NCBI GenBank assembly: GCA_947469885.1
Contig: CANIQT010000001.1
Coordinates: forward strand, 310,001-374,000
Direction: 5' to 3'
Length of the DNA: 64,000 nt
Origin: Bacteroidota bacterium
GTDB lineage: Bacteria > Bacteroidota > Bacteroidia > 2-12-FULL-35-15
The notes beneath the pieces were generated by a model. The model made no database searches and was not told the origin of the DNA. It saw only the letters and a list, made by a program, of their open reading frames with translations. Positions 1-64,000 of this stretch are shown here, piece after piece. The stretch's first letter is position 1. Every line of letters starts with the position of its first letter. The position numbers were made by a program, and so were the translations under genes.

Positions 1-198
1 AACATAAAAGTGAAATCTTTGAAGTGGCGAAAAACTTGCTTCTTTTTGTCTTTCAACTGTTGTTTCAACCGGTAATTATACTTACAAAGAACGATGCTCA
101 ACACCAAAATCAAATTTAGATGCCGTAAAATTACTCCTCTTCAATGAGATACTATGTAGTCCGTTTTAAAAAGGCGACTACAAAGCTTCACTTTTACA

Positions 199-687
199 TT
201 AGGAATAAATTTTAATAAAAAAATATTCTCTAAGCATTTTTGCACTTGGTTTTATAAGGATACCTGCTTTTTCGTTCATGCGCGAAACAGAAGTACTTAC
301 TGTTGTTCTGGCTATGTTGTTTAATATTTTTGCAATTTCTTTTACCGATTTCCCATCCATAATATACGGCATAATTTGCGTTTCTTGTGGCGAAAACAAC
401 AATAATTTACATAATTTATCGGTTTCCAAAACCAACCACAACTTTTCCATTTGTTCAAAAAATCGATTTGATTTTAAAAACTCCATTTTGTAATGGGCTG
501 TAGCATACAACTGAATGATTTCCGGCTTTGCAAAATGAATTTGATAATAATTAATTTCATCCTGTAAGGTTTGAAAAGAAGGGACATGAATAACTGCTAT
601 TTGTTCGCCTGTGGCGGTTACAAAATGGATGATTTTTTCTTGTGTCATATATATAAGTATTAATTGGTCTCTATATATAAGATGCAC
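199..687 (-). CDS. LuxR-type HTH domain transcriptional regulator
   Basis: C-terminal LSPQE-like motif FSPQETQIMPYIMDGKSVKEIAKILNNIARTTVSTSVSRMNEKAGI, typical of the LuxR/GerE HTH. Confidence 0.65.
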   Translation of the reverse strand: MHLIYRDQLILIYMTQEKIIHFVTATGEQIAVIHVPSFQTLQDEINYYQIHFAKPEIIQLYATAHYKMEFLKSNRFFEQMEKLWLVLETDKLCKLLLFSPQETQIMPYIMDGKSVKEIAKILNNIARTTVSTSVSRMNEKAGILIKPSAKMLREYFFIKIYS

Positions 688-774
688 AGATTTGAAAATT
701 CCATAAAAAAATTTAAAATTTTTATAAACTAATCCGAATCGTGTTACTTTTGCACAATCAAAATTTTAAAAACT

Positions 775-2322
775 ATGTCTAAATTTATTAATTTCTATTC
801 CTGTGTTATAGCCATTGCTATTGGATTAGTGGTGGGTGAGTTTATTTCGTTTTGGAATTTTATGGCAGATGACGCTTATATATTAATGCGGTATGCCACC
901 AACCTGATTACTCACGGGCAGTGGGTGTACAACATCAACGATTACATAACCGCCATGACATCGCCTCTGCATGGCTTTGTGGAAGTGATTCTTTACTTTA
1001 TCACGCGCGAACTGCCGGTAACCAACAAAGTAATTTCGGTGCTTGCATTTGTAATTATTGGCGTTTCGGGTTTCCGATATTTTAAAGGACACAAAACTTC
1101 GCAACTATTATTTGTAGTGGTTTTCGGAACATCGCCTTTTGTTATTTTATGGACTGTTGGCGGATTAGAAACTCCTTATTTTTCTCTTGTTTTGTTTTCG
1201 ATGATATACATGTGTGCTAAACTGATGCAGGAATATACCACCAAACGCATGGTTTTGCTGGCAATTCTTTCGGGTTTATGCTTTATCTCCCGTTTCGATT
1301 CCATTATTTTTATCACCTGTTTAATTCCATTTTTTCTTTTCAAATTTGGGTGGAAACCTTTTTTTACCTGGGGTTTCATAGCTGCCATCATTCCGGTGTT
1401 ATGGCTAGGTTTTTCTTATTTTTATTTTCAGGATATATTTCCTACATCGTATTACGAAAAACACCCGAAGTTCAGCGACCGTGCTTTTTTAATTCAAAAT
1501 TTTGATTACATCACCGATTTTCTAGTGCTGTCGGGATTGCTGCTGTTGGCGGTGGTTTTGCTGATGTGGTTTGTTGCTAAAAAATCATTGCGACAAAAAA
1601 TAATTTTACATTTTACCACTTACGGATTTGCTTATGTTGGGTTGTATTTTATTTTTATTTACGGATTAGGCACTGCCACTGTTCACATGATGTTTTCGTT
1701 CCGCATGTTTGTGCCCTATCTTCCGGTGGTTGCCTTTTTATTTGCCGAAATGGTGAAACAAAAAGAAGGAGAAAATTTACCAACCTATTTTTCAGTTTCG
1801 TTAAGCGTTTTTGCGGTATTACTGCTTGCATCCAACATGTGGCTCACCAATTATATAAAATATACTGCCATCAATCCATCGCGAAACACGTGGGATTATT
1901 TTAAAACCAGTTTGAACGATTACATCATCAGTCAGGATATAATTGCTGAAAGTGGAGAGCTGATAAACAAGCATTGGAAAACTCAGCCTCAATCGAAAAC
2001 ACGAGGACCAAGAATTATTACTCCTGCCGAAGGGGTGGTAGCGTATGCCAATCCGGATGCTTACGTTATGGGATACCTGGTGAGTTATCGAAATTATTAT
2101 CATTTTTTTAATGCACTTAATTCAGCCGATTATTTTGGAAATGCTTCTGTCATACCTAATCCGATGATTGCTAATCCGGAAATGGATATGAAAAAGCTTT
2201 TTGACAAATCGTCACCTGTGTATGGCTTAGATTGCCATTGGAAAATTTATTTTAAAGAAGGAGTAACAGTACCCAACCCGATACCCAACTATATTAATGA
2301 TACCGAACGGAAAGAACAATAA
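775..2322 (+). CDS. Multi-pass membrane protein, probable GT39/PMT-like glycosyltransferase
   Basis: 515 aa, many hydrophobic segments, N-terminal DDAYILMRYATN motif common in GT-C mannosyltransferase-like proteins. Confidence 0.5.
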   Translation: MSKFINFYSCVIAIAIGLVVGEFISFWNFMADDAYILMRYATNLITHGQWVYNINDYITAMTSPLHGFVEVILYFITRELPVTNKVISVLAFVIIGVSGFRYFKGHKTSQLLFVVVFGTSPFVILWTVGGLETPYFSLVLFSMIYMCAKLMQEYTTKRMVLLAILSGLCFISRFDSIIFITCLIPFFLFKFGWKPFFTWGFIAAIIPVLWLGFSYFYFQDIFPTSYYEKHPKFSDRAFLIQNFDYITDFLVLSGLLLLAVVLLMWFVAKKSLRQKIILHFTTYGFAYVGLYFIFIYGLGTATVHMMFSFRMFVPYLPVVAFLFAEMVKQKEGENLPTYFSVSLSVFAVLLLASNMWLTNYIKYTAINPSRNTWDYFKTSLNDYIISQDIIAESGELINKHWKTQPQSKTRGPRIITPAEGVVAYANPDAYVMGYLVSYRNYYHFFNALNSADYFGNASVIPNPMIANPEMDMKKLFDKSSPVYGLDCHWKIYFKEGVTVPNPIPNYINDTERKEQ

Positions 2323-2392
2323 TTATATTTGCAAAAAAATGTTTTTAAAAAAATAATTTTAATAAATCAAAAAACAAAACAATTAAAATAAA

Positions 2393-3193
2393 ATGGAAAC
2401 GAATACGAATAATGAAATGAATGAAGCACCCAAAATTAATATGAACAAAATGTTGAAAATTGGTATCATATTTATTTTACTGTTGTCACCGGTGGTGTTC
2501 CTTATTATTAAATCGTCAGGCACACCCGAACCACCACCTCAGCAAACCACCGTTAATCAAACCGCCAAAGTTGATATTGCTGCACTCGAAAGAATTGTTA
2601 ACAGCGGTCCAACATTAGACAACCTAAACGATTTGGGAATGGCATACATCAACAATCAATTGCCCGGAAAAAGTATTTCTTATTTTAAACGTGCCTTGGA
2701 ATTCAACCAAAAAAATGCAATTGTGTTAAACAATTTGGGAGTGGCTTACATCATGGTCAAGCAATATCAGGAAGGAATAGATGCCTGCACCAAAGCTGTG
2801 AGTGCCGACCCTACTATGCAACTTGCCAAAAATAATTTGAAATGGGGATTGGACGAAAAAGCCAAAGTGATGGCTTCGGTTAAAACGTTTGAAGATACAC
2901 CTGTAGGCAAAAGAAATATTGCCTACTATATGGATTATGGAATGGTGTATTTTAAAGCAGGAAATTACGATAAGAGCATTGAAATATGGAGCAAAATTGG
3001 GGATATTGACAAAAAAAATACAGATGCACTTAATAATATTGGTACTGCATTTATGATGAAAAATCAGGTGGATGATGCCATTGCCTTGTTCAAAAAAGCT
3101 ACTGAACTAAACCCAACCAACCAGCTCGCAAAAAATAATTTGGCGTGGGCAATGGACGAAAAAACAAAAGCTGCTGCTTCAGTCAAAAAATAA
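2393..3193 (+). CDS. TPR-repeat membrane-anchored protein
   Basis: N-terminal TM followed by TPR motifs (ISYFKRALEFNQKNAIVLNNLGVAYI; AIALFKKATELNPTNQLAKNNLAWA). Confidence 0.75.
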   Translation: METNTNNEMNEAPKINMNKMLKIGIIFILLLSPVVFLIIKSSGTPEPPPQQTTVNQTAKVDIAALERIVNSGPTLDNLNDLGMAYINNQLPGKSISYFKRALEFNQKNAIVLNNLGVAYIMVKQYQEGIDACTKAVSADPTMQLAKNNLKWGLDEKAKVMASVKTFEDTPVGKRNIAYYMDYGMVYFKAGNYDKSIEIWSKIGDIDKKNTDALNNIGTAFMMKNQVDDAIALFKKATELNPTNQLAKNNLAWAMDEKTKAAASVKK

Positions 3194-4576
3194 TTTTGTT
3201 GGCAAATCTTCTATCTCTTTGAGTTTGCCAAACACTGCATAAGCTTTAACTACTTTAATTAACTGAACCATCATTATCAGAAACAACAGCAAGGCAGGAA
3301 TCACCCTGTTGGCACGAATGATTGCGGGCGAAAGTGTATGATTAAATTGACACAAACTATTGAGCCAATAAAACGAAGGAAAGCAAAAAAATAAACCAAT
3401 AAAAAATAAAAGTGGAATTTGTTTTTTGTAAAAAACATTTTTCGATTTTAAAATTGGCAACAACGCAACAATAGGCAATGCTGCTGCATACTGATATTCC
3501 CACACGGTGTTGTAACTTAAAAAGAACGTTAACGTAATTGACATTACCAACAGCAAAGCACTTTCGAGTTTTATTTTTTTGTTTTCGATAAATGCAATTC
3601 CAATGGACAAAAGAAAACAAATATAAATGGGAATTTTATAAATTACGGATGGAGTCAACTTATTAAGAAGCCCGTCAACAAACACCGGTAACGAAAATAT
3701 ATTGATGTGCATCAGTTTGTAATCCGATTGAGCTATTAAGTTTAACCAATGAATGCTGTTGTCTTTCATGTAATCATTAAGCACATATTGATTCTTATAA
3801 ATATTCAGGTTTTCTTTTATAAAATCGAAATCGAAAACAATACCCATCAGTTTGTTATATCCTATTGCCTGAGGGTTGAGCACAGGCAAAGCCAAAAATA
3901 AAATAGAAACAACACAATAAATGCCAATACACTTAAAGGTTGTTTTTCGGGTTTCATTTAACAACAATAACAAGGGAAGCATTAGCACAACAATTGGCTT
4001 TGTAAAAAACGAAAGGAGCAAACCAACAACTAATTTTTGATTAGCTGTTTTGTAATTATCAGTATAGGTAAACTCAAAAAGAGAAAGTAAAATAAAAGTG
4101 ATGGAAAGGATTATAGGTGCGTGCATATTGCCAGTAAACAAAACAGAATAAGTTGGGAAAGCGCAAAGCAAAATAAAAAACGATAAACGTTTTTTTAATC
4201 CATCATTAGTAGTTTTCGAAATTAAAAAAGCAGCATAAATAATTAGTACCAACGAAAATAAGGTAAACAAAGCATATCCCACCTTAGGCGAAAAAAAAGA
4301 AAACCAGGAACCAACAAAAACACTAAAAGCAGGATGCGCCAAGTACCAAGTGGCATAAGGCACATAAGGCGTTCCACCCCAGGTGTCGTAAATGCTGCGA
4401 TGTTCCAATAAATTTAAAAACGATTTGGGGATAGAATAATAATCTATGCCTTGGGTATCATAGTCTTTTAAAATATAAAAAAATGGATTCAACCATCCCC
4501 AGCAAAGCGAGCATAGCATAATGATAACAAAAGCAATGGTTACAAAAGGAAGTAGTTTGGAAATTTTTTGTTTCAT
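3179..4576 (-). CDS. GT87-like polytopic membrane glycosyltransferase
   Basis: ~465 aa, multiple TM segments; start taken at the internal ATG (MKQKISKLL). Confidence 0.45.
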   Translation of the reverse strand: MKQKISKLLPFVTIAFVIIMLCSLCWGWLNPFFYILKDYDTQGIDYYSIPKSFLNLLEHRSIYDTWGGTPYVPYATWYLAHPAFSVFVGSWFSFFSPKVGYALFTLFSLVLIIYAAFLISKTTNDGLKKRLSFFILLCAFPTYSVLFTGNMHAPIILSITFILLSLFEFTYTDNYKTANQKLVVGLLLSFFTKPIVVLMLPLLLLLNETRKTTFKCIGIYCVVSILFLALPVLNPQAIGYNKLMGIVFDFDFIKENLNIYKNQYVLNDYMKDNSIHWLNLIAQSDYKLMHINIFSLPVFVDGLLNKLTPSVIYKIPIYICFLLSIGIAFIENKKIKLESALLLVMSITLTFFLSYNTVWEYQYAAALPIVALLPILKSKNVFYKKQIPLLFFIGLFFCFPSFYWLNSLCQFNHTLSPAIIRANRVIPALLLFLIMMVQLIKVVKAYAVFGKLKEIEDLPTKLFFD

Positions 4577-4686
4577 CAGGGCAAAAATAAACAATTAAAA
4601 ATTAAAAATTATGGATTAGGAATATTTGAAATTCTTAATTCCTAATTCTTAATTCCTAATTTCTGCTACCTTTGCGCCCTCTTAAA

Positions 4687-5544
4687 ATGGCACTATTCGG
4701 ACTATTCTCATCAAAAAAAACCAATGCCGCAGGCGAAATGTCGTTCTGGGGGCATATTGATGCGTTGCGTGGCCATTTGTTTCGGTCGGTAGTGGTGGTG
4801 CTTTTAATTGCCATTGTCACTTTCTTTTTTCCTGAAATATTATTTGATAAAATAATTTTCGGTCCGCTCAAAAGCGATTTTTTAACCTATCGCGCCTTTT
4901 GCCATTTAGGACATTGGCTGCAAGCACAAGGACTTTTTAAAGATGGTAACGATTTCTGTTTTGGAAATTATACCTTCCATTTGCAAAGCCTAGGCTTGGC
5001 AGACCAATTTACTTCACAAATGTGGATAGCAATAATTGCAGGCTTAATTTTAGGTGCGCCTTATGTGCTTTGGGAAGTGTGGCGATTTATAAAACCTGCC
5101 TTAAAAGACAGAGAGAAAAAAGCTTCTACTTCGTTTATTATTTCATCCACCTTTTTATTTTTGCTTGGCGTGTTGTTCTCTTATTATATTATCGTACCGC
5201 TGATGGTTAATTTTTTGGGCAATTATAAAGTGTCCGAATTGGTCGAAAATAATTTTACAATGGATTCGTACATTTCCACCATAACCACCCTTACATTGGC
5301 AACCGGAATTATATTTGAATTGCCCATCATTGTTTTTTTTCTTACAAAATTCGGATTGATGTCGCCTCAATTTATGCGCAAATACAGGAAACACGCAATT
5401 GTTGTCATCCTTATCACAGCTGGAGTTATTACCCCATCGCCCGATATGACTTCTCAATTACTAGTTGCATTTCCTCTTTACATGCTGTATGAACTCAGCA
5501 TTTTTGTTTCGCTTTACGAAATGAAACGAAAAGCAAAAGCGTAA
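4687..5544 (+). CDS. tatC: Sec-independent protein translocase TatC
   Basis: MSFWGHIDALRGHLFRS..., APYVLWEVWRFIKPALKDREKK, GVITPSPDMTSQLLVAFPLYMLYE. ATG at 4687; the listed ORF begins at an upstream TTG. Confidence 0.93.
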   Translation: MALFGLFSSKKTNAAGEMSFWGHIDALRGHLFRSVVVVLLIAIVTFFFPEILFDKIIFGPLKSDFLTYRAFCHLGHWLQAQGLFKDGNDFCFGNYTFHLQSLGLADQFTSQMWIAIIAGLILGAPYVLWEVWRFIKPALKDREKKASTSFIISSTFLFLLGVLFSYYIIVPLMVNFLGNYKVSELVENNFTMDSYISTITTLTLATGIIFELPIIVFFLTKFGLMSPQFMRKYRKHAIVVILITAGVITPSPDMTSQLLVAFPLYMLYELSIFVSLYEMKRKAKA

Positions 5545-5651
5545 TTTATTGCTAGAGTAAGTACCAAAACATTTGATAATATAGTCTTTATTTATACCAT
5601 TAGAATTTATATCTTTACCACCTGATATGAATTAATAAAAATCTTTTGCCA

Positions 5652-8600
5652 ATGAAAAAACTCCTACTATTCTTTTCCGTTCTATGTGTTCAGAGTATTG
5701 TATTTGCACAGGTGGCAAATGATGATTATGCTTTAAGACTTCAAGCAAAATTAGTTGGACTTCATCCGCCTTCTTCACAAAATCATTTGCCCAATTTGCC
5801 TGAACAGGATTGCAACAGCGCCATACCAGTTTGTCAATATACTTACTCCCAAAATGTTTCGTATTCTGGAGAAGGCAATTCTCAGGAAATTCCCGGAAAT
5901 ACTTGTCTTGCTTCAAACGAATTGAATTCGGTATGGTATATTTTTACGGTTCAGGCAAGTGGTTCCGAAAACTTTCAGATAACACCTAATAATAGTAGTG
6001 ATGATTATGATTTTGCATTATACAATATTACGGGGCAAAATTGTTCGGGAATAGCAAGTGGTGCTATCACTCCTATCAGATGTAATTATTCAGCAACATC
6101 GGGCAACACAGGTTTAAGTGCAAGCGGAACCAATGCTTCGGAGCCTGCAAGTGGAAGCAATCAATCAACTACTTTGGCTGTAACAACAGGGCAAACGTAT
6201 GTATTGATAGTAAGTAATTATAGTTCCACTCAAAATGGATACACGCTTAACTTTCAGCAAGGAGCAGGAGCGGCAAATATTTTCGACAATGTGCCTCCTA
6301 CTCCAGCATCGGTAATAGCTCCATGTGGTTCGTCAACCATAACTTTGGTTACTTCCGAGCCTGTTCTATGTTCTACCATCAGTCCGTCTGGTAGCGAATA
6401 TACTATCACTGGAACAGGAGGTCCTTATACTGTTTCCGCATCATCTGGAATAAACTGTGGAAATTCAACGCTGCAAATTAATATCAACATCTCTCCTGCT
6501 CTTTCGGGGGCTGGTCCTTGGACATTGAATATTGCCAGTGGGTCAGATGGAAATGTATTAATCGATAATTGTGGAAACCAAATGGTACCCACTTCTATTG
6601 TTTTTCCAACATCTCCTTCGGTGGCAGCCATTACCGGACCAGGAGTAGTGTGTTCTGGAACAACTGTAGCTTTGACAGCATCTAATGGTACAGCATGGGC
6701 ATGGACTGGACCTGCGGGATTTACTGCAACTACACAAACAATAAGTATTGCCCCTACTGCTTCTGGAACTTATAATTGTAATATTACTTTTGGTACTTGC
6801 GGAAGTGCTTCTGCATCTTATAATGTAACGGTTAAAGCAAGTCCAACCGCTAATTTTACTATTAACCCAAACCCTGTATGTGTTGGAGTTCCGGTTACTT
6901 TTACTAATACTTCCGTAATGGCACAAACTTGTATGTTATTAGGTTTGCCACAGGGAACTCCTTGTCCTTGCGGGTTTTTGCAAACTTGCGGAACACCCTC
7001 TAATCAGGGTTTATTTGTAAATTATTTATGGACTTTTGGAGATGGAAGTACTTCCTTTTATTTGTTGGGCATAGGAGCATTCAGTCCTACTCATACTTAT
7101 AATACTCCTGGAACTTACACCATCTCATTAACTGTTACTGATAACTTTTCGGGATGCACTGCTTCAACCACTCAAACCATTACTGTATTGGCTAATTCAG
7201 GTCCGCTTACTGTAACTCCGGCTGCAATAACCATTTGTCCGGGGCAAAGCACAAACCTTACAGCTAGTGGAGGCTCTACTTATACTTGGACTTCCAACCC
7301 TGTTGGATTTAATGGAACAGGAACCACAGTTTCTGTATCACCATTGGTAACAACCACCTACAATGTAACATCACCGGGCTGTTCGGGAGCATTAAACGCA
7401 TCTGCAATAGTTACCGTTAGTGGGGCTGCCATTGCTACATCAGTAATAACAGGAGTTACCCCTGTTTGTCCGAATCAGGCAGGAGTTGTTTATTCTGTTG
7501 TAAATACGGTTGGTTCTACCTATAATTGGACTGTTCCGGCTGGTGCATTAATTACGTCAGGACAAGGAACAAATTCAATCACGGTAACTTTTGGAGCAAC
7601 TGCAGGAACTGTATCTGTTACCGAATCTAATTCATGCGGAGCAGGAACTCCTGTTAATTTTGCGGTCGCATTAGGTGCTCCTCCTATAACTTCTGCCATA
7701 ACAGGTACTACACCTGTTTGTCCGAATGCAGTTGGAATTATTTATTCTGTAACAAATACTGCAGGCTCAACCTATAATTGGACTGTTCCTTCAGGAGCAA
7801 TAATCACAGCAGGGCAAGGAACAAATTCCATTACTGTGACATTTGGAGCAACAGGAGGAAATGTTTCGGTTACCGAAACCACATCGTGCGGAGTAGGAGC
7901 ACCTGTCAATTTTGCAGTAGCTGTTAGTGCAATACCTGTAACATCAGCAATTACAGGAACTACACCTGTTTGCCCCAATGCAGTTGGAATTATTTATTCT
8001 GTTACAAATACTGCGGGTTCCACCTATAACTGGACCGTTCCAGCTGGGGCAGTAATAACTGCCGGACAAGGAACAAATTCTATTACTGTCACTTTTGGCG
8101 CAGCAGGTGGAAATATATCTGTTACCGAAACAAGTATTTGTGGGGTGGGCGCACCCGTAAATTTTGCAGTGGCAATAAGTGCTATACCTGTAACATCAGC
8201 GATTACAGGAACTACACCTGTTTGTCCCAATGCAGTTGGAATTATTTACTCCGTAACAAATACTGCTGGCTCTACCTATAACTGGACTGTTCCGGCTGGA
8301 GCAATAATAACCGCAGGGCAAGGTACAAATTCTATTACTGTTACATTTGGTGCAGCAGGTGGAAATATATCTGTTACTGAAACAAGCACATGTGGCGTGG
8401 GTGCTCCTGTAAATTTTGCAGTTGCAATAAGTGCAATACCTGTAACATCAGCAATTACTGGTACTACACCAGTTTGTCCGAATGCAGTAGGAATAGTTTA
8501 TTCGGTAACTAATACCACTGGTTCAACCTATAACTGGACTGTACCAGCGGGAGCAATTATTACAACAGGACAAGGAACAAATTCAATTATTGTGGATTTT

Positions 8601-10664
8601 GGTGCAACCGGTGGAACTATAGTCGTAACTGAAACAAGTACGTGCGGAGCGGGTGTGCCAGTTAATTTTGCAGTAGCAGTGGGTGCAATACCAGTAACAT
8701 CAGCCATAACAGGCACCACACCTGTTTGTCCCAATGCAGTTGGAATAATTTATTCTGTAACCAATACTGCTGGTTCCACCTATAACTGGACAGTTCCCGC
8801 TGGGGCTGTAATAACAGCAGGGCAAGGAACAAATTCGATAACAGTTACTTTTGGACCAACCGGAGGAAATATAGATGTTACAGAAACAAGTACCTGTGGT
8901 GTTGGTGCACCGATAAGTTTAACAGTTGTTACAAGTAATATTCCTGTAACATCAGCGATAACAGGTACCACACCTGTTTGCCCGAATGCAGTTGGAATAA
9001 TTTATTCAGTAACTAATACTGCGGGTTCCACTTATAACTGGAATGTTCCCGCTGGTGCAGTAATAACAGCAGGGCAAGGAACGAATTCAATAACAGTTAC
9101 TTTTGGAGCAACAGGAGGTAATATTGATGTTACAGAAACAAGTACATGTGGCGTTGGTGTTCCAGTTAATTTTGCTGTAGCCGTTAGTACAATACCTGTA
9201 ACATCAGCCATAACAGGCACTACTCCACTTTGTCCTAATGCTGTTGGAATAATTTATTCAATAACCAATACCATTGGTTCCACTTACAATTGGACTGTCC
9301 CGGCTGGTGCAACTATTACAGCTGGACAAGGAACAAATGCCATTACTGTAACGTTTGGAACAACAGCTGGAAATGTCAGCGTAACCGAAACCAGCGCATG
9401 CGGAGTCGGAACTCCGGTTAATTTCGCAGTAACACTTAATGCTCTTCCTGCAACATCACCAATAACAGGCACTACACCTATTTGCCCTAACAGCATAGGA
9501 CTTGTTTATTCAGTAATTCCAACTGCAGGTTCTACGTACAATTGGTCAGTACCAGCAGGAGCAAGTATTACAGCCGGACAAGGAACCAATTCTATTACGG
9601 TTACTTTCGGTGCAACAGCAGGAACAATAACTGTTACAGAAACAAATGCCTGTGGAGCAGGGACTCCCGTAACATTAACAGTTGCTTTAATTCCACCTTT
9701 GGTTGTAACTGTAAATCCTCCATCCTCTACTTTATGTTCGGGCTCAAGTGTTTCGCTTACAGCTAGTGGCGCAACCACCTATAATTGGCTTCCGAATTCA
9801 GGATTAAATACTTCCATTGGTTCTACAGTTGTTTCTACACCAATATCCACTATTACTTACACTGTAACAGGGGCTGTTGGTCTTTGTTATTCAACAGCTA
9901 CAGTAACTGTGACTATTATTCCAACACCTATTGCCAGTGCCGGCTTAGACCAATCGTTCTGTTCGGGGCAATCTGTACAACTTAATGCTTCAGGTGGAAC
10001 CAGTTATTCGTGGCAACCAATAACAGGGTTAGATAATCCATTAATTCCAAACCCGATTGCATCACCAATTACAACAACTACATATACTGTTACAGTGACG
10101 AATGGAGGAATATGTACAGCAACAGACAATGCACTAGTAACTGTTTACCCATTACCAAGTGCCAATGCAGGTGCGGATGCTACTATTTTAATAAATGAAT
10201 CAACTGTACTTTATGGAACAGGCTCAGGAACTTTATTATGGGGTGAGCCCGGATTTAGTAACACATTAAGTTGCAACAATTGCTCTAACCCAATAGCAAC
10301 ACCAACTGACAATGCCTATTATTTTTTAACTGTAACAGATGTTAACGGGTGTACCAATGCAGATACTGTTTTCATCAATGTAAATACTGATTTCGGATTG
10401 TATATCCCCAACGCTTTTACTCCATCAGAAGGAACCATGAATCTTGTTTTTGCAGCAAAAGGATTTGGAATAAAAACACTGGAAATGACAATATATAACC
10501 GTTGGGGAGAAAAGCTATTTGAAACTACAGAACTTGATAAAGGTTGGGACGGCACTGTAAATGGTAATCCTGCTGAATCAGGAGTATATGTTTATTCTAT
10601 AACAGCTAAACCATTTAAAGGTGATACAATTAAACGGATAGGGCACGTAACATTGATCGAATAA
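5652..10664 (+). CDS. Giant secreted adhesin-like protein with PKD/Ig-like repeats and a gliding motility-associated C-terminal domain (T9SS type B)
   Basis: Signal peptide MKKLLLFFSVLCVQSIVFAQ; PKD-like segment FVNYLWTFGDGSTSF; nine 84-aa repeats; C-terminus LYIPNAFTPSEG...IYNRWGEKLFETT...WDGTVNG...SGVYVYSITAK. Confidence 0.9.
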   Translation: MKKLLLFFSVLCVQSIVFAQVANDDYALRLQAKLVGLHPPSSQNHLPNLPEQDCNSAIPVCQYTYSQNVSYSGEGNSQEIPGNTCLASNELNSVWYIFTVQASGSENFQITPNNSSDDYDFALYNITGQNCSGIASGAITPIRCNYSATSGNTGLSASGTNASEPASGSNQSTTLAVTTGQTYVLIVSNYSSTQNGYTLNFQQGAGAANIFDNVPPTPASVIAPCGSSTITLVTSEPVLCSTISPSGSEYTITGTGGPYTVSASSGINCGNSTLQININISPALSGAGPWTLNIASGSDGNVLIDNCGNQMVPTSIVFPTSPSVAAITGPGVVCSGTTVALTASNGTAWAWTGPAGFTATTQTISIAPTASGTYNCNITFGTCGSASASYNVTVKASPTANFTINPNPVCVGVPVTFTNTSVMAQTCMLLGLPQGTPCPCGFLQTCGTPSNQGLFVNYLWTFGDGSTSFYLLGIGAFSPTHTYNTPGTYTISLTVTDNFSGCTASTTQTITVLANSGPLTVTPAAITICPGQSTNLTASGGSTYTWTSNPVGFNGTGTTVSVSPLVTTTYNVTSPGCSGALNASAIVTVSGAAIATSVITGVTPVCPNQAGVVYSVVNTVGSTYNWTVPAGALITSGQGTNSITVTFGATAGTVSVTESNSCGAGTPVNFAVALGAPPITSAITGTTPVCPNAVGIIYSVTNTAGSTYNWTVPSGAIITAGQGTNSITVTFGATGGNVSVTETTSCGVGAPVNFAVAVSAIPVTSAITGTTPVCPNAVGIIYSVTNTAGSTYNWTVPAGAVITAGQGTNSITVTFGAAGGNISVTETSICGVGAPVNFAVAISAIPVTSAITGTTPVCPNAVGIIYSVTNTAGSTYNWTVPAGAIITAGQGTNSITVTFGAAGGNISVTETSTCGVGAPVNFAVAISAIPVTSAITGTTPVCPNAVGIVYSVTNTTGSTYNWTVPAGAIITTGQGTNSIIVDFGATGGTIVVTETSTCGAGVPVNFAVAVGAIPVTSAITGTTPVCPNAVGIIYSVTNTAGSTYNWTVPAGAVITAGQGTNSITVTFGPTGGNIDVTETSTCGVGAPISLTVVTSNIPVTSAITGTTPVCPNAVGIIYSVTNTAGSTYNWNVPAGAVITAGQGTNSITVTFGATGGNIDVTETSTCGVGVPVNFAVAVSTIPVTSAITGTTPLCPNAVGIIYSITNTIGSTYNWTVPAGATITAGQGTNAITVTFGTTAGNVSVTETSACGVGTPVNFAVTLNALPATSPITGTTPICPNSIGLVYSVIPTAGSTYNWSVPAGASITAGQGTNSITVTFGATAGTITVTETNACGAGTPVTLTVALIPPLVVTVNPPSSTLCSGSSVSLTASGATTYNWLPNSGLNTSIGSTVVSTPISTITYTVTGAVGLCYSTATVTVTIIPTPIASAGLDQSFCSGQSVQLNASGGTSYSWQPITGLDNPLIPNPIASPITTTTYTVTVTNGGICTATDNALVTVYPLPSANAGADATILINESTVLYGTGSGTLLWGEPGFSNTLSCNNCSNPIATPTDNAYYFLTVTDVNGCTNADTVFINVNTDFGLYIPNAFTPSEGTMNLVFAAKGFGIKTLEMTIYNRWGEKLFETTELDKGWDGTVNGNPAESGVYVYSITAKPFKGDTIKRIGHVTLIE
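7447..9690 (+). repeat. Nine tandem 252-bp (84-aa) repeats
   Basis: TPVCPN..G..YSVTNT.GSTYNWTVPAGA.ITAGQGTNSITVTFGA..G...VTET..CG.G.PV.FAVA recurs at 252-bp spacing. Confidence 0.95.
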
Positions 10665-10708
10665 TATTAAGTTTTTGTTGCTAGATATTAAACAACAATA
10701 ATTACTCT

Positions 10709-11950
10709 TTAAAACTCCTTCAGCACTTTTCTTATAATGGAAACACATTCCCGTAATTGTTCTTCCGTAATTATTAAGGGAGGAGCAAAACGTATTATAT
10801 CACCATGAGTAGGTTTTGCAAGCAAACCGTTTTTCATTAATTCGATACAAACTTCCCACGCTGATTTTCCGTTGCGCTCAGTAACAACCATTGCACAGAA
10901 CAATCCTTTACCTCTTACAAGCTTTACTAATTCAGGGTTTTCAGCTTGAATGAATTTTAATTCCCTTAATAATAGTTTTCCTAGTCGTTCTGAATTTTCG
11001 GAAAGTTGTTCATCTCTTAATACGGTGAGGGCTGCTATTCCTACTTTGCATGCAATGGGGTTGCCACCATAAGTAGAACCATGTTGTCCAGGTTTGATAC
11101 ATAGCATAATTTCATCGCTTGCCAATACTGCAGAAACAGGATAGGTTCCACCTGAAAGTGCTTTTCCTAAAATTAAAATATCAGGGTGAACATTTTCATG
11201 GTCGCAAGCTAAAAGCTTACCAGTTCTTCCTAACCCGGATTGTATCTCATCAGCAATAAACAAAACATTATTTTGTTTACACAAATCAAAACATTTCCTA
11301 AGATACCCATCGTCAGGCACTACAACTCCTGCTTCGCCCTGCACAGGTTCAATTAAAAAACCTGCAACTGTTTTATCTTTTAATACTTCGGCTAATGCAT
11401 TTATATTATTGTATTCAACAGAAATAATTCCGGGAGTAAATGGTCCGAAATTATTTTTTGCATCAGGGTCGCTACTTGCAGAGACAATGGTAATAGTACG
11501 ACCGTGAAAATTATTTTTACAAACTATAATTTTTGCTTCATTTTCTGAAACACCTTTTACTTCATAAGCCCATTTACGCGCAAGTTTCAAAGCAGTTTCA
11601 ACACCTTCCGCACCGGTGTTCATCGGCAATACTTTATCATAACCAAAATAAGAAGTAATAAATTGTTCGTATTCGCCAAGGCAATCATTATAAAAAGCAC
11701 GGGATGTAAGTGTTAGTTTTTGTGCTTGTTCAATTAAAGCAGAAACAATTTTAGGATGACAATGTCCTTGGTTAACGGCACTGTAAGCAGCTAAAAAATC
11801 AAAATATTGTTTGCCATTTACATCCCATACAAACACACCCTCGCCACGTTCCAGCACCACAGGCAAAGGATGATAATTGTGTGCACCATATTTATCTTCC
11901 AGTTCAATTGCTTGTTGTGTATCCGTTTTAATACTCATAAGAGTTCTCAT
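10709..11950 (-). CDS. rocD: Ornithine--oxo-acid transaminase (class III aminotransferase)
   Basis: [72 protein letters not shown]. Confidence 0.93.
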
Positions 11951-12027
11951 ATTTATTTTATTTAATATACAAATTTAAGAATTTTATTTGAACCGCATTG
12001 CTTCACAAACTTTGTTACTTTTGCGCC

Positions 12028-13467
12028 ATGATGAGAAATAATAAAAAAGTATTACCAATTTTAGAAAACGTTAATGTTATTGATGCCAGTTCTGATGGGC
12101 AATCTGTTGGTCGGGTAGATGATTTTGTGGTCTTTATAAAAGATGCAATTCCGGGTGATGTGGTGGATGTTCAAGTAACACGTAAAAAAAATAAATTTAG
12201 AGAAGGTAAGGCAATTAAAATACATACCTTTTCAGATAAACGAACAGAACCTATTTGCAGTCATTTTGGAGTATGTGGTGGCTGCAAATGGCAAAATATG
12301 AATTACGAATGGCAATTGTTTTATAAACAAAAACAGGTTGTTGATGCGCTTACTCGTATTGCAAAGATTGAGCTTCCTGAAATTCAAAAAATTATCCCTT
12401 CAGATAAAATATATCAATACAGAAACAAATTAGAGTTTACTTTCTCCAATAAAAAGTGGTTAACCATCGAACAGGTAAATGATAAAACAATTTCGTTTGG
12501 AGAAGGAAAAGACGAAGTAACCCGCAATGCACTTGGTTTTCACATTCCCGGTATGTTTGATAAAATACTGGATATTGATACTTGTTATTTGCAGGAAGAG
12601 CCAATGAATGCAATTCGAAATGAAATTAAAAAATACGCATTGGAAAACAACTTGCCTTTCTTCGATTTACGCGAACAAGTTGGTTTACTTCGGAACATTA
12701 TTATTCGCAGCACTTCCACTGGTGAATGGATGTTGATTGTTGCTTTTTATTATGAGGATAAATCGGCAATCGAAAATATTCTGAATCACCTTTCGGATAA
12801 ATTTCCAGAGATAACTTCTTTACAATATGTAATCAATCCAAAAAGAAATGATACCATCAGCGATTTGGAAATAAAGGTGTTTAAAGGGAATGACAGTATT
12901 TATGAAAACATGGAAGGGTTGAAATTTAAAATTGGTCCTAAGAGTTTTTATCAAACCAATTCCGATCAAGCTTATGAGTTATATAAAGTAGCGCGTGATT
13001 TTGCTGACATTCAAAAAACAGACATTGTGTATGATTTATATACAGGCACGGGTACCATTGCCAACTTTGTAGCCCATCAAGCAAAAAAAGTAGTAGGTGT
13101 GGAATATATTCCTGCTGCAATTGAAGATGCAAAAATAAATTCTCAATTAAATAATATTACCAACACTTCTTTTTATGCTGGTGATTTAAAGGATGTATTG
13201 AATAATGATTTTATAAATGAAAACGGAACACCTGATGTTATCATCACCGACCCACCAAGAGCAGGAATGCACGATGATGTGACTAAAAAGATTTTAGAAA
13301 TTGCACCTCGAAAAATTGTTTATGTAAGTTGTAATCCTGCCACACAAACGAGAGATTTACAATTACTGGATGTTAAATATAAAGTAACGAAAGTGCAACC
13401 CGTGGATATGTTCCCTCAAACGCATCATGTGGAGAATGTTGTATTATTAGAAAGAAGAGAGTTATAG
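12028..13467 (+). CDS. rlmD: 23S rRNA (uracil-C5)-methyltransferase RlmD/RumA-like
   Basis: TRAM-like N-terminus, CSHFGVCGGCKWQ Fe-S cysteines, VYDLYTGTGTIANF, ITDPPRAGMH, IVYVSCNPATQTRDL. Confidence 0.9.
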   Translation: MMRNNKKVLPILENVNVIDASSDGQSVGRVDDFVVFIKDAIPGDVVDVQVTRKKNKFREGKAIKIHTFSDKRTEPICSHFGVCGGCKWQNMNYEWQLFYKQKQVVDALTRIAKIELPEIQKIIPSDKIYQYRNKLEFTFSNKKWLTIEQVNDKTISFGEGKDEVTRNALGFHIPGMFDKILDIDTCYLQEEPMNAIRNEIKKYALENNLPFFDLREQVGLLRNIIIRSTSTGEWMLIVAFYYEDKSAIENILNHLSDKFPEITSLQYVINPKRNDTISDLEIKVFKGNDSIYENMEGLKFKIGPKSFYQTNSDQAYELYKVARDFADIQKTDIVYDLYTGTGTIANFVAHQAKKVVGVEYIPAAIEDAKINSQLNNITNTSFYAGDLKDVLNNDFINENGTPDVIITDPPRAGMHDDVTKKILEIAPRKIVYVSCNPATQTRDLQLLDVKYKVTKVQPVDMFPQTHHVENVVLLERREL

Positions 13468-13476
13468 GTAGTGAGT

Positions 13477-13533
13477 CTAAAGTAAAAAGTCCAAAGTAAG
13501 TTATTGAAACCTTCTTTGGACTTTTTACTTTAG
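13477..13533. terminator. Bidirectional terminator-like inverted repeat between converging genes
   Basis: Perfect 20-bp arms CTAAAGTAAAAAGTCCAAAG / CTTTGGACTTTTTACTTTAG (13477-13496 and 13514-13533). Confidence 0.75.
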
Positions 13534-13546
13534 CTTTTATACAATC

Positions 13547-14617
13547 TTATATTTTATACATCCAATTATGAATATCTTCTACCTTACCTTTACGAATATT
13601 ATCTAATTCTTTGGAAACCCGGTGAGAAAAAATTCTGCCTTCAACAGGAGGTAACTCATAATCTTTTCCTTCAAATCCAATTAATGAAATGTGTGCAATG
13701 GTAGCTGCAGTGCCCGTACCAAAAGCCTCTTCTAGAGTTCCTCTTTTATGAGCATCAATTACTTCATCAATGCTTATTTTTCTTTCTTGCACTTTCATTT
13801 TCCAGTCGCGGGCAAGTGTTAAAACGCTATCACGTGTAATACCCGCTAATATAGTATCGCCAAGGGGAGCAGTAATTAATACATCGTCAATCACAAACAT
13901 TAAATTCATTGTTCCTGATTCTTCTAGATAACGATGATTACGAGCATCGGTCCAAATGATTTGATGATAGCCTCTCTGTTGTGCCAATTTAGTAGGGAAT
14001 AGCGATCGCCCATAATTACCCGAAGCTTTTACATATCCCACTCCACCTTCTACAGCGCGAATAAAATTAGTTTCCACAAGCACCTTCACAGGCTCATTAT
14101 AATAGGCTCCACCAGGAGAAGTAATAATATAAAAGCGATAATCATCCGATGGTTTAACGCCAATATACTCATCAGTACCAATTAAAAAAGGTCGAATATA
14201 AAGCGATGCACCTTCTGTAGTAGGTACCCATTCATTATCCAAACTAATCAATTGTTGCAAGCCTTCCATAAATAATTCCTGGGGAATGCTTGGCATAGCC
14301 ATACGTTCAGCAGAAAGATTTATTCTTTTGTGATTATCTAACGGACGAAATAAAAGCACTTCTCCTTTATCATTTTTGTAGGCTTTCATTCCTTCAAAAA
14401 TTGCTTGCCCGTAATGCAAAGCAGAAGTAGCCGGACTCATTGGAACCTGCCCATAAGGCACTATCCGTGCATCATTCCATTGACCATCACTATAGTCAGA
14501 AATAAACATGTGGTCTGCAAAAACTTTTCCGAAATGAAGATTATTAAAATCAATTTCGCTTAATCTTGAGTGTGGAGTTTTTTGAACTTTCACCTCTGGT
14601 GGCTGTGTTGTAAGCAT
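13547..14617 (-). CDS. ilvE: Branched-chain amino acid aminotransferase
   Basis: ALHYGQAIFEGMKAYKNDKGEVLLFRPLDNHKRINLSAERMAMP; GNYGRSLFPTKLAQQRGYHQIIWTDA; EAFGTGTAA. Confidence 0.93.
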   Translation of the reverse strand: MLTTQPPEVKVQKTPHSRLSEIDFNNLHFGKVFADHMFISDYSDGQWNDARIVPYGQVPMSPATSALHYGQAIFEGMKAYKNDKGEVLLFRPLDNHKRINLSAERMAMPSIPQELFMEGLQQLISLDNEWVPTTEGASLYIRPFLIGTDEYIGVKPSDDYRFYIITSPGGAYYNEPVKVLVETNFIRAVEGGVGYVKASGNYGRSLFPTKLAQQRGYHQIIWTDARNHRYLEESGTMNLMFVIDDVLITAPLGDTILAGITRDSVLTLARDWKMKVQERKISIDEVIDAHKRGTLEEAFGTGTAATIAHISLIGFEGKDYELPPVEGRIFSHRVSKELDNIRKGKVEDIHNWMYKI

Positions 14618-14683
14618 GTTGTCAGGTATTACAATGCGATAAAATTAGTGAATTAATTTGTTTTGGCAACTATTACATAAATA

Positions 14684-16759
14684 TTAATTTGAACCGTTGC
14701 GCTTGCGCATAAACCATTCAATACTCAATAATGTAAGAAGAAGGAAGAAAATCCATTTTAGGTTAATTAAATCGGTTAGCTTTTTTTCTGTGTAAGAAAC
14801 AGATTTAATATCATCTCTTTTGTTTAAATCAGCCACTAACTTTTCAAGTTGATTTGGATAAACCATTTCTCCATTATGCTTTTTGGCAAGACTAAACAAC
14901 ATCTGATGGTCCGCAACTGTATTGATCAATTCCACCTGCAATGCACTCACGCTAAAACTTCCTTTTTGAGTGTACATTTTATCACCAACTTTAACTTTAG
15001 CCTCATATTTATATTCACCCACAGGCATCATCCCTGCATTTAAGCGGTATGCATTGGCTGTTTTGCTGAATGTAAAAGGAAAGTTTTTGTTTTCGGAATT
15101 AGTAATTGTAATGTTTACTTCGGGTTCGTTAATCAATTCATAACTTTCATTATACACTTCCGCTTCCATTTCTATTGCTTCGTTTTCGAGGAAATTATTT
15201 TTAGCAATTACTTTAAAAAAACTCTTATCCACTTTCACAGAAAGATATTGAACTGTTTTGGAAACCAATTCATCAAACACATTGTGATTGCCATGTGTTG
15301 CGAAATCCTGTAAACGCCAACGCCAGATACCTTCTCCTTCTACAATTGCCATTTTATTATCACCAACAGAATTAAAAAACATAAATGGTGTTTTAGTATC
15401 CACTATCCCGATTCGCTGATATATCAATACATTGCTGCCGGTTTCTGATCCATAGGTTCCAAAGGGACAAGTTACAGCAGGAAAGGTTTTAACAGCTTTT
15501 CGTAATTCATCACTTAGAGTAAACAAAGGAAAGTTCTGGTCTAGAACCGATTCACATTCGTTGGATTTTTGATTTGAATTTGTTGCTGTCAGATTACTTT
15601 TTAAAATTGAACCTGCACCTGAAAATGCCCATACAGGAATAGTTCCAGCAGTTATCTCATTCATTATTCTTGTTGAAGGATTTCGAACATTCGGAATTTG
15701 ATAAAGAATAACAAGGTTATATTTCTTTAATGGTTTATCAAAATTATCTATAGTATAACTTTCCACTTCGTAATTCTGGTTGGCTTCAATAGATTCTTTT
15801 AATGCAGCAATATCAGGGTGAGGAGCATCAGCAAGGATAAGAATTTTTTGTCGAGCATCCAATACATCAATAAATACATCTCGTTCATTGTTTGATAAAC
15901 TCATCTCTTCAGTTAGAAATGAAAGCTTAATTCGGTAATGTTGTAAACCAACTTCTTTTGCATCTAATAAAACAGGAACAGTAGTAGTAAAAGCATCGGA
16001 ACTAAAATTAATTGTTTGGGTAAATAATATTGCACTGCCTTTGTTTACAGTAAGTGTAGTGGTTTTACCTTTTAATTGTTTTGCATTAACTACTATCTCC
16101 ATCGGAAACTGATTGCCAAGATATGCCAAGCGGTTTGCATTTACTTTTGCAAGAATAATATCTTTCTTTACAGTTGTATCTCCAAGTGCAACCGTATAAA
16201 CAGGAATTTTTATCTTGTCGGACGAATAAACAGGATTAGACCCTTTGTTATATAGTCCATCAGTGGCAAGAATAACAGCACCAACATTTCTGTTGCTGTA
16301 TCGTGTTTCAATTTCATCAAACAAAGAAGAAATATCTGTTTGTTTTTCGTTAAATTTTAAAGAGTCGGTTGACTTTACTTCCTTTATTTTATCTGCAAAA
16401 GAATAAGAGCGTACTTCATATTTATCCCCAAGCTCGTCTATCATTTTCTGCAGATTTTGCTTGTATTCATTTTTGTAAAAAGCAGCATCTTTACCAACAA
16501 TAATTGATTCGGAATTGTCCTGAGCAACAATAATTACAGGCTTTTCAACGGTTCTATTAATTGTTTTTAATAAAGGAGAAAGTAAAAAGAAAGCAAGAAG
16601 AGAGATAACAACAAATCTAAATGTTGCCATTAATCGAATCACCCAAACGGATAATTCACTTAATGATTTATCTTTCCTATAAAGAATAAATGAATAGGAA
16701 AATGCTACAACGATGCAGAACAAACCAAACCATAAAGGATATTCAGTAATTAAATTCAT
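14684..16759 (-). CDS. Membrane protein with VWA-like domain
   Basis: N-terminal TMs (YPLWFGLFCIVVAFSYSFILYRKDK), DNSESI MIDAS-like motif, VILATDGLYNKGSNP, C-terminal TM. Confidence 0.6.
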   Translation of the reverse strand: MNLITEYPLWFGLFCIVVAFSYSFILYRKDKSLSELSVWVIRLMATFRFVVISLLAFFLLSPLLKTINRTVEKPVIIVAQDNSESIIVGKDAAFYKNEYKQNLQKMIDELGDKYEVRSYSFADKIKEVKSTDSLKFNEKQTDISSLFDEIETRYSNRNVGAVILATDGLYNKGSNPVYSSDKIKIPVYTVALGDTTVKKDIILAKVNANRLAYLGNQFPMEIVVNAKQLKGKTTTLTVNKGSAILFTQTINFSSDAFTTTVPVLLDAKEVGLQHYRIKLSFLTEEMSLSNNERDVFIDVLDARQKILILADAPHPDIAALKESIEANQNYEVESYTIDNFDKPLKKYNLVILYQIPNVRNPSTRIMNEITAGTIPVWAFSGAGSILKSNLTATNSNQKSNECESVLDQNFPLFTLSDELRKAVKTFPAVTCPFGTYGSETGSNVLIYQRIGIVDTKTPFMFFNSVGDNKMAIVEGEGIWRWRLQDFATHGNHNVFDELVSKTVQYLSVKVDKSFFKVIAKNNFLENEAIEMEAEVYNESYELINEPEVNITITNSENKNFPFTFSKTANAYRLNAGMMPVGEYKYEAKVKVGDKMYTQKGSFSVSALQVELINTVADHQMLFSLAKKHNGEMVYPNQLEKLVADLNKRDDIKSVSYTEKKLTDLINLKWIFFLLLTLLSIEWFMRKRNGSN

Positions 16760-16822
16760 ATCAACGAATTACGAATTTTCATATTATACAAGGAAATTTT
16801 AATGAATTATGTCAGGTAACAC

Positions 16823-16843
16823 CTCCTCTCCTTTGGAGAGGAG
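16823..16843. repeat. Palindromic intergenic element CTCCTCTCCTTTGGAGAGGAG
   Basis: 9-bp arms around TTT, followed by ATTAAGGGGTGAG. Confidence 0.7.
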
Positions 16844-16863
16844 ATTAAGGGGTGAGTTAATTA

Positions 16864-17610
16864 TTAGGTTAGCATTCCTCCGCAAACATTTATTACTTGT
16901 CCGGTTATGTACGCACTCATGTCAGAAGCAAGAAAAATAGTAGCATTGGCAACATCATCCACAGTACCTCCTCGTTTGAGAGGCACATTATCTCTCCACC
17001 CTTCTACCACCTTTGCATCAAGAGCGGCAGTCATTTCTGTTTCAATAAAACCTGGAGCAATAGCATTGCAACGGATGTTTCTTGAACCCAATTCTAATGC
17101 AACAGATTTTGTAAAACCAATTATCCCTGCTTTAGAAGCTGCATAATTAGATTGCCCAGCATTGCCTTGAATTCCTACAACAGAACTCATATTGATAATA
17201 GAACCTTTTCGTTGTTTCAACATGGGTTTCTGCACTGCTTTTGTAACATTAAACACTGATTTCAAATTTGCATTCATTACTTCATCCCACTGCTGCTCGC
17301 TCATCCGCATTAATAATGTATCACGAGTGATGCCTGCATTGTTTACTAGAATATCTATCGTTCCGAAATCGGCAACAACAGTATTCACAAGTTCTTCAGC
17401 TGCTTTGTAATCTGCAGCATCTGAGCGGTAACCTTTTGCTTTTATTCCAAATGCCTGTAATTCTTTTTCCAACTCCTGTCCTTTTTCTACAGAAGATAAA
17501 TATGTGAAAGCAATACTAGCCCCCTGTTCTGCAAACTTTAAGGCAATACCACGACCTATACCTCTTGAAGCACCAGTGATTAAAGCAATTTTTCCTTCGA
17601 GCAATTTCAT
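16864..17610 (-). CDS. fabG: 3-oxoacyl-[ACP] reductase
   Basis: SDR Rossmann motif TGASRGIGRGIA, NNAGITRD, YAASKAGIIGFTKSVALELGSRNIRCNAIAPGFIETEMT. Confidence 0.93.
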   Translation of the reverse strand: MKLLEGKIALITGASRGIGRGIALKFAEQGASIAFTYLSSVEKGQELEKELQAFGIKAKGYRSDAADYKAAEELVNTVVADFGTIDILVNNAGITRDTLLMRMSEQQWDEVMNANLKSVFNVTKAVQKPMLKQRKGSIINMSSVVGIQGNAGQSNYAASKAGIIGFTKSVALELGSRNIRCNAIAPGFIETEMTAALDAKVVEGWRDNVPLKRGGTVDDVANATIFLASDMSAYITGQVINVCGGMLT

Positions 17611-17681
17611 AATTTATTTAGTTAATGATTGATAGAAACTGATTTTTACGAGTTTAAAGATAAAAGAAAATAATGAGGTAA

Positions 17682-18521
17682 TTAAAAACAATATGCTAAA
17701 TTAAAATCAAATTGTGCAGTGGGAAGTGTATAATTATTTACTTCTATCGTTTCTTCCCGTTTAAAACCAACTCCCAATTTACTTCCTATTAAAAAATTAT
17801 CACCTAAACGCAAGTATCCTCCCAAATGAATCATGCCCGAATAATGAACTCCCTCGTACTCTATTGGTTGCCCTGAGGTAGTAAATGGGTAATAAGGATA
17901 AGGTACAGTAGTTGATTTATAATAATTGAAAGTGCCAGCAAAAGTTGATAATCCCACATAAAAAGTATTTCTTGTTTGCCCTAAGGGATAGATATTAAAT
18001 TCCAGACCGGCAGCATAATTTCTATTTTGCAAAAACTGCGTTTGCCAAAAATCAGACGTATAATTGGTAGTATTTGGTTTTCCTTTTAAACCAATAGAGA
18101 GAGGTATTTTAAAAGAAAATTTTCCTGAATTTAAAATGCGTTCGTAAGAAGCCGAAAAATTTGTAAAAAACATATCAAAACAATTTAATGCAATTATATT
18201 TTTAAAAAAAACTTTGTTATCCGTTTTTTCAACGGGTTTTACCTCCTCCCGCTCGCGCTCCACATAAGCAGGTTTTGGGCTGGTATTATAAAATTCTTTC
18301 ACTCCGTTTTGATATACTATATAATGAATATCGTTTTTAGATAATTCAAAAACTTTATCGGTAGTACTGCTGTATAATTTATATTTAACAGTACCAGTAT
18401 TTATTTCCAACACCTTTGCCGAAATAACCGTTTCGTCCGTTTTATGAATCATATCCTGTGCATTCAATGTAAACGCAACTAGCACCATTACTATTGCCAA
18501 ACATCTATTTTTTGTCTTCAT
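17682..18521 (-). CDS. Secreted/outer-membrane beta-barrel-like hypothetical protein
   Basis: Signal peptide MKTKNRCLAIVMVLVAFTLNAQ and beta-rich C-terminus ending in F. Confidence 0.4.
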   Translation of the reverse strand: MKTKNRCLAIVMVLVAFTLNAQDMIHKTDETVISAKVLEINTGTVKYKLYSSTTDKVFELSKNDIHYIVYQNGVKEFYNTSPKPAYVEREREEVKPVEKTDNKVFFKNIIALNCFDMFFTNFSASYERILNSGKFSFKIPLSIGLKGKPNTTNYTSDFWQTQFLQNRNYAAGLEFNIYPLGQTRNTFYVGLSTFAGTFNYYKSTTVPYPYYPFTTSGQPIEYEGVHYSGMIHLGGYLRLGDNFLIGSKLGVGFKREETIEVNNYTLPTAQFDFNLAYCF

Positions 18522-18596
18522 TTGATTAAAATTAAAATGGCTATGCAAAATTGCATAGCCGAAATTACTCTTATTATTCAATATTCAGAAATGATA

Positions 18597-19517
18597 TTAA
18601 TCAACCCTGTTGGTATGATGATGAGGGCTGCCTCTTCTCACTTCCTCTGCTAAGGCTTTCGCCATTGCTATTCCGATGTCGGCTGGAGAATCAACCACAA
18701 TGATTCCACATTCTCTCATAATTTTCTTTTTTGCTTCTGCAGTATCATCAGCTCCTCCAACAATTGCACCTGCATGACCCATCGTTCGTCCTTTCGGAGC
18801 AGTTTCTCCGGCAATAAAACCAACCACAGGTTTACGGTTTCCGTCAGCCTTTACCCAGCGTGCCGCTTCTGCTTCCAGGTTCCCTCCTATTTCGCCTATT
18901 ATAATAATAGCATGTGTTTCTTCATCATTCATCAATAGTTCCACCGCTTCTTTTGTGGTAGTGCCAATAATTGGGTCGCCACCAATGCCAATGGCAGTAG
19001 ATACTCCAAGCCCTGCTTTCACTGTTTGGTCTGATGCTTCGTAAGTTAATGTTCCCGATTTAGAAACAATTCCTACATTTCCTTTTTTAAATACAAACCC
19101 CGGCATAATGCCTACTTTGGCTTCTTCGGCAGATATTACTCCCGGACAATTGGGTCCGATTAATCTGCAAGCTTTGCCTTTCAAATATTCTTTTACTTGA
19201 ATCATATCCCTCACCGGAATACCTTCGGTAATACAAACGATTACTTTTATTCCCGCTTCAGCAGCTTCCATAATGGCATCGGCAGCAAAGGCAGGTGGTA
19301 CAAAAATAATGGAAGTATCAGCATCTGCTTTTTGCACTGCTTCCTGAACGGTATTAAACACGGGGCGTTCCAAATGAGTGCTACCTCCTTTGCCCGGAGT
19401 AACTCCTCCCACCACATTGGTTCCATACTCTATCATTTGCGAAGCATGAAAAGTTCCTTCGGTGCCTGTGAATCCTTGTACTATTATTCTTGAATTTTTA
19501 TTTACTAATACACTCAT
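18597..19517 (-). CDS. sucD: Succinate--CoA ligase subunit alpha
   Basis: RIIVQGFTGTEGTFHASQMIEYGTNVVGGVTPGKGG; LIGPNCPGVI; GRTMGHAGAIVGG. Confidence 0.95.
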   Translation of the reverse strand: MSVLVNKNSRIIVQGFTGTEGTFHASQMIEYGTNVVGGVTPGKGGSTHLERPVFNTVQEAVQKADADTSIIFVPPAFAADAIMEAAEAGIKVIVCITEGIPVRDMIQVKEYLKGKACRLIGPNCPGVISAEEAKVGIMPGFVFKKGNVGIVSKSGTLTYEASDQTVKAGLGVSTAIGIGGDPIIGTTTKEAVELLMNDEETHAIIIIGEIGGNLEAEAARWVKADGNRKPVVGFIAGETAPKGRTMGHAGAIVGGADDTAEAKKKIMRECGIIVVDSPADIGIAMAKALAEEVRRGSPHHHTNRVD

Positions 19518-19671
19518 ATTATTAATTGTTGATTTTTAGAATTGTTATATTGATTTATTGTCAAATTGTCAAATTGATTCATTGCCAAATTGATTTCAGT
19601 CGGCTAAATTATAGTTTTACAACGTTATTGCAAAGCAAATAATTACTTTTGTCGAAAATCATGCTATTTTA

Positions 19672-21075
19672 TTGGTGAAAACTTCGTTTATAAATAAAGA
19701 TACTATTGTTGCTTTGGCTACTCCTCAGGGAGTGGGAGCTATTGGAGTGGTGAGAGTGACAGGACCGGATACCATTGCTATCTGTAACAAATTATTTGCC
19801 ACCAAAAGTTTAAAGAAAATTGATTTGACCCAAAAAGCCTCTCATACGGTTCATTTTGGGGTTATTCGTAATGGAGATATTATTATTGATGAAGTGTTGG
19901 TTACACTTTTTAAAGCTCCTACCTCCTACACTGCCGAAGACACCATCGAAATATCCTGTCATGGTTCCGGTTTTATTCAGCAACAAATTATTCAGTTGAT
20001 TGTTAAGCAGGGTGCTCGAATGGCTCAGCCCGGAGAATTTACCATGCGTGCTTTTTTGAATGGCAAACTGGATTTATCGCAAGCCGAAGCAGTGGCTGAT
20101 TTAATTTCTGCCGGCTCTTCGTCTGCTCATCAAATAGCTATACAGCAGATGCGGGGCGGATTTTCGAGCAAAATAAAATTGCTTCGTCAAAACTTAATTG
20201 ATTTTGCTTCGCTGATAGAATTGGAATTGGACTTTAGTGAAGAGGATGTAGAATTTGCCGACAGAACGGATTTAAAAAATCTGGTGAACACTATTCAGCG
20301 CATTGTGCAACGGCTCATTGATTCGTTTGAAGTTGGCAATGTTATTAAAACTGGCATTCCGGTGGCAATTGTGGGCAAACCCAATGCCGGAAAATCAACT
20401 TTATTAAATGTTTTGCTGGAAGAAGACAGAGCCATAGTATCAGAAATACCGGGCACTACACGCGATGTGATAGAAGATGAAATTACTATCGATGGTGTTT
20501 TGTTTCGTTTTATTGATACGGCAGGCATTCGCGAAACCACTGATATCATTGAATCGATGGGGGTGGAAAAAACATTTGAACAAATTAAACTTTCGTCCAT
20601 TGCCATTTATTTATTCGATGCTCACGAAATAACAACCACCGAACTTGGGCAAATAGTGGACGATTTGCTGCCTCATATTCATAACTCTCATTTAGTACTT
20701 GTTGCCAATAAAATTGATAAAGAAGATATTAATTACATTAAAAAAGAATTTAGTGAATTCCCGGAAATGCTTTTTATTTCTGCCAAAGAGCGCATCCACA
20801 TTGATGAACTGAAACAACAGCTGGTGGCATTGTTTGATAGTAAAACAGTGAACGTAACTGAAACCATTGTTACCAATGCCCGACATGTAGAAGCGTTGCG
20901 ACACACCAATGTTGCTTTGTTACGAGTGCTGGAAGGATTGAATAATAATGTTACAGGAGATTTTCTGGCAATGGATATACGTCAGGCATTGCATCATTTG
21001 GGTACTATCACTGGTGAAATTTCGAGTGATGATTTGCTGGCTAATATTTTTTCAAGCTTTTGTATTGGAAAGTGA
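19672..21075 (+). CDS. mnmE: tRNA uridine-5-carboxymethylaminomethyl(34) synthesis GTPase MnmE
   Basis: DTIVALATPQGVGAIGVVRVTG; GKPNAGKSTLLN; canonical C-terminus IFSSFCIGK. Listed start is a TTG (GTG follows); exact start uncertain. Confidence 0.95.
   Translation: MVKTSFINKDTIVALATPQGVGAIGVVRVTGPDTIAICNKLFATKSLKKIDLTQKASHTVHFGVIRNGDIIIDEVLVTLFKAPTSYTAEDTIEISCHGSGFIQQQIIQLIVKQGARMAQPGEFTMRAFLNGKLDLSQAEAVADLISAGSSSAHQIAIQQMRGGFSSKIKLLRQNLIDFASLIELELDFSEEDVEFADRTDLKNLVNTIQRIVQRLIDSFEVGNVIKTGIPVAIVGKPNAGKSTLLNVLLEEDRAIVSEIPGTTRDVIEDEITIDGVLFRFIDTAGIRETTDIIESMGVEKTFEQIKLSSIAIYLFDAHEITTTELGQIVDDLLPHIHNSHLVLVANKIDKEDINYIKKEFSEFPEMLFISAKERIHIDELKQQLVALFDSKTVNVTETIVTNARHVEALRHTNVALLRVLEGLNNNVTGDFLAMDIRQALHHLGTITGEISSDDLLANIFSSFCIGK
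21058..21075 (+). repeat. attL: Left attachment site core = mnmE 3' end
   Basis: TTTTGTATTGGAAAGTGA, encodes F-C-I-G-K-stop. Confidence 0.82.
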
Positions 21076-21130
21076 AGTACTTTTCCTTTGTTTTCCTTTT
21101 GCCTACTTTATTGGCATTATAAAGGTATTA

Positions 21131-21224
21131 ATTTGTTGTTAGTTTCTTTTATTTGTTGTTATTATGCTTTTATTTGTTGCTAATTATTATCTTTGCATTC
21201 AATTAACAACAAATAACAACAAAA
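21131..21224. promoter_or_regulatory. Cluster of five ATTTGTTGTTA-like sites (three direct, two inverted); putative integrase arm sites/operator
   Basis: ATTTGTTGTTA at 21131 and 21151; ATTTGTTGCTA at 21172; inverted TAACAACAAAT at 21204 and TAACAACAAAA at 21214. Confidence 0.65.
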
Positions 21225-22351
21225 TGAAAGTACATCTAAGACAAAGGAAGCAATCCAAAAAAGGTAAAGTATCTCTTTACCTTGAAATCTACAAAGGCAC
21301 TACACAAAATGCAAATGGTAAAATTGTAGGCATTAGAGATTATGAATATTTAGAACTCTATTTGATTGACAAGCCAAGAACTCCAATAGATAAAAGGCAC
21401 AATAAAGAAACTTTGGAGGTTGCTAATAATATCAAAACAAAAATAGAACTTGAAATTAAAAATGGTGAATATGGTTTAAAAAGTGGTTTTAATCAATCTG
21501 CAAATTTTGTAGAGTACTTCAAAGCACAAACAGAAAAGCGTTTGTTGAATGATGGAAATTATGGAAATTGGGATAGTTCCTATAAGCACCTCATCAAATT
21601 TGCAGGTACACAGGTAACATTTAGAGAAGTAGATAAAAAATTTTGTGAGGGATTTAAAGACTATTTAACCACAGCAAAAACAAAAAGTGAAAAAACTTTA
21701 TCCTCATCTGCCGTTGCATCATACTTTACAAAATTTAAAGCTTGTTTGAATAAAGCAGTACAGGAGGATATTATTTTAAAAAGCCCTGCATTAGCAATAA
21801 GTACACCTAATACAGTTGAAAACATAAGAGAGTATTTAACTTTAGATGAGTTGAAAGCCATTACAAAAAAAGAGTGCAGGTATGAAGTATTAAAAAATGC
21901 TTTTATTTTTTCTTGCTTAACTGGTTTGAGGTGGTCAGATATTCAAAAATTACAATGGTCAGAGGTGCAAAAAAATGATACAGGATACAAAATAGTATTT
22001 CACCAACAAAAAACAAAGGGACTGCAATACCTTGATATTTCAGAACAAGCAAGGGGATATTTAGGGGAGCAAGGCAACCCAAGTGAGAGAGTTTTTATAG
22101 GATTAAAATATAGTGCTTATCATAATGTAGCATTGGAAAGATGGATGATGAAAGCAGGTATTACAAAAAAAATAACATTCCATTGTGCAAGGCATACATT
22201 TGCAGTACTGCAATTGACTTTAGGAACTGAAATATTTACACTTTCAAAACTATTGGGACACTCTGAATTAAAGACTACACAGATTTATGCAAAAATAATT
22301 GATGAGAAAAAAAGAGAAGCAGTAAATAAAATACCTGATTTAACTATATAA
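21224..22351 (+). CDS. Tyrosine-type site-specific recombinase/integrase
   Basis: C-terminal catalytic motifs TGLRWSDIQKLQW, HCARHTFAVLQL, LGHSELKTTQIYAK. ATG at 21224; the upstream part of the listed ORF overlaps the repeat region. Confidence 0.93.
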   Translation: MKVHLRQRKQSKKGKVSLYLEIYKGTTQNANGKIVGIRDYEYLELYLIDKPRTPIDKRHNKETLEVANNIKTKIELEIKNGEYGLKSGFNQSANFVEYFKAQTEKRLLNDGNYGNWDSSYKHLIKFAGTQVTFREVDKKFCEGFKDYLTTAKTKSEKTLSSSAVASYFTKFKACLNKAVQEDIILKSPALAISTPNTVENIREYLTLDELKAITKKECRYEVLKNAFIFSCLTGLRWSDIQKLQWSEVQKNDTGYKIVFHQQKTKGLQYLDISEQARGYLGEQGNPSERVFIGLKYSAYHNVALERWMMKAGITKKITFHCARHTFAVLQLTLGTEIFTLSKLLGHSELKTTQIYAKIIDEKKREAVNKIPDLTI

Positions 22352-22474
22352 ATGGAGCAAAGAAAAAAGAAAGGTAATATAATTTGGAGATTGATTAAGC
22401 ACTATTGGAAGTGCTTTTGGTATTTAATTTTCATTCCTGATTATAGCAACCAAAAGGAGAAAAAAGATTTATAA
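22352..22474 (+). CDS. Possible 40-aa cationic small membrane protein
   Basis: MEQRKKKGNIIWRLIKHYWKCFWYLIFIPDYSNQKEKKDL*, starting at the integrase stop; not in the supplied ORF list. Confidence 0.35.
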   Translation: MEQRKKKGNIIWRLIKHYWKCFWYLIFIPDYSNQKEKKDL

Positions 22475-22497
22475 TACCAAATTTAATTTCATTAATT

Positions 22498-23979
22498 ATG
22501 GCAATACCATTCATTCTAACAGATATTGAAAACCACCTAAATACTTTGAAATCAAAGGATGAAAAGATAAATCATTTGGTAGAGTTATTATTTGGTAGGC
22601 AAAAGAGAAGAGCAGAAATGGAAAGTGATAAAAGCAAATTGTCATTTTTAAAAAAGCAAACAAAGAATGATTATGAAATTTATCAAAATGAATTTTTAAA
22701 TGGAAGATTGGTATATTTTACCAAAGCAGATAAATGGAATAAAATGACTGCAAAAAGATTAGGATTTACAAATATTGATTTATTGAAAGAAAGGCTTTCC
22801 CTTGAAAATAAATTCAACTTACTTGATGGTGAAATTTTAATGCTTAAAGGATTAATAACTAAAACAAAAAACACAAAAGATAACACACCTGTATTAAAAG
22901 AAACAGAATCAACAAAAAGCCATCAAATGCACTTTGAAACTGAAAATACCGATGCACTTGTATATGAGATAAATAATTTTCATTTGAAATGGGAAAAAGA
23001 TATAAAAGAAGACATTGCAAAAAAATATAATAAAAGTGAATTTGCCTTGTACTATAATGGTTTCAATATGTGGGAGGTTTATGATGCTGGAAGTATTGGA
23101 GTGAACTATGAAAACAAAATGCTTTCATTGTATAAAGAATGTATAAATGAAATTGATAAAAATTCTTTGAATTTAAAAAGGGAAGATAGGATTCCTTATT
23201 TAAAAAAGATACTCCCTAAATTTTATACTAATGAACCCAATAAAGAACAAGTAACATTTTTAAGTATTCAGGAACAGGAAATTCAGGAAACAATTTATTC
23301 TTACCATACAGGGCACGATTTTATGGCAGAGGGAGGAACTCATATTTCAGATTTTATTACTATTTGTGTTTCAGGGTTTGATAGTAAAGAATTTGAATTT
23401 TATTCTTACCATTGTTTAAATCAAAAAGAGGAAACATATTTAGAAGACTTATCTGATGAAGATAATGAATACTGGAACATTAGACATTCTTTTGTAAAAA
23501 CAATTCTTTCCATAAAAAGAAATACACTTGAAAAATTAGAACAACAAATTAATAAATGGATTGAATTAGAGGGAAACAATGATAAAGGTATTGCAACTCC
23601 ACCAACAAAGGAAAAAGAAGAAAAAGCAATGGAAGTATTAAATACATTTGACTATTCTAACCTTACTGAAATATTTTTCCCTGATAAGATTGAAGATTTT
23701 AAAAGGATTGAAAATGAAATGTTGAATAGTGATTTTTTTAAAAATAATAAATGGAGTGATAAACACCCCAAATATGAATTGGCAGGACTTATACATATAT
23801 TAAACAGTAAAAAATATTTTAAACCATTGAAAGGCAAAAACACTTCTACATCATTGCTTTCATACAGATATTTTTTTGAGAAAAGATATGGCATTATTAT
23901 TGAAAAAGAATTTCAATCCAATAGAATAAATAAAAAATTACATTTTGCTAAAGTTGCTTTTACTTCTATCAATATTTAA
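22498..23979 (+). CDS. Hypothetical protein of the mobile element
   Basis: 493-aa ORF; lysine-rich, no motif I can name with confidence. Confidence 0.6.
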   Translation: MAIPFILTDIENHLNTLKSKDEKINHLVELLFGRQKRRAEMESDKSKLSFLKKQTKNDYEIYQNEFLNGRLVYFTKADKWNKMTAKRLGFTNIDLLKERLSLENKFNLLDGEILMLKGLITKTKNTKDNTPVLKETESTKSHQMHFETENTDALVYEINNFHLKWEKDIKEDIAKKYNKSEFALYYNGFNMWEVYDAGSIGVNYENKMLSLYKECINEIDKNSLNLKREDRIPYLKKILPKFYTNEPNKEQVTFLSIQEQEIQETIYSYHTGHDFMAEGGTHISDFITICVSGFDSKEFEFYSYHCLNQKEETYLEDLSDEDNEYWNIRHSFVKTILSIKRNTLEKLEQQINKWIELEGNNDKGIATPPTKEKEEKAMEVLNTFDYSNLTEIFFPDKIEDFKRIENEMLNSDFFKNNKWSDKHPKYELAGLIHILNSKKYFKPLKGKNTSTSLLSYRYFFEKRYGIIIEKEFQSNRINKKLHFAKVAFTSINI

Positions 23980-23991
23980 TTACCCTAAAAT

Positions 23992-24165
23992 ACAATACCA
24001 CATTTAGCGGTATTGATACCACATAACAATACCACTTTATTTTTAAAGCACCTCTAAAGTTCTTATTTTAAAGGCATTTTACCTCCATTGGTACTAATAC
24101 CATTTTTTCCCTTGTTATGCTAATGATATACTTTTGTTTTTGATTAATCATCAAAGGTATTGCAA
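23992..24165. promoter_or_regulatory. Repeat-rich intergenic region with iterated AATACCA/GGTATTG motifs (candidate origin or operator)
   Basis: ACAATACCAC at 23992 and 24026; CAATACC-9nt-GGTATTG inverted repeat 23993-24015; further GATACCAC, TAATACCA, GGTATTG copies. Confidence 0.45.
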
Positions 24166-24198
24166 TATCATTTTTCTAACTTTTTATAAATTATTAAA

Positions 24199-24441
24199 AT
24201 GGAACAAAAAACAATTTTCACAATTCAGGATTTAGCAGACTACACACAATGGAGTAAAAGCTATATCTACAAGAAGACCAGCGATGGCACGTTAAAGTTT
24301 AGTAAGCCATTGGGAAAAACCATCTTTTTTAGTAAAGAATGGATTGACAATTTTTTAATGTCAAATACCAATAGTACTACAAAGGAACTTGAGGCAAAAG
24401 CATCTACTATTGTTACACTTAACAAAGGAGGTGCAAAATGA
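24199..24441 (+). CDS. MerR-like/excisionase-type HTH protein
   Basis: TIQDLADYTQWSKSYIYKKTSDGTLKFSKPLGKTIFFSKEWIDNFL, matching the HTH_17 pattern. Confidence 0.75.
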   Translation: MEQKTIFTIQDLADYTQWSKSYIYKKTSDGTLKFSKPLGKTIFFSKEWIDNFLMSNTNSTTKELEAKASTIVTLNKGGAK

Positions 24442-24908
24442 TAGGAAACATTTTTTCAGATTATTACAAAGGGCAGTTACTAACCGATGCAAAAAGCAGG
24501 TATGATGTAACTCACAGTACCGGAGGTTATCCATTCTTTGAAAGTTTGTTAATCAACAAACAGAAATCTAATGTGGGAGGTTTATCATTCAATTATGCAC
24601 CAAGACCGATGCAATTCAAAGGCAATGAAAAAAGACTTGCTGAAATGATTATAAGCAAAGGTAGTAGTAGTATTAGCAGTGTGTATGTACCTAACATTCA
24701 AAAAAATTATTTTGCATTTGGTGATGTAAAAACCACCAATGATGCAATGATTATAATTTTTGATGAGGACAAAAAAACTATTGAAATATTCATTGCAAGA
24801 GGTTTAAAGAATGATAAGAAACAATTGTATTCAGATGTTTGTGATGGTTATTATGACAATGAACTGGAGGCAATAAGACAAAGTGCAAAAAATGTTTTCA
24901 AAGGATAG
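24438..24908 (+). CDS. Hypothetical mobile-element protein
   Basis: 156-aa ORF overlapping the HTH gene by 4 bp (ATGA). Confidence 0.6.
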   Translation: MIGNIFSDYYKGQLLTDAKSRYDVTHSTGGYPFFESLLINKQKSNVGGLSFNYAPRPMQFKGNEKRLAEMIISKGSSSISSVYVPNIQKNYFAFGDVKTTNDAMIIIFDEDKKTIEIFIARGLKNDKKQLYSDVCDGYYDNELEAIRQSAKNVFKG

Positions 24909-25025
24909 TAACCAATTCAGTAACCAATTGAGAGAGGGTAAAGGAGTGCTTTTTATCCTCTCCAGTTTGTTTCTGTATATCAATACATATTTAGTTACTG
25001 ATTTAGTAACCCTTGTTTATTCAGG

Positions 25026-25958
25026 ATGGATAGAATAAGTTTAACATTAAGAAAAGAACAAGTGCCAAATATTGATTTATTAGCTGAAATACCTCTTTAC
25101 CTTACAAGTATATCAACTGAAGGTTTTAGTTATGGCAAATCAACTGTAAATGGCAAATTAGGTAGTTTTGATGTAACCATTAATGAGGATAGAATTAAAA
25201 TAAGAAACGCAAGTTTAACAAAGTTTCATTTAGGTAATAGTTTATCAATGATTAGCAGGGATGGGATAAAACAGGCATTTGAAAAAATGAGTGATACATT
25301 ACATTTGCCAATTAAAAAAGCAGAGGTGCAAAAATTTCACTATCCTAAAAACATAATGCTGAATTATGATGTTTGTTTGTATTTAAAGCATTTAGGCAAT
25401 TACAGCCATTATAACAGATTAGAACAACCTTATGGTATAAACTATAAGCAAGTAAATAAAGAGTTTGCCATATATGATAAAATAAGGGAAACAAAGCATC
25501 ACAGAGAGCCATTGCCACCAATGTATAAAGATAGATTTATGATGAGGTTGGAAAGCAGGTATGGAAATAATTTGTGTAAACAATTTAATTTACCTGAAAT
25601 CACAGCAAGTTTATTATATGATGAGAGTTTTTATATGTTGGTGAATGATAACTGGTATAATGATTATAAGAACATTGATAAAATAAAAAATTACAAAATA
25701 GATATGGAACAAGTAACCACAAAGGAACAATTAAAACTTTTAGGAGTACTTTCATTAGTACAAATGGAGGGAGGCAAAAACCAGGCACTCCAAAATTTAA
25801 AAGAAAGGTATTTGCAAGGTAAACTAACCAAAAAACAGCACTATGATTTAAAAGCATTGATTGAGCAAAGCAGTACAATGAAATTGCAAACAGTTGAAAG
25901 TGATTTAATACTGGAGCTTAATCAAAAAGTAAAAGAAGCAGTGAAATACTATGTTTAA
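25026..25958 (+). CDS. Putative replication initiator resembling filamentous phage gpII/X (Phage_CRI-like)
   Basis: Pattern LTKFHLGNSLSMISRDGIKQAFEKMSDTLHLPIKKAEVQKFHYPKNIML...YLKHLGNYSHYNR...FAIYDKIRE...RFMMRLESRYGNNLCKQFN...LYDESFYM resembles the gpII/X replication protein family as I recall it. Confidence 0.6.
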   Translation: MDRISLTLRKEQVPNIDLLAEIPLYLTSISTEGFSYGKSTVNGKLGSFDVTINEDRIKIRNASLTKFHLGNSLSMISRDGIKQAFEKMSDTLHLPIKKAEVQKFHYPKNIMLNYDVCLYLKHLGNYSHYNRLEQPYGINYKQVNKEFAIYDKIRETKHHREPLPPMYKDRFMMRLESRYGNNLCKQFNLPEITASLLYDESFYMLVNDNWYNDYKNIDKIKNYKIDMEQVTTKEQLKLLGVLSLVQMEGGKNQALQNLKERYLQGKLTKKQHYDLKALIEQSSTMKLQTVESDLILELNQKVKEAVKYYV

Positions 25959-25984
25959 ACATTGATTAATCAAATTTTATCAAT

Positions 25985-26227
25985 ATGAAAAAAGGAGGAT
26001 TGAGAGCCGGTGCAGGTAGAAAACCAAAAGCAACAGAATTGGAGTTAATAGAATTACTTACTCCATTAGATGCAATTGCTTTTAAAGCATTGGAAAAAGG
26101 AGTAAAAGCAGGAGAGTACCAATACATCAAATTATTTTTTGAATATCGCTATGGCAAACCAAAACAGCAAATAGATATTGAACAAGCTGAATTACCTTGT
26201 CCTGTAATTGTAATAAAAAGGGAGTAA
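25985..26227 (+). CDS. Small RAGAGRK-motif protein (phage packaging/terminase-small-like N-terminus)
   Basis: MKKGGLRAGAGRKPKATELE...YGKPKQQ, a motif common in phage small terminase-like ORFs. Confidence 0.4.
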   Translation: MKKGGLRAGAGRKPKATELELIELLTPLDAIAFKALEKGVKAGEYQYIKLFFEYRYGKPKQQIDIEQAELPCPVIVIKRE

Positions 26228-26242
26228 TTTGAAACCAAACAA

Positions 26243-26779
26243 TTATTTTTTCCTTTTGAGTAAATGATGGTAGGTGTTTAGATTTCTATCGTTTACTATA
26301 TATGATTGAACTACCTCCCACCCCTGATTTCCCATATAATTAAGTGCATCTATCATTGAATTAAAGGTTTGCATTTTCCCGCTTTCATCTCTTATCATAT
26401 TATCTTGAAAAAAATTTCTTTTTTGTCCATAGTCAATAGAAATCTCTACTTGTACTCTAAATGGAAAAGTAGTACCAATAATTTCACAATAAATATATTT
26501 CTCTCCCAAGTATTCCTTTTGTGCAGTAGTATCATTTAGTGTTTGTAAGGATTTATTTGAAGCTAAAGAATAATATTTTGTTTTACTAATCTGCATTTTA
26601 TCGTTTACTATCTCCCCATTCCAAATTTTATGGTCATAAAAGAAATAATTATTTTTTAAAAGTGTAATAGTGCAATGAATAGAATCATTTGCATTAGTTA
26701 CTATCAAATCTTTAAACTCTTGTGAATATCCTGATATTATGCAACTCAATGCAGATAGAATAAGAATAATTTTTTTCAT
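26243..26779 (-). CDS. Small secreted hypothetical protein (putative cargo)
   Basis: Signal peptide MKKIILILSALSCIISGYSQ; C-terminal MGNQGWEVVQSYIV resembles DUF4177-type sequences. Confidence 0.55.
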   Translation of the reverse strand: MKKIILILSALSCIISGYSQEFKDLIVTNANDSIHCTITLLKNNYFFYDHKIWNGEIVNDKMQISKTKYYSLASNKSLQTLNDTTAQKEYLGEKYIYCEIIGTTFPFRVQVEISIDYGQKRNFFQDNMIRDESGKMQTFNSMIDALNYMGNQGWEVVQSYIVNDRNLNTYHHLLKRKK

Positions 26780-26890
26780 GTTTTTAATATTAATTGTTTG
26801 TGTATTCAACAAACAAATGTAATATTAATTTAAGAAATTGAATTTTTGATTTCTTTATTTCAATATGGGGGAGGTCAATAATTAACTGTT
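26777..26890 (-). promoter_or_regulatory. Promoter/upstream block homologous to 58438-58550
   Basis: GACCTCCCCCAT.TTGAAATAAAGAAA...ATTTCTTAAATTAAT.TTACATTTGTTTG...CAATTAATATT shared; TTACATTTG fits the Bacteroidota -7 TAnnTTTG element. Confidence 0.75.
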
Positions 26891-27151
26891 TTCCATTCAA
26901 CAAAGCACCCCATCAAATGTGGTCATTGCCACATTTAAAGACCTGTACACAACTTTTTCCCTTTATAGTATTATGTTTTCACTCAAAGTGCTATAAATGG
27001 CTTTGTAACACTTGTAAAATCAAATATTACAAGCTATTTGCTCTTTGTTATACCTGATATAGTATAATTTCCTTAAAAGTGGCAATGTGGTTATCTCTCA
27101 TGCTTTCTTACAAAAGAAAAAAATTGGCTTTTTTCTTTAATCGGTAGTAAA

Positions 27152-27568
27152 CTAAAAACTCCTGTAAATAGCCGTTATGTCAAATACGTTATAGTGAAGG
27201 GCATTAAACACATTCGCCTGTATGAAAATATCTGTTCCGTTCACCCAATTACAGTGAACATTATCATTGCTTTTTATTGAAAATCCTGTTTGAACATTAA
27301 ATTTTAACGGGATATAAATCGTATCTCCTGTCATTGTGTACGGGTAGGTTGCTCCAAAATCTTCAACGGAACTCATTATTAGCTTAGAAACTGTTGTTGA
27401 GGTAAAGTAAATGGTGTCCATAATACCTGCTTGTGGCATTGTATTATAATACCTTGCGTGTGGTCGGTGGCTACCCGTTCCACCACTCCCTCCTGTTGGT
27501 TGTGCATCTTCTTTCTTTTTACAACTAACAATAGTTAGAATTGCTAAAATAAATAGTAGTTTTTTCAT
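27152..27568 (-). CDS. Small lipoprotein (putative cargo)
   Basis: Lipobox-like MKKLLFILAILTIVSCKKKEDAQP. Confidence 0.6.
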   Translation of the reverse strand: MKKLLFILAILTIVSCKKKEDAQPTGGSGGTGSHRPHARYYNTMPQAGIMDTIYFTSTTVSKLIMSSVEDFGATYPYTMTGDTIYIPLKFNVQTGFSIKSNDNVHCNWVNGTDIFIQANVFNALHYNVFDITAIYRSF

Positions 27569-27679
27569 TGTGGGTAAATTTATGTTTGACAAATGTATTA
27601 AATATTAAACAGCAAAACTATTTAATATTTTCTATTTTAGTTATCAAATTTTATCCTGAAAAGTAACCCTTATGTATAA

Positions 27680-27690
27680 ATTTGTTGCTA
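27680..27690. repeat. Distal arm-type-like site ATTTGTTGCTA
   Basis: Identical over 13 nt (ATTTGTTGCTAAT) to the copy at 21172-21184. Confidence 0.55.
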
Positions 27691-27762
27691 ATATTCATTT
27701 TTTGTAATTCTAAAATAGATTACATACCTTTATTAATAGCACTTTCCAAAGGTTGCTACACT

Positions 27763-27780
27763 TTTTGTATTGGTAAGTGA
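27763..27780 (+). repeat. attR: Right attachment site core
   Basis: TTTTGTATTGGTAAGTGA, 17/18 match to attL and also F-C-I-G-K-stop. Confidence 0.82.
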
Positions 27781-27786
27781 TGTATA

Positions 27787-27818
27787 AAAAAAGTCCCGCA
27801 TTGCTGCGAGACTTTTCT
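27787..27818. terminator. Terminator-like hairpin just outside attR
   Basis: AAAAGTCCCGC-ATTGCT-GCGAGACTTTT (one mismatch), between attR and the 3' end of the minus-strand gene at 27855. Confidence 0.7.
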
Positions 27819-27854
27819 TCACTATTAACTCTTTTTCCCTATTATATAAAGGGG

Positions 27855-28526
27855 TTACCCGCAAATGGTTCCCTGCACATTGCTCAACTGACCCACTCCT
27901 GCGGTGTTTCCAGCAAAATAATAAACAAAATATTCGTTGCCTTTAATTAAAGCATTAAACTGTTTTTTGCGTTTTTTATTTACATCAATTCTAATAATAA
28001 ATGCCGCATCTGCCGGGTCAATAACCAACTGACCCTCTCTAATTGCCGTATTAGCAAGTTCTTTTGTGGTGAGCAGGGCACCATAAAATTCGGCTCCCGG
28101 AACAACTTTACACTCTGCCACCACCATGCGCGATGCCTCGCCTCTGCCAACAGTTACTACCGCAACTCCCGGCACTGAGGAAGCCGTGCGAGTTACCTTA
28201 GTGGGTATAAATCCTCCCAAAATAATGATGTCTTCATTACCGTTAGCCCGTGCATCCACAGCTATGCTGAACAAGTCCATATCGCTCAAAACATCTGCCT
28301 TTGCAAGCAAAAAAGGACCTTTTTGGTCTTCGCCTCCCCGCTTATAAGCACTATACTTGAGATTGTAAGTCGCAATATGACCTTCATAAACTGTTTGCGT
28401 CACAGGGGCAGTGGCAGCAAAAGTGCCGGTGTTGCCAAACCATCCTGTTTTTACTCCTGTAGCCGTGTCGGGTAAGGTTTCAAACGACTCGGTGTGATAC
28501 TCTAAACTACATACTGATTTTGCCAT
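27855..28526 (-). CDS. Hypothetical protein with FnIII-like C-terminal motif
   Basis: 223-aa ORF; C-terminal LIKGNEYFVYYFAGNTAGVGQLS resembles an FnIII strand F/G pattern. Confidence 0.5.
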   Translation of the reverse strand: MAKSVCSLEYHTESFETLPDTATGVKTGWFGNTGTFAATAPVTQTVYEGHIATYNLKYSAYKRGGEDQKGPFLLAKADVLSDMDLFSIAVDARANGNEDIIILGGFIPTKVTRTASSVPGVAVVTVGRGEASRMVVAECKVVPGAEFYGALLTTKELANTAIREGQLVIDPADAAFIIRIDVNKKRKKQFNALIKGNEYFVYYFAGNTAGVGQLSNVQGTICG

Positions 28527-29006
28527 TTTTCTATTTGTTTTTAGTTTTTAACTGATTTTTTTTTTTACTTATGTTATTGTTTTTTAATAATTTAATAGTG
28601 TTGAAAGTTCAAAAAAGGCACTTCCTATTTTTTCCGAAAAGAAAGCCTTCTTTTCCATAAACATTGCTTTATTAATCAAAAAGAAAGGGAACTATTGCTT
28701 AAACTTCCCTAAGTTTGTCTGAAATTTCCCAAATTTTTCCAAAATTTCCCAAATTTCAATCTCTATTTCCCAAACTTTATCTCCAATGTTCATTTCTTTT
28801 GCTCTTCATTTGCTTTCTTTTTCAAAAAGAAAGGAATAAAAACGAAAAAAGTCCCATTGTCTGCAAAAACACTTTTCTAACTGCCTCCTTTTTTTTCCCG
28901 GTATTCGGTTTTTAACCTGCTTTACGCCCCTTAATCCCCCTTTTAAAGCCAAAAGGTTACCCTAAGAAATTAAATTATATTTGTACTCTCTGTAAATGAA
29001 TGTATT

Positions 29007-29574
29007 ATGAATAAAAAAAAGATGCCATAACCGGACATATTAAGAATAATCGTCAGAAAAAAGTAAAACAATACAACCTGGATGTATATTCCCGTTTCCT
29101 GCCTTGGGCAAAACGAAGATTTAAAGCCAGCGAAGCCGAAGTGCAGGCAGCTTACCACAAAGCTTTTGAAATATTTTGCCGGAAAATAAAAGCAGGCAAA
29201 TTCCGCACCGAAACAGCAGCACCCGAAACTTATCTTTTCGAAATTGGCAAATTTTGTATGATGAAAATAAAATATCCGGGTAAAAGAAAAAAAGAAAAAC
29301 CAACATTCGTTAGAACAAAAACCATTGCCGACAGCACAAACCCCATTGATGAAAAAACGGAAGAAGACCATCGGAAAAAACTGCTGGAACTGTATTTGCA
29401 AAAGCTCACCCCTCATTGTGCCGCACTTATCCGTGCGAGAAAATTAGAAGGACAAAGCATAGCACAGATAACAAAAGAAAAAAATTACCAGAATGCCAAT
29501 TCCCCAAAGTAGCCATCAGCAAATGTTATAATTGCCTTAAAAAAATTGCAAGAGAGAGCAGGAAAAAGGGGTAG
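29007..29574 (+). pseudogene. Sigma-70-like/ECF RNA polymerase sigma factor interrupted by two poly-A frameshifts
   Basis: Reconstructed: MNKKKDAITGHIKNNRQKK...AEVQAAYHKAFEIFCRKI...LYLQKLTPHCAALIRARKLEGQSIAQITKEKKLPECQFPKVAISKCYNCLKKIARESRKKG*. One extra A is needed in the A8 tract 29013-29020 and one in the A7 tract 29478-29484. Confidence 0.55.
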
Positions 29575-29809
29575 TTTTTTTTTGAATAATGGTGTGAATT
29601 ATTTATTACTATTGTATGTTATTTCCATATAAAATCTTCGTATATTTTTTTGGGGGGCTGATAATTAATTAATTATTACTTTTGGAGGTGCATATAATAA
29701 TATGTTAGCAGTTATCCTGAAAGCTCCGAACAAAGCTGTCTGCAAACTGTTCAGTTTTACGACAGAACCTAAAAAATAAAAACAAAAAAAAATTAAAACA
29801 AAAAACAAA

Positions 29810-31924
29810 ATGAAAACAAAACTATCAATTCCAATTACATTATTGTGTGCAATGATTATTTGCACAACAAAAGCACAGTGGCAACCAACTAACGGACCCT
29901 ACGGTCATACTAATAATATTGCCTTACCTGCTAATTATGATTATCGGGGAGGTACTATGTCAATTGAAAAAAGTGGAATATATTTATTTGCTGGTGTCCT
30001 TGGCGGAGTAATGGTTTCAACAAATAATGGTGATGTTTGGAATAAATCACTACAAGTGGATTCAGCGTTTGCATTAAAATATAATGGTGTCAATTTGTAT
30101 GCAGGTACGGAAAGTGGATTTTACCTTTCTACAAATAATGGTACAACTTGGACACAATCAAATACTGGACTTACCAATTTAAACATACTGTCGTTGGCAG
30201 TTAACGGAACAACACTTTACGCAGGAACAAGAGCAGGTGTTTTTATCTCATCAAATAACGGAGTAAGCTGGTCGTATTCTTATATAGGTATGCCAACAAC
30301 TTCTGTAAATGCGTTTTTGGTTGACGGAACAAATGTTTTTGCAGGTACGAATCACGGTGTATATTTATCCACAGATAATGGGTTAACTTGGACGGTAAAA
30401 AACACTGGATTAGTTGGAATTCCAACAATAACTTCATTCACCAAGAATGGTTCAAATATTTTCATTGGTACAATCAATTATGGAAGCAATCTTGGTTACA
30501 TTTATTTAACTAATAATAGCGGTAATAGTTGGACAAATGTTTCAATTGGTTTTCCTATAACATACGGGAATAGTATTGTTTCCAGTATAGGTACTAAAAT
30601 ATTTTTAGGAAGCGGTATAATATACGAGTCTATTGGCAACGGTGCTACTTGGACTACAAATAACAATTCGTTTGGTGGCATAACAACTTTTTTTACCGAT
30701 GGTGTAAATTTATATGATGGCGGGAGAGACGGTATATCCGTTACTACAGACAATGGAATCCATTGGTCTAACCTTGGATTAGGTTCAGCAAATTCGGTTA
30801 ATTCTTTAACATCAAACAGTACAAAAATATTTGCTGCAACACATAGCGGAATTTATTCATCTTCCGATAATGGTAATACTTGGGAAAAAAGTTTACGGGC
30901 AAGGAGAGCTTGGTATACGGGATTAACACCATTTAATGCTATCGTTGCAAATGACTCCGTTGTTTATGCAGGGTCTGAAACAGGATACTGCTGTTACAGG
31001 TCATTAGATAATGGAATTAATTGGACAAAAATTATTAATGATACTGTTACGGGTACATTAGATACTACAATTTTATCATTAGAAATATGGGGTTCAAGAG
31101 TGTTTGCTGGTACGTACAAAGGTATTTATTCATCATCAGACAATGGAAACAATTGGATAAGGGTATTTGGTAGCTTACCAGTAGATTCATTACACAGATG
31201 TATTTATGACCTAAATGCAAGCGGACCTGTCATTTTTGCCGCTACCAATGGCGGAGTATATTTATCAACAGATGGTATCACTTGGACTTATGCAAATACC
31301 GCTGGTACTGCATTAGGTTCAAATGGTGCAAATATTTTTTCTAATAATGGCGCAATTTCAAATAACTATGGCAGTACTTGGAGTGCCCCTTCGTCAATGT
31401 TAAATGGCACAATTGACATTACCGTAAAAGGAGATACTATTATTGGCGTTTATCCTTCGGCTTTTACAGGTGCTGTAATTTCCAATGACAATGGTATTAC
31501 TTGGCATAATGTAAGTTTTGGAATTCAAGATTGTTATTATATGGCATCCTGTTTAATTAAAGGTAGTGCCGCTTTTGTTGGAAGTGGAGACCATTACGGT
31601 ACTTATTTTGAAGGTTGCAACCTTCAGAATAATGGTGTCTTCCGTGCAGGTATTGCATCTCTTACAGCAGGTATTGAAAATTCGCAAGAGTATCAAACTC
31701 TTTCAATTTACCCAAATCCAACAAATTCAAATCTAACAATAAAAGCTAATCAAAAACTTATCGGCTGTAGTTTTTCCATTCTAGATATGCCTGGCAGAAC
31801 GCTAATCAAAGGCAAGCTCACAAATGAAACATTAAATCTTTCAGTTGATGCTCTTTCATCGGGATTGTATTTGTTTCAGATAGATGGGCAAAAAAGTAAG
31901 TCGCTTAAATTTATAAAGAATTAA
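29810..31924 (+). CDS. Secreted protein with Asp-box/BNR-type (sortilin/YCF48-like) repeats and T9SS type A sorting domain
   Basis: Repeated S(T/S)(N/D)NG.(T/N)W motifs; C-terminus LSIYPNPTNSNLTIK...LSSGLYLFQIDGQKSKSLKFIKN. Confidence 0.88.
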   Translation: MKTKLSIPITLLCAMIICTTKAQWQPTNGPYGHTNNIALPANYDYRGGTMSIEKSGIYLFAGVLGGVMVSTNNGDVWNKSLQVDSAFALKYNGVNLYAGTESGFYLSTNNGTTWTQSNTGLTNLNILSLAVNGTTLYAGTRAGVFISSNNGVSWSYSYIGMPTTSVNAFLVDGTNVFAGTNHGVYLSTDNGLTWTVKNTGLVGIPTITSFTKNGSNIFIGTINYGSNLGYIYLTNNSGNSWTNVSIGFPITYGNSIVSSIGTKIFLGSGIIYESIGNGATWTTNNNSFGGITTFFTDGVNLYDGGRDGISVTTDNGIHWSNLGLGSANSVNSLTSNSTKIFAATHSGIYSSSDNGNTWEKSLRARRAWYTGLTPFNAIVANDSVVYAGSETGYCCYRSLDNGINWTKIINDTVTGTLDTTILSLEIWGSRVFAGTYKGIYSSSDNGNNWIRVFGSLPVDSLHRCIYDLNASGPVIFAATNGGVYLSTDGITWTYANTAGTALGSNGANIFSNNGAISNNYGSTWSAPSSMLNGTIDITVKGDTIIGVYPSAFTGAVISNDNGITWHNVSFGIQDCYYMASCLIKGSAAFVGSGDHYGTYFEGCNLQNNGVFRAGIASLTAGIENSQEYQTLSIYPNPTNSNLTIKANQKLIGCSFSILDMPGRTLIKGKLTNETLNLSVDALSSGLYLFQIDGQKSKSLKFIKN

Positions 31925-31959
31925 TTCATAAAAAATTCTTTTTATATAAACGAAGAACA

Positions 31960-32724
31960 ATGAGAAAACCAACTGACTTATGTCTATTATGTAATACTAA
32001 TTTGGCATCTCAAACTAATTCACATATTTTTCCAAGATTTATGGGTGTAACTATGCTTACTTCATCAAATAATAAGCGTGAAGGTTATACTACAACAACA
32101 GATTTTATAGACAAATTAAAATCAGGGAACAAAATAAAACCTGAACAAGATACACCCAAAGAAGATTTTATTCTATGTCCTAGTTGCGAAAATAATTTTG
32201 AAAAACTTGAAACTCATTTTGCTAACAAACACTATAAGGTAATTGATAAACCTTCTTTATTAAATAACAAGACCGATGAAGTATTAATTAATAAAATGCC
32301 AGTCATTGTAAATAAAAAAATGGACTATATAATTTACAAAAAATTAATCTATTCAATGTTGTATAGAGCTTCAATAACTTCGTTACCACAATTTACTAAT
32401 ATTCATTTACCTGAAAACAATAAAAATTCAATCAGGCAAATTATCCTAAATGAAATAGAATTTATTGACTACCCTACATATAGCATTATACCAGCAAGAG
32501 ATACTGAATACACAAAGAATTGCATTTATGCAAATTCTGAATTAGACAATAAAGCCCATCTATTATGTGTTAATGATTATATCTTTATTATTGATTTCGG
32601 TAGCCAATCTTATCTTTTAAAAAATATTGCGAGATTTAAGAACCATAAAGAACAATATGCTAAATTTGGTTTATTAAGCGATAAAGTATGGGATGATTGG
32701 CGCAAAACATTTTTAGGTGTTTGA
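31960..32724 (+). CDS. Zinc-finger/HNH-like protein with CxxC-SHIFP-CxxC motif
   Basis: LCLLCNTNLASQTNSHIFPRFMG...ILCPSCENNFEKLE. Confidence 0.5.
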   Translation: MRKPTDLCLLCNTNLASQTNSHIFPRFMGVTMLTSSNNKREGYTTTTDFIDKLKSGNKIKPEQDTPKEDFILCPSCENNFEKLETHFANKHYKVIDKPSLLNNKTDEVLINKMPVIVNKKMDYIIYKKLIYSMLYRASITSLPQFTNIHLPENNKNSIRQIILNEIEFIDYPTYSIIPARDTEYTKNCIYANSELDNKAHLLCVNDYIFIIDFGSQSYLLKNIARFKNHKEQYAKFGLLSDKVWDDWRKTFLGV

Positions 32725-32747
32725 TTCATATCTTACTATAGCAGCAA

Positions 32748-33485
32748 ATGAAATTAAAATTATTTAGAGGATTATCACTTGCTCCTTCAACTGTAGAGGG
32801 TGTTATTCAGGACATAAAAGATAACGGAATAAATATTCTCAAAGATTCACATTGCCAAATTGAAATAAATGATTTTAAAAATGATTTAGAAATTTTATTT
32901 AATGAACCGAATCTTTCAAGAGAAAAAACTCAACCAAGCATTTGGGTAGGTAGTAAAAATAATGGTTACAGTAAATTAGTTAACGGTGAAAAGGTAATTT
33001 GTTTTGCAGATAGCGTAGGTGCAGCATATTATGCAAAACGACATAACATCACCAAAGAAAAAACAATTCCTGTATTAATTGAAATTGAAGAAGACATTGA
33101 AAATATTTTTATTGACGGAAGAGATTTTCTATACACTTGTTTTCAAAATATTGACACAAAAAATAAAGAGAAATATTTTAGACAAAAAGAAACGCTCATA
33201 AAAATATTTGGTAATGATATTGTAAAGTATCTTAATAAAATCCAAGACAACGCAAGTATTGATAAGATTGCACTATGCGATTTAGTAATTCAAGATAATG
33301 AAATAATAAAAAATCATTACGAGAATAATATTTTAATTCAAGGAAGATACAACACAATATTTCATTCAGCATTTTTTGTTAAAACTCCAATTCTAAATTC
33401 TAAAGTAAAAAAGGTAGAAATACTTGACACTATAGTTTTCAATGCTATTCCTGAACTGACATTAAATGATTTTCTTGAAAGATAA
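32748..33485 (+). CDS. Hypothetical protein, possible ADP-ribosyltransferase-like fold
   Basis: N-terminal LKLFRGLSLAPSTVEGVIQDIKDNGI and VICFADSVGAAYYAKRHN...TIPVLIEIE resemble ART-type beta-strand patterns; weak evidence. Confidence 0.3.
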   Translation: MKLKLFRGLSLAPSTVEGVIQDIKDNGINILKDSHCQIEINDFKNDLEILFNEPNLSREKTQPSIWVGSKNNGYSKLVNGEKVICFADSVGAAYYAKRHNITKEKTIPVLIEIEEDIENIFIDGRDFLYTCFQNIDTKNKEKYFRQKETLIKIFGNDIVKYLNKIQDNASIDKIALCDLVIQDNEIIKNHYENNILIQGRYNTIFHSAFFVKTPILNSKVKKVEILDTIVFNAIPELTLNDFLER

Positions 33486-33487
33486 TT

Positions 33488-33606
33488 GCACTCCCCGTCC
33501 GAGCTAAGCTGAAGCGTTGAAAAGTGCGGTGGGCTTAGGTTAGGGCAAACAGCCAGTGGCTGTTTGAGCCAGTTTGGGCAACTAATGTTGTAAGTTTTAC
33601 TTACAT
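33488..33606 (-). repeat. Intergenic repeat family copy R4
   Basis: GTAAGTTTTACTTAC at 33590-33604, GCTAAGCTGAAGC at the far end, and a 21-nt palindrome CAAACAGCCAGTGGCTGTTTG at 33546-33566. Confidence 0.6.
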
Positions 33607-33800
33607 TTACAAACAGAATAAAAAAGAAATGGAATTAGTTGAAGATAAGTACAACTTATCAATTTATTATAAACCTAAGCGCAAGCTCACAAAGCCGGGC
33701 TTTAGTTTAGCTGGTGCGGGGAGGTAGAAAACATTACTAAATGTACTGGTGTTTTTTATTTCAAAAAAAGAAAAGGTGTATCTTTGTGGAAAATAAAAAA

Positions 33801-33998
33801 ATGAAGTATTTAATTGAAATAGATGACAAAACTGTAGTAGGCAAAAGCTTACTGGATATAGCACAAGCTATATCTCCAAAAAACAAAGGAGTAGTTATCC
33901 TTGATGAAGAATCGGAAACTGTTTCTTTTGATGTTTTTGCGAAGGAACTGAAAAGTGCAGTTAATAAAAAATTGACAAAAAAGTCAAAAAACAGGTGA
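33801..33998 (+). CDS. Antitoxin of a type II TA module
   Basis: 65-aa MKYLIEIDDKTVVGKSLLDIAQAISPKNKGVVIL..., overlapping the downstream RelE/ParE gene (GTGA); N-terminus similar to the antitoxin at 57468. Confidence 0.65.
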   Translation: MKYLIEIDDKTVVGKSLLDIAQAISPKNKGVVILDEESETVSFDVFAKELKSAVNKKLTKKSKNR

Positions 33999-34285
33999 AA
34001 GTTATAATAAAAAAATCTGCTCTTGAAAGTATAGAACAAATTGTTGATTATATTTCATCGGAAATTAAAATGCCTGAAACAGCATTGCGCTATACAGATA
34101 AATTAATTGAGTTTGGTTTTGACCTTGGTAAGTATTATAAAATCTACACTCCATGCAAAAATATTAAATTAGCTAAACGAGGATTGCGTTGTGCAACATT
34201 TGATAAAAAATGGGTATTTGCGTATAAAATTGGAAGCAAAAGTGTAATTATTCATCAAATTATTTGGGCTGGACTTTTGAAATAA
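33995..34285 (+). CDS. RelE/ParE family toxin
   Basis: MKVIIKKSALESIEQIVDYISSE...GLRCATFDKKWVFAYKIGSKSVIIHQIIWAGLLK; GTG start. Confidence 0.75.
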   Translation: MKVIIKKSALESIEQIVDYISSEIKMPETALRYTDKLIEFGFDLGKYYKIYTPCKNIKLAKRGLRCATFDKKWVFAYKIGSKSVIIHQIIWAGLLK

Positions 34286-34350
34286 AATAATGGCTCTGAG
34301 CGAGTAGTTGTAATAAGTGTTAAATTAATCTTTTAAGTTTTACTTACAAC
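34286..34350 (-). repeat. Intergenic repeat family copy R5 (partial)
   Basis: TTAAGTTTTACTTACAAC at 34333-34350. Confidence 0.45.
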
Positions 34351-34357
34351 AATAAAC

Positions 34358-34397
34358 AAAAAAACTCCTTGCTAAAAAATAGTAAGGGGTTTTTTAT
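34358..34397. terminator. Terminator hairpin, copy 1
   Basis: AAAAACTCCTTGCTAAAAAATAGTAAGGGGTTTTTTATT, also present at 34747-34785. Confidence 0.75.
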
Positions 34398-34475
34398 TGT
34401 GACAGAGATAACCTCCAAACTCGCAAAAGAGCGAGTTCGGAGGAAAAAACTTATCTTTGCAAAAAAACAATAGTT

Positions 34476-34709
34476 ATGCAAACAATAAATTGGAGAGACC
34501 ATATTCATTCCGACCCAGAAATACTTTTGGGTAAACCAATTGTAAAGGGTACAAGAATTTCAGTGGAGTTAATTTTAGAACTTTTTACAAACGGCTGGTC
34601 GTTTGAACAACTTCTTGAAAGTTATCCTACTATTACTGAAACTGATATAAGGGCAGTGTTTTCATATTTGAAAGTTTGTATCAGTGAAGAATTGAAGAAA
34701 CAGGAATAA
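34476..34709 (+). CDS. DUF433 antitoxin-like protein
   Basis: WRDHIHSDPEILLGKPIVKGTRISVELILELFTNGWSFEQLLESYPTITETDIRAVFSYL. Confidence 0.88.
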   Translation: MQTINWRDHIHSDPEILLGKPIVKGTRISVELILELFTNGWSFEQLLESYPTITETDIRAVFSYLKVCISEELKKQE

Positions 34710-34746
34710 GGCAAAGAAAACTGTAATTTTACTATAATATTAATAC

Positions 34747-34785
34747 AAAAACTCCTTGCTAAAAAATAGTAAGGGGTTTTTTATT
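34747..34785. terminator. Terminator hairpin, copy 2
   Basis: Same ~39-nt sequence as 34358-34397. Confidence 0.75.
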
Positions 34786-35689
34786 TCTCCTTTCTCTCCC
34801 CTACAAACCGATACAAATTAAAATCCTTCTTTTTTATTTCCTTTTCAATTTCCTTTTGCAACGTTTGTTTCGAAACATCTTTCATTCTATTATTTTGAAT
34901 TAAACGAAATGCTTTTTCTGCCAGTAAATATGGGCGTTTGGAGTTTGCTCCTGTGGTATGATGTTTATTAATTGCTTCAATTACTTCGTCCACACCTTCC
35001 CCCTTTGTAGCAATAGCTTTAATTACGGGAATGTTCCAATCGCTTGCTTCTTTGGAATGTACTAACTGAACAATATTTTTAATAAATGTATTTGCTCCAT
35101 CTCTGTCCGCTTTATTCACCACAAAAATATCCGCAATTTCCATTACTCCTGATTTCATTGCCTGCACATCATCTCCCGATTCAGGAACTAAAACTAAAAT
35201 AGTAGTATCGGCCAAACCCACCACTTCCACTTCGCTTTGCCCCACTCCTACTGTCTCTACAAAAATATAATCGAACGGAAAAGTTCGCATTACATCCACT
35301 ATTTCAATTGTTTTAGCAGACAGACCTCCTAAAGAACCACGAGTAGCAAGCGAACGGATAAATACATTTTCGTTGGTAAAATGTTCTGCCATTCTCAATC
35401 GGTCGCCAAGCAAAGAACCATAATTAAAAGGGGAAGTAGGGTCTATGGCAATTACTCCAATGGATTTATTTTCAGCAGAAAGATTTTTGATAACAGCACT
35501 AATCAATGTGCTTTTGCCTGCTCCCGGAGGACCGGTAATACCAATAACAGGAATAGTTGAGTTGATAGGAAGAGAAGTCAAAATTTCTTCGTAGTGCTCC
35601 AACTCGTTCTCAACAATAGAAATACACCGTGCCAGTGTTTTTTTATCACCTTGTTTTAATTGTTGAATAAGGGTTTTTGTGGTTGCCAT
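34781..35689 (-). CDS. meaB: Methylmalonyl-CoA mutase-associated GTPase MeaB/ArgK
   Basis: IGITGPPGAGKSTLISAV, AIDPTSPFNYGSLLGDRLRM, FVETVGVGQSEVEV, VVNKADRDGA. Confidence 0.93.
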   Translation of the reverse strand: MATTKTLIQQLKQGDKKTLARCISIVENELEHYEEILTSLPINSTIPVIGITGPPGAGKSTLISAVIKNLSAENKSIGVIAIDPTSPFNYGSLLGDRLRMAEHFTNENVFIRSLATRGSLGGLSAKTIEIVDVMRTFPFDYIFVETVGVGQSEVEVVGLADTTILVLVPESGDDVQAMKSGVMEIADIFVVNKADRDGANTFIKNIVQLVHSKEASDWNIPVIKAIATKGEGVDEVIEAINKHHTTGANSKRPYLLAEKAFRLIQNNRMKDVSKQTLQKEIEKEIKKKDFNLYRFVGERKEK

Positions 35690-35758
35690 TGCTTCACAAA
35701 TATAGGAGATAATTTTACTACTTTTGTGAACAGTAAAATTAAATTCATTTTTACCCTT

Positions 35759-36511
35759 ATGCCGCAGCTTTCTGTAGTTATTATTACCTATAACGAAGAA
35801 AAAAATATTGCCCGTTGTCTTCTTTCTGTAAAAGAGGTTGCAGATGATATAGTGGTGGTGGATTCTTTCTCAACCGATAAAACCAAAGAGATATGTGTTG
35901 CTAATGGTGCCCGTTTTGTGGAGCATAAATTTGATGGACACATCGAACAAAAAAACTGGGCAATTACCCAGGCAAAATATCCTCACGTGCTTTCGTTAGA
36001 TGCTGATGAAGCATTGGACGAAACACTCAAAAAATCAATACTCGAAATAAAAAACAACTGGAAGCATGATGGATATTATATGAACCGGTTAACAAATTAT
36101 TGTGGTAAATGGATTTATCATTGCGGTTGGTATCCTGATAAAAAACTTCGTTTGTGGGATTCGCGCAAAGGTAATTGGGGAGGTGTTAATCCCCATGATA
36201 AATATGATTTGAACGAAGGAGATAAAAATACAACTTATTTAAAAGGAGATATTTTGCATTACAGCTATTACTCTATAGAAGGTCACAAATTGCAAACCGA
36301 AAAATTTTCTACTATCTCTGCAAAAGCTTTGTTTGCAAACGGAGTAAAAGCAAGTTGGCTGAAATTATACATAAGTCCGATTGTAAAATTCATTCAAAGC
36401 TATTTCCTGAAGCTCGGAATGCTTGATGGATACTATGGTTTCCAGATATGTAAAATTTCTGCTCAGTCCACCTATTTAAAATATTCGAAACTAAAAAATT
36501 TATACAAATGA
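35759..36511 (+). CDS. Glycosyltransferase family 2
   Basis: MPQLSVVIITYNEEKNIARCLLSVKEVADDIVVVDSFSTDKT; LSLDADEAL. Confidence 0.9.
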   Translation: MPQLSVVIITYNEEKNIARCLLSVKEVADDIVVVDSFSTDKTKEICVANGARFVEHKFDGHIEQKNWAITQAKYPHVLSLDADEALDETLKKSILEIKNNWKHDGYYMNRLTNYCGKWIYHCGWYPDKKLRLWDSRKGNWGGVNPHDKYDLNEGDKNTTYLKGDILHYSYYSIEGHKLQTEKFSTISAKALFANGVKASWLKLYISPIVKFIQSYFLKLGMLDGYYGFQICKISAQSTYLKYSKLKNLYK

Positions 36512-37548
36512 AAAAGGTTTTAGTGGAGATGGAAAAACTAAAAAACCCAAATAGTGGGTTAGGTCAGTTTTGTATAAACATTGGAGAGCAATTTCAAAAA
36601 CTAAAACCGAATGATTTGGAATTAGATTTTTATTTGCCTGCCATTCAAAAAAACACTTTTGGTGAAGATATAAATTATGTAACGCATTCTCCGTTGCATA
36701 AACTAATTCCATTTAGAAGTGGAGAATATGATGTATGGCATTGTTTGCAACAGGACTCTCATTATTTACCTTCCAATAAAAAAACAAAACTTATTCTCAC
36801 TATTCATGATTTGAATTTTTTGGAAAAATATAAAGGCTCCAAACAAAAACGAAAATTAAAAAGTCTTCAAAAAAGAGTGGACAGAGCAACGGCAATTACT
36901 GTTATCTCCAAATTTACAGAAATGATTGTGCGGGAGAATCTTGAATTGAATGATAAACCTGTTTATGTGATTACTAATGGTAATTCACTAAAAATAATTG
37001 ATAATGCTGTTCAACCAGAGTATGTAAAGTTCCCTGAATATATATTTTCGATTGGAATTATTACTTCAAAAAAGAATTTTCATTCACTATTGCCATTATT
37101 ACAAAACAATAAGGAGTTGCATCTGATTATTGCAGGAAACAATACTTCTGATTATGCCCATCAACTAATTAAAACAGCTGGACAGATGGGAGTTTCTGCT
37201 CAGCTTCATCTTCCGGGAATTATAAATGAGAATGATAAATTTTGGTTATATAAAAATTGCAAAGCATTTGTGTTGCCTTCATTAACTGAGGGTTTCGGGC
37301 TGCCTGTGGTAGAAGCAATGAGTTTGGGCAAACCTGTATTTTTATCTAATCTTACCAGCCTACCTGAAATTGGAGGACCAGAAGCCTATTACTGGAAACA
37401 TTTTGAACCGCAACATATAATTGAAGTATTTGAAAAAGGAATGAAAGATTTTAATTCAGAAAAATCAAAACGTTCGATAGAATGGGCTAAGCAGTATTCG
37501 TGGGAAATAGCTGCCCTTGCTTATTTGAAATTGTATAATGATATTTAA
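36508..37548 (+). CDS. Glycosyltransferase family 4 (GT1-type)
   Basis: KLILTIHDLNFL, FVLPSLTEGFGLPVVEAMSLGKPVFLSNLTSLPEIGG. Confidence 0.9.
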   Translation: MKKVLVEMEKLKNPNSGLGQFCINIGEQFQKLKPNDLELDFYLPAIQKNTFGEDINYVTHSPLHKLIPFRSGEYDVWHCLQQDSHYLPSNKKTKLILTIHDLNFLEKYKGSKQKRKLKSLQKRVDRATAITVISKFTEMIVRENLELNDKPVYVITNGNSLKIIDNAVQPEYVKFPEYIFSIGIITSKKNFHSLLPLLQNNKELHLIIAGNNTSDYAHQLIKTAGQMGVSAQLHLPGIINENDKFWLYKNCKAFVLPSLTEGFGLPVVEAMSLGKPVFLSNLTSLPEIGGPEAYYWKHFEPQHIIEVFEKGMKDFNSEKSKRSIEWAKQYSWEIAALAYLKLYNDI

Positions 37549-39110
37549 TTCCGTTTTCTTGCAAAAAGAAAGAAGGAATTTAGGAAACCATAAAATGTTA
37601 CCCCTGCCTGCGTTTCCAATGTATCCTCGGTAAAAAAAGAAAGTGTCGCAATAATAAAAAAAGTGATGTACAAATAATCAAATGTCATTTTGAGTTTTAT
37701 CATCGGATAAAACAAAGTGAGCAAAAACCATATAAGCCCTATCAAACCAAATGCTACCGCAATTGACAGGTATTGATTGTGAGAATGTAATCTCCATTCG
37801 GGTGCGAGTTTAGAATTCATTTTCACAAATTCTTCATCAAACGATTTTTGAACATCGCCTGTTCCCACTCCAAACACTAAATTATTTTTAATAATGCTAA
37901 TTGCCACTTTCCAATATTCAAAACGTTGGGTAAGTGAGTGTCCATTGGCATCTCCTGTTGTTTTGTATAAATCCAGTTCCCACAATGTTTCATATATTCG
38001 TCCTTTCAGGTTACTAATGCTTTGATAATTTACGTTTGGTACTCCACGTTCTATTGCTCTTATTTCATCATCCGATAATGAAGCAACCGCATCCCCATCC
38101 TTTCTTAATCCTTTTGAAGTAAGAAAACGAACAAGAGTATAGCTCAATGGATTTCCTTTTTTATCTTTTTTATTATATTTTATTTCACTTCGTTTATCCC
38201 ATGATTCTATTAATTCACTCTCGCAAAAATATATCCATATCAAATGTCCGTTTTCTGTAAGTTTGGTGGTAGTAGAGTATTCATAAGGGTTTCCATGTGC
38301 AGTATATTTCTGCATTTTTAAATAATCCACCACTTCCATGTTTTTAGTTCTTTCATTTATTATTTTTGAAACGGAGGTATACGCAAAGAATACGATTCCT
38401 AAAAACAAAAACAAGATTCCATATTTTAACACTTTACTTTTTGCAGTAAACGTTTTGTAAAGCATTAAAACAATAACAGTAACTGACAAAACCATTATCC
38501 CTGTGAGTGATTCCATTAAAACTAAAGAAGTAATCAACCATAAAATAATTGCTATCCAAATTATTTTTTCTCCTTTTTTTTCAGAAAAAAATAAATAATA
38601 ACTAGAAATAAATACAGCCACACAAATAAGAAGAGCAAATCGGATATGTGAAATAAAAATCGAAATCCCTCTTACGTCAACTATTGGACGATGAATGATG
38701 TCTGTGAGAATTAGTGTGCTGACCACAGTGCCAAAAAGCACTGCAGCAACAAACAATTTCAGAATACTCTTGAAAATCTTTTCTGGAATCGGTTGTGAAG
38801 TAGAAATAATTAAAGGCAAAACAAACAGTGGAAGTTTGGTTCTTATGTCGTAAGATGCATCGGTGAAATTAGAAGTATAGACAAGTCCGATTATATGGAG
38901 AAGATACAACGAACTCAATATTAAAGCAGGTTTATTTTTCCAAAAATTGTTGATTTTATTTTTAAGATTTCCTTCGGCAAGCCAATTGCCAAACATGATT
39001 AGTTCGGAAATGCTCATCAAAAATTTAGACAATGGCATTCCGATTACCAATATGACAATGGAAAAATAATAGATGTAAGTATGATATTTTTCGGGAAATA
39101 ATGATTTCAT
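37545..39110 (-). CDS. O-antigen ligase family protein
   Basis: Polytopic; VFGVGTGDVQKSF...LHSHNQYLSIAVAFGLIGLIWFL. Confidence 0.85.
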   Translation of the reverse strand: MKSLFPEKYHTYIYYFSIVILVIGMPLSKFLMSISELIMFGNWLAEGNLKNKINNFWKNKPALILSSLYLLHIIGLVYTSNFTDASYDIRTKLPLFVLPLIISTSQPIPEKIFKSILKLFVAAVLFGTVVSTLILTDIIHRPIVDVRGISIFISHIRFALLICVAVFISSYYLFFSEKKGEKIIWIAIILWLITSLVLMESLTGIMVLSVTVIVLMLYKTFTAKSKVLKYGILFLFLGIVFFAYTSVSKIINERTKNMEVVDYLKMQKYTAHGNPYEYSTTTKLTENGHLIWIYFCESELIESWDKRSEIKYNKKDKKGNPLSYTLVRFLTSKGLRKDGDAVASLSDDEIRAIERGVPNVNYQSISNLKGRIYETLWELDLYKTTGDANGHSLTQRFEYWKVAISIIKNNLVFGVGTGDVQKSFDEEFVKMNSKLAPEWRLHSHNQYLSIAVAFGLIGLIWFLLTLFYPMIKLKMTFDYLYITFFIIATLSFFTEDTLETQAGVTFYGFLNSFFLFARKRN

Positions 39111-39219
39111 ATATCAGTAAACGAAAAAATTGACAATTTATTGTGTTGTTGCGAAAATATTTAATAAAAAAGACATCAATCTTTTGAAATTGATGTCTTA
39201 AGCATTTCACAAAATGACT

Positions 39220-40959
39220 TTAATTTTCCGATGATTTTGATTTCTTTAAATCTTTCAATTTTGTTTTGTCGGGATTATACATTGGTTTTTCCGCTTTATT
39301 AATGGTCGTCAACACCTTATTGTATCTTGCTTTATCATTTAACACCTCCATAGCAACTTTTAACTCAGGGTCGTCTTTAAACGAAGACTCCAACCGTCCA
39401 TTTTGATAATAATAACGGGATGCAATCTCTTCTTCCAAAAATTGTTTTATTTCCGGTTTGTATTTTTTATAATCATCTTTTTTATTGTTCGTTATTTTTG
39501 TTTTCAATGCTTCAATATCAGGACTAATTTCATCCAATGTTTTATCTGTTTTTGCATCTGCTTTTAATTCATCCAGTGCTTTTTCGGTTTTGGTGGTGTA
39601 TTCAAATTTTTTGGAAGCAACGTAACTCACAAAATCGTCATATTCTTCATCGGTTAACTTAAATTCCTTTGCTGGTGCAATGGAAGAATGTGCAATCCTG
39701 TATTTGGTAGAGAAATTAAAGATAATATTTTTTGAAACCAAATTTCCCAGTACAGTACTAAATTTTGTTGCTTCAATTGCTACATCAGGTGCAATGCCTC
39801 CGCCATCGTAAACAATACGACCATTTTTGGTTTTAAAAGCAGATATTAATGAATCAGGAACATGGTCAACACTGCCATCTTCGTTGCGGTGCGAATAGTC
39901 CAACGCCTGTATGCAACGACCGCTTGGTGTATAATATTTAGCAACTGTAAGTTTTAATTGAGAATTATAACTCAAAGGTCGTGTGTTTTGAACCAGCCCC
40001 TTTCCGTACGACCGTTGACCAATAACCACCGCCCTATCCAAATCTTGCAACGAACCAGAAACAATTTCGGAGGCTGATGCTGAGCCTCTGTCAACAATAA
40101 CGGTGATGGGAATTGTTAAATCAATCGGATTGTTTTGTGCTTTATAGGTTCTATCCGATTCTTTTAATTTTCCTTTTGTGCTTACTACTTCTGTTCCTTT
40201 TTCAACAAAACTATTTACAATGTCAACCGCTTCATCCAACAATCCTCCAGGGTTTCCACGTAAATCAATAATAAGAGATTTTAAATTCGGATTTTTTTTC
40301 AGTCCTGATAGTGCTTCTTTTACTTCGTTTGCCGCATTTTTGGTGAAGCCTGTTAATTTTAAATATCCAATACTATCATTTAACATGGAAGAATAGGAAA
40401 CACTTTTTATTTTTATCTCCTCCCGGAGTATATTTTTTTCTATTGGATTTTTTTCGCCTTCTCTCTCAATAAGCAATTTAATAGTAGTGTTTGCCTGACC
40501 TTTTAAAAATCGGCTAATGTCGTCCGATTTTTTTTTTGTCACATCCGAATTATTTAACTTTAAGATTTTATCTCCCGCTCTCAAATCTGCTTTCTGTGCC
40601 GGAAACCCTTCATACACTTCGGATATTACCACATAATCTCCATCCTGATGTATCAATGCTCCAATACCATCGTATTGTCCTGAAGTCATGTAACGATAAT
40701 CTTCAATTTCCGATTCAGGATAATAGTTCGTGTAAGGGTCTAATGAAGCTAGCATGTTGTCAATCCCTTTTTTCATTAAGTCTCCAGGATTTGTTTCGTC
40801 CACATAATAAATATTTAATTCGCGAAACAGGGTAGCGAAAATGTCTAAGTTTTTTGATACCTCAAAATAGTTATCTACAAAACTATAAGAAATCATTGCA
40901 CCACCACTGATAAGGCAGGCTATAATCAGAACCTTAAATTTTTTGAATTTTGTTTTCAT
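39220..40959 (-). CDS. S41 family C-terminal processing peptidase with PDZ domain
   Basis: YDGIGALIHQDGDYVVISEVYEGFPAQKADLRAGDKILKLN; SLIIDLRGNPGGLLDEAVDI; VDRGSASASEIVSGSLQDLDRAVVIGQRSYGKGLVQ. Confidence 0.93.
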   Translation of the reverse strand: MKTKFKKFKVLIIACLISGGAMISYSFVDNYFEVSKNLDIFATLFRELNIYYVDETNPGDLMKKGIDNMLASLDPYTNYYPESEIEDYRYMTSGQYDGIGALIHQDGDYVVISEVYEGFPAQKADLRAGDKILKLNNSDVTKKKSDDISRFLKGQANTTIKLLIEREGEKNPIEKNILREEIKIKSVSYSSMLNDSIGYLKLTGFTKNAANEVKEALSGLKKNPNLKSLIIDLRGNPGGLLDEAVDIVNSFVEKGTEVVSTKGKLKESDRTYKAQNNPIDLTIPITVIVDRGSASASEIVSGSLQDLDRAVVIGQRSYGKGLVQNTRPLSYNSQLKLTVAKYYTPSGRCIQALDYSHRNEDGSVDHVPDSLISAFKTKNGRIVYDGGGIAPDVAIEATKFSTVLGNLVSKNIIFNFSTKYRIAHSSIAPAKEFKLTDEEYDDFVSYVASKKFEYTTKTEKALDELKADAKTDKTLDEISPDIEALKTKITNNKKDDYKKYKPEIKQFLEEEIASRYYYQNGRLESSFKDDPELKVAMEVLNDKARYNKVLTTINKAEKPMYNPDKTKLKDLKKSKSSEN

Positions 40960-41072
40960 TATCTATCAATTTTATTTTTTATCAATTACAAATCAACACA
41001 AATTTACTAATGTCTTTTATACTTATAATTTGATTTATTATTAAGTTGTTCACTATCTTTTGCTAATAACAT

Positions 41073-41303
41073 TTAAGGCACAGGGTCGTGACCATGCCCA
41101 CCCCACGGATGACATTTTGAAAATCGTTTTATGGTTAAATAAAAACCTTTAAATAAACCATGTTTTTTAAATGCTTCAATTCCGTATTGCGAGCACGATG
41201 GCTCAAATCTGCAAGAAGGTCCGAGCAAAGGTGAAATGGTATATTGATATACCTTTATTAAACCAATAAATAAATAACTCACAGGGTTTATCATTTGTTT
41301 CAC
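41073..41303 (-). CDS. yidD: Membrane protein insertion efficiency factor YidD
   Basis: [36 protein letters not shown]...[14 protein letters not shown]. Confidence 0.95.
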
Positions 41304-41680
41304 TTTTGTGCAGTGTTCATTTTCTTCACCAAGAGTTGTATTGCTACAACCACTTTTTCTTCCATTTCATTGCTCTCCACCATTGTTTTAGAAGTATAAA
41401 TAACCAAAAGATGTATTGTTTTGTTTTCCATATTATCATACAAAACATTTTTATTCTTTCTGTACCCCTCTCTTATCAACCGTTTCATTCGATTTCTATC
41501 CACTGCTCTTTTAAATAAACGCTTTGGAACGCTTATCACAATTCGAGCTTTTGTTTTGTTTTCGGGAACTTCCTGCCAAACTATCCTAAATGGAAAACTG
41601 TTAAACGATTTCCCATTTTGAATTAACGTATCAATAAATATTTTGCCCGATAGCCGCTCTTCTTTGGTAAACGTTTTCAT
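41300..41680 (-). CDS. rnpA: Ribonuclease P protein component
   Basis: [29 protein letters not shown]. Confidence 0.93.
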
Positions 41681-41773
41681 TTCAGATATAAAGGTAGAAT
41701 TTACTTTCCGGTTAAAACCACAAAATAGGATGAACGAATAAAAATGGTTGTTATTGGTTAAAAATAAGTATGG

Positions 41774-42523
41774 TTATTTAGCTTTGTTAGCCGCAACAAT
41801 ATATTGTTCCAATGCCATTGCCATAGAAGGGGCTTTAGGATTGGGTGCATGAATGTCTAATTTTAAACCAGCTTTTTTAACTGCTTCGGCTGTGGTAGCA
41901 CCAAAACAAGCAATTCGGGTTTTGTTTTGTTTAAATTTAGGAAAATTCTTAAACAAGGATGATATCCCGGAAGGGCTAAAAAACACAAGCACATCGTAAT
42001 TTACTTTTTCTAAATCTTTCAGATTGGCTGCAACCGTTTTATACATTACCGCCTTGGTATATTTTATTTTTTGTTGTTCCAGTTTTTCCACTATTTCTTC
42101 TTTGTGTATATCAGAACATGGAAGAAGAAAATTTTCATATCTATGCTTTTTAACTACATCAATTAACGCATTCACCGTTTGCTTGCCATGAAATATTTTT
42201 CTTTTACGATACTGAACATACTTTTGCAAATAAAATGCTGTGGATTCTGAAATGCAAAAATATTTCATGTTTTCAGGAACTCGAACCCTCATTTCTTTAC
42301 ACATACGAAAATAGTGATCGATGGAACTGCGGCTTGTGATGATAACCGCAGTATGGTCGCCAATGTTGATTTTTTCCTTGCGAAACTCTGCTCCAGAAAT
42401 ACCTTCTATCTGAATAAAAGGACGGAACTCAATTTTTACATTGCACTTTTCAGCAAGGTCGAAATATGGCGATTTATCGCCTTCGGGTTGGGGTTGACTA
42501 ACAAGAATAGTTTTTACTTTCAA
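41774..42523 (-). CDS. hemD: Uroporphyrinogen-III synthase
   Basis: ILVSQPQPEGDKSPYFDLAEKCNVKIEFRPFIQIEGISGAEFR; VFFSPSGISSLFKNFP; IACFGATTAEAVKKAGL. Confidence 0.85.
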   Translation of the reverse strand: MKVKTILVSQPQPEGDKSPYFDLAEKCNVKIEFRPFIQIEGISGAEFRKEKINIGDHTAVIITSRSSIDHYFRMCKEMRVRVPENMKYFCISESTAFYLQKYVQYRKRKIFHGKQTVNALIDVVKKHRYENFLLPCSDIHKEEIVEKLEQQKIKYTKAVMYKTVAANLKDLEKVNYDVLVFFSPSGISSLFKNFPKFKQNKTRIACFGATTAEAVKKAGLKLDIHAPNPKAPSMAMALEQYIVAANKAK

Positions 42524-42582
42524 TTTTTCTGAGTTAAGTTAAACAGAAACTAAACCAATTAAATACCTATTTGATATCACAA

Positions 42583-43350
42583 TTATTTAATCGTCAGGCT
42601 AACAAGTTTTACCATAATAATAAACGGTAAAATTTCGAGGGCACAAAGATACAAAAATAAATAAAACAAGGAAGCTCTTAATCCATTTACCCATATCAAC
42701 ATTCCTTTTGCAATCCTTGTGATGACAAACAATCCTATAATAATTTCTCCACTATAAATAAAAACTACGGGTGAAATTTGCCTCACAAATGAAATACAAA
42801 TCACTACAGGAAACATAAATAACCCAAGAGTGTTACAGAATAGAAGAACAGTAAGAATATACTCTGATGCAGGTTTGGGGGCATGAAAAATAAATCCCGA
42901 GAATTTAATAACAATAAATTTGACGAGATATATTAGCAATACGATGCCTGAAACAATTAAATTCAATTGAAAAAAATTATTTGCCACTCCTCCCAAACCA
43001 TAATAATATTTAACGGTTTGAGATACAAAAAGCGTAATCATAAAAACGAACATGATGGACAGGAACACTGTAACTCTGTTGCCGAACGAAAATTCATCTC
43101 TTGAAAACTGGTTAGCAAACCGATTAATAAAAAATCCCTTGATGGTATTGTTCAATCTTTTAAAATAAGAAGCATATAACCAAACAAATAAAGTAAAGGA
43201 AAACAGCAAAATGCTTGCTGCCAAATAATCGTAATGGGTGTAATGAAATTTGTATTCAGTGTTTTTGGTGGTCAGCAAATGTTCTTTAAACAACGAAGTT
43301 GTTTTTAGAGAATCGGGAATAGCAGTATTAACAAGGGTTGCGTGAGGCAT
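42583..43350 (-). CDS. DUF4271-type membrane protein
   Basis: Polytopic, Bacteroidota-typical, next to hemD. Confidence 0.65.
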   Translation of the reverse strand: MPHATLVNTAIPDSLKTTSLFKEHLLTTKNTEYKFHYTHYDYLAASILLFSFTLFVWLYASYFKRLNNTIKGFFINRFANQFSRDEFSFGNRVTVFLSIMFVFMITLFVSQTVKYYYGLGGVANNFFQLNLIVSGIVLLIYLVKFIVIKFSGFIFHAPKPASEYILTVLLFCNTLGLFMFPVVICISFVRQISPVVFIYSGEIIIGLFVITRIAKGMLIWVNGLRASLFYLFLYLCALEILPFIIMVKLVSLTIK

Positions 43351-43359
43351 CCTAATTGA

Positions 43360-46017
43360 TTAACTTATATAACTTTTGGCTTTTTCCAGTGCTTTGCTTA
43401 TTCCTTGCGAGTTGGTTCCTCCTGCAGTTGCATAAAAAGGTTGTCCACCTCCGCCACCATTTATTTCTTTTGCTATTTCTCGAATGATGGTTCCTGCATT
43501 AAGGTTTTTTTCTTTCACTAAATTATCGGAAATAATAACGGATAGACTTGGTTTTCCTTTTACTTCCCCGCCTATGACCATAAATAAATTTTCCACCTGC
43601 GATCGGACTTCAAACAATAAATCTTTTATTGAATCAGCCGAATCGAGTTCTATTTTTTCTGCAATAAAATTAATTCCATTGATGTTTTGTTTATTATTCA
43701 TCAACTCTGCTTTCAACACTTTTGATTTTTCACGTAGCATGGAATCAATTTGTTTTTGCAATTCATTGTTTTGTTCAAGCAATCCTTGCAAGCTTTTCAC
43801 CACATCTTTCGGGTTTTTGAGAATAGCTTTTACTTCGTTTACCAAAGCAGTTTGTTCATTAAAAAACGCCTCAGCTTTGTCAGAAGTAATTGCTTCTATT
43901 CTTCTAATTCCTGCTGCCACAGCGCTTTCTGAAGTAAGTTTAAACAGACCAATTTGACCCGTTGCGGGTACGTGTGTTCCACCACACAACTCAATGGAAT
44001 AGGTTTTATCAAACGTAACCACTCTCACTACATCTCCATATTTTTCTCCAAACAATGCCATAGCTCCTGTTTTACGAGCAGCGTCAATCGACATTTCTTT
44101 TATATCAGCCGGAATGTTTTCTCTTATTTTATGATTGACAATGGACTCAATTTCTGCAATTTCAGCATCAGTTACTTTTGCGAAGTGAGAAAAATCGAAA
44201 CGAAGATGTTCTTCATTTACCAACGAACCTTTTTGTTCCACATGTGTTCCCAATACTTTTCGCAATGCAGCATGAAGCAAATGGGTAGAACTGTGATTGT
44301 TCTCCGTTAGATTCCTTTTTTCAGCATTTACTTTTGCTACAAATGTTTGAGTAAAATTTTCCGGCAATTTTTCTGCAAAATGAATAATAATTCCGTTTTC
44401 TTTTTTAGTATCAGTAATAGTTATTTTTTCGTTAGCCGATTCAATAACACCTGTATCGCCCACCTGACCACCACTTTCGGCATAAAAAGGAGTTTTGTCT
44501 AATACAAGTTGAAACTGTTCTTTGCCTTTAGCTTTTACTTTTCGGTATTGAATAATGTTGGCCTCCGATTCAAGTTGTTGGTAACCCAAAAATATTCTTC
44601 CGCCTTCTTCCGGTTTTCTTCCTTCCACCACAATCCAGTCTCCTGTATCCACAGCAGTTGCAGCGCGAGAACGTTTTTTTTGTTTCTCCAGTTCAACATC
44701 AAATCCGGATTCATCAATACTCAAACCATAGCCTCTGGCAATCAACGAAGTTAAATCTAAAGGGAATCCATAAGTGTCGTACAATTCAAACACTGTCGCT
44801 CCATCCACAATAGTTTTCTTGTCGTTCGATACTGAAATACATACCTGGTCAATTCGTTTCAATCCATTTTCCAATGTTCTGAAAAATGAAGTTTCTTCTT
44901 CTCGTATTACTTTTTCAATAAGCAATTTTTGTGAAAGCAATTCGGGAAATGCCTGTCCCATTTGATGTGCAAGTACAGGTACTAAACGAAACATAAACGG
45001 CTCTTTTAAATTTAGCGACTGATAACCATAACGAATTGCACGTCTCAAAATTCTTCTTATCACATACCCTGCTCCTGTGTTCGAAGGCAATTGACCATCT
45101 GCAATGCTAAAAGAGATTGCCCGAATATGGTCGGCAATCACACGCATCGCAATATTTACTATTAATTGTTTCGGGTGCTTCTGCTCCTCAGCTGGGCGAT
45201 AGCGAAGACCTGACAATTCTTCCATTTTATCAAGCAATGGTTTAAACACATCAGTATCGTAATTCGATTGTTTGCCCTGAAGCACTACACACAGCCTTTC
45301 GAAGCCCATTCCCGTGTCCACATGTTGCGCAGGCAGTTTCTCTAAACTACCATCAGCCTTGCGATTAAATTCCATGAACACATTGTTCCAGATTTCAATC
45401 ACCTGCGGATGACTTGCATTAACAAGGGTTTTACCGTCAATCTTTGCACGCTCTTCTTCTGTCCTGATATCACAATGTATTTCCGAACACGGTCCGCAAG
45501 GGCCCATTTCGCCCATTTCCCAAAAATTATCTTTTTTATTTCCTTTCAGAATTCTGTCTTCATCTATAAATTGTTTCCACAAATCGTAAGCTTCCTGGTC
45601 AAATCCCAAACCATCGTCAGCACTGCCTTCGAACACAGTTACGTATAATCTCGACTTATCAATTTTATAAACCTCAGTCAGCAATTCCCACGCCCAGGTA
45701 ATAGCATACTTTTTAAAATAATCGCCAAAGCTCCAGTTACCAAGCATCTCAAACATAGTATGATGATATGTATCCACACCCACCTCTTCCAAATCGTTGT
45801 GCTTACCACTTACCCTCAAACACTTTTGAGTGTCTGCTACGCGAGGATATTTAATTGGGGCATTGCCCAAAAATAAATCTTTGAACGGAGCCATTCCTGA
45901 ATTGTTGAACATCAGGGTTGGGTCGTTTTTGACCACCATTGGTGCAGAAGCCACTATTTCGTGACCTTTCGATTTAAAAAAATCTAAAAATGTTTGTCTT
46001 ACTTTATTGGATTCCAT
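43360..46017 (-). CDS. alaS: Alanine--tRNA ligase
   Basis: [77 protein letters not shown]. Start trimmed to 46017. Confidence 0.97.
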
Positions 46018-46277
46018 TTTATTTATTTCGGATTTCGGATTGTTGATTTTGGATTTTAAAAAAATAAGGTGCAAATATAATAATAATGTAGGGGGCGCAA
46101 AACGTTCCACTCTAATTCATATTTCTTAGAATTAAGATTTGGAAAGGCTGTTTGCATCTTTGTACCAAGTACCCTAATGTCCGCAGACTATATCTTTTTT
46201 CCCATAGTCTGTGAATTCTCTTTTCTCCTCTGTATAACCAAAATAAAAAACCCCTACCTTTATCCCAAATAAAAATT

Positions 46278-48113
46278 ATGAAAAAACTATTATACCTATT
46301 TCTGCCTTTAATAATCCTTGCTTCCTGCGGAGGTGGAAAAGAACAATCGGAAAACAATACAACTGTATCGGCAGATGAAATAAAAATTCAAAGTGCTGAT
46401 GCAAATAAATTCTTCGACAGTATTTTTGATGCCGATGTGTCGCGCGACCCAATGCGGCAATCGTATCTTGGTATTAAAAAAGATTACGACAAATGGACCG
46501 ACATTAGTGATGAGCATGCACAAAAAGAATTGGAGTTTATAAAGCTTGATTTAGAAGCCTTGCACAAACAATTTAAGTTGGATGCCTTAGACGAAAACAC
46601 AAAAATTTCGTATCGGTTGTTCGAAAAAAACTGTAACGAAAAGATTGATAATTTTAAATGGCGATTTCATACCTACCCCGTAAATCAAATGGAAGGAACA
46701 CATTCATCTATTCCAGCTTTCCTGATTAATATTCATACAGTAGCAAATAAAAAAGAAGCGGAAGCGTATATATCAAGGCTTTCGGGCATCAGTACATTGT
46801 TCGACCAGTTGCTTGTAAATTTAAAAATCAGAGAAGAGAAAAATATAATTCCACCAAAGTTTGTGTTTCCATATGTAATTTCTGATTGTAAAAATATTAT
46901 TTCAGGAGAGCCTTTCGAAAAAGGGAAACCTGAAAATGCTTTGCTGGAAGATATTACCAAGAAAGTAAATGATTTGAAAGATGTGGATGATGCAACTAAG
47001 AAAGACTTGATTGCAAAAGCAAAAGAGGCAATGCTTACTTCTGTAAAACCTGCATACGAAAAGTTGTTGAAGTACTGGAATGAACTGGAGAAAAAAGCAA
47101 CCACCGATGATGGTGCATGGAAACTGCCTGACGGAGATGCTTTTTATGATGCTGCATTAAAACAAACGACAACAACCAATATGACCGCTGACGAAATTCA
47201 TGAATTGGGTTTGAAGGAAGTGGCTCGCATACATGAAGAGATGAAAGAGATTATGAAAAAAGTAAATTTCAAAAACGATAACCTCAACGACTTTTTTGAT
47301 TTTATGCGAACTGATAAACAGTTTTATTATCCGAATACCAAAGAAGGAAAAGAAGCATATCGGTTAAAAGCAGTGAAAATAATTGAGGACATGAAAAAAG
47401 AATTACCGAAATTATTTGTCACACTTCCCAAAGCATCCATTGAAGTAAAAGCGGTAGAGCCTTTCCGTGAAAAGTCTGCTGGTGGTGCTTTTTACGAAGA
47501 GCCTGCATTGGATGGTTCTCGTCCGGGACGCTATTATATTAACTTATATGATATGACTAATCAGGCAACCTACCAGATGGAAGCACTAGCATATCACGAA
47601 GGTATACCGGGGCATCACATGCAGATTGCCATTGCACAAGAATTAACAGATATGCCGAAGTTCCGTAAAAATGGTGGCAATACAGCTTACGTTGAAGGTT
47701 GGGCATTGTATTCGGAAAGAGTGCCCAAAGAAATTGGTTTTTATCAGGACCCTTATTCCGATTTTGGAAGATTGGCAATGGAGTTATTTCGCGCAGCACG
47801 GTTAGTGGTAGATACTGGTATTCACCGTAAAAAATGGACAAGAGAAATGGCGTTGAAATATTTTAAAGACAATACCCCTGACCCCGAAGGTGATAATTTA
47901 AAGGAGATAGAAAGATATATAGTTTGGCCCTCACAGGCAACTGGATATAAAATTGGGATGAATAAAATTCTGGACCTACGTGAAATGGCAAAGAAAAAAC
48001 TTGGAGACAAATTTGATATTCGCCAATACCATGATTTGATAGTTACCAATGGTCCATTACCGATGGACATTATGGAGGACATGGTGAACTCTTGGGTGGC
48101 GAAGAAATTATAA
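46278..48113 (+). CDS. DUF885 family lipoprotein
   Basis: Lipobox LIILASCGGGKE; YHEGIPGHHMQIAIAQEL; YVEGWALYSERV. Confidence 0.9.
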   Translation: MKKLLYLFLPLIILASCGGGKEQSENNTTVSADEIKIQSADANKFFDSIFDADVSRDPMRQSYLGIKKDYDKWTDISDEHAQKELEFIKLDLEALHKQFKLDALDENTKISYRLFEKNCNEKIDNFKWRFHTYPVNQMEGTHSSIPAFLINIHTVANKKEAEAYISRLSGISTLFDQLLVNLKIREEKNIIPPKFVFPYVISDCKNIISGEPFEKGKPENALLEDITKKVNDLKDVDDATKKDLIAKAKEAMLTSVKPAYEKLLKYWNELEKKATTDDGAWKLPDGDAFYDAALKQTTTTNMTADEIHELGLKEVARIHEEMKEIMKKVNFKNDNLNDFFDFMRTDKQFYYPNTKEGKEAYRLKAVKIIEDMKKELPKLFVTLPKASIEVKAVEPFREKSAGGAFYEEPALDGSRPGRYYINLYDMTNQATYQMEALAYHEGIPGHHMQIAIAQELTDMPKFRKNGGNTAYVEGWALYSERVPKEIGFYQDPYSDFGRLAMELFRAARLVVDTGIHRKKWTREMALKYFKDNTPDPEGDNLKEIERYIVWPSQATGYKIGMNKILDLREMAKKKLGDKFDIRQYHDLIVTNGPLPMDIMEDMVNSWVAKKL

Positions 48114-48185
48114 ATTATGAGTTATGAATTATGAATGAAAGAGTTCACTTATTAAACAATTTAACAATAAAACAATTTTTAAAAC

Positions 48186-49292
48186 ATGGCAAAGAAAGAC
48201 AAAAAGAAATCAATACTTACATTAAACTCAGTAGATTTTTTGGAAAAGTATTTGAACAATGCATCCCCAACCGGATTTGAAAGCGAAGGACAAAAACTAT
48301 GGTTGAATTACATAAAACCAAATGTGGATAAAACTTTTATCGACAACTACGGTACAGCAGTAGCAGTAATTAATCCGGAGGCAGAATTTAAAGTGGTGAT
48401 AGAAGCACATGCAGATGAAATTTCGTGGTTTGTGCATTACATTACCAAAGACGGTTTTATTTATGTTTGTCGCAATGGCGGCAGCGACCACATGATTGCG
48501 CCATCTAAACGTGTGAACATTCATACGGACAAAAGAATTGTAAAAGCTGTATTTGGGTGGCCCGCTATTCACGTTCGCGAAGCAGGAAAAGAAGAGCCAG
48601 CATCTTTAAAAAATATTTTTTTAGATTGCGGATGCAGCAGTAAAAAAGAAGTGGAAGCTTTGGGAGTGCACGTGGGTTGTGTGATTACTTACGAAGACAA
48701 ATTTATGATACTGAATGAAAAATATTTTGTTGGTCGCGCGTTGGACAACCGTATGGGAGGATTTATGATTGCAGAAGTAGCAAGACTATTAAAAGAAAAT
48801 AAAATAAAATTACCTTTTGGATTATACATTACCAATTCTGTTCAGGAAGAAGTTGGGTTGCGTGGTGCGGAAATGATTACTCAAACTATCAAACCTAATG
48901 TAGTGATTTGTACTGATGTTACCCATTGTACACAATCACCCATGATGAATAAAATTACTTCTGGGGACATTTCTTCGGGCTTAGGACCAGTGGTTACTTA
49001 TGGTCCGGCTGTTCAAAATAATTTATTAAAACTGATCATTAAAGCAGCAGTGGATAAAAAAATTCCTTTTCAACGGGCAGCGGTATCGCGCGCTACAGGA
49101 ACAGATACAGATGCCTTTGCTTATTCGATGGGTGGTATTCCATCGGCCTTAATTTCATTGCCATTGAGGTATATGCACACCACAGTTGAATCTGTGCACA
49201 AAGATGATGTGGAAAATGTGATAAAATTAATTTATGAATCGCTGAGAACCATAAAAAACAATCATGACTTTAAGTATTTTAAAAGTAATTAA
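48186..49292 (+). CDS. M42 family metallopeptidase (aminopeptidase)
   Basis: IEAHADEISWFVHYI, GRALDNRMGGFMIAEVA, TNSVQEEVGLRGAEM. Confidence 0.92.
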   Translation: MAKKDKKKSILTLNSVDFLEKYLNNASPTGFESEGQKLWLNYIKPNVDKTFIDNYGTAVAVINPEAEFKVVIEAHADEISWFVHYITKDGFIYVCRNGGSDHMIAPSKRVNIHTDKRIVKAVFGWPAIHVREAGKEEPASLKNIFLDCGCSSKKEVEALGVHVGCVITYEDKFMILNEKYFVGRALDNRMGGFMIAEVARLLKENKIKLPFGLYITNSVQEEVGLRGAEMITQTIKPNVVICTDVTHCTQSPMMNKITSGDISSGLGPVVTYGPAVQNNLLKLIIKAAVDKKIPFQRAAVSRATGTDTDAFAYSMGGIPSALISLPLRYMHTTVESVHKDDVENVIKLIYESLRTIKNNHDFKYFKSN

Positions 49293-49324
49293 TAGTAACT
49301 AACACACGGTGAAAGAGAAATTTG

Positions 49325-49354
49325 AGAGCGACATAATGGGAATTATGTCGCTCT
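49325..49354. terminator. Rho-independent terminator
   Basis: AGAGCGACATAAT-GGGA-ATTATGTCGCTCT, perfect 13-bp arms, followed by TAATTTTT. Confidence 0.85.
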
Positions 49355-49432
49355 TAATTTTTGTCACAAACAAAAAAGTAAATCATACTATAATATTAAT
49401 TGTTATTTTAGTAAAAATTTTAAATGTAAACA

Positions 49433-50968
49433 ATGGCAATTTTAGGTTCAATATTAAAACGAACGTTTGAAATACGCGATAGAATTCCTAAAAGGCGAAA
49501 GGTAAACGGATACAAGCAGCAGGTTAAAGTATTAAGAAAACTACTTGCGAAGGCTGAGTTTACTGCTTTTGGCGAGCATTACAATTTTTCTAAACTTGTA
49601 AACGAAAAGGATGTGGTAACAGCTTTTCAAAATTCCGTGCACACACACGATTACAATTCCATGTTTAAAAAGTGGTGGTATCGTTCGTTGCAGGGGGAGA
49701 CATTTGTTTGCTGGCCAGGAAAAATAAAATACTTTGCATTAAGTTCAGGTACATCAGAAGCATCAAGCAAACACATTCCTGTTACGTTAGATATGTTAAG
49801 GGCAATTAAGAAATCAAACATCCGTCAGATGATTCGACAGGGGCATTTTGATTTACCAAAAGAACATTTTGAAAGAGGAGTACTGATGCTTGGAGGAAGC
49901 TCTCACTTGAATTACAATGGTACTTATTTTGAAGGCGATTTGAGTGGAATACAAGTGAAAAATATTCCATTTTATTTTCAGCATTTTTATAAACCAGGAG
50001 CTCGTATTTCGAAAGAGCGCGATTGGGATACAAAATTAAATGAGATAGTAAAGAGTGCTAAAGATTGGGACATTGGTATTATTGTGGGTGTTCCGGCTTG
50101 GGTACAGATTTTATTTGAAATGATTATTGCAGAATATAAAGTTAACAACATTCATGATATCTGGCCTAACCTGGAACTCTATGTTCATGGTGGCGTATCG
50201 ATTGCTCCATATAAAAAAGGATTTGAAAAATTAGTGGGCAAGCCCATTATGTTTTTTGATACCTATCTTGCTTCCGAAGGGTTTATTGCTTATCAAGACA
50301 GGCTAGGAACTGATTCGTGCCGGATGGTGTTGAACAATGGAATCTTTTTTGAGTTTGTTCCTTTCACCGAAAAGAATTTTGATGGTGAAGGAACCATTGT
50401 GGATAATCCTGAAGCTTTTCATATAGGAGAAGTGCAAGAGGGTGTAGAATACGCTCTTTTGCTTTCGTCATGTTCTGGTGCTTGGAGATATTTGATAGGT
50501 GATGTAATAAAATTTACTGACCTCCAGCGTTACGAAATATTAATTACCGGACGGACCAAACAATTTTTAAGTTTATGTGGAGAACATCTTTCACAAGATA
50601 ATATGAACCGTGCTATTGAAATTGTTTCGGAAGAGATGAATATTAACATCAAAGAATTTACGGTTACTGGTGTAAACTGTGAAACACTGTTTGCTCATCA
50701 TTGGTATATTGGCACGGATGATAAAGCTGATGCAGTTTTATTAAGAAAAAGAATTGATGAATTACTTAAAGATTTGAATGACGATTATAGGGTAGAAAGA
50801 AGTGCAGCCCTCAAAGAAGTAATAGTAGAGGTATTTCCATCCAATGTGTTTTATGATTACATGCACCAGATAGGAAAATTTGGAGCTGCATTCAAATTTC
50901 CTCGTGTATTAAAAAACAAACAATTGACCGACTGGCAAACGTATTTAAGCGAATCAAATAAAAAATAA
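49433..50968 (+). CDS. GH3 auxin-responsive promoter family protein
   Basis: KIKYFALSSGTSEASSKHIPVT; MFFDTYLASEGFIAYQDR; WRYLIGDVIKFTDL. Confidence 0.9.
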   Translation: MAILGSILKRTFEIRDRIPKRRKVNGYKQQVKVLRKLLAKAEFTAFGEHYNFSKLVNEKDVVTAFQNSVHTHDYNSMFKKWWYRSLQGETFVCWPGKIKYFALSSGTSEASSKHIPVTLDMLRAIKKSNIRQMIRQGHFDLPKEHFERGVLMLGGSSHLNYNGTYFEGDLSGIQVKNIPFYFQHFYKPGARISKERDWDTKLNEIVKSAKDWDIGIIVGVPAWVQILFEMIIAEYKVNNIHDIWPNLELYVHGGVSIAPYKKGFEKLVGKPIMFFDTYLASEGFIAYQDRLGTDSCRMVLNNGIFFEFVPFTEKNFDGEGTIVDNPEAFHIGEVQEGVEYALLLSSCSGAWRYLIGDVIKFTDLQRYEILITGRTKQFLSLCGEHLSQDNMNRAIEIVSEEMNINIKEFTVTGVNCETLFAHHWYIGTDDKADAVLLRKRIDELLKDLNDDYRVERSAALKEVIVEVFPSNVFYDYMHQIGKFGAAFKFPRVLKNKQLTDWQTYLSESNKK

Positions 50969-50974
50969 TTTTCG

Positions 50975-51613
50975 ATGTTGGGCCTGATATATCAAGGATT
51001 AATTATAGTTATACTTCTAACCTTTTCGTTCGGTCCGGCTTTTTTCTCATTGATTAATACTGGTATCAAACATGGATACAAACCAGGTTCTCTATTGGCA
51101 ATTGGTATTGTAAGCAGCGATTTTTTTCTTTGCATGATGATATGCCTGCTTGTTCATTTTGGGGCAATTAATTTATTGCACTCCGAAAAAGCCCAAACAT
51201 TTTCTGCAATTATTGGTGGAATTATTTTGATAGTTTTTGGAGCTTTTTATTTCAAAAAACATGTTACCAAATCAGAAACGTCAATTGATATCGAATATCA
51301 AGCCCCACATCCTTCACTAATGTTGCTCAAAGGATTCATATTAAATCTGTTTAATCCAACTGTATGGTTTCTGTGGTTAGGTAACGTAACAGCAGTAAGC
51401 AAATCGCTTGATTATTCCTTTATCAAAATGTTCATTTTCTTTTCTATTGTTTTAGCAGCTGTACTTTTTGTAGAGTTAGCCAAGGTTTCATTGGCAGATA
51501 AAATAAAAATATACCTCACTGATAAAATAATGACGTTGGTAAACTACATCACCGGTAGTATATTAGTAATATTTGGGTTGGTGTTAATTTACGACCACTA
51601 CTTCGGTAATTAG
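50975..51613 (+). CDS. LysE family translocator
   Basis: LLTFSFGPAFFSLINTGIKHGYKPGSLLAIGIVSSDFF; GFILNLFNPTVWFLWLG. Confidence 0.85.
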   Translation: MLGLIYQGLIIVILLTFSFGPAFFSLINTGIKHGYKPGSLLAIGIVSSDFFLCMMICLLVHFGAINLLHSEKAQTFSAIIGGIILIVFGAFYFKKHVTKSETSIDIEYQAPHPSLMLLKGFILNLFNPTVWFLWLGNVTAVSKSLDYSFIKMFIFFSIVLAAVLFVELAKVSLADKIKIYLTDKIMTLVNYITGSILVIFGLVLIYDHYFGN

Positions 51614-51633
51614 TAATCAAATCAACAGAAACA

Positions 51634-51674
51634 AAAAAAGGGAAACAAACACTACATGTTTGTTTCCCTTTTTT
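51634..51674. terminator. Bidirectional terminator
   Basis: AAAAAAGGGAAACAAAC-ACTACAT-GTTTGTTTCCCTTTTTT, 17-bp perfect arms. Confidence 0.85.
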
Positions 51675-51690
51675 ATGAAAGTAAAAATGC

Positions 51691-52071
51691 TTACTCTTGA
51701 ACCTGTACCATTTTAAATGGCACATTGATAATAGCTTGATAATCTTCACCGGCTTCCAACATATCCTCATCGTCTTCTTCGTAGTACCAATTAATGGTAA
51801 CTGCGCTTCCACCTTTGTTGATCGCTTCTAACTTTTTGAATACATCAAGAATACATTTTGATGAACTAGTGTTAAAATATTCCAACTGAATATTTACATT
51901 GGTTACCGACTGTGGTTTACCCGAATATTTTTCCAACCAGTCAACTACTGGTTTATAAAACTCAATAGAGTTTTCAGGGATTGAACGCCCTTTGATTTCT
52001 AAAAAACCCTTTGTAGTATCAAATGTGATAGTAGGGGTTTTTGGTGTTCCTTCGATTGATATTTTTTCCAT
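51691..52071 (-). CDS. siaC: DUF1987 / SiaC family regulatory phosphoprotein
   Basis: ISIEGTPKTPTITFDTTKGFLEIKGRSIPENSIEFYKPVVDWLEKY...LEYFNTSSSKCILDVFKKLE. Confidence 0.88.
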   Translation of the reverse strand: MEKISIEGTPKTPTITFDTTKGFLEIKGRSIPENSIEFYKPVVDWLEKYSGKPQSVTNVNIQLEYFNTSSSKCILDVFKKLEAINKGGSAVTINWYYEEDDEDMLEAGEDYQAIINVPFKMVQVQE

Positions 52072-52083
52072 GGTTATTTGGTT

Positions 52084-52626
52084 TTATTGTGAAATTTTGA
52101 TGTTTAAACTAAAAAAAGAATATTTTTCGTCAACTGGAGAAAAATCGAAATTAAGTTTCTGACCTGTTTTACGGGCAATATCAATCATCCCTAATCCACC
52201 CCCGCCTTTCATTGACATCTCGCCATTATTTAGAACCAATTTATAATATTCTTTTAACTCTTCTTTTGTAAGGATATTGATATGGTCCAATCGTTTTTTT
52301 AATCCTTCAATATTTACGTTTTTTATATAATTGCCGGTAATGATATTATAGGAATTATCAATTTTGCCAATCATAAAGATGGCAGAGCGAATCTTTTCAT
52401 TCTGATCCTGCGAAACCTCATCCAAATGATGATAAAGGTTTTGAAGGCATTCCACCAACACGTTGTACACCTTCTTTTTAATTTTCGGTTCTTCTTGCAA
52501 GGTATCCAATTTGGATTCCATTATCTGCAAAACCGAAGTTAATAATTCAGAAGTTATGTCACCTTTAAAAGAAAGCATAATATTATTACGCTCCATTTTA
52601 TCGTAAAATTCATAAATGTTTAACAT
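52084..52626 (-). CDS. siaB: SiaB family protein kinase (DUF6272)
   Basis: KVYNVLVECLQNLYHH (N-box-like) and MKGGGGLGMIDIARKTG (G-box-like), next to siaC. Confidence 0.85.
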   Translation of the reverse strand: MLNIYEFYDKMERNNIMLSFKGDITSELLTSVLQIMESKLDTLQEEPKIKKKVYNVLVECLQNLYHHLDEVSQDQNEKIRSAIFMIGKIDNSYNIITGNYIKNVNIEGLKKRLDHINILTKEELKEYYKLVLNNGEMSMKGGGGLGMIDIARKTGQKLNFDFSPVDEKYSFFSLNIKISQ

Positions 52627-52745
52627 CCTATATACTTTTTGAGTCTTGTTATTCCTCTTGATTCTGAATTATAGTGAGCAAATATATAAATAAGTTTAAC
52701 TAAATAAGCAGTTTACCTATTATTTTTACAATTTATTTTTCAAGT

Positions 52746-53549
52746 TTAGTTCATGTTAAATGTAAAGGTATTTCCATCAATGGTAATACTAGCCTTACTG
52801 TCGCAAGCTCCGGAGCCGTAATCTATAGTGCGGGCAGGCATTCCGTCTGGGGTTATTTCTAACCTACCAGCCTCCATCCATGAGCAGTTGGCCCGTTTAA
52901 TTATTGGTGATGTAATGTTTACTTTGTATGATTTTCCGTTACGGTCCTTACCTGTTGTGGTGCCAGTTGTAGAAAACACATCGTCTATTGCATCAAGGGT
53001 AGCTATTCCTTCGGTTTGCGTAACTGTTCTATCAGAACTCCATTCCAAATTCCATGTTGGAGATACGCACTTGCCACCAACAATATTATTAGTAAACGAA
53101 TTGGCACCGTGAATAATGATGATACTATCTGCTGCATATTGAACCCAATTACCTCCTAAAGTATTTGCAACAAAATAATCCACTAACTTCACTACCGCAA
53201 TGGTTCCAGTTATGTGCCAACGGTTGTCAAATCTAACTATCATCTGTCCTTTACGAACTTTATGGTCAATCGAATCTTGAATTCCTACTGTTCCGTAATC
53301 AATGGTCATTGATCTAGGGAATCCCATGGTGGTATCTCCAACTGTTACGGTTGGGTTGCTTTTCACTCCTTGTTCTTTGATGGTAATACTGTTAATGACT
53401 TGAATACGGCTGTTAAACTCCCCTTCGCAAACGGCATTATCCACAGCTCCCTGAGTTTCGGTATCTGGGGTTTCTTTCTTACAAGAGTTTAATGTTAAGA
53501 AAGTAATACAAACGGTTAGAATGGTTGCAACTGATAAAATTCGTCTCAT
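52746..53549 (-). CDS. Lipoprotein of unknown function
   Basis: Lipobox VCITFLTLNSCKKE. Confidence 0.6.
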   Translation of the reverse strand: MRRILSVATILTVCITFLTLNSCKKETPDTETQGAVDNAVCEGEFNSRIQVINSITIKEQGVKSNPTVTVGDTTMGFPRSMTIDYGTVGIQDSIDHKVRKGQMIVRFDNRWHITGTIAVVKLVDYFVANTLGGNWVQYAADSIIIIHGANSFTNNIVGGKCVSPTWNLEWSSDRTVTQTEGIATLDAIDDVFSTTGTTTGKDRNGKSYKVNITSPIIKRANCSWMEAGRLEITPDGMPARTIDYGSGACDSKASITIDGNTFTFNMN

Positions 53550-53631
53550 GTTTTTGTGTTTTGGTACCTTGCTTTTTAAAAATACAGCGGCAAATTTACT
53601 AAAATTAATAATAACACCAACAAACGTTGCT

Positions 53632-56600
53632 TTAAAACCTAATGCCTACCACCAAAATATCGTCAACCTGTGCAATATCTCCTCTCCACGAATTGAAAGC
53701 ATTTACAAGAATTTCGTTCTGCTCTTTCATGGTTTTATTTTGAATAGAAATCAGTAGTTCGTAAAACCGTTTAACCATAAACTTTTTACCTTTTTCACCA
53801 CCAAACTGGTCGGCATAACCATCCGAAGCCAAATAAATAGTATCGCCTTTGGTTAGATTTGCTGATTTGTTTGTAAAGTGAGGCTCTGCTCCAAATTGAG
53901 AACCGCCAATTGGAAATTTGTCTGCCTCCAGTTTTTCGAACTTCGTGTTATTGATAATAATTAAAGGGCGAAGTGCTCCTGCAAATTGCAATTCATTAGT
54001 TTCAATGTCAATCGAACATATTGCCACATCCATTCCATCGCTGGTGTCCACTACATTTGTTCCCTGTCGCAATGCAGCTTGAATGCCTTGATGCAGGGCA
54101 ATCAATATTTCTGCTGGGCTAGTAATACCATCTTCGCTCACAATCTGATTCAATAAATTATGACCTATCATACTCATAAATGCACCAGGGACTCCATGAC
54201 CGGTGCAATCTACTACAGCAATAATATTTTTCCCGTTTTTTGCACCAAACCAGTAAAAGTCGCCACTCACAATATCTTTTGGTTTGTACAAAATAAATGA
54301 ATTGGGAAAATGTTTGAAAATAAGTTCCAATGGTGGAAGCACTGCTAACTGTATTCGTTTTGCATATTGAATGGAACTGGTGATGTCTCTGTTTTTCTGA
54401 GCCAGTTCAATGGTTCGCTCTGCTACTTTTTCTTCCAATATTTTATTTTCCTTTTTTATGGCTCTGGTGCGATAACTGAAAAACCCCCATAAACCAGCAA
54501 TAATAAGTAAAATACAAAGAGCGTAAAACCAATTTGTTTTCCAGAAAGGAGGAGTAATATGTATAATCAGTGTTGCCCCTTTACTGTCCCACTCTCCGTT
54601 ATTATTTGCGGCAACCACCCTAAATACATAAGTGCCTCCACTCAACTGAGTATAGCTGGTATATCGCTGTGTGCTTGGCTGAGACCAATCGGCATCCACC
54701 CCTTCCAGTTTATATTTGTATTTATTTTTGCCCGGCATTTGATAATTTAATGCTGCAAAATCGAAAGAAAAAAAGTTTTCGCGCCACGAAAGTTCAATGT
54801 ATTTTTTGTCGTAAATCAATGTATCTAGTTGCACTTCTTTGCCCGAACGCTTGAACCCGATAATATGAACAGGAGGAATGTTTTTATTTTTCTGTGTAAT
54901 GTTTGGGTTAAAAACATTTAATCCGTTTACTCCACCCAAAAACAATTCTCCTTTTTTATTTTGAAAATAGGCTCCCTGGTTAAACTCCAATCCCTGCAAA
55001 CCATCGTTTGCATCAAAGTTGGTAAAGGCATCTCCGTTTTGGTTATCAGCATCAGGATTAAATTTTGATATGCCTTTATTGGTGCTCATCCAAATGTTTC
55101 CCGATTTATCAAACAGCACACTATAAATAACATCATTGGGCAGTCCATCCCTTTCAAAATAAAAATCGAATTTTCCTGTTTTAAGATTCAACTTGTTTAA
55201 TCCACACTGCGTGCCAAACCACATGTTTCCTTTGCTATCTTCATTCATAGAAAGCACCGTGTTAGAACTTATACTATTTCTGTCTTTTTCGTTATGAGTA
55301 TAATAACTAAATGTTTTTTTTATGGCATCCAATCGGTTCACTCCTCCCCCATCAGTAGCAATCCAAATGTTGTGTTTACTATCTTCGAAGGTGAGATAAA
55401 TTTTATCAACATTCAACCCATTATCTTTATTATACTTTTTAAATTGTTTAGTCAGTTTATTGTAAACAAAAACTCCCGCACCATAAGTTGACACCCATAT
55501 TTTATGTTGAGAATCTTCAAAAATATTAATGATAGTGCCTGAATTAATGTCTTGAAATTGGGGGTAAGATGTTATCTCTTTTGTTTTTTTATTATAAGAG
55601 TTCAACCCGTTTCCATAGGTACCCACCCAGATGATTCCATCGCTATCTTCACAAAGCGACAGTATAGAATTATTACTTCCCGGAGATAATTTTGGGTATT
55701 GCTGATACGAGTCTGTTTGCAAATCGAGCGAAGACAAACCTCCTTTATCAGTGCCAATCCAAAGCACACTATCCCTGTCTTGCATGATGGTAAAAACAGT
55801 ATTGCTTTGCAAACTATTGGTTGAATTATCCCGTTTTTTAATATTTTTGAACCTGCTAGTATTTGGAAAATATACATTAACTCCCCCACCTTCGGTACCT
55901 ATCCATTTGGTTCCTGCTCTATCATGATAAATACAACGGATGGTGTTATTGTTGAGCCCATCCACATTTTTTTCATCGTATGTGATGTGCTGAAAAAGCC
56001 CTGTTTTATTATTATACAAATCAATTCCGTTTCCGTAAGTTGCTATCCACAAAATATTGTTTTCATCTTTGTTTATGCTCGTTATCCGGTTGTTCGACAG
56101 ACTTTGTTTGTTTTTGTTATCGTGTTTAAACTGTTGAATAAAGGTATTGGTGTGGGTGTCGAAAAACTGAAGCCCCTTGCCATAGGTTCCTAAAATCAGG
56201 TTTCCTCTTTCATCTTCATACATGGTTCGAATAATGTTTATGTTCTCCGAAGATTCATCTCCTGCAATTTCGGGCTGACGGTAATTAATAAATTTTTTTG
56301 TCTTTTTGGTGTATGAATAAATTCCTCCACCAGGAGTACCAAACCACAAACGTCCATCGCGCGAATACATGATACATGATGGTCGGCTGTTAAATGTAAA
56401 ATTGCTGTTTTTCTTATTATTCAGAAAGACGGAAAATTTTCCGGTTTGCGGATCGTACATGTCCAAAGCCGTATCGTTGCCTATCAGCAGCTTTCCTTCA
56501 TCGTTCTGAAAAATGGCATACACCTGATCGTTGCTCAACGAATTGGAATCGCCCGGAATATGAAGATGGGATTTGAATTTTCCGGTGCTTAAATTATATT

Positions 56601-56937
56601 CGTTTACACCTCCACCGGCAGTGCCAATCCAGAGAGTACTGTTGTTGTCTTCGTAAATGGTATTGATAAAATTATTGGAAATAGAATTGCTGTCAGCCGG
56701 ATTGTGTTTAAATGTTTTGATATTGTATCCGTCATATTTGTTCAAACCATCCTGTGTACCAAACCACATAAACCCGCGACTGTCCTGCAATATGCAGTTG
56801 ACTACACCTTGCGACAAATCATTTTCTTCGGTGATGTGTGTGAAACGAAAATTCTGTGCATAGCCAGAAAACGAATACACAAGCAGCAATGCCCCTGCAA
56901 TTAATTTTAATAAAAATGATTGTGATTTCAAAAACAT
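53632..56937 (-). CDS. Two-component-regulator-propeller sensor with SpoIIE-type PP2C phosphatase domain
   Basis: Repeated IWIGT.GGGVN propeller motifs, Y_Y_Y-like domain, TM, coiled coil, then KDIVSGDFYWFG...VDCTGHGVPGAFMSMIG. Confidence 0.92.
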   Translation of the reverse strand: MFLKSQSFLLKLIAGALLLVYSFSGYAQNFRFTHITEENDLSQGVVNCILQDSRGFMWFGTQDGLNKYDGYNIKTFKHNPADSNSISNNFINTIYEDNNSTLWIGTAGGGVNEYNLSTGKFKSHLHIPGDSNSLSNDQVYAIFQNDEGKLLIGNDTALDMYDPQTGKFSVFLNNKKNSNFTFNSRPSCIMYSRDGRLWFGTPGGGIYSYTKKTKKFINYRQPEIAGDESSENINIIRTMYEDERGNLILGTYGKGLQFFDTHTNTFIQQFKHDNKNKQSLSNNRITSINKDENNILWIATYGNGIDLYNNKTGLFQHITYDEKNVDGLNNNTIRCIYHDRAGTKWIGTEGGGVNVYFPNTSRFKNIKKRDNSTNSLQSNTVFTIMQDRDSVLWIGTDKGGLSSLDLQTDSYQQYPKLSPGSNNSILSLCEDSDGIIWVGTYGNGLNSYNKKTKEITSYPQFQDINSGTIINIFEDSQHKIWVSTYGAGVFVYNKLTKQFKKYNKDNGLNVDKIYLTFEDSKHNIWIATDGGGVNRLDAIKKTFSYYTHNEKDRNSISSNTVLSMNEDSKGNMWFGTQCGLNKLNLKTGKFDFYFERDGLPNDVIYSVLFDKSGNIWMSTNKGISKFNPDADNQNGDAFTNFDANDGLQGLEFNQGAYFQNKKGELFLGGVNGLNVFNPNITQKNKNIPPVHIIGFKRSGKEVQLDTLIYDKKYIELSWRENFFSFDFAALNYQMPGKNKYKYKLEGVDADWSQPSTQRYTSYTQLSGGTYVFRVVAANNNGEWDSKGATLIIHITPPFWKTNWFYALCILLIIAGLWGFFSYRTRAIKKENKILEEKVAERTIELAQKNRDITSSIQYAKRIQLAVLPPLELIFKHFPNSFILYKPKDIVSGDFYWFGAKNGKNIIAVVDCTGHGVPGAFMSMIGHNLLNQIVSEDGITSPAEILIALHQGIQAALRQGTNVVDTSDGMDVAICSIDIETNELQFAGALRPLIIINNTKFEKLEADKFPIGGSQFGAEPHFTNKSANLTKGDTIYLASDGYADQFGGEKGKKFMVKRFYELLISIQNKTMKEQNEILVNAFNSWRGDIAQVDDILVVGIRF

Positions 56938-57107
56938 GAATTGATTTGGAGGCAAAGATAGAATATTTTAAAAATGAAGAGCGGGAAATGAACAAAACAC
57001 AAGTGGTTCGGTTTGGTTCATCTCTTCACAAAAAAACAGTCCATACAACCACACAAACGAGCTCAAATGTCCTTGGTAAATTTGCAGGGTAAGGGATTTT
57101 TGTTTTT

Positions 57108-57190
57108 TGGTGGTAAGTAAAACTTGCAGGATTAATTATGTCACTAAGCCAGTAACACTAGATAAGGCTTCAGCTTATCGCCTTGGGGTA
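57108..57190 (+). repeat. Intergenic repeat family copy R1
   Basis: GTAAGTAAAACTTGC (57113-57127)...ATTAATTATGTCACTAAGCC...CACTAGATAAGGCTTCAGCTTATCGCC. Confidence 0.7.
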
Positions 57191-57201
57191 TTAAAAGTAG
57201 G

Positions 57202-57468
57202 TTATGGGAAATTTTTATAAATATCTTTTCGGTGGTCAAAATCTATTAGGTAAATTGTTTTATCCGTATAAACAAATCCTATTCTGTAATCACCTATTTT
57301 AATTCTATATGCCGTTTTATAACCTTTTAATTTTTTACACTCTTTAATTTCTGTTATGTCTTTAGCCTGTTCAATATTTTCTATAGTTTCAGCAATATTC
57401 TTAATCACCCTCTTATCAGTAAGCTTTTTATAACTTTTTTCAAATTTCTTATTAATTGAATAATCCAT
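57202..57468 (-). CDS. RelE/StbE family toxin
   Basis: INKKFEKSYKKLTDKRVIKNIAETIENI...CKKLKGYKTAYRIKIGDYRIGFVYTDKTIYLIDFDHRKDIYKNFP. Confidence 0.9.
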   Translation of the reverse strand: MDYSINKKFEKSYKKLTDKRVIKNIAETIENIEQAKDITEIKECKKLKGYKTAYRIKIGDYRIGFVYTDKTIYLIDFDHRKDIYKNFP

Positions 57469-57698
57469 TATTCAGCATCTTTTTTAATCTGCTTCACCAA
57501 TGCAGCCTGCTCCGATTTACTCATAAAACCGTTTTTTAAACCCGATTTTATCATTCTTATTATAGCAGCATCTTCTTTATCCGAATCATCTTCTTTGGTT
57601 AAAATAATTGCATTATTCGTTTTTGCCAACTCAAGTGCCAGTTCCAGAAATTTTTTTCCTGCACTATTTTTATCATCTATTACTAATGTATGTTTCAT
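57468..57698 (-). CDS. Antitoxin partner of RelE-like toxin
   Basis: MKHTLVIDDKNSAGKKFLELALELAKTNNAIILTKEDDSDK; adjoins the toxin; similar N-terminus to the 33801 antitoxin. Confidence 0.75.
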   Translation of the reverse strand: MKHTLVIDDKNSAGKKFLELALELAKTNNAIILTKEDDSDKEDAAIIRMIKSGLKNGFMSKSEQAALVKQIKKDAE

Positions 57699-57784
57699 AA
57701 TTATATTATTTTCCACAAAGATACACCTTTTCTTTTTCTGAAATAAAAACTCCCGTACTTTCAGTAATACAGGAGTTTTTTTGT

Positions 57785-57888
57785 TGAGGTAAGTAAAACT
57801 TACAACATTAATACATCACTAAGAACAACCGCACAAACAGCCCGACATCTTAGCGCCTACAATTATACAACTTAGTGCTTACTGGGCA
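57785..57888 (+). repeat. Intergenic repeat family copy R2
   Basis: GTAAGTAAAACTTAC (57789-57803) AACATTAATACATCACTAAG. Confidence 0.65.
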
Positions 57889-58200
57889 CTAATAGCCTTT
57901 CATCTTTGTGCCTACGGGGATATTTTCAATTAATTTATCCATTGTAATTTTAAATACGATGGCAATACGGTGTATATCCGAAGCATCTGCTACTTTTTTT
58001 TTATCACCGGATTCAATTGTTATAATCAGTCCTGGTTGAAGACCTGAAAGGGTAGCAAGTTCATATTTTGTCCAGCCCATTTCTTCTCTGTATTTAGTTA
58101 TTCTTTTGCCAAGAATACTGTTAAAGGGTTCTTTATATACTTTAATTTTATTATCAATTCTTATCAGTTTCTTTTTCATTCTATTTTTTATTTTTTTCAA
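57889..58200 (-). CDS. XRE-family HTH transcriptional regulator
   Basis: LGKRITKYREEMGWTKYELATLSGLQPGLIITIESGDKKKVADASDIHRIAIVFKITMDKLI. Confidence 0.85.
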   Translation of the reverse strand: MKKIKNRMKKKLIRIDNKIKVYKEPFNSILGKRITKYREEMGWTKYELATLSGLQPGLIITIESGDKKKVADASDIHRIAIVFKITMDKLIENIPVGTKMKGY

Positions 58201-58282
58201 ATGTAAGAAAAACTTACAATATTAATTTGGCACTAAGCCCTGCCACACTAGCTAAGGCTTCAGCTTATCGCCTACGGGGGGG
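58198..58282 (+). repeat. Intergenic repeat family copy R3
   Basis: GTAAGAAAAACTTAC (58203-58217) AATATTAATTTGGCACTAAGCCC...CACTAGCTAAGGCTTCAGCTTATCGCC. Confidence 0.7.
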
Positions 58283-58329
58283 CTCAGTTTATTGAACAGA
58301 CCCCAAAGCCAGCAGCAAAACAGAAGTAT

Positions 58330-58409
58330 GCGCTACTCTGACAAGAGTAGCGCCTAACCGGGTATAACGACAGGATGCCGGTTAAACACAACGTAGCGTG
58401 GACGCTACG
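58330..58409. repeat. Three consecutive perfect hairpins
   Basis: GCGCTACTCT-GACA-AGAGTAGCGC (58330-58353); TAACCGG...CCGGTTA (58355-58384); CGTAGCGT-GG-ACGCTACG (58392-58409). Confidence 0.7.
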
Positions 58410-58437
58410 CTGAACGGGGTGCTTTGCTGAAAGGAAA

Positions 58438-58550
58438 AGAGTTAATTAATGACCTCCCCCATTTTGAAATAAAGAAAACAGAAATTCCATTTCTTAAATT
58501 AATGTTACATTTGTTTGCTTAATGGATAACCAATTAATATTTATACTATG
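58438..58550 (+). promoter_or_regulatory. Promoter/upstream block homologous to 26777-26890
   Basis: See the 26777-26890 entry; TTACATTTG -7-like element. Confidence 0.75.
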
Positions 58551-59060
58551 AAAAAATATATAATCATACTTTTTGTAATATTTCATTTCAGCTTTATTAA
58601 AGGACAAAATCTTAAAGCACTTGATGATAAAGACGGTTTTAGAGACTATAAGTTTGGTGATACCATAACAAAATTTACTAACTTAAAATTGACTGAAAAA
58701 TCAAAGGACGGTAAAACTGCCTATTATAATAAAACTGACGACAAATTGAAAATTGGTGAATCGGATGTTACAATTGATTATGTGTTCTATGAAGGTCATT
58801 TTTATGAAGTATTTATGGAAACAAAAGGGTTGTCTAATAGCAAGGGTGTATTAAAGGTTTTAAATGAGTTATATGGCAATGGCTATCAAGATAATCAATA
58901 TATTGAAAAATATCTTTGGTTCGGTTCAAAAGTTACTTTATACTATAAAGAAAATTCAGTAACGAATGATGCTATAATATCTATAAGTTCTGAACCTATT
59001 AGAAAGAAAAGGAAACTAGATGAAGAATTAAAAATTAAAGAAGCCAAAAAAGATATGTGA
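58548..59060 (+). CDS. Small secreted hypothetical protein
   Basis: Signal peptide MKKYIIILFVIFHFSFIKGQ; 170 aa. Confidence 0.65.
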   Translation: MKKYIIILFVIFHFSFIKGQNLKALDDKDGFRDYKFGDTITKFTNLKLTEKSKDGKTAYYNKTDDKLKIGESDVTIDYVFYEGHFYEVFMETKGLSNSKGVLKVLNELYGNGYQDNQYIEKYLWFGSKVTLYYKENSVTNDAIISISSEPIRKKRKLDEELKIKEAKKDM

Positions 59061-59199
59061 TTTTTATTCTTATTCTAATTTCAAACTAAATAATCGGTTT
59101 TTTATATCAAGGCAACCGATTTAATGTTCTAAAAGGGATAGGTGCGTTTTTAAAATTACAATTAGGTAATTTATAAAGGTACTACCTTTCAACAAAAAA

Positions 59200-59234
59200 A
59201 TCCCCCCTTTGTGTAGGCAAAGGAGGGACTTTAA
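59200..59234. terminator. Terminator-like hairpin
   Basis: TCCCCCCTTTGTGTAGGCAAAGGAGGGA. Confidence 0.5.
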
Positions 59235-59576
59235 AAAATTCAGTTTCGCTAAGTGCTACGAAACCTAAGGCACACTATCTACTGAATAACAATTTCCCCA
59301 CATTTCCAAACCCTAATTTCTTTCAAAATATTTTTCAGCCTTTTACTGGTGTTTCCAAGGCAAAAAAGGGTAAAAAATAAGGGAATCCCCTATAGCCCTG
59401 AAACCCAATAAAATGGTTTTGGTACTATGGTTATTGGGTTTAAAAGGCAATTGGCTCTGTAACAGTTAACTATGGCTTGTTTCCCATTAGGGATTCTAAA
59501 AAACAGAAGCACTTTAAAAGTGATTTTTCTGAATTTAGTGGTTAAAAACACCGTTTTTCGCCCCAAATAACGGAAA

Positions 59577-59823
59577 GAGATAGGCATCTATGCTTTGGAG
59601 ATGGGCATCTATGGTTTGGAGATGGGCATCTATGCTTTGGAGATGGGCATCTATGCTTTGGAGATAGGCATCTATGCTTTGGAGATAGGCATCTATGGTT
59701 TGGAGATAGGCATCTATGCTTTGGAGATAGGCATCTATGCTTTGGAGATAGGCATCTATGCTTTGGAGATGGGCATCTATGCTTTGGAGATAGGCATCTA
59801 TGCTTTGAAGATAGGCATCTCTT
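59577..59823. repeat. 21-bp tandem repeat array, ~11.7 units
   Basis: GAGAT(A/G)GGCATCTATG(C/G)TTTG repeated at exact 21-bp spacing. Confidence 0.95.
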
Positions 59824-59867
59824 GGGCATTGTTCAGGGAAAAAAAACGAAAAGGTAGAAGTTTAATA

Positions 59868-59908
59868 AAAAAATACCCCCGAAAACATCCCGTTTTCGAG
59901 GGTATCCG
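59868..59908. terminator. Terminator-like hairpin downstream of the FnIII fragment (minus strand)
   Basis: ATACCCCCGAAAAC-ATCCC-GTTTTCGAGGGTAT, with A-tract on the plus strand (T-tract on the minus strand). Confidence 0.7.
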
Positions 59909-59944
59909 TTCCAGGCGAAACCTGCAAACTATACTACAGGTGGT

Positions 59945-60067
59945 TTATTGTCCCATAAAAGTGGCGGTTTCGCTCCATTTACCTTTTCCGTGAGTATTGC
60001 CGGCTGCAATGCGAATCGAGTATTCTGTTCCTTTCGTCAAATCGCGCAAAATAATGCGGTAAGATTT
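59945..60067 (-). pseudogene. 3' remnant of an FnIII-domain gene
   Basis: Minus-strand frame reads KSYRIILRDLTKGTEYSIRIAAGNTHGKGKWSETATFMGQ* with an in-frame TAG just upstream. Confidence 0.6.
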
Positions 60068-60158
60068 CTAAAATGCGATTTTGGTTTAATAACCTTTAAT
60101 AACTATAATTTTTTTTCTTGAGATAAAAATTTACATTTGTCCATCAAACAAATAACCT

Positions 60159-60563
60159 ATGAAAAAATATTTTTTTATACTCAGTATCATCACTTTTTCG
60201 GCAACAGCATTTTCGCAGGAAACCACCAAAGAAGCAGTAGCCAAGCCCGATTACAGTCAGGAAGCCATAAAATATTATTTTAAATCGTCCGAAAGCTCCC
60301 ACCTGTCGAGCAAAGAACAGAACTGGAGTTTTTCGTTTATGAGTGCTGATAAAAAGAAATTACAAAAATTTGCTGATGAGTTGAACAAAAATCAGGCAAA
60401 GCCAAAACAAATAGAAATGAGAGAAGGCAAATATATTTTTACATTGAAAGAAAGAGTGAAATACAACCCCGAAACACTTTTTAATCGTATTCAGGAATTA
60501 AATAAACTGGCTGTTACCTTCGGAATCGACAGCCTGACTTCGTTTTATGTGGATACGTTATAG
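60159..60563 (+). CDS. Secreted hypothetical protein
   Basis: Signal peptide MKKYFFILSIITFSATAFSQ; preceded by TTACATTTG. Confidence 0.65.
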   Translation: MKKYFFILSIITFSATAFSQETTKEAVAKPDYSQEAIKYYFKSSESSHLSSKEQNWSFSFMSADKKKLQKFADELNKNQAKPKQIEMREGKYIFTLKERVKYNPETLFNRIQELNKLAVTFGIDSLTSFYVDTL

Positions 60564-60566
60564 TTC

Positions 60567-60655
60567 ATTGGTCATTGGGCATTGGTTGCTGGGCATTAGT
60601 CATTAGTCATTAGGCATTAGTCGCTGGTAACTAATAGCACCTGATAATTAATGAC
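60567..60655. repeat. Degenerate heptamer array (CATTRGT-like), left flank of S23 gene
   Basis: CATTGGTCATTGGGCATTGGTTGCTGGGCATTAGTCATTAGTCATTAGGCATTAGTC. Confidence 0.8.
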
Positions 60656-61007
60656 CGATTGATTTAATATATGCGTTTAATTTAATGTGAATTGTTTCTA
60701 ACTTCAATAAAAATCCCGAATGTTGTTCTTGGGTAATTAATTTTCTGTTTGCAGCTTTCTTTAACCATGTTTTTGTTTCAAGAACTGAGCCTCTGCTATA
60801 ATAGCAAAATTGTTTGTTTTCTTTAAAGTGAAATCTTCCGTAACCCTCAGAAATATTTGCAGCAATAGAATCAGATGAACGAATAATTTGTTTCCCAATT
60901 GTATCTTGAGCTAAGAAACTCCAATTAATTGCAACCTCCCAAATATTTTCTCCAAATTCCATTGATAAATTGTAAACGTCCAACTCTTCAAGTTTATGCT
61001 GTTTCAT
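60648..61007 (-). CDS. Four helix bundle protein (S23/IVP family)
   Basis: LDVYNLSMEFGENIWEVA...DTIGKQIIRSSDSIAANISEGYGRFHFKENKQFCYYSRGSVLETKTWL. Confidence 0.93.
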   Translation of the reverse strand: MKQHKLEELDVYNLSMEFGENIWEVAINWSFLAQDTIGKQIIRSSDSIAANISEGYGRFHFKENKQFCYYSRGSVLETKTWLKKAANRKLITQEQHSGFLLKLETIHIKLNAYIKSIGH

Positions 61008-61029
61008 TTTTATAGTTTATTTTAAGTTC

Positions 61030-61122
61030 AACCAAATGACAAATGCCAAATGACAAATGCCCAATGACTAATGACCAACGACTAATGACCGATGACTAAT
61101 GACTATTGACCAATGACTAATC
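61030..61122. repeat. Degenerate heptamer array (ACYAATG-like), inverted relative to the left flank
   Basis: AAATGACAAATGCCAAATGACAAATGCCCAATGACTAATGACCAACGACTAATGACCGATGACTAATGAC. Confidence 0.8.
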
Positions 61123-62524
61123 AAACCCTTATCCCAATTATCAAAATATCATCTACTTGTTCCAGCTCTCCTTTCCATTGTTCGAAGTGGTAATTCAACA
61201 CATGTTTTTGGTCCTGCATATCATTGTCCTGCATATCGAGCAATAGCTTTTGAAAATTTTTATACTTGAATTTTTTTCCCTGTTCGCCACCAAACTGGTC
61301 AGCATAGCCATCAGTAAACAAATAAATACAATCATTTTTTTCGAGCTTGATAATATGATTGGTAAATTCTTTAGTTTCAAAGTTCTCATGGTCGCCACCA
61401 ATAGCCATTTTATCTGGTTTAATTTCCATGAGTTCTTTGTTTCTCACAATATAAATTGGGTTGTTGGCACCTGCAAATTGCAATTCCATTTTAGTTTGAT
61501 TGATAGCGCAAAGGGTCATATCCATGCCGTCAGCAATAGAGTTCAGATTATTAGCCAGTTGTTTATTCAGATAGTTCAACACATCGGCAGGGCTGCTGAC
61601 AGTTTTTTCTGAAACTGATTGATTTAAAATAGTACTACCGATAATGCTCATCAATGCCCTCGGCACCCCATGTCCGGTGCAATCCACAGCAGCTATCACC
61701 ACTACTTCCTGCGCAGGTTCATTATTTTGAGGAGTAGTGTGTACTTTCGAAAACCAATAAAAATCACCACTCACAATATCTTTGGGGCGAAACAAAATAA
61801 AATAATCTTTCAGGCTTCCTTCTATTTTTGCGATTGGCGGAAAAATGGCTTGTTGTATGCGCTGCGCATAATTAATACTATCGCTGATGTTTTTATTTTT
61901 CTCTTCAATAATTTCATTTTTAATTTCGAGTTGATGTTTACTTTCTGCCAAAGCAAGTTCCGCAACAATTGCTTTTCTCTTCAGATTAGTTCGCGTATTT
62001 ATTAAAACAATGGTAAACAATGCCACTGAAGTAGTAAGCAAACCGCCATTCACCAAAATTTCGCTGAGTTGCAAATGACTGAAAATAGAAAATAAAATAA
62101 TATTGGCTATAAGCGAAACTACCACCACCAGTATAGAATAGATGGGTTTCCAAAGCACAAACATGCCTGCACCAATAAACAAAGCAATGTAAGCAAACGT
62201 GTGTTTTTGTAATTCTTCCACCCCCATTACACTATACATATATGCATTTTGAACAGAGATGCCGATAAAAGGAATCAACGCCATTAGTTCAGGAAAACGA
62301 ACAAATCGCTTTCGAGAAAGAACACAAATAAGAATGATAACAGAAACAACAACACGGAAAATAAAGAAATCTATGAGGTGGTGTGGGCTGTTAAAATAAT
62401 CGCTGACTACCCATATAGGATTGAGAATGATAGCCACCCAAGCTACTATAGAATGGTACTTTAAAGCAAACGTTTTTAATTCCTGTTCCGCTTCATCAAC
62501 ATGTTCTGTAGTGCTTTTATTCAT
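61121..62524 (-). CDS. Multi-TM protein with SpoIIE-type PP2C phosphatase domain
   Basis: N-terminal TMs, coiled coil NKNISDSINYAQRIQQAIFPP, KDIVSGDFYWFSKV, VDCTGHGVPRALMSIIG. Confidence 0.92.
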   Translation of the reverse strand: MNKSTTEHVDEAEQELKTFALKYHSIVAWVAIILNPIWVVSDYFNSPHHLIDFFIFRVVVSVIILICVLSRKRFVRFPELMALIPFIGISVQNAYMYSVMGVEELQKHTFAYIALFIGAGMFVLWKPIYSILVVVVSLIANIILFSIFSHLQLSEILVNGGLLTTSVALFTIVLINTRTNLKRKAIVAELALAESKHQLEIKNEIIEEKNKNISDSINYAQRIQQAIFPPIAKIEGSLKDYFILFRPKDIVSGDFYWFSKVHTTPQNNEPAQEVVVIAAVDCTGHGVPRALMSIIGSTILNQSVSEKTVSSPADVLNYLNKQLANNLNSIADGMDMTLCAINQTKMELQFAGANNPIYIVRNKELMEIKPDKMAIGGDHENFETKEFTNHIIKLEKNDCIYLFTDGYADQFGGEQGKKFKYKNFQKLLLDMQDNDMQDQKHVLNYHFEQWKGELEQVDDILIIGIRV

Positions 62525-62593
62525 ATCATTTGCCGATAGGGTTCACAAAAATAATCATTTCGCTTTTAATAATTTCTACTTTTGTGGTATTAT

Positions 62594-63340
62594 ATGGAAA
62601 ACACACACGATTCAAATTGGTTTAAAAATTGGTTCGATTCGCCTTATTATCATATTCTGTATTCGAACCGCAACATTAAAGAAGCAGAATTGTTTATTGA
62701 TAATTTGGTTGACTACCTTAAACCAAAGGCTGACTCCCAATTTCTAGATTTAGCTTGTGGAAAAGGAAGACATTCCATTTATCTTAACTCAAAAAAATTT
62801 AATGTCACCGGAATTGATTTATCACCGCATAGTATAGACCATGCCAAACAGTTTGAAAACGACTCCTTGCATTTTTATGTTCACGACATGAGAACTCCCT
62901 GCAAAGAAAACCACTTTGATTATGTAGTGAATTTATTTACCAGTTTCGGCTATTTTGACGATGAAGCAGACAATTACGCAACCATCGACAGTGTTTGTAA
63001 GGTGCTTCAACCAAACGGATTTTTTGTGCTCGATTTTTTTAATATGGAAAAAATTATTCCATCTATTATTCCTCACGAAAAAAAAACGATTCAGGGAATT
63101 GAATTTACAATTGAAAAAAAAATAGAGGATGATTATATTGTAAAAAATATTTCTTTCAGCGATGAAGGAAAAAAGTATCATTTTCAGGAATGTGTAAAAA
63201 TAATTACACTACCCATGTTCGAAAAATACTTTTCTGTCAACAAACTTAAAATAGTAGATTTGCGTGGCAGTTACAACATGGATACTTTTAATCACGAAAC
63301 CTCGGACCGGTTAATATTGATAGCCCAAAAACAGGAATAA
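62594..63340 (+). CDS. Class I SAM-dependent methyltransferase
   Basis: FLDLACGKGRHSIYLNSKKFNVTGIDLSPHSIDHAKQ; FDYVVNLFTSFGYFDD. ATG at 62594. Confidence 0.9.
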   Translation: MENTHDSNWFKNWFDSPYYHILYSNRNIKEAELFIDNLVDYLKPKADSQFLDLACGKGRHSIYLNSKKFNVTGIDLSPHSIDHAKQFENDSLHFYVHDMRTPCKENHFDYVVNLFTSFGYFDDEADNYATIDSVCKVLQPNGFFVLDFFNMEKIIPSIIPHEKKTIQGIEFTIEKKIEDDYIVKNISFSDEGKKYHFQECVKIITLPMFEKYFSVNKLKIVDLRGSYNMDTFNHETSDRLILIAQKQE

Positions 63341-63343
63341 CGT

Positions 63344-64000
63344 ATGACTATTTTTATGTACCTCTTACTTTTTCTTTCTGTCATCATCAGCGGGGCCTCT
63401 GTGCTAATCATTAATATTAGCGGCAAAAATTTGAAATTAATATTATCCTTTTCAGGTGCTTACTTATTTGCCATTTGTGCTCTGCACCTTATCCCCGAAA
63501 TTTATTTATCGCATACACCCAATGTGGGTATTTATATTTTAATTGGTTTTTTTGCACAGATACTTTTAGAATTTTTCAGCGAAGGGATTGAACACGGACA
63601 CATTCATATTCATAAACACGACCACAAACACAATGCCTTTCCGTATGCAATGATGATAGGACTTTCTATACATTCTTTTCTCGAAGGAATGCCGTTGGCA
63701 AACCGGGCAACCGATTCGCACAGTTATTTATTAACCGGAATAGTAATGCACAATATTCCAATTGCCATTGCATTGATGACCATGTTGCTTCAGTCGCATA
63801 TATCCAAAACAAATGCAATTATTTGGTTGATTATTTTTGCATCCATCACTCCGCTTGGAACATTTACCAGTTATGCAATTGGTGAAAATATGATTTTTAA
63901 TTTTTCTTCTTATTTCGATAGAATAATGGCAGTGGTTGTGGGAATATTTTTACACATCTCCACCACCATTCTTTTCGAATCGAGCGAAAACCACCGCTTC
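63344..64000 (+). CDS. ZIP family metal transporter (truncated by window end)
   Basis: Translated from 63344: GHIHIHKHDHKHNAFPYAMMIGLSIHSFLEGMPL...VMHNIPIAIALMTMLL; histidine-rich loop; open to the window end. Confidence 0.88.
   Translation, partial: MTIFMYLLLFLSVIISGASVLIINISGKNLKLILSFSGAYLFAICALHLIPEIYLSHTPNVGIYILIGFFAQILLEFFSEGIEHGHIHIHKHDHKHNAFPYAMMIGLSIHSFLEGMPLANRATDSHSYLLTGIVMHNIPIAIALMTMLLQSHISKTNAIIWLIIFASITPLGTFTSYAIGENMIFNFSSYFDRIMAVVVGIFLHISTTILFESSENHRF

What the first reader, a model, noticed from the sequence alone, without database searches (positions are those of the whole stretch)
21058..27780. Compact element integrated into the 3' end of mnmE
The last 18 nt of mnmE (TTTTGTATTGGAAAGTGA, 21058-21075) recur at 27763-27780 as TTTTGTATTGGTAAGTGA. 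They differ at one position, and the change is synonymous (GGA/GGT), so both copies encode FCIGK*. An integrase gene starts ~150 bp inside the left copy. A terminator-like hairpin sits 7 bp beyond the right copy, where the native mnmE terminator would be expected. This is the layout of an element that regenerates the end of its target gene. The 3' end of trmE/thdF/mnmE is an established integration site (e.g. Salmonella genomic island SGI1). The Bacteroidota element here appears unrelated in content.
Basis: partly seen in the sequence, partly recalled or inferred. Interest (0 to 1): 0.85.

Follow-up and report, generated by a model that had tools for sequence, protein, structure and literature searches.

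The report
Compact mobile element inserted at mnmE
A 6.7-kb stretch of DNA in this Bacteroidota genome is a self-inserting mobile element that splices itself into the last six codons of an essential tRNA-modification gene and rebuilds them; its integrase belongs to a family, mostly Bacteroidota, that also holds what is almost certainly the integrase of Salmonella genomic island 1.

Summary
The last 18 nt of mnmE (21058-21075) recur at 27763-27780 with one synonymous change; 0 of 200 shuffles do as well. Between the copies lie a tyrosine integrase, an unknown ORF, an excisionase-like HTH protein, a small conserved ORF, a G2P/Phage_CRI-type rolling-circle Rep, a small basic protein and two secreted-protein genes.

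A same-genus genome carries the same element at mnmE; homology stops at the repeats. Relatives show filled and empty sites, making the mnmE 3' end a hotspot. Of 33 integrase relatives in named genomes, 26 lie directly downstream of mnmE (Bacteroidota, Chlorobiota, Gammaproteobacteria). In MAGs labelled as different families, the elements are 95-97% identical from the 18-nt core onward while the mnmE bodies are 63-64% identical: site-specific horizontal transfer. Five perfect copies of a putative integrase arm site occur in the 64-kb window, all at the element's two ends. The SGI1 integrase (identified by inference) is 44% identical over its length and nests in this family.

Known kind (mnmE/trmE-site integrative element), new variant: a compact 5-7-kb rolling-circle element of Bacteroidota. 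How it moves between cells is unknown; no relaxase, capsid or Zot was found.

The parts
19714..21075 (+). mnmE (trmE/thdF), target gene; last 18 nt form attL
   Evidence: TIGR00450 E 1.1e-120, 453 aa to the last residue
21058..21075 (+). attL core, TTTTGTATTGGAAAGTGA (FCIGK*)
21067..21096 (.). DNA dyad GGAAAGTGAAGTACTTTTCC made of the core end plus the first element bases, similar in most relatives; integrase binding or terminator role unproven
   Evidence: weak RNA fold
21151..21224 (.). four perfect putative arm-type sites WTTTGTTGYTAWT: 21151-21163(+), 21172-21184(+), 21202-21214(-), 21212-21224(-), between attL and the int start
   Evidence: 5 perfect copies in 64 kb, 0.21 expected, all at the element ends; positions similar in relatives
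21224..22351 (+). tyrosine integrase, 375 aa (Arm-DNA-bind_5, Phage_int_SAM_5, Phage_integrase)
   Evidence: Pfam; ortholog 89-90% identical in G034; tree
22498..23979 (+). ORF2, 493 aa, unknown; counterparts in the same position are very diverged
24199..24441 (+). HTH_17 excisionase-like protein, 80 aa (probable Xis)
   Evidence: TIGR01764 2.5e-7, over its cut-off; PF12728 at its cut-off
24438..24908 (+). ORF156, 156 aa, conserved between xis and rep in most members; unknown
   Evidence: fold model of low confidence
25026..25958 (+). Rep, 310 aa, G2P/Phage_CRI-type rolling-circle replication initiator
   Evidence: PF05144 1.2e-5 here, 3.9e-20 in the L097 homolog; model pLDDT 88.7, best PDB match RepDE rolling-circle initiator, E 1e-4
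25985..26227 (+). 80-aa basic GAGRKP protein; one counterpart in related elements is DUF5681-like
26243..26779 (-). cargo: 178-aa protein with a signal-peptide-like start
   Evidence: homologs in G034 and L099; no confident family
27152..27568 (-). cargo: 138-aa lipoprotein-like ORF (LTIVSCKKK start)
   Evidence: no family
27680..27692 (+). right putative arm-type site ATTTGTTGCTAAT
27763..27780 (+). attR core, TTTTGTATTGGTAAGTGA
   Evidence: homology with G034 stops at 27776
27789..27816 (+). hairpin beyond attR
   Evidence: -11.9 kcal/mol, z -4.7

Best explanation
21058-27780 is an integrative element. Its tyrosine integrase recombines an attP core with the 18 nt that encode FCIGK* of mnmE. 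Integration joins the host's mnmE to the element's copy of the last codons (attL), so MnmE stays intact, and moves the host's copy to the far end (attR). The putative arm sites at both ends bind the integrase's N-terminal arm domain, and the HTH protein (Xis) tips recombination towards excision. The excised circle is replicated by the rolling-circle Rep and can re-enter the mnmE 3' end of another genome. Shown: repeats, gene content, site occupancy, hotspot, integrase-family specificity, horizontal transfer bounded by the core (for relatives). Inferred: excision, Xis role, arm-site role, rolling-circle replication of the circle. Unknown: how the DNA crosses between cells; most likely it hitch-hikes on another element's conjugation or phage machinery.
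For: Repeats beat shuffles. Same element at mnmE in G034, homology ending at the att sites with unrelated right flanks. Empty/filled contrasts: G008 vs G018, G027 vs G003 and G009, G028 vs G016, G033 and G035. 26 of 33 integrase relatives follow mnmE on the same strand. Elements 94.7-97.3% identical from the core on while the preceding 1.2 kb of mnmE is 62.6-64.3% identical. Arm-site-like motif confined to the two ends and similarly placed in relatives. int-ORF2-xis-ORF156-rep order in window, L106 (= G034), L107, L109, L110, L111, L124. Rep fold. Element GC 29.0% vs 35.7% and 33.6% in the flanks.
Against: No empty site joining exactly these two flanks, and no circle or attP junction, was available. 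The only congener copy is 89-90% identical at protein level, so recent mobility of this particular copy is not shown. Four Chlorobiaceae integrases of the family are not at mnmE. Rep assignment rests on a weak direct Pfam hit plus better-scoring homologs and a modest fold match.
Confidence: 0.88

Rival explanations
1. Integrative and mobilizable element: the excised circle is moved by a helper conjugative system, with the Rep doubling as relaxase (Rep_Trans-type proteins are carried by some Firmicutes IMEs). This is a rival about the transfer step, not about integration.
For: Rep fold is nearest to a rolling-circle initiator. Known trmE-site elements SGI1 and MGIVchHai6 are conjugatively mobilized IMEs, and SGI1 carries no relaxase in the IME review table (PMC5704250).
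Against: No relaxase family hit, no oriT identified, and no TraG (TIGR03783) of the Bacteroidota conjugative type in the own genome (that genome is 91% complete).
Confidence: 0.35
2. Phage satellite: packaged by a helper phage, either a filamentous one (as RS1 or TLC of Vibrio) or a tailed one. Also a rival about the transfer step.
For: Rep belongs to the Phage_CRI family and its fold also matches an Inoviridae protein. The element is virus-sized, with cargo of secreted proteins. Weak small-terminase similarity of the post-rep protein in L097 (E 0.03).
Against: No capsid, Zot or confident terminase gene in the element; no Zot in the own genome; no Rep relative in IMG/VR or phage records.
Confidence: 0.25
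3. Decayed, immobile remnant of a larger island.
For: Att-bounded remnants do occur at this site: G010 has a truncated integrase.
Against: int, xis and rep are all open here and the same compact set recurs in several Bacteroidota lineages, with both repeats and sizes of 5.1-7.1 kb in L106, L109, L110, L111 and L124.
Confidence: 0.1
4. Chance repeat beside an unrelated island.
For: Only 18 nt; FCIGK is conserved.
Confidence: 0.02

Closest known systems
[quoted passage not shown]
   Same: Same 18-bp site at the mnmE/trmE 3' end: SGI1-K repeats TTCTGTATTGGGAAGTAA / TTCTGTATTGGTAAGTAA (PMC11237444), MGIVchHai6 TTCTGTATTGGGAAGTAA / TTCTGTATTGGCAAGTAA (PMC4958241). The probable SGI1 integrase is 44% identical over 99% of this one and lies in the same family.
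   Different: About 6.7 kb, not 42-47 kb; Phage_CRI-type Rep where SGI1 is listed with Rep_3 (PMC5704250); none of the SGI1 transfer genes among its eight ORFs; Bacteroidota host.
NBU1/NBU2/Tn4555-type mobilizable elements of Bacteroides
   Same: Bacteroidota elements with a tyrosine integrase, excised as circles
   Different: Those encode MobP relaxases; NBU1 and NBU2 use tRNA genes (PMC5704250). Here mnmE, no relaxase family hit.
RS1/TLC filamentous-phage satellites of Vibrio (from general knowledge)
   Same: Small, Phage_CRI-type Rep, no capsid genes
   Different: Own integrase at mnmE instead of XerCD at dif; no helper phage known.
CIMEs (cis-mobilizable elements, PMC5704250)
   Same: Describes the integrase-less att-bounded inserts at the same site in G001, G008, G027 and G028
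   Different: The window element keeps int, xis and rep.

Membership tests
Integrative element at the mnmE/trmE 3' end | Tyrosine integrase next to attL, 18-bp direct repeats, target 3' end restored | tested here: met
Integrative element at the mnmE/trmE 3' end | Site found occupied and empty in relatives | tested here: met
   (empty sites for congener inserts, not for this exact copy)
Integrative element at the mnmE/trmE 3' end | Excision as a circle with attP | not testable with these tools
   no reads, no PCR
SGI1 family | Integrase related to IntSGI1 | tested here: met
   44% identity over 99% and joint placement; that OR850969 is SGI1 is inferred from host serovar, DR-L sequence and int size
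SGI1 family | SGI1 backbone transfer genes (traN/traG/traH, mps) under AcaCD control | tested here: not met
   no transfer-gene hit among the eight ORFs; AcaCD sites not searched
IME | Relaxase and/or oriT used with a helper conjugative system | tested here: inconclusive
   no relaxase family hit; Rep could substitute; oriT not searched
Filamentous (inovirus) prophage | Zot/pI ATPase and coat genes | tested here: not met
   none in the element; no PF05707 in the own genome
PICI/phage satellite | Helper-phage packaging or interference genes, packaging site | tested here: inconclusive
   only weak small-terminase or DUF5681 similarity of post-rep proteins in relatives

The most novel reading that the evidence does not exclude
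A so far undescribed, cross-phylum lineage of mnmE-specific elements, whose integrase family includes that of SGI1, has a compact Bacteroidota branch that lives as a rolling-circle replicon in excised form and spreads with neither relaxase nor capsid of its own, and it supplies the att sites for integrase-less one- and two-gene cassettes (DUF4143-type ATPase, HipBA) at the same locus.
Probability: 0.4. Interest if true: 0.7.

Novelty: new variant of a known kind. Interest (0 to 1): 0.55.

Why it matters
The mnmE/trmE 3' end is best known as the door through which SGI1-type resistance islands enter Gammaproteobacteria. Here the same 18-bp door is used across Bacteroidota and in Chlorobiota by integrases of the same family, which gives the SGI1 integrase a wider family and suggests why the site is chosen: the codons of the near-invariant C-terminal CIGK motif are a target that bacteria with mnmE keep. 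The compact elements, with no relaxase or capsid gene found, raise a testable question about how they cross between cells.

Tried and rejected
No Rep relative in IMG/VR or phage records; the only plasmid-collection hit is a Parabacteroides record with the same gene order. A guessed RteC-like nature of ORF2 got no Pfam support. ORF156 gave a low-confidence fold and was not interpreted. Small terminase for the 80-aa protein: not supported directly. Defence function of the cargo: no PADLOC hit. Attempt to confirm SGI1 in E. coli genomes: no match. Search for the window's own empty site: the right-flank gene lies elsewhere in G034 and G012. Repeats proposed for G016, G017 and G033 at 3 mismatches or more were not accepted as att sites; those of G008 and G027 are not significant by themselves and rest on the empty-site comparison. 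attL terminator idea: RNA folds weak across the family. Literature: no paper found that describes Bacteroidota elements at mnmE, in an open-access library only.

Full report
OBSERVATION. The 18-nt tail of mnmE at 21058-21075 recurs at 27763-27780 with one synonymous difference. No other 18-mer in the 64-kb window comes within 2 mismatches, and in 200 dinucleotide shuffles of the 15 kb downstream none came within 1. mnmE is complete. The integrase ATG is 149 bp inside the left copy. A stable hairpin lies 8 nt beyond the right copy; whether it is the native mnmE terminator is undecided.

CONTENT. Left to right: tyrosine integrase with Arm-DNA-bind_5, SAM-like and catalytic domains; ORF2 (493 aa, unknown); HTH_17 excisionase-like protein; ORF156; Rep (PF05144 Phage_CRI, 1.2e-5); an 80-aa basic protein; two leftward genes for proteins with signal- or lipoprotein-like starts. 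GC is 29.0% against 35.7% and 33.6% in the flanks. The Rep model (pLDDT 88.7) matches the S. aureus RepDE rolling-circle initiator best (E 1e-4, TM 0.41), and among viral models an Inoviridae protein ranks second. No defence family was hit.

SAME GENUS. Of 36 genomes searched (the window's own and 35 congeners), G034 carries the same element at mnmE. Blocks of homology run from upstream of mnmE to window 27776, four bases short of the end of the right repeat, and then stop; the right flanks differ. Rep occurs only in these two of the 36. Other congeners have different inserts at the same site: G010, 2.6 kb, truncated integrase start plus a HigBA-like pair; G001, 12.1 kb, perfect repeats, HipBA-like and other genes, no recognised integrase; G008 and G027, a single DUF4143-type ATPase gene; G028, a HipBA-like pair (these gene names are from reading the translations, not from a family search). 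Integrases 39-40% identical to this one lie just downstream of mnmE in G016, G024 and G033. For three inserts empty sites exist: the DNA beyond the G008 repeat lies next to mnmE in G018 (87% over 2.4 kb), that of G027 in G003 and G009, that of G028 in G016, G033 and G035, starting 1-16 bases after the core. The repeats of G008 and G027 are not significant by sequence alone. In G026 and G031 the mnmE contig ends inside the core, as expected if the assembly forked there, though other causes are possible.

OTHER BACTEROIDIA. In a class-wide sample of 395 genomes, 9 have a Rep relative. In four of them (G000, G034, G412, G232) the element is at mnmE; the others use other places. G412 (L097) has attL TTTTGTATCGGAAAGTAA and attR TTCTGTATTGGAAAGTAA 5.39 kb apart and the same gene order, with Phage_CRI at 3.9e-20.

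NAMED GENOMES. A scan of GTDB representatives with the integrase alignment gave 37 loci, 33 of them at 42-89% identity. In 26 of the 33 the integrase follows mnmE on the same strand, 150-1091 bp after the stop. Of the other seven, two start at a contig edge (L121, L132), L135 has the intact core without mnmE, and four Chlorobiaceae have neither. Some loci are near-copies, and L106 is G034 itself and L110 is G412, so the 26 are not all independent. A second core downstream gives sizes of 4.9-7.1 kb in L106, L109, L110, L111, L124 and L134; a copy at 2.4 kb in L128 is less certain. The order int-ORF2-xis-ORF156-rep holds in the window, L106, L107, L109, L110, L111 and L124; in L124 the integrase frame is interrupted.

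HORIZONTAL TRANSFER. L120, L122, L123 and L130 are MAGs labelled as different families or orders. The 1.2 kb of mnmE before the core is 62.6-64.3% identical, the 1.6 kb from the core on 94.7-97.3%; in blastn the L120/L122 match begins at the first base of the 18-nt core. The isolates Parapedobacter soli and Olivibacter sitiensis show 71% against 91%. These are relatives of the window element, not the same cargo type.

RECOMBINATION SITES. The motif WTTTGTTGYTAWT occurs five times without mismatch in the window (expected 0.21; 0 of 100 shuffles reach five), four between attL and int and one about 70 bp before attR. I derived the motif from this same sequence, so that count alone overstates the case; the independent support is that relatives have similar motifs at similar offsets, and that in L111 the TTTGTTG to TTTGCTG change appears at both ends. 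They are proposed arm-type sites for the Arm-DNA-bind domain; binding is not shown. They overlap the region just upstream of int, so autoregulation is possible.

RELATION TO SGI1. Two contigs filed as phages (OR850969 from S. Kentucky, OR845421) contain an mnmE tail TTCTGTATTGGGAAGTAA followed by a 405-aa integrase that is 44% identical to the window's over 99%. That tail equals DR-L of SGI1-K reported in S. Kentucky (PMC11237444). That these contigs are SGI1 is inferred, not confirmed (one search found no copy in E. coli genomes). In the tree the sequence groups with Aeromonas, Marinobacter and Methyloprofundus integrases (100/99), all at mnmE, inside a set otherwise of Bacteroidota and Chlorobiota. 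Forks deeper in the tree are partly unresolved, so the direction of transfer is open.

VERDICT. An integrative element at a known site, of a compact rolling-circle type that I did not find described. Integration logic is well supported by comparison; excision, arm-site function, replication and transfer route are inferred or unknown.

Noticed in passing
G008 (L054) 875-2657; G027 (L077, reversed) 1388-3324; G028 (L078, reversed) 1393-3539: One- or two-gene inserts (DUF4143-type ATPase; HipBA-like pair) at the mnmE 3' end without an integrase, bounded by a second mnmE-tail-like sequence starting TGCTGTATCGG; they look like cassettes moved in trans.
   Followed up: partly
G031 C9 121799-121996 (L043 about 9800-10000): A degenerate duplicate of the last 66 codons of mnmE with an intact 18-nt core, next to a cysteine desulfurase-like gene and helicase- and ATPase-like genes that may be a defence island.
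   Followed up: partly
L098 (G114) about 5500-19800, reversed: An element with the same int-xis-ORF156-rep core lies between a CRISPR-like repeat array and cas1/cas2/Cas9-like genes.
   Followed up: no
L114, L115, L116, L125: Four Chlorobiaceae integrases of the mnmE family form one clade (100/100) and are not at mnmE: an apparent change of target site.
   Followed up: partly
L135 9803-9820: Intact mnmE-tail core about 180 bp before a family integrase but no mnmE upstream: perhaps the inner member of a tandem or a secondary site.
   Followed up: no
L132 (Flavobacteriales UBA4422): Related integrase with a different, Rep_1-like replication protein, a TonB-type receptor and a metal-transport-like gene, with a core-like sequence at the contig end: replication modules seem exchangeable.
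   Followed up: no
G028 (L078) vs G033/G016: The HipBA insert of G028 sits between mnmE and sequence that directly follows mnmE in G033 and G016, suggesting stacking of elements at the site.
   Followed up: partly
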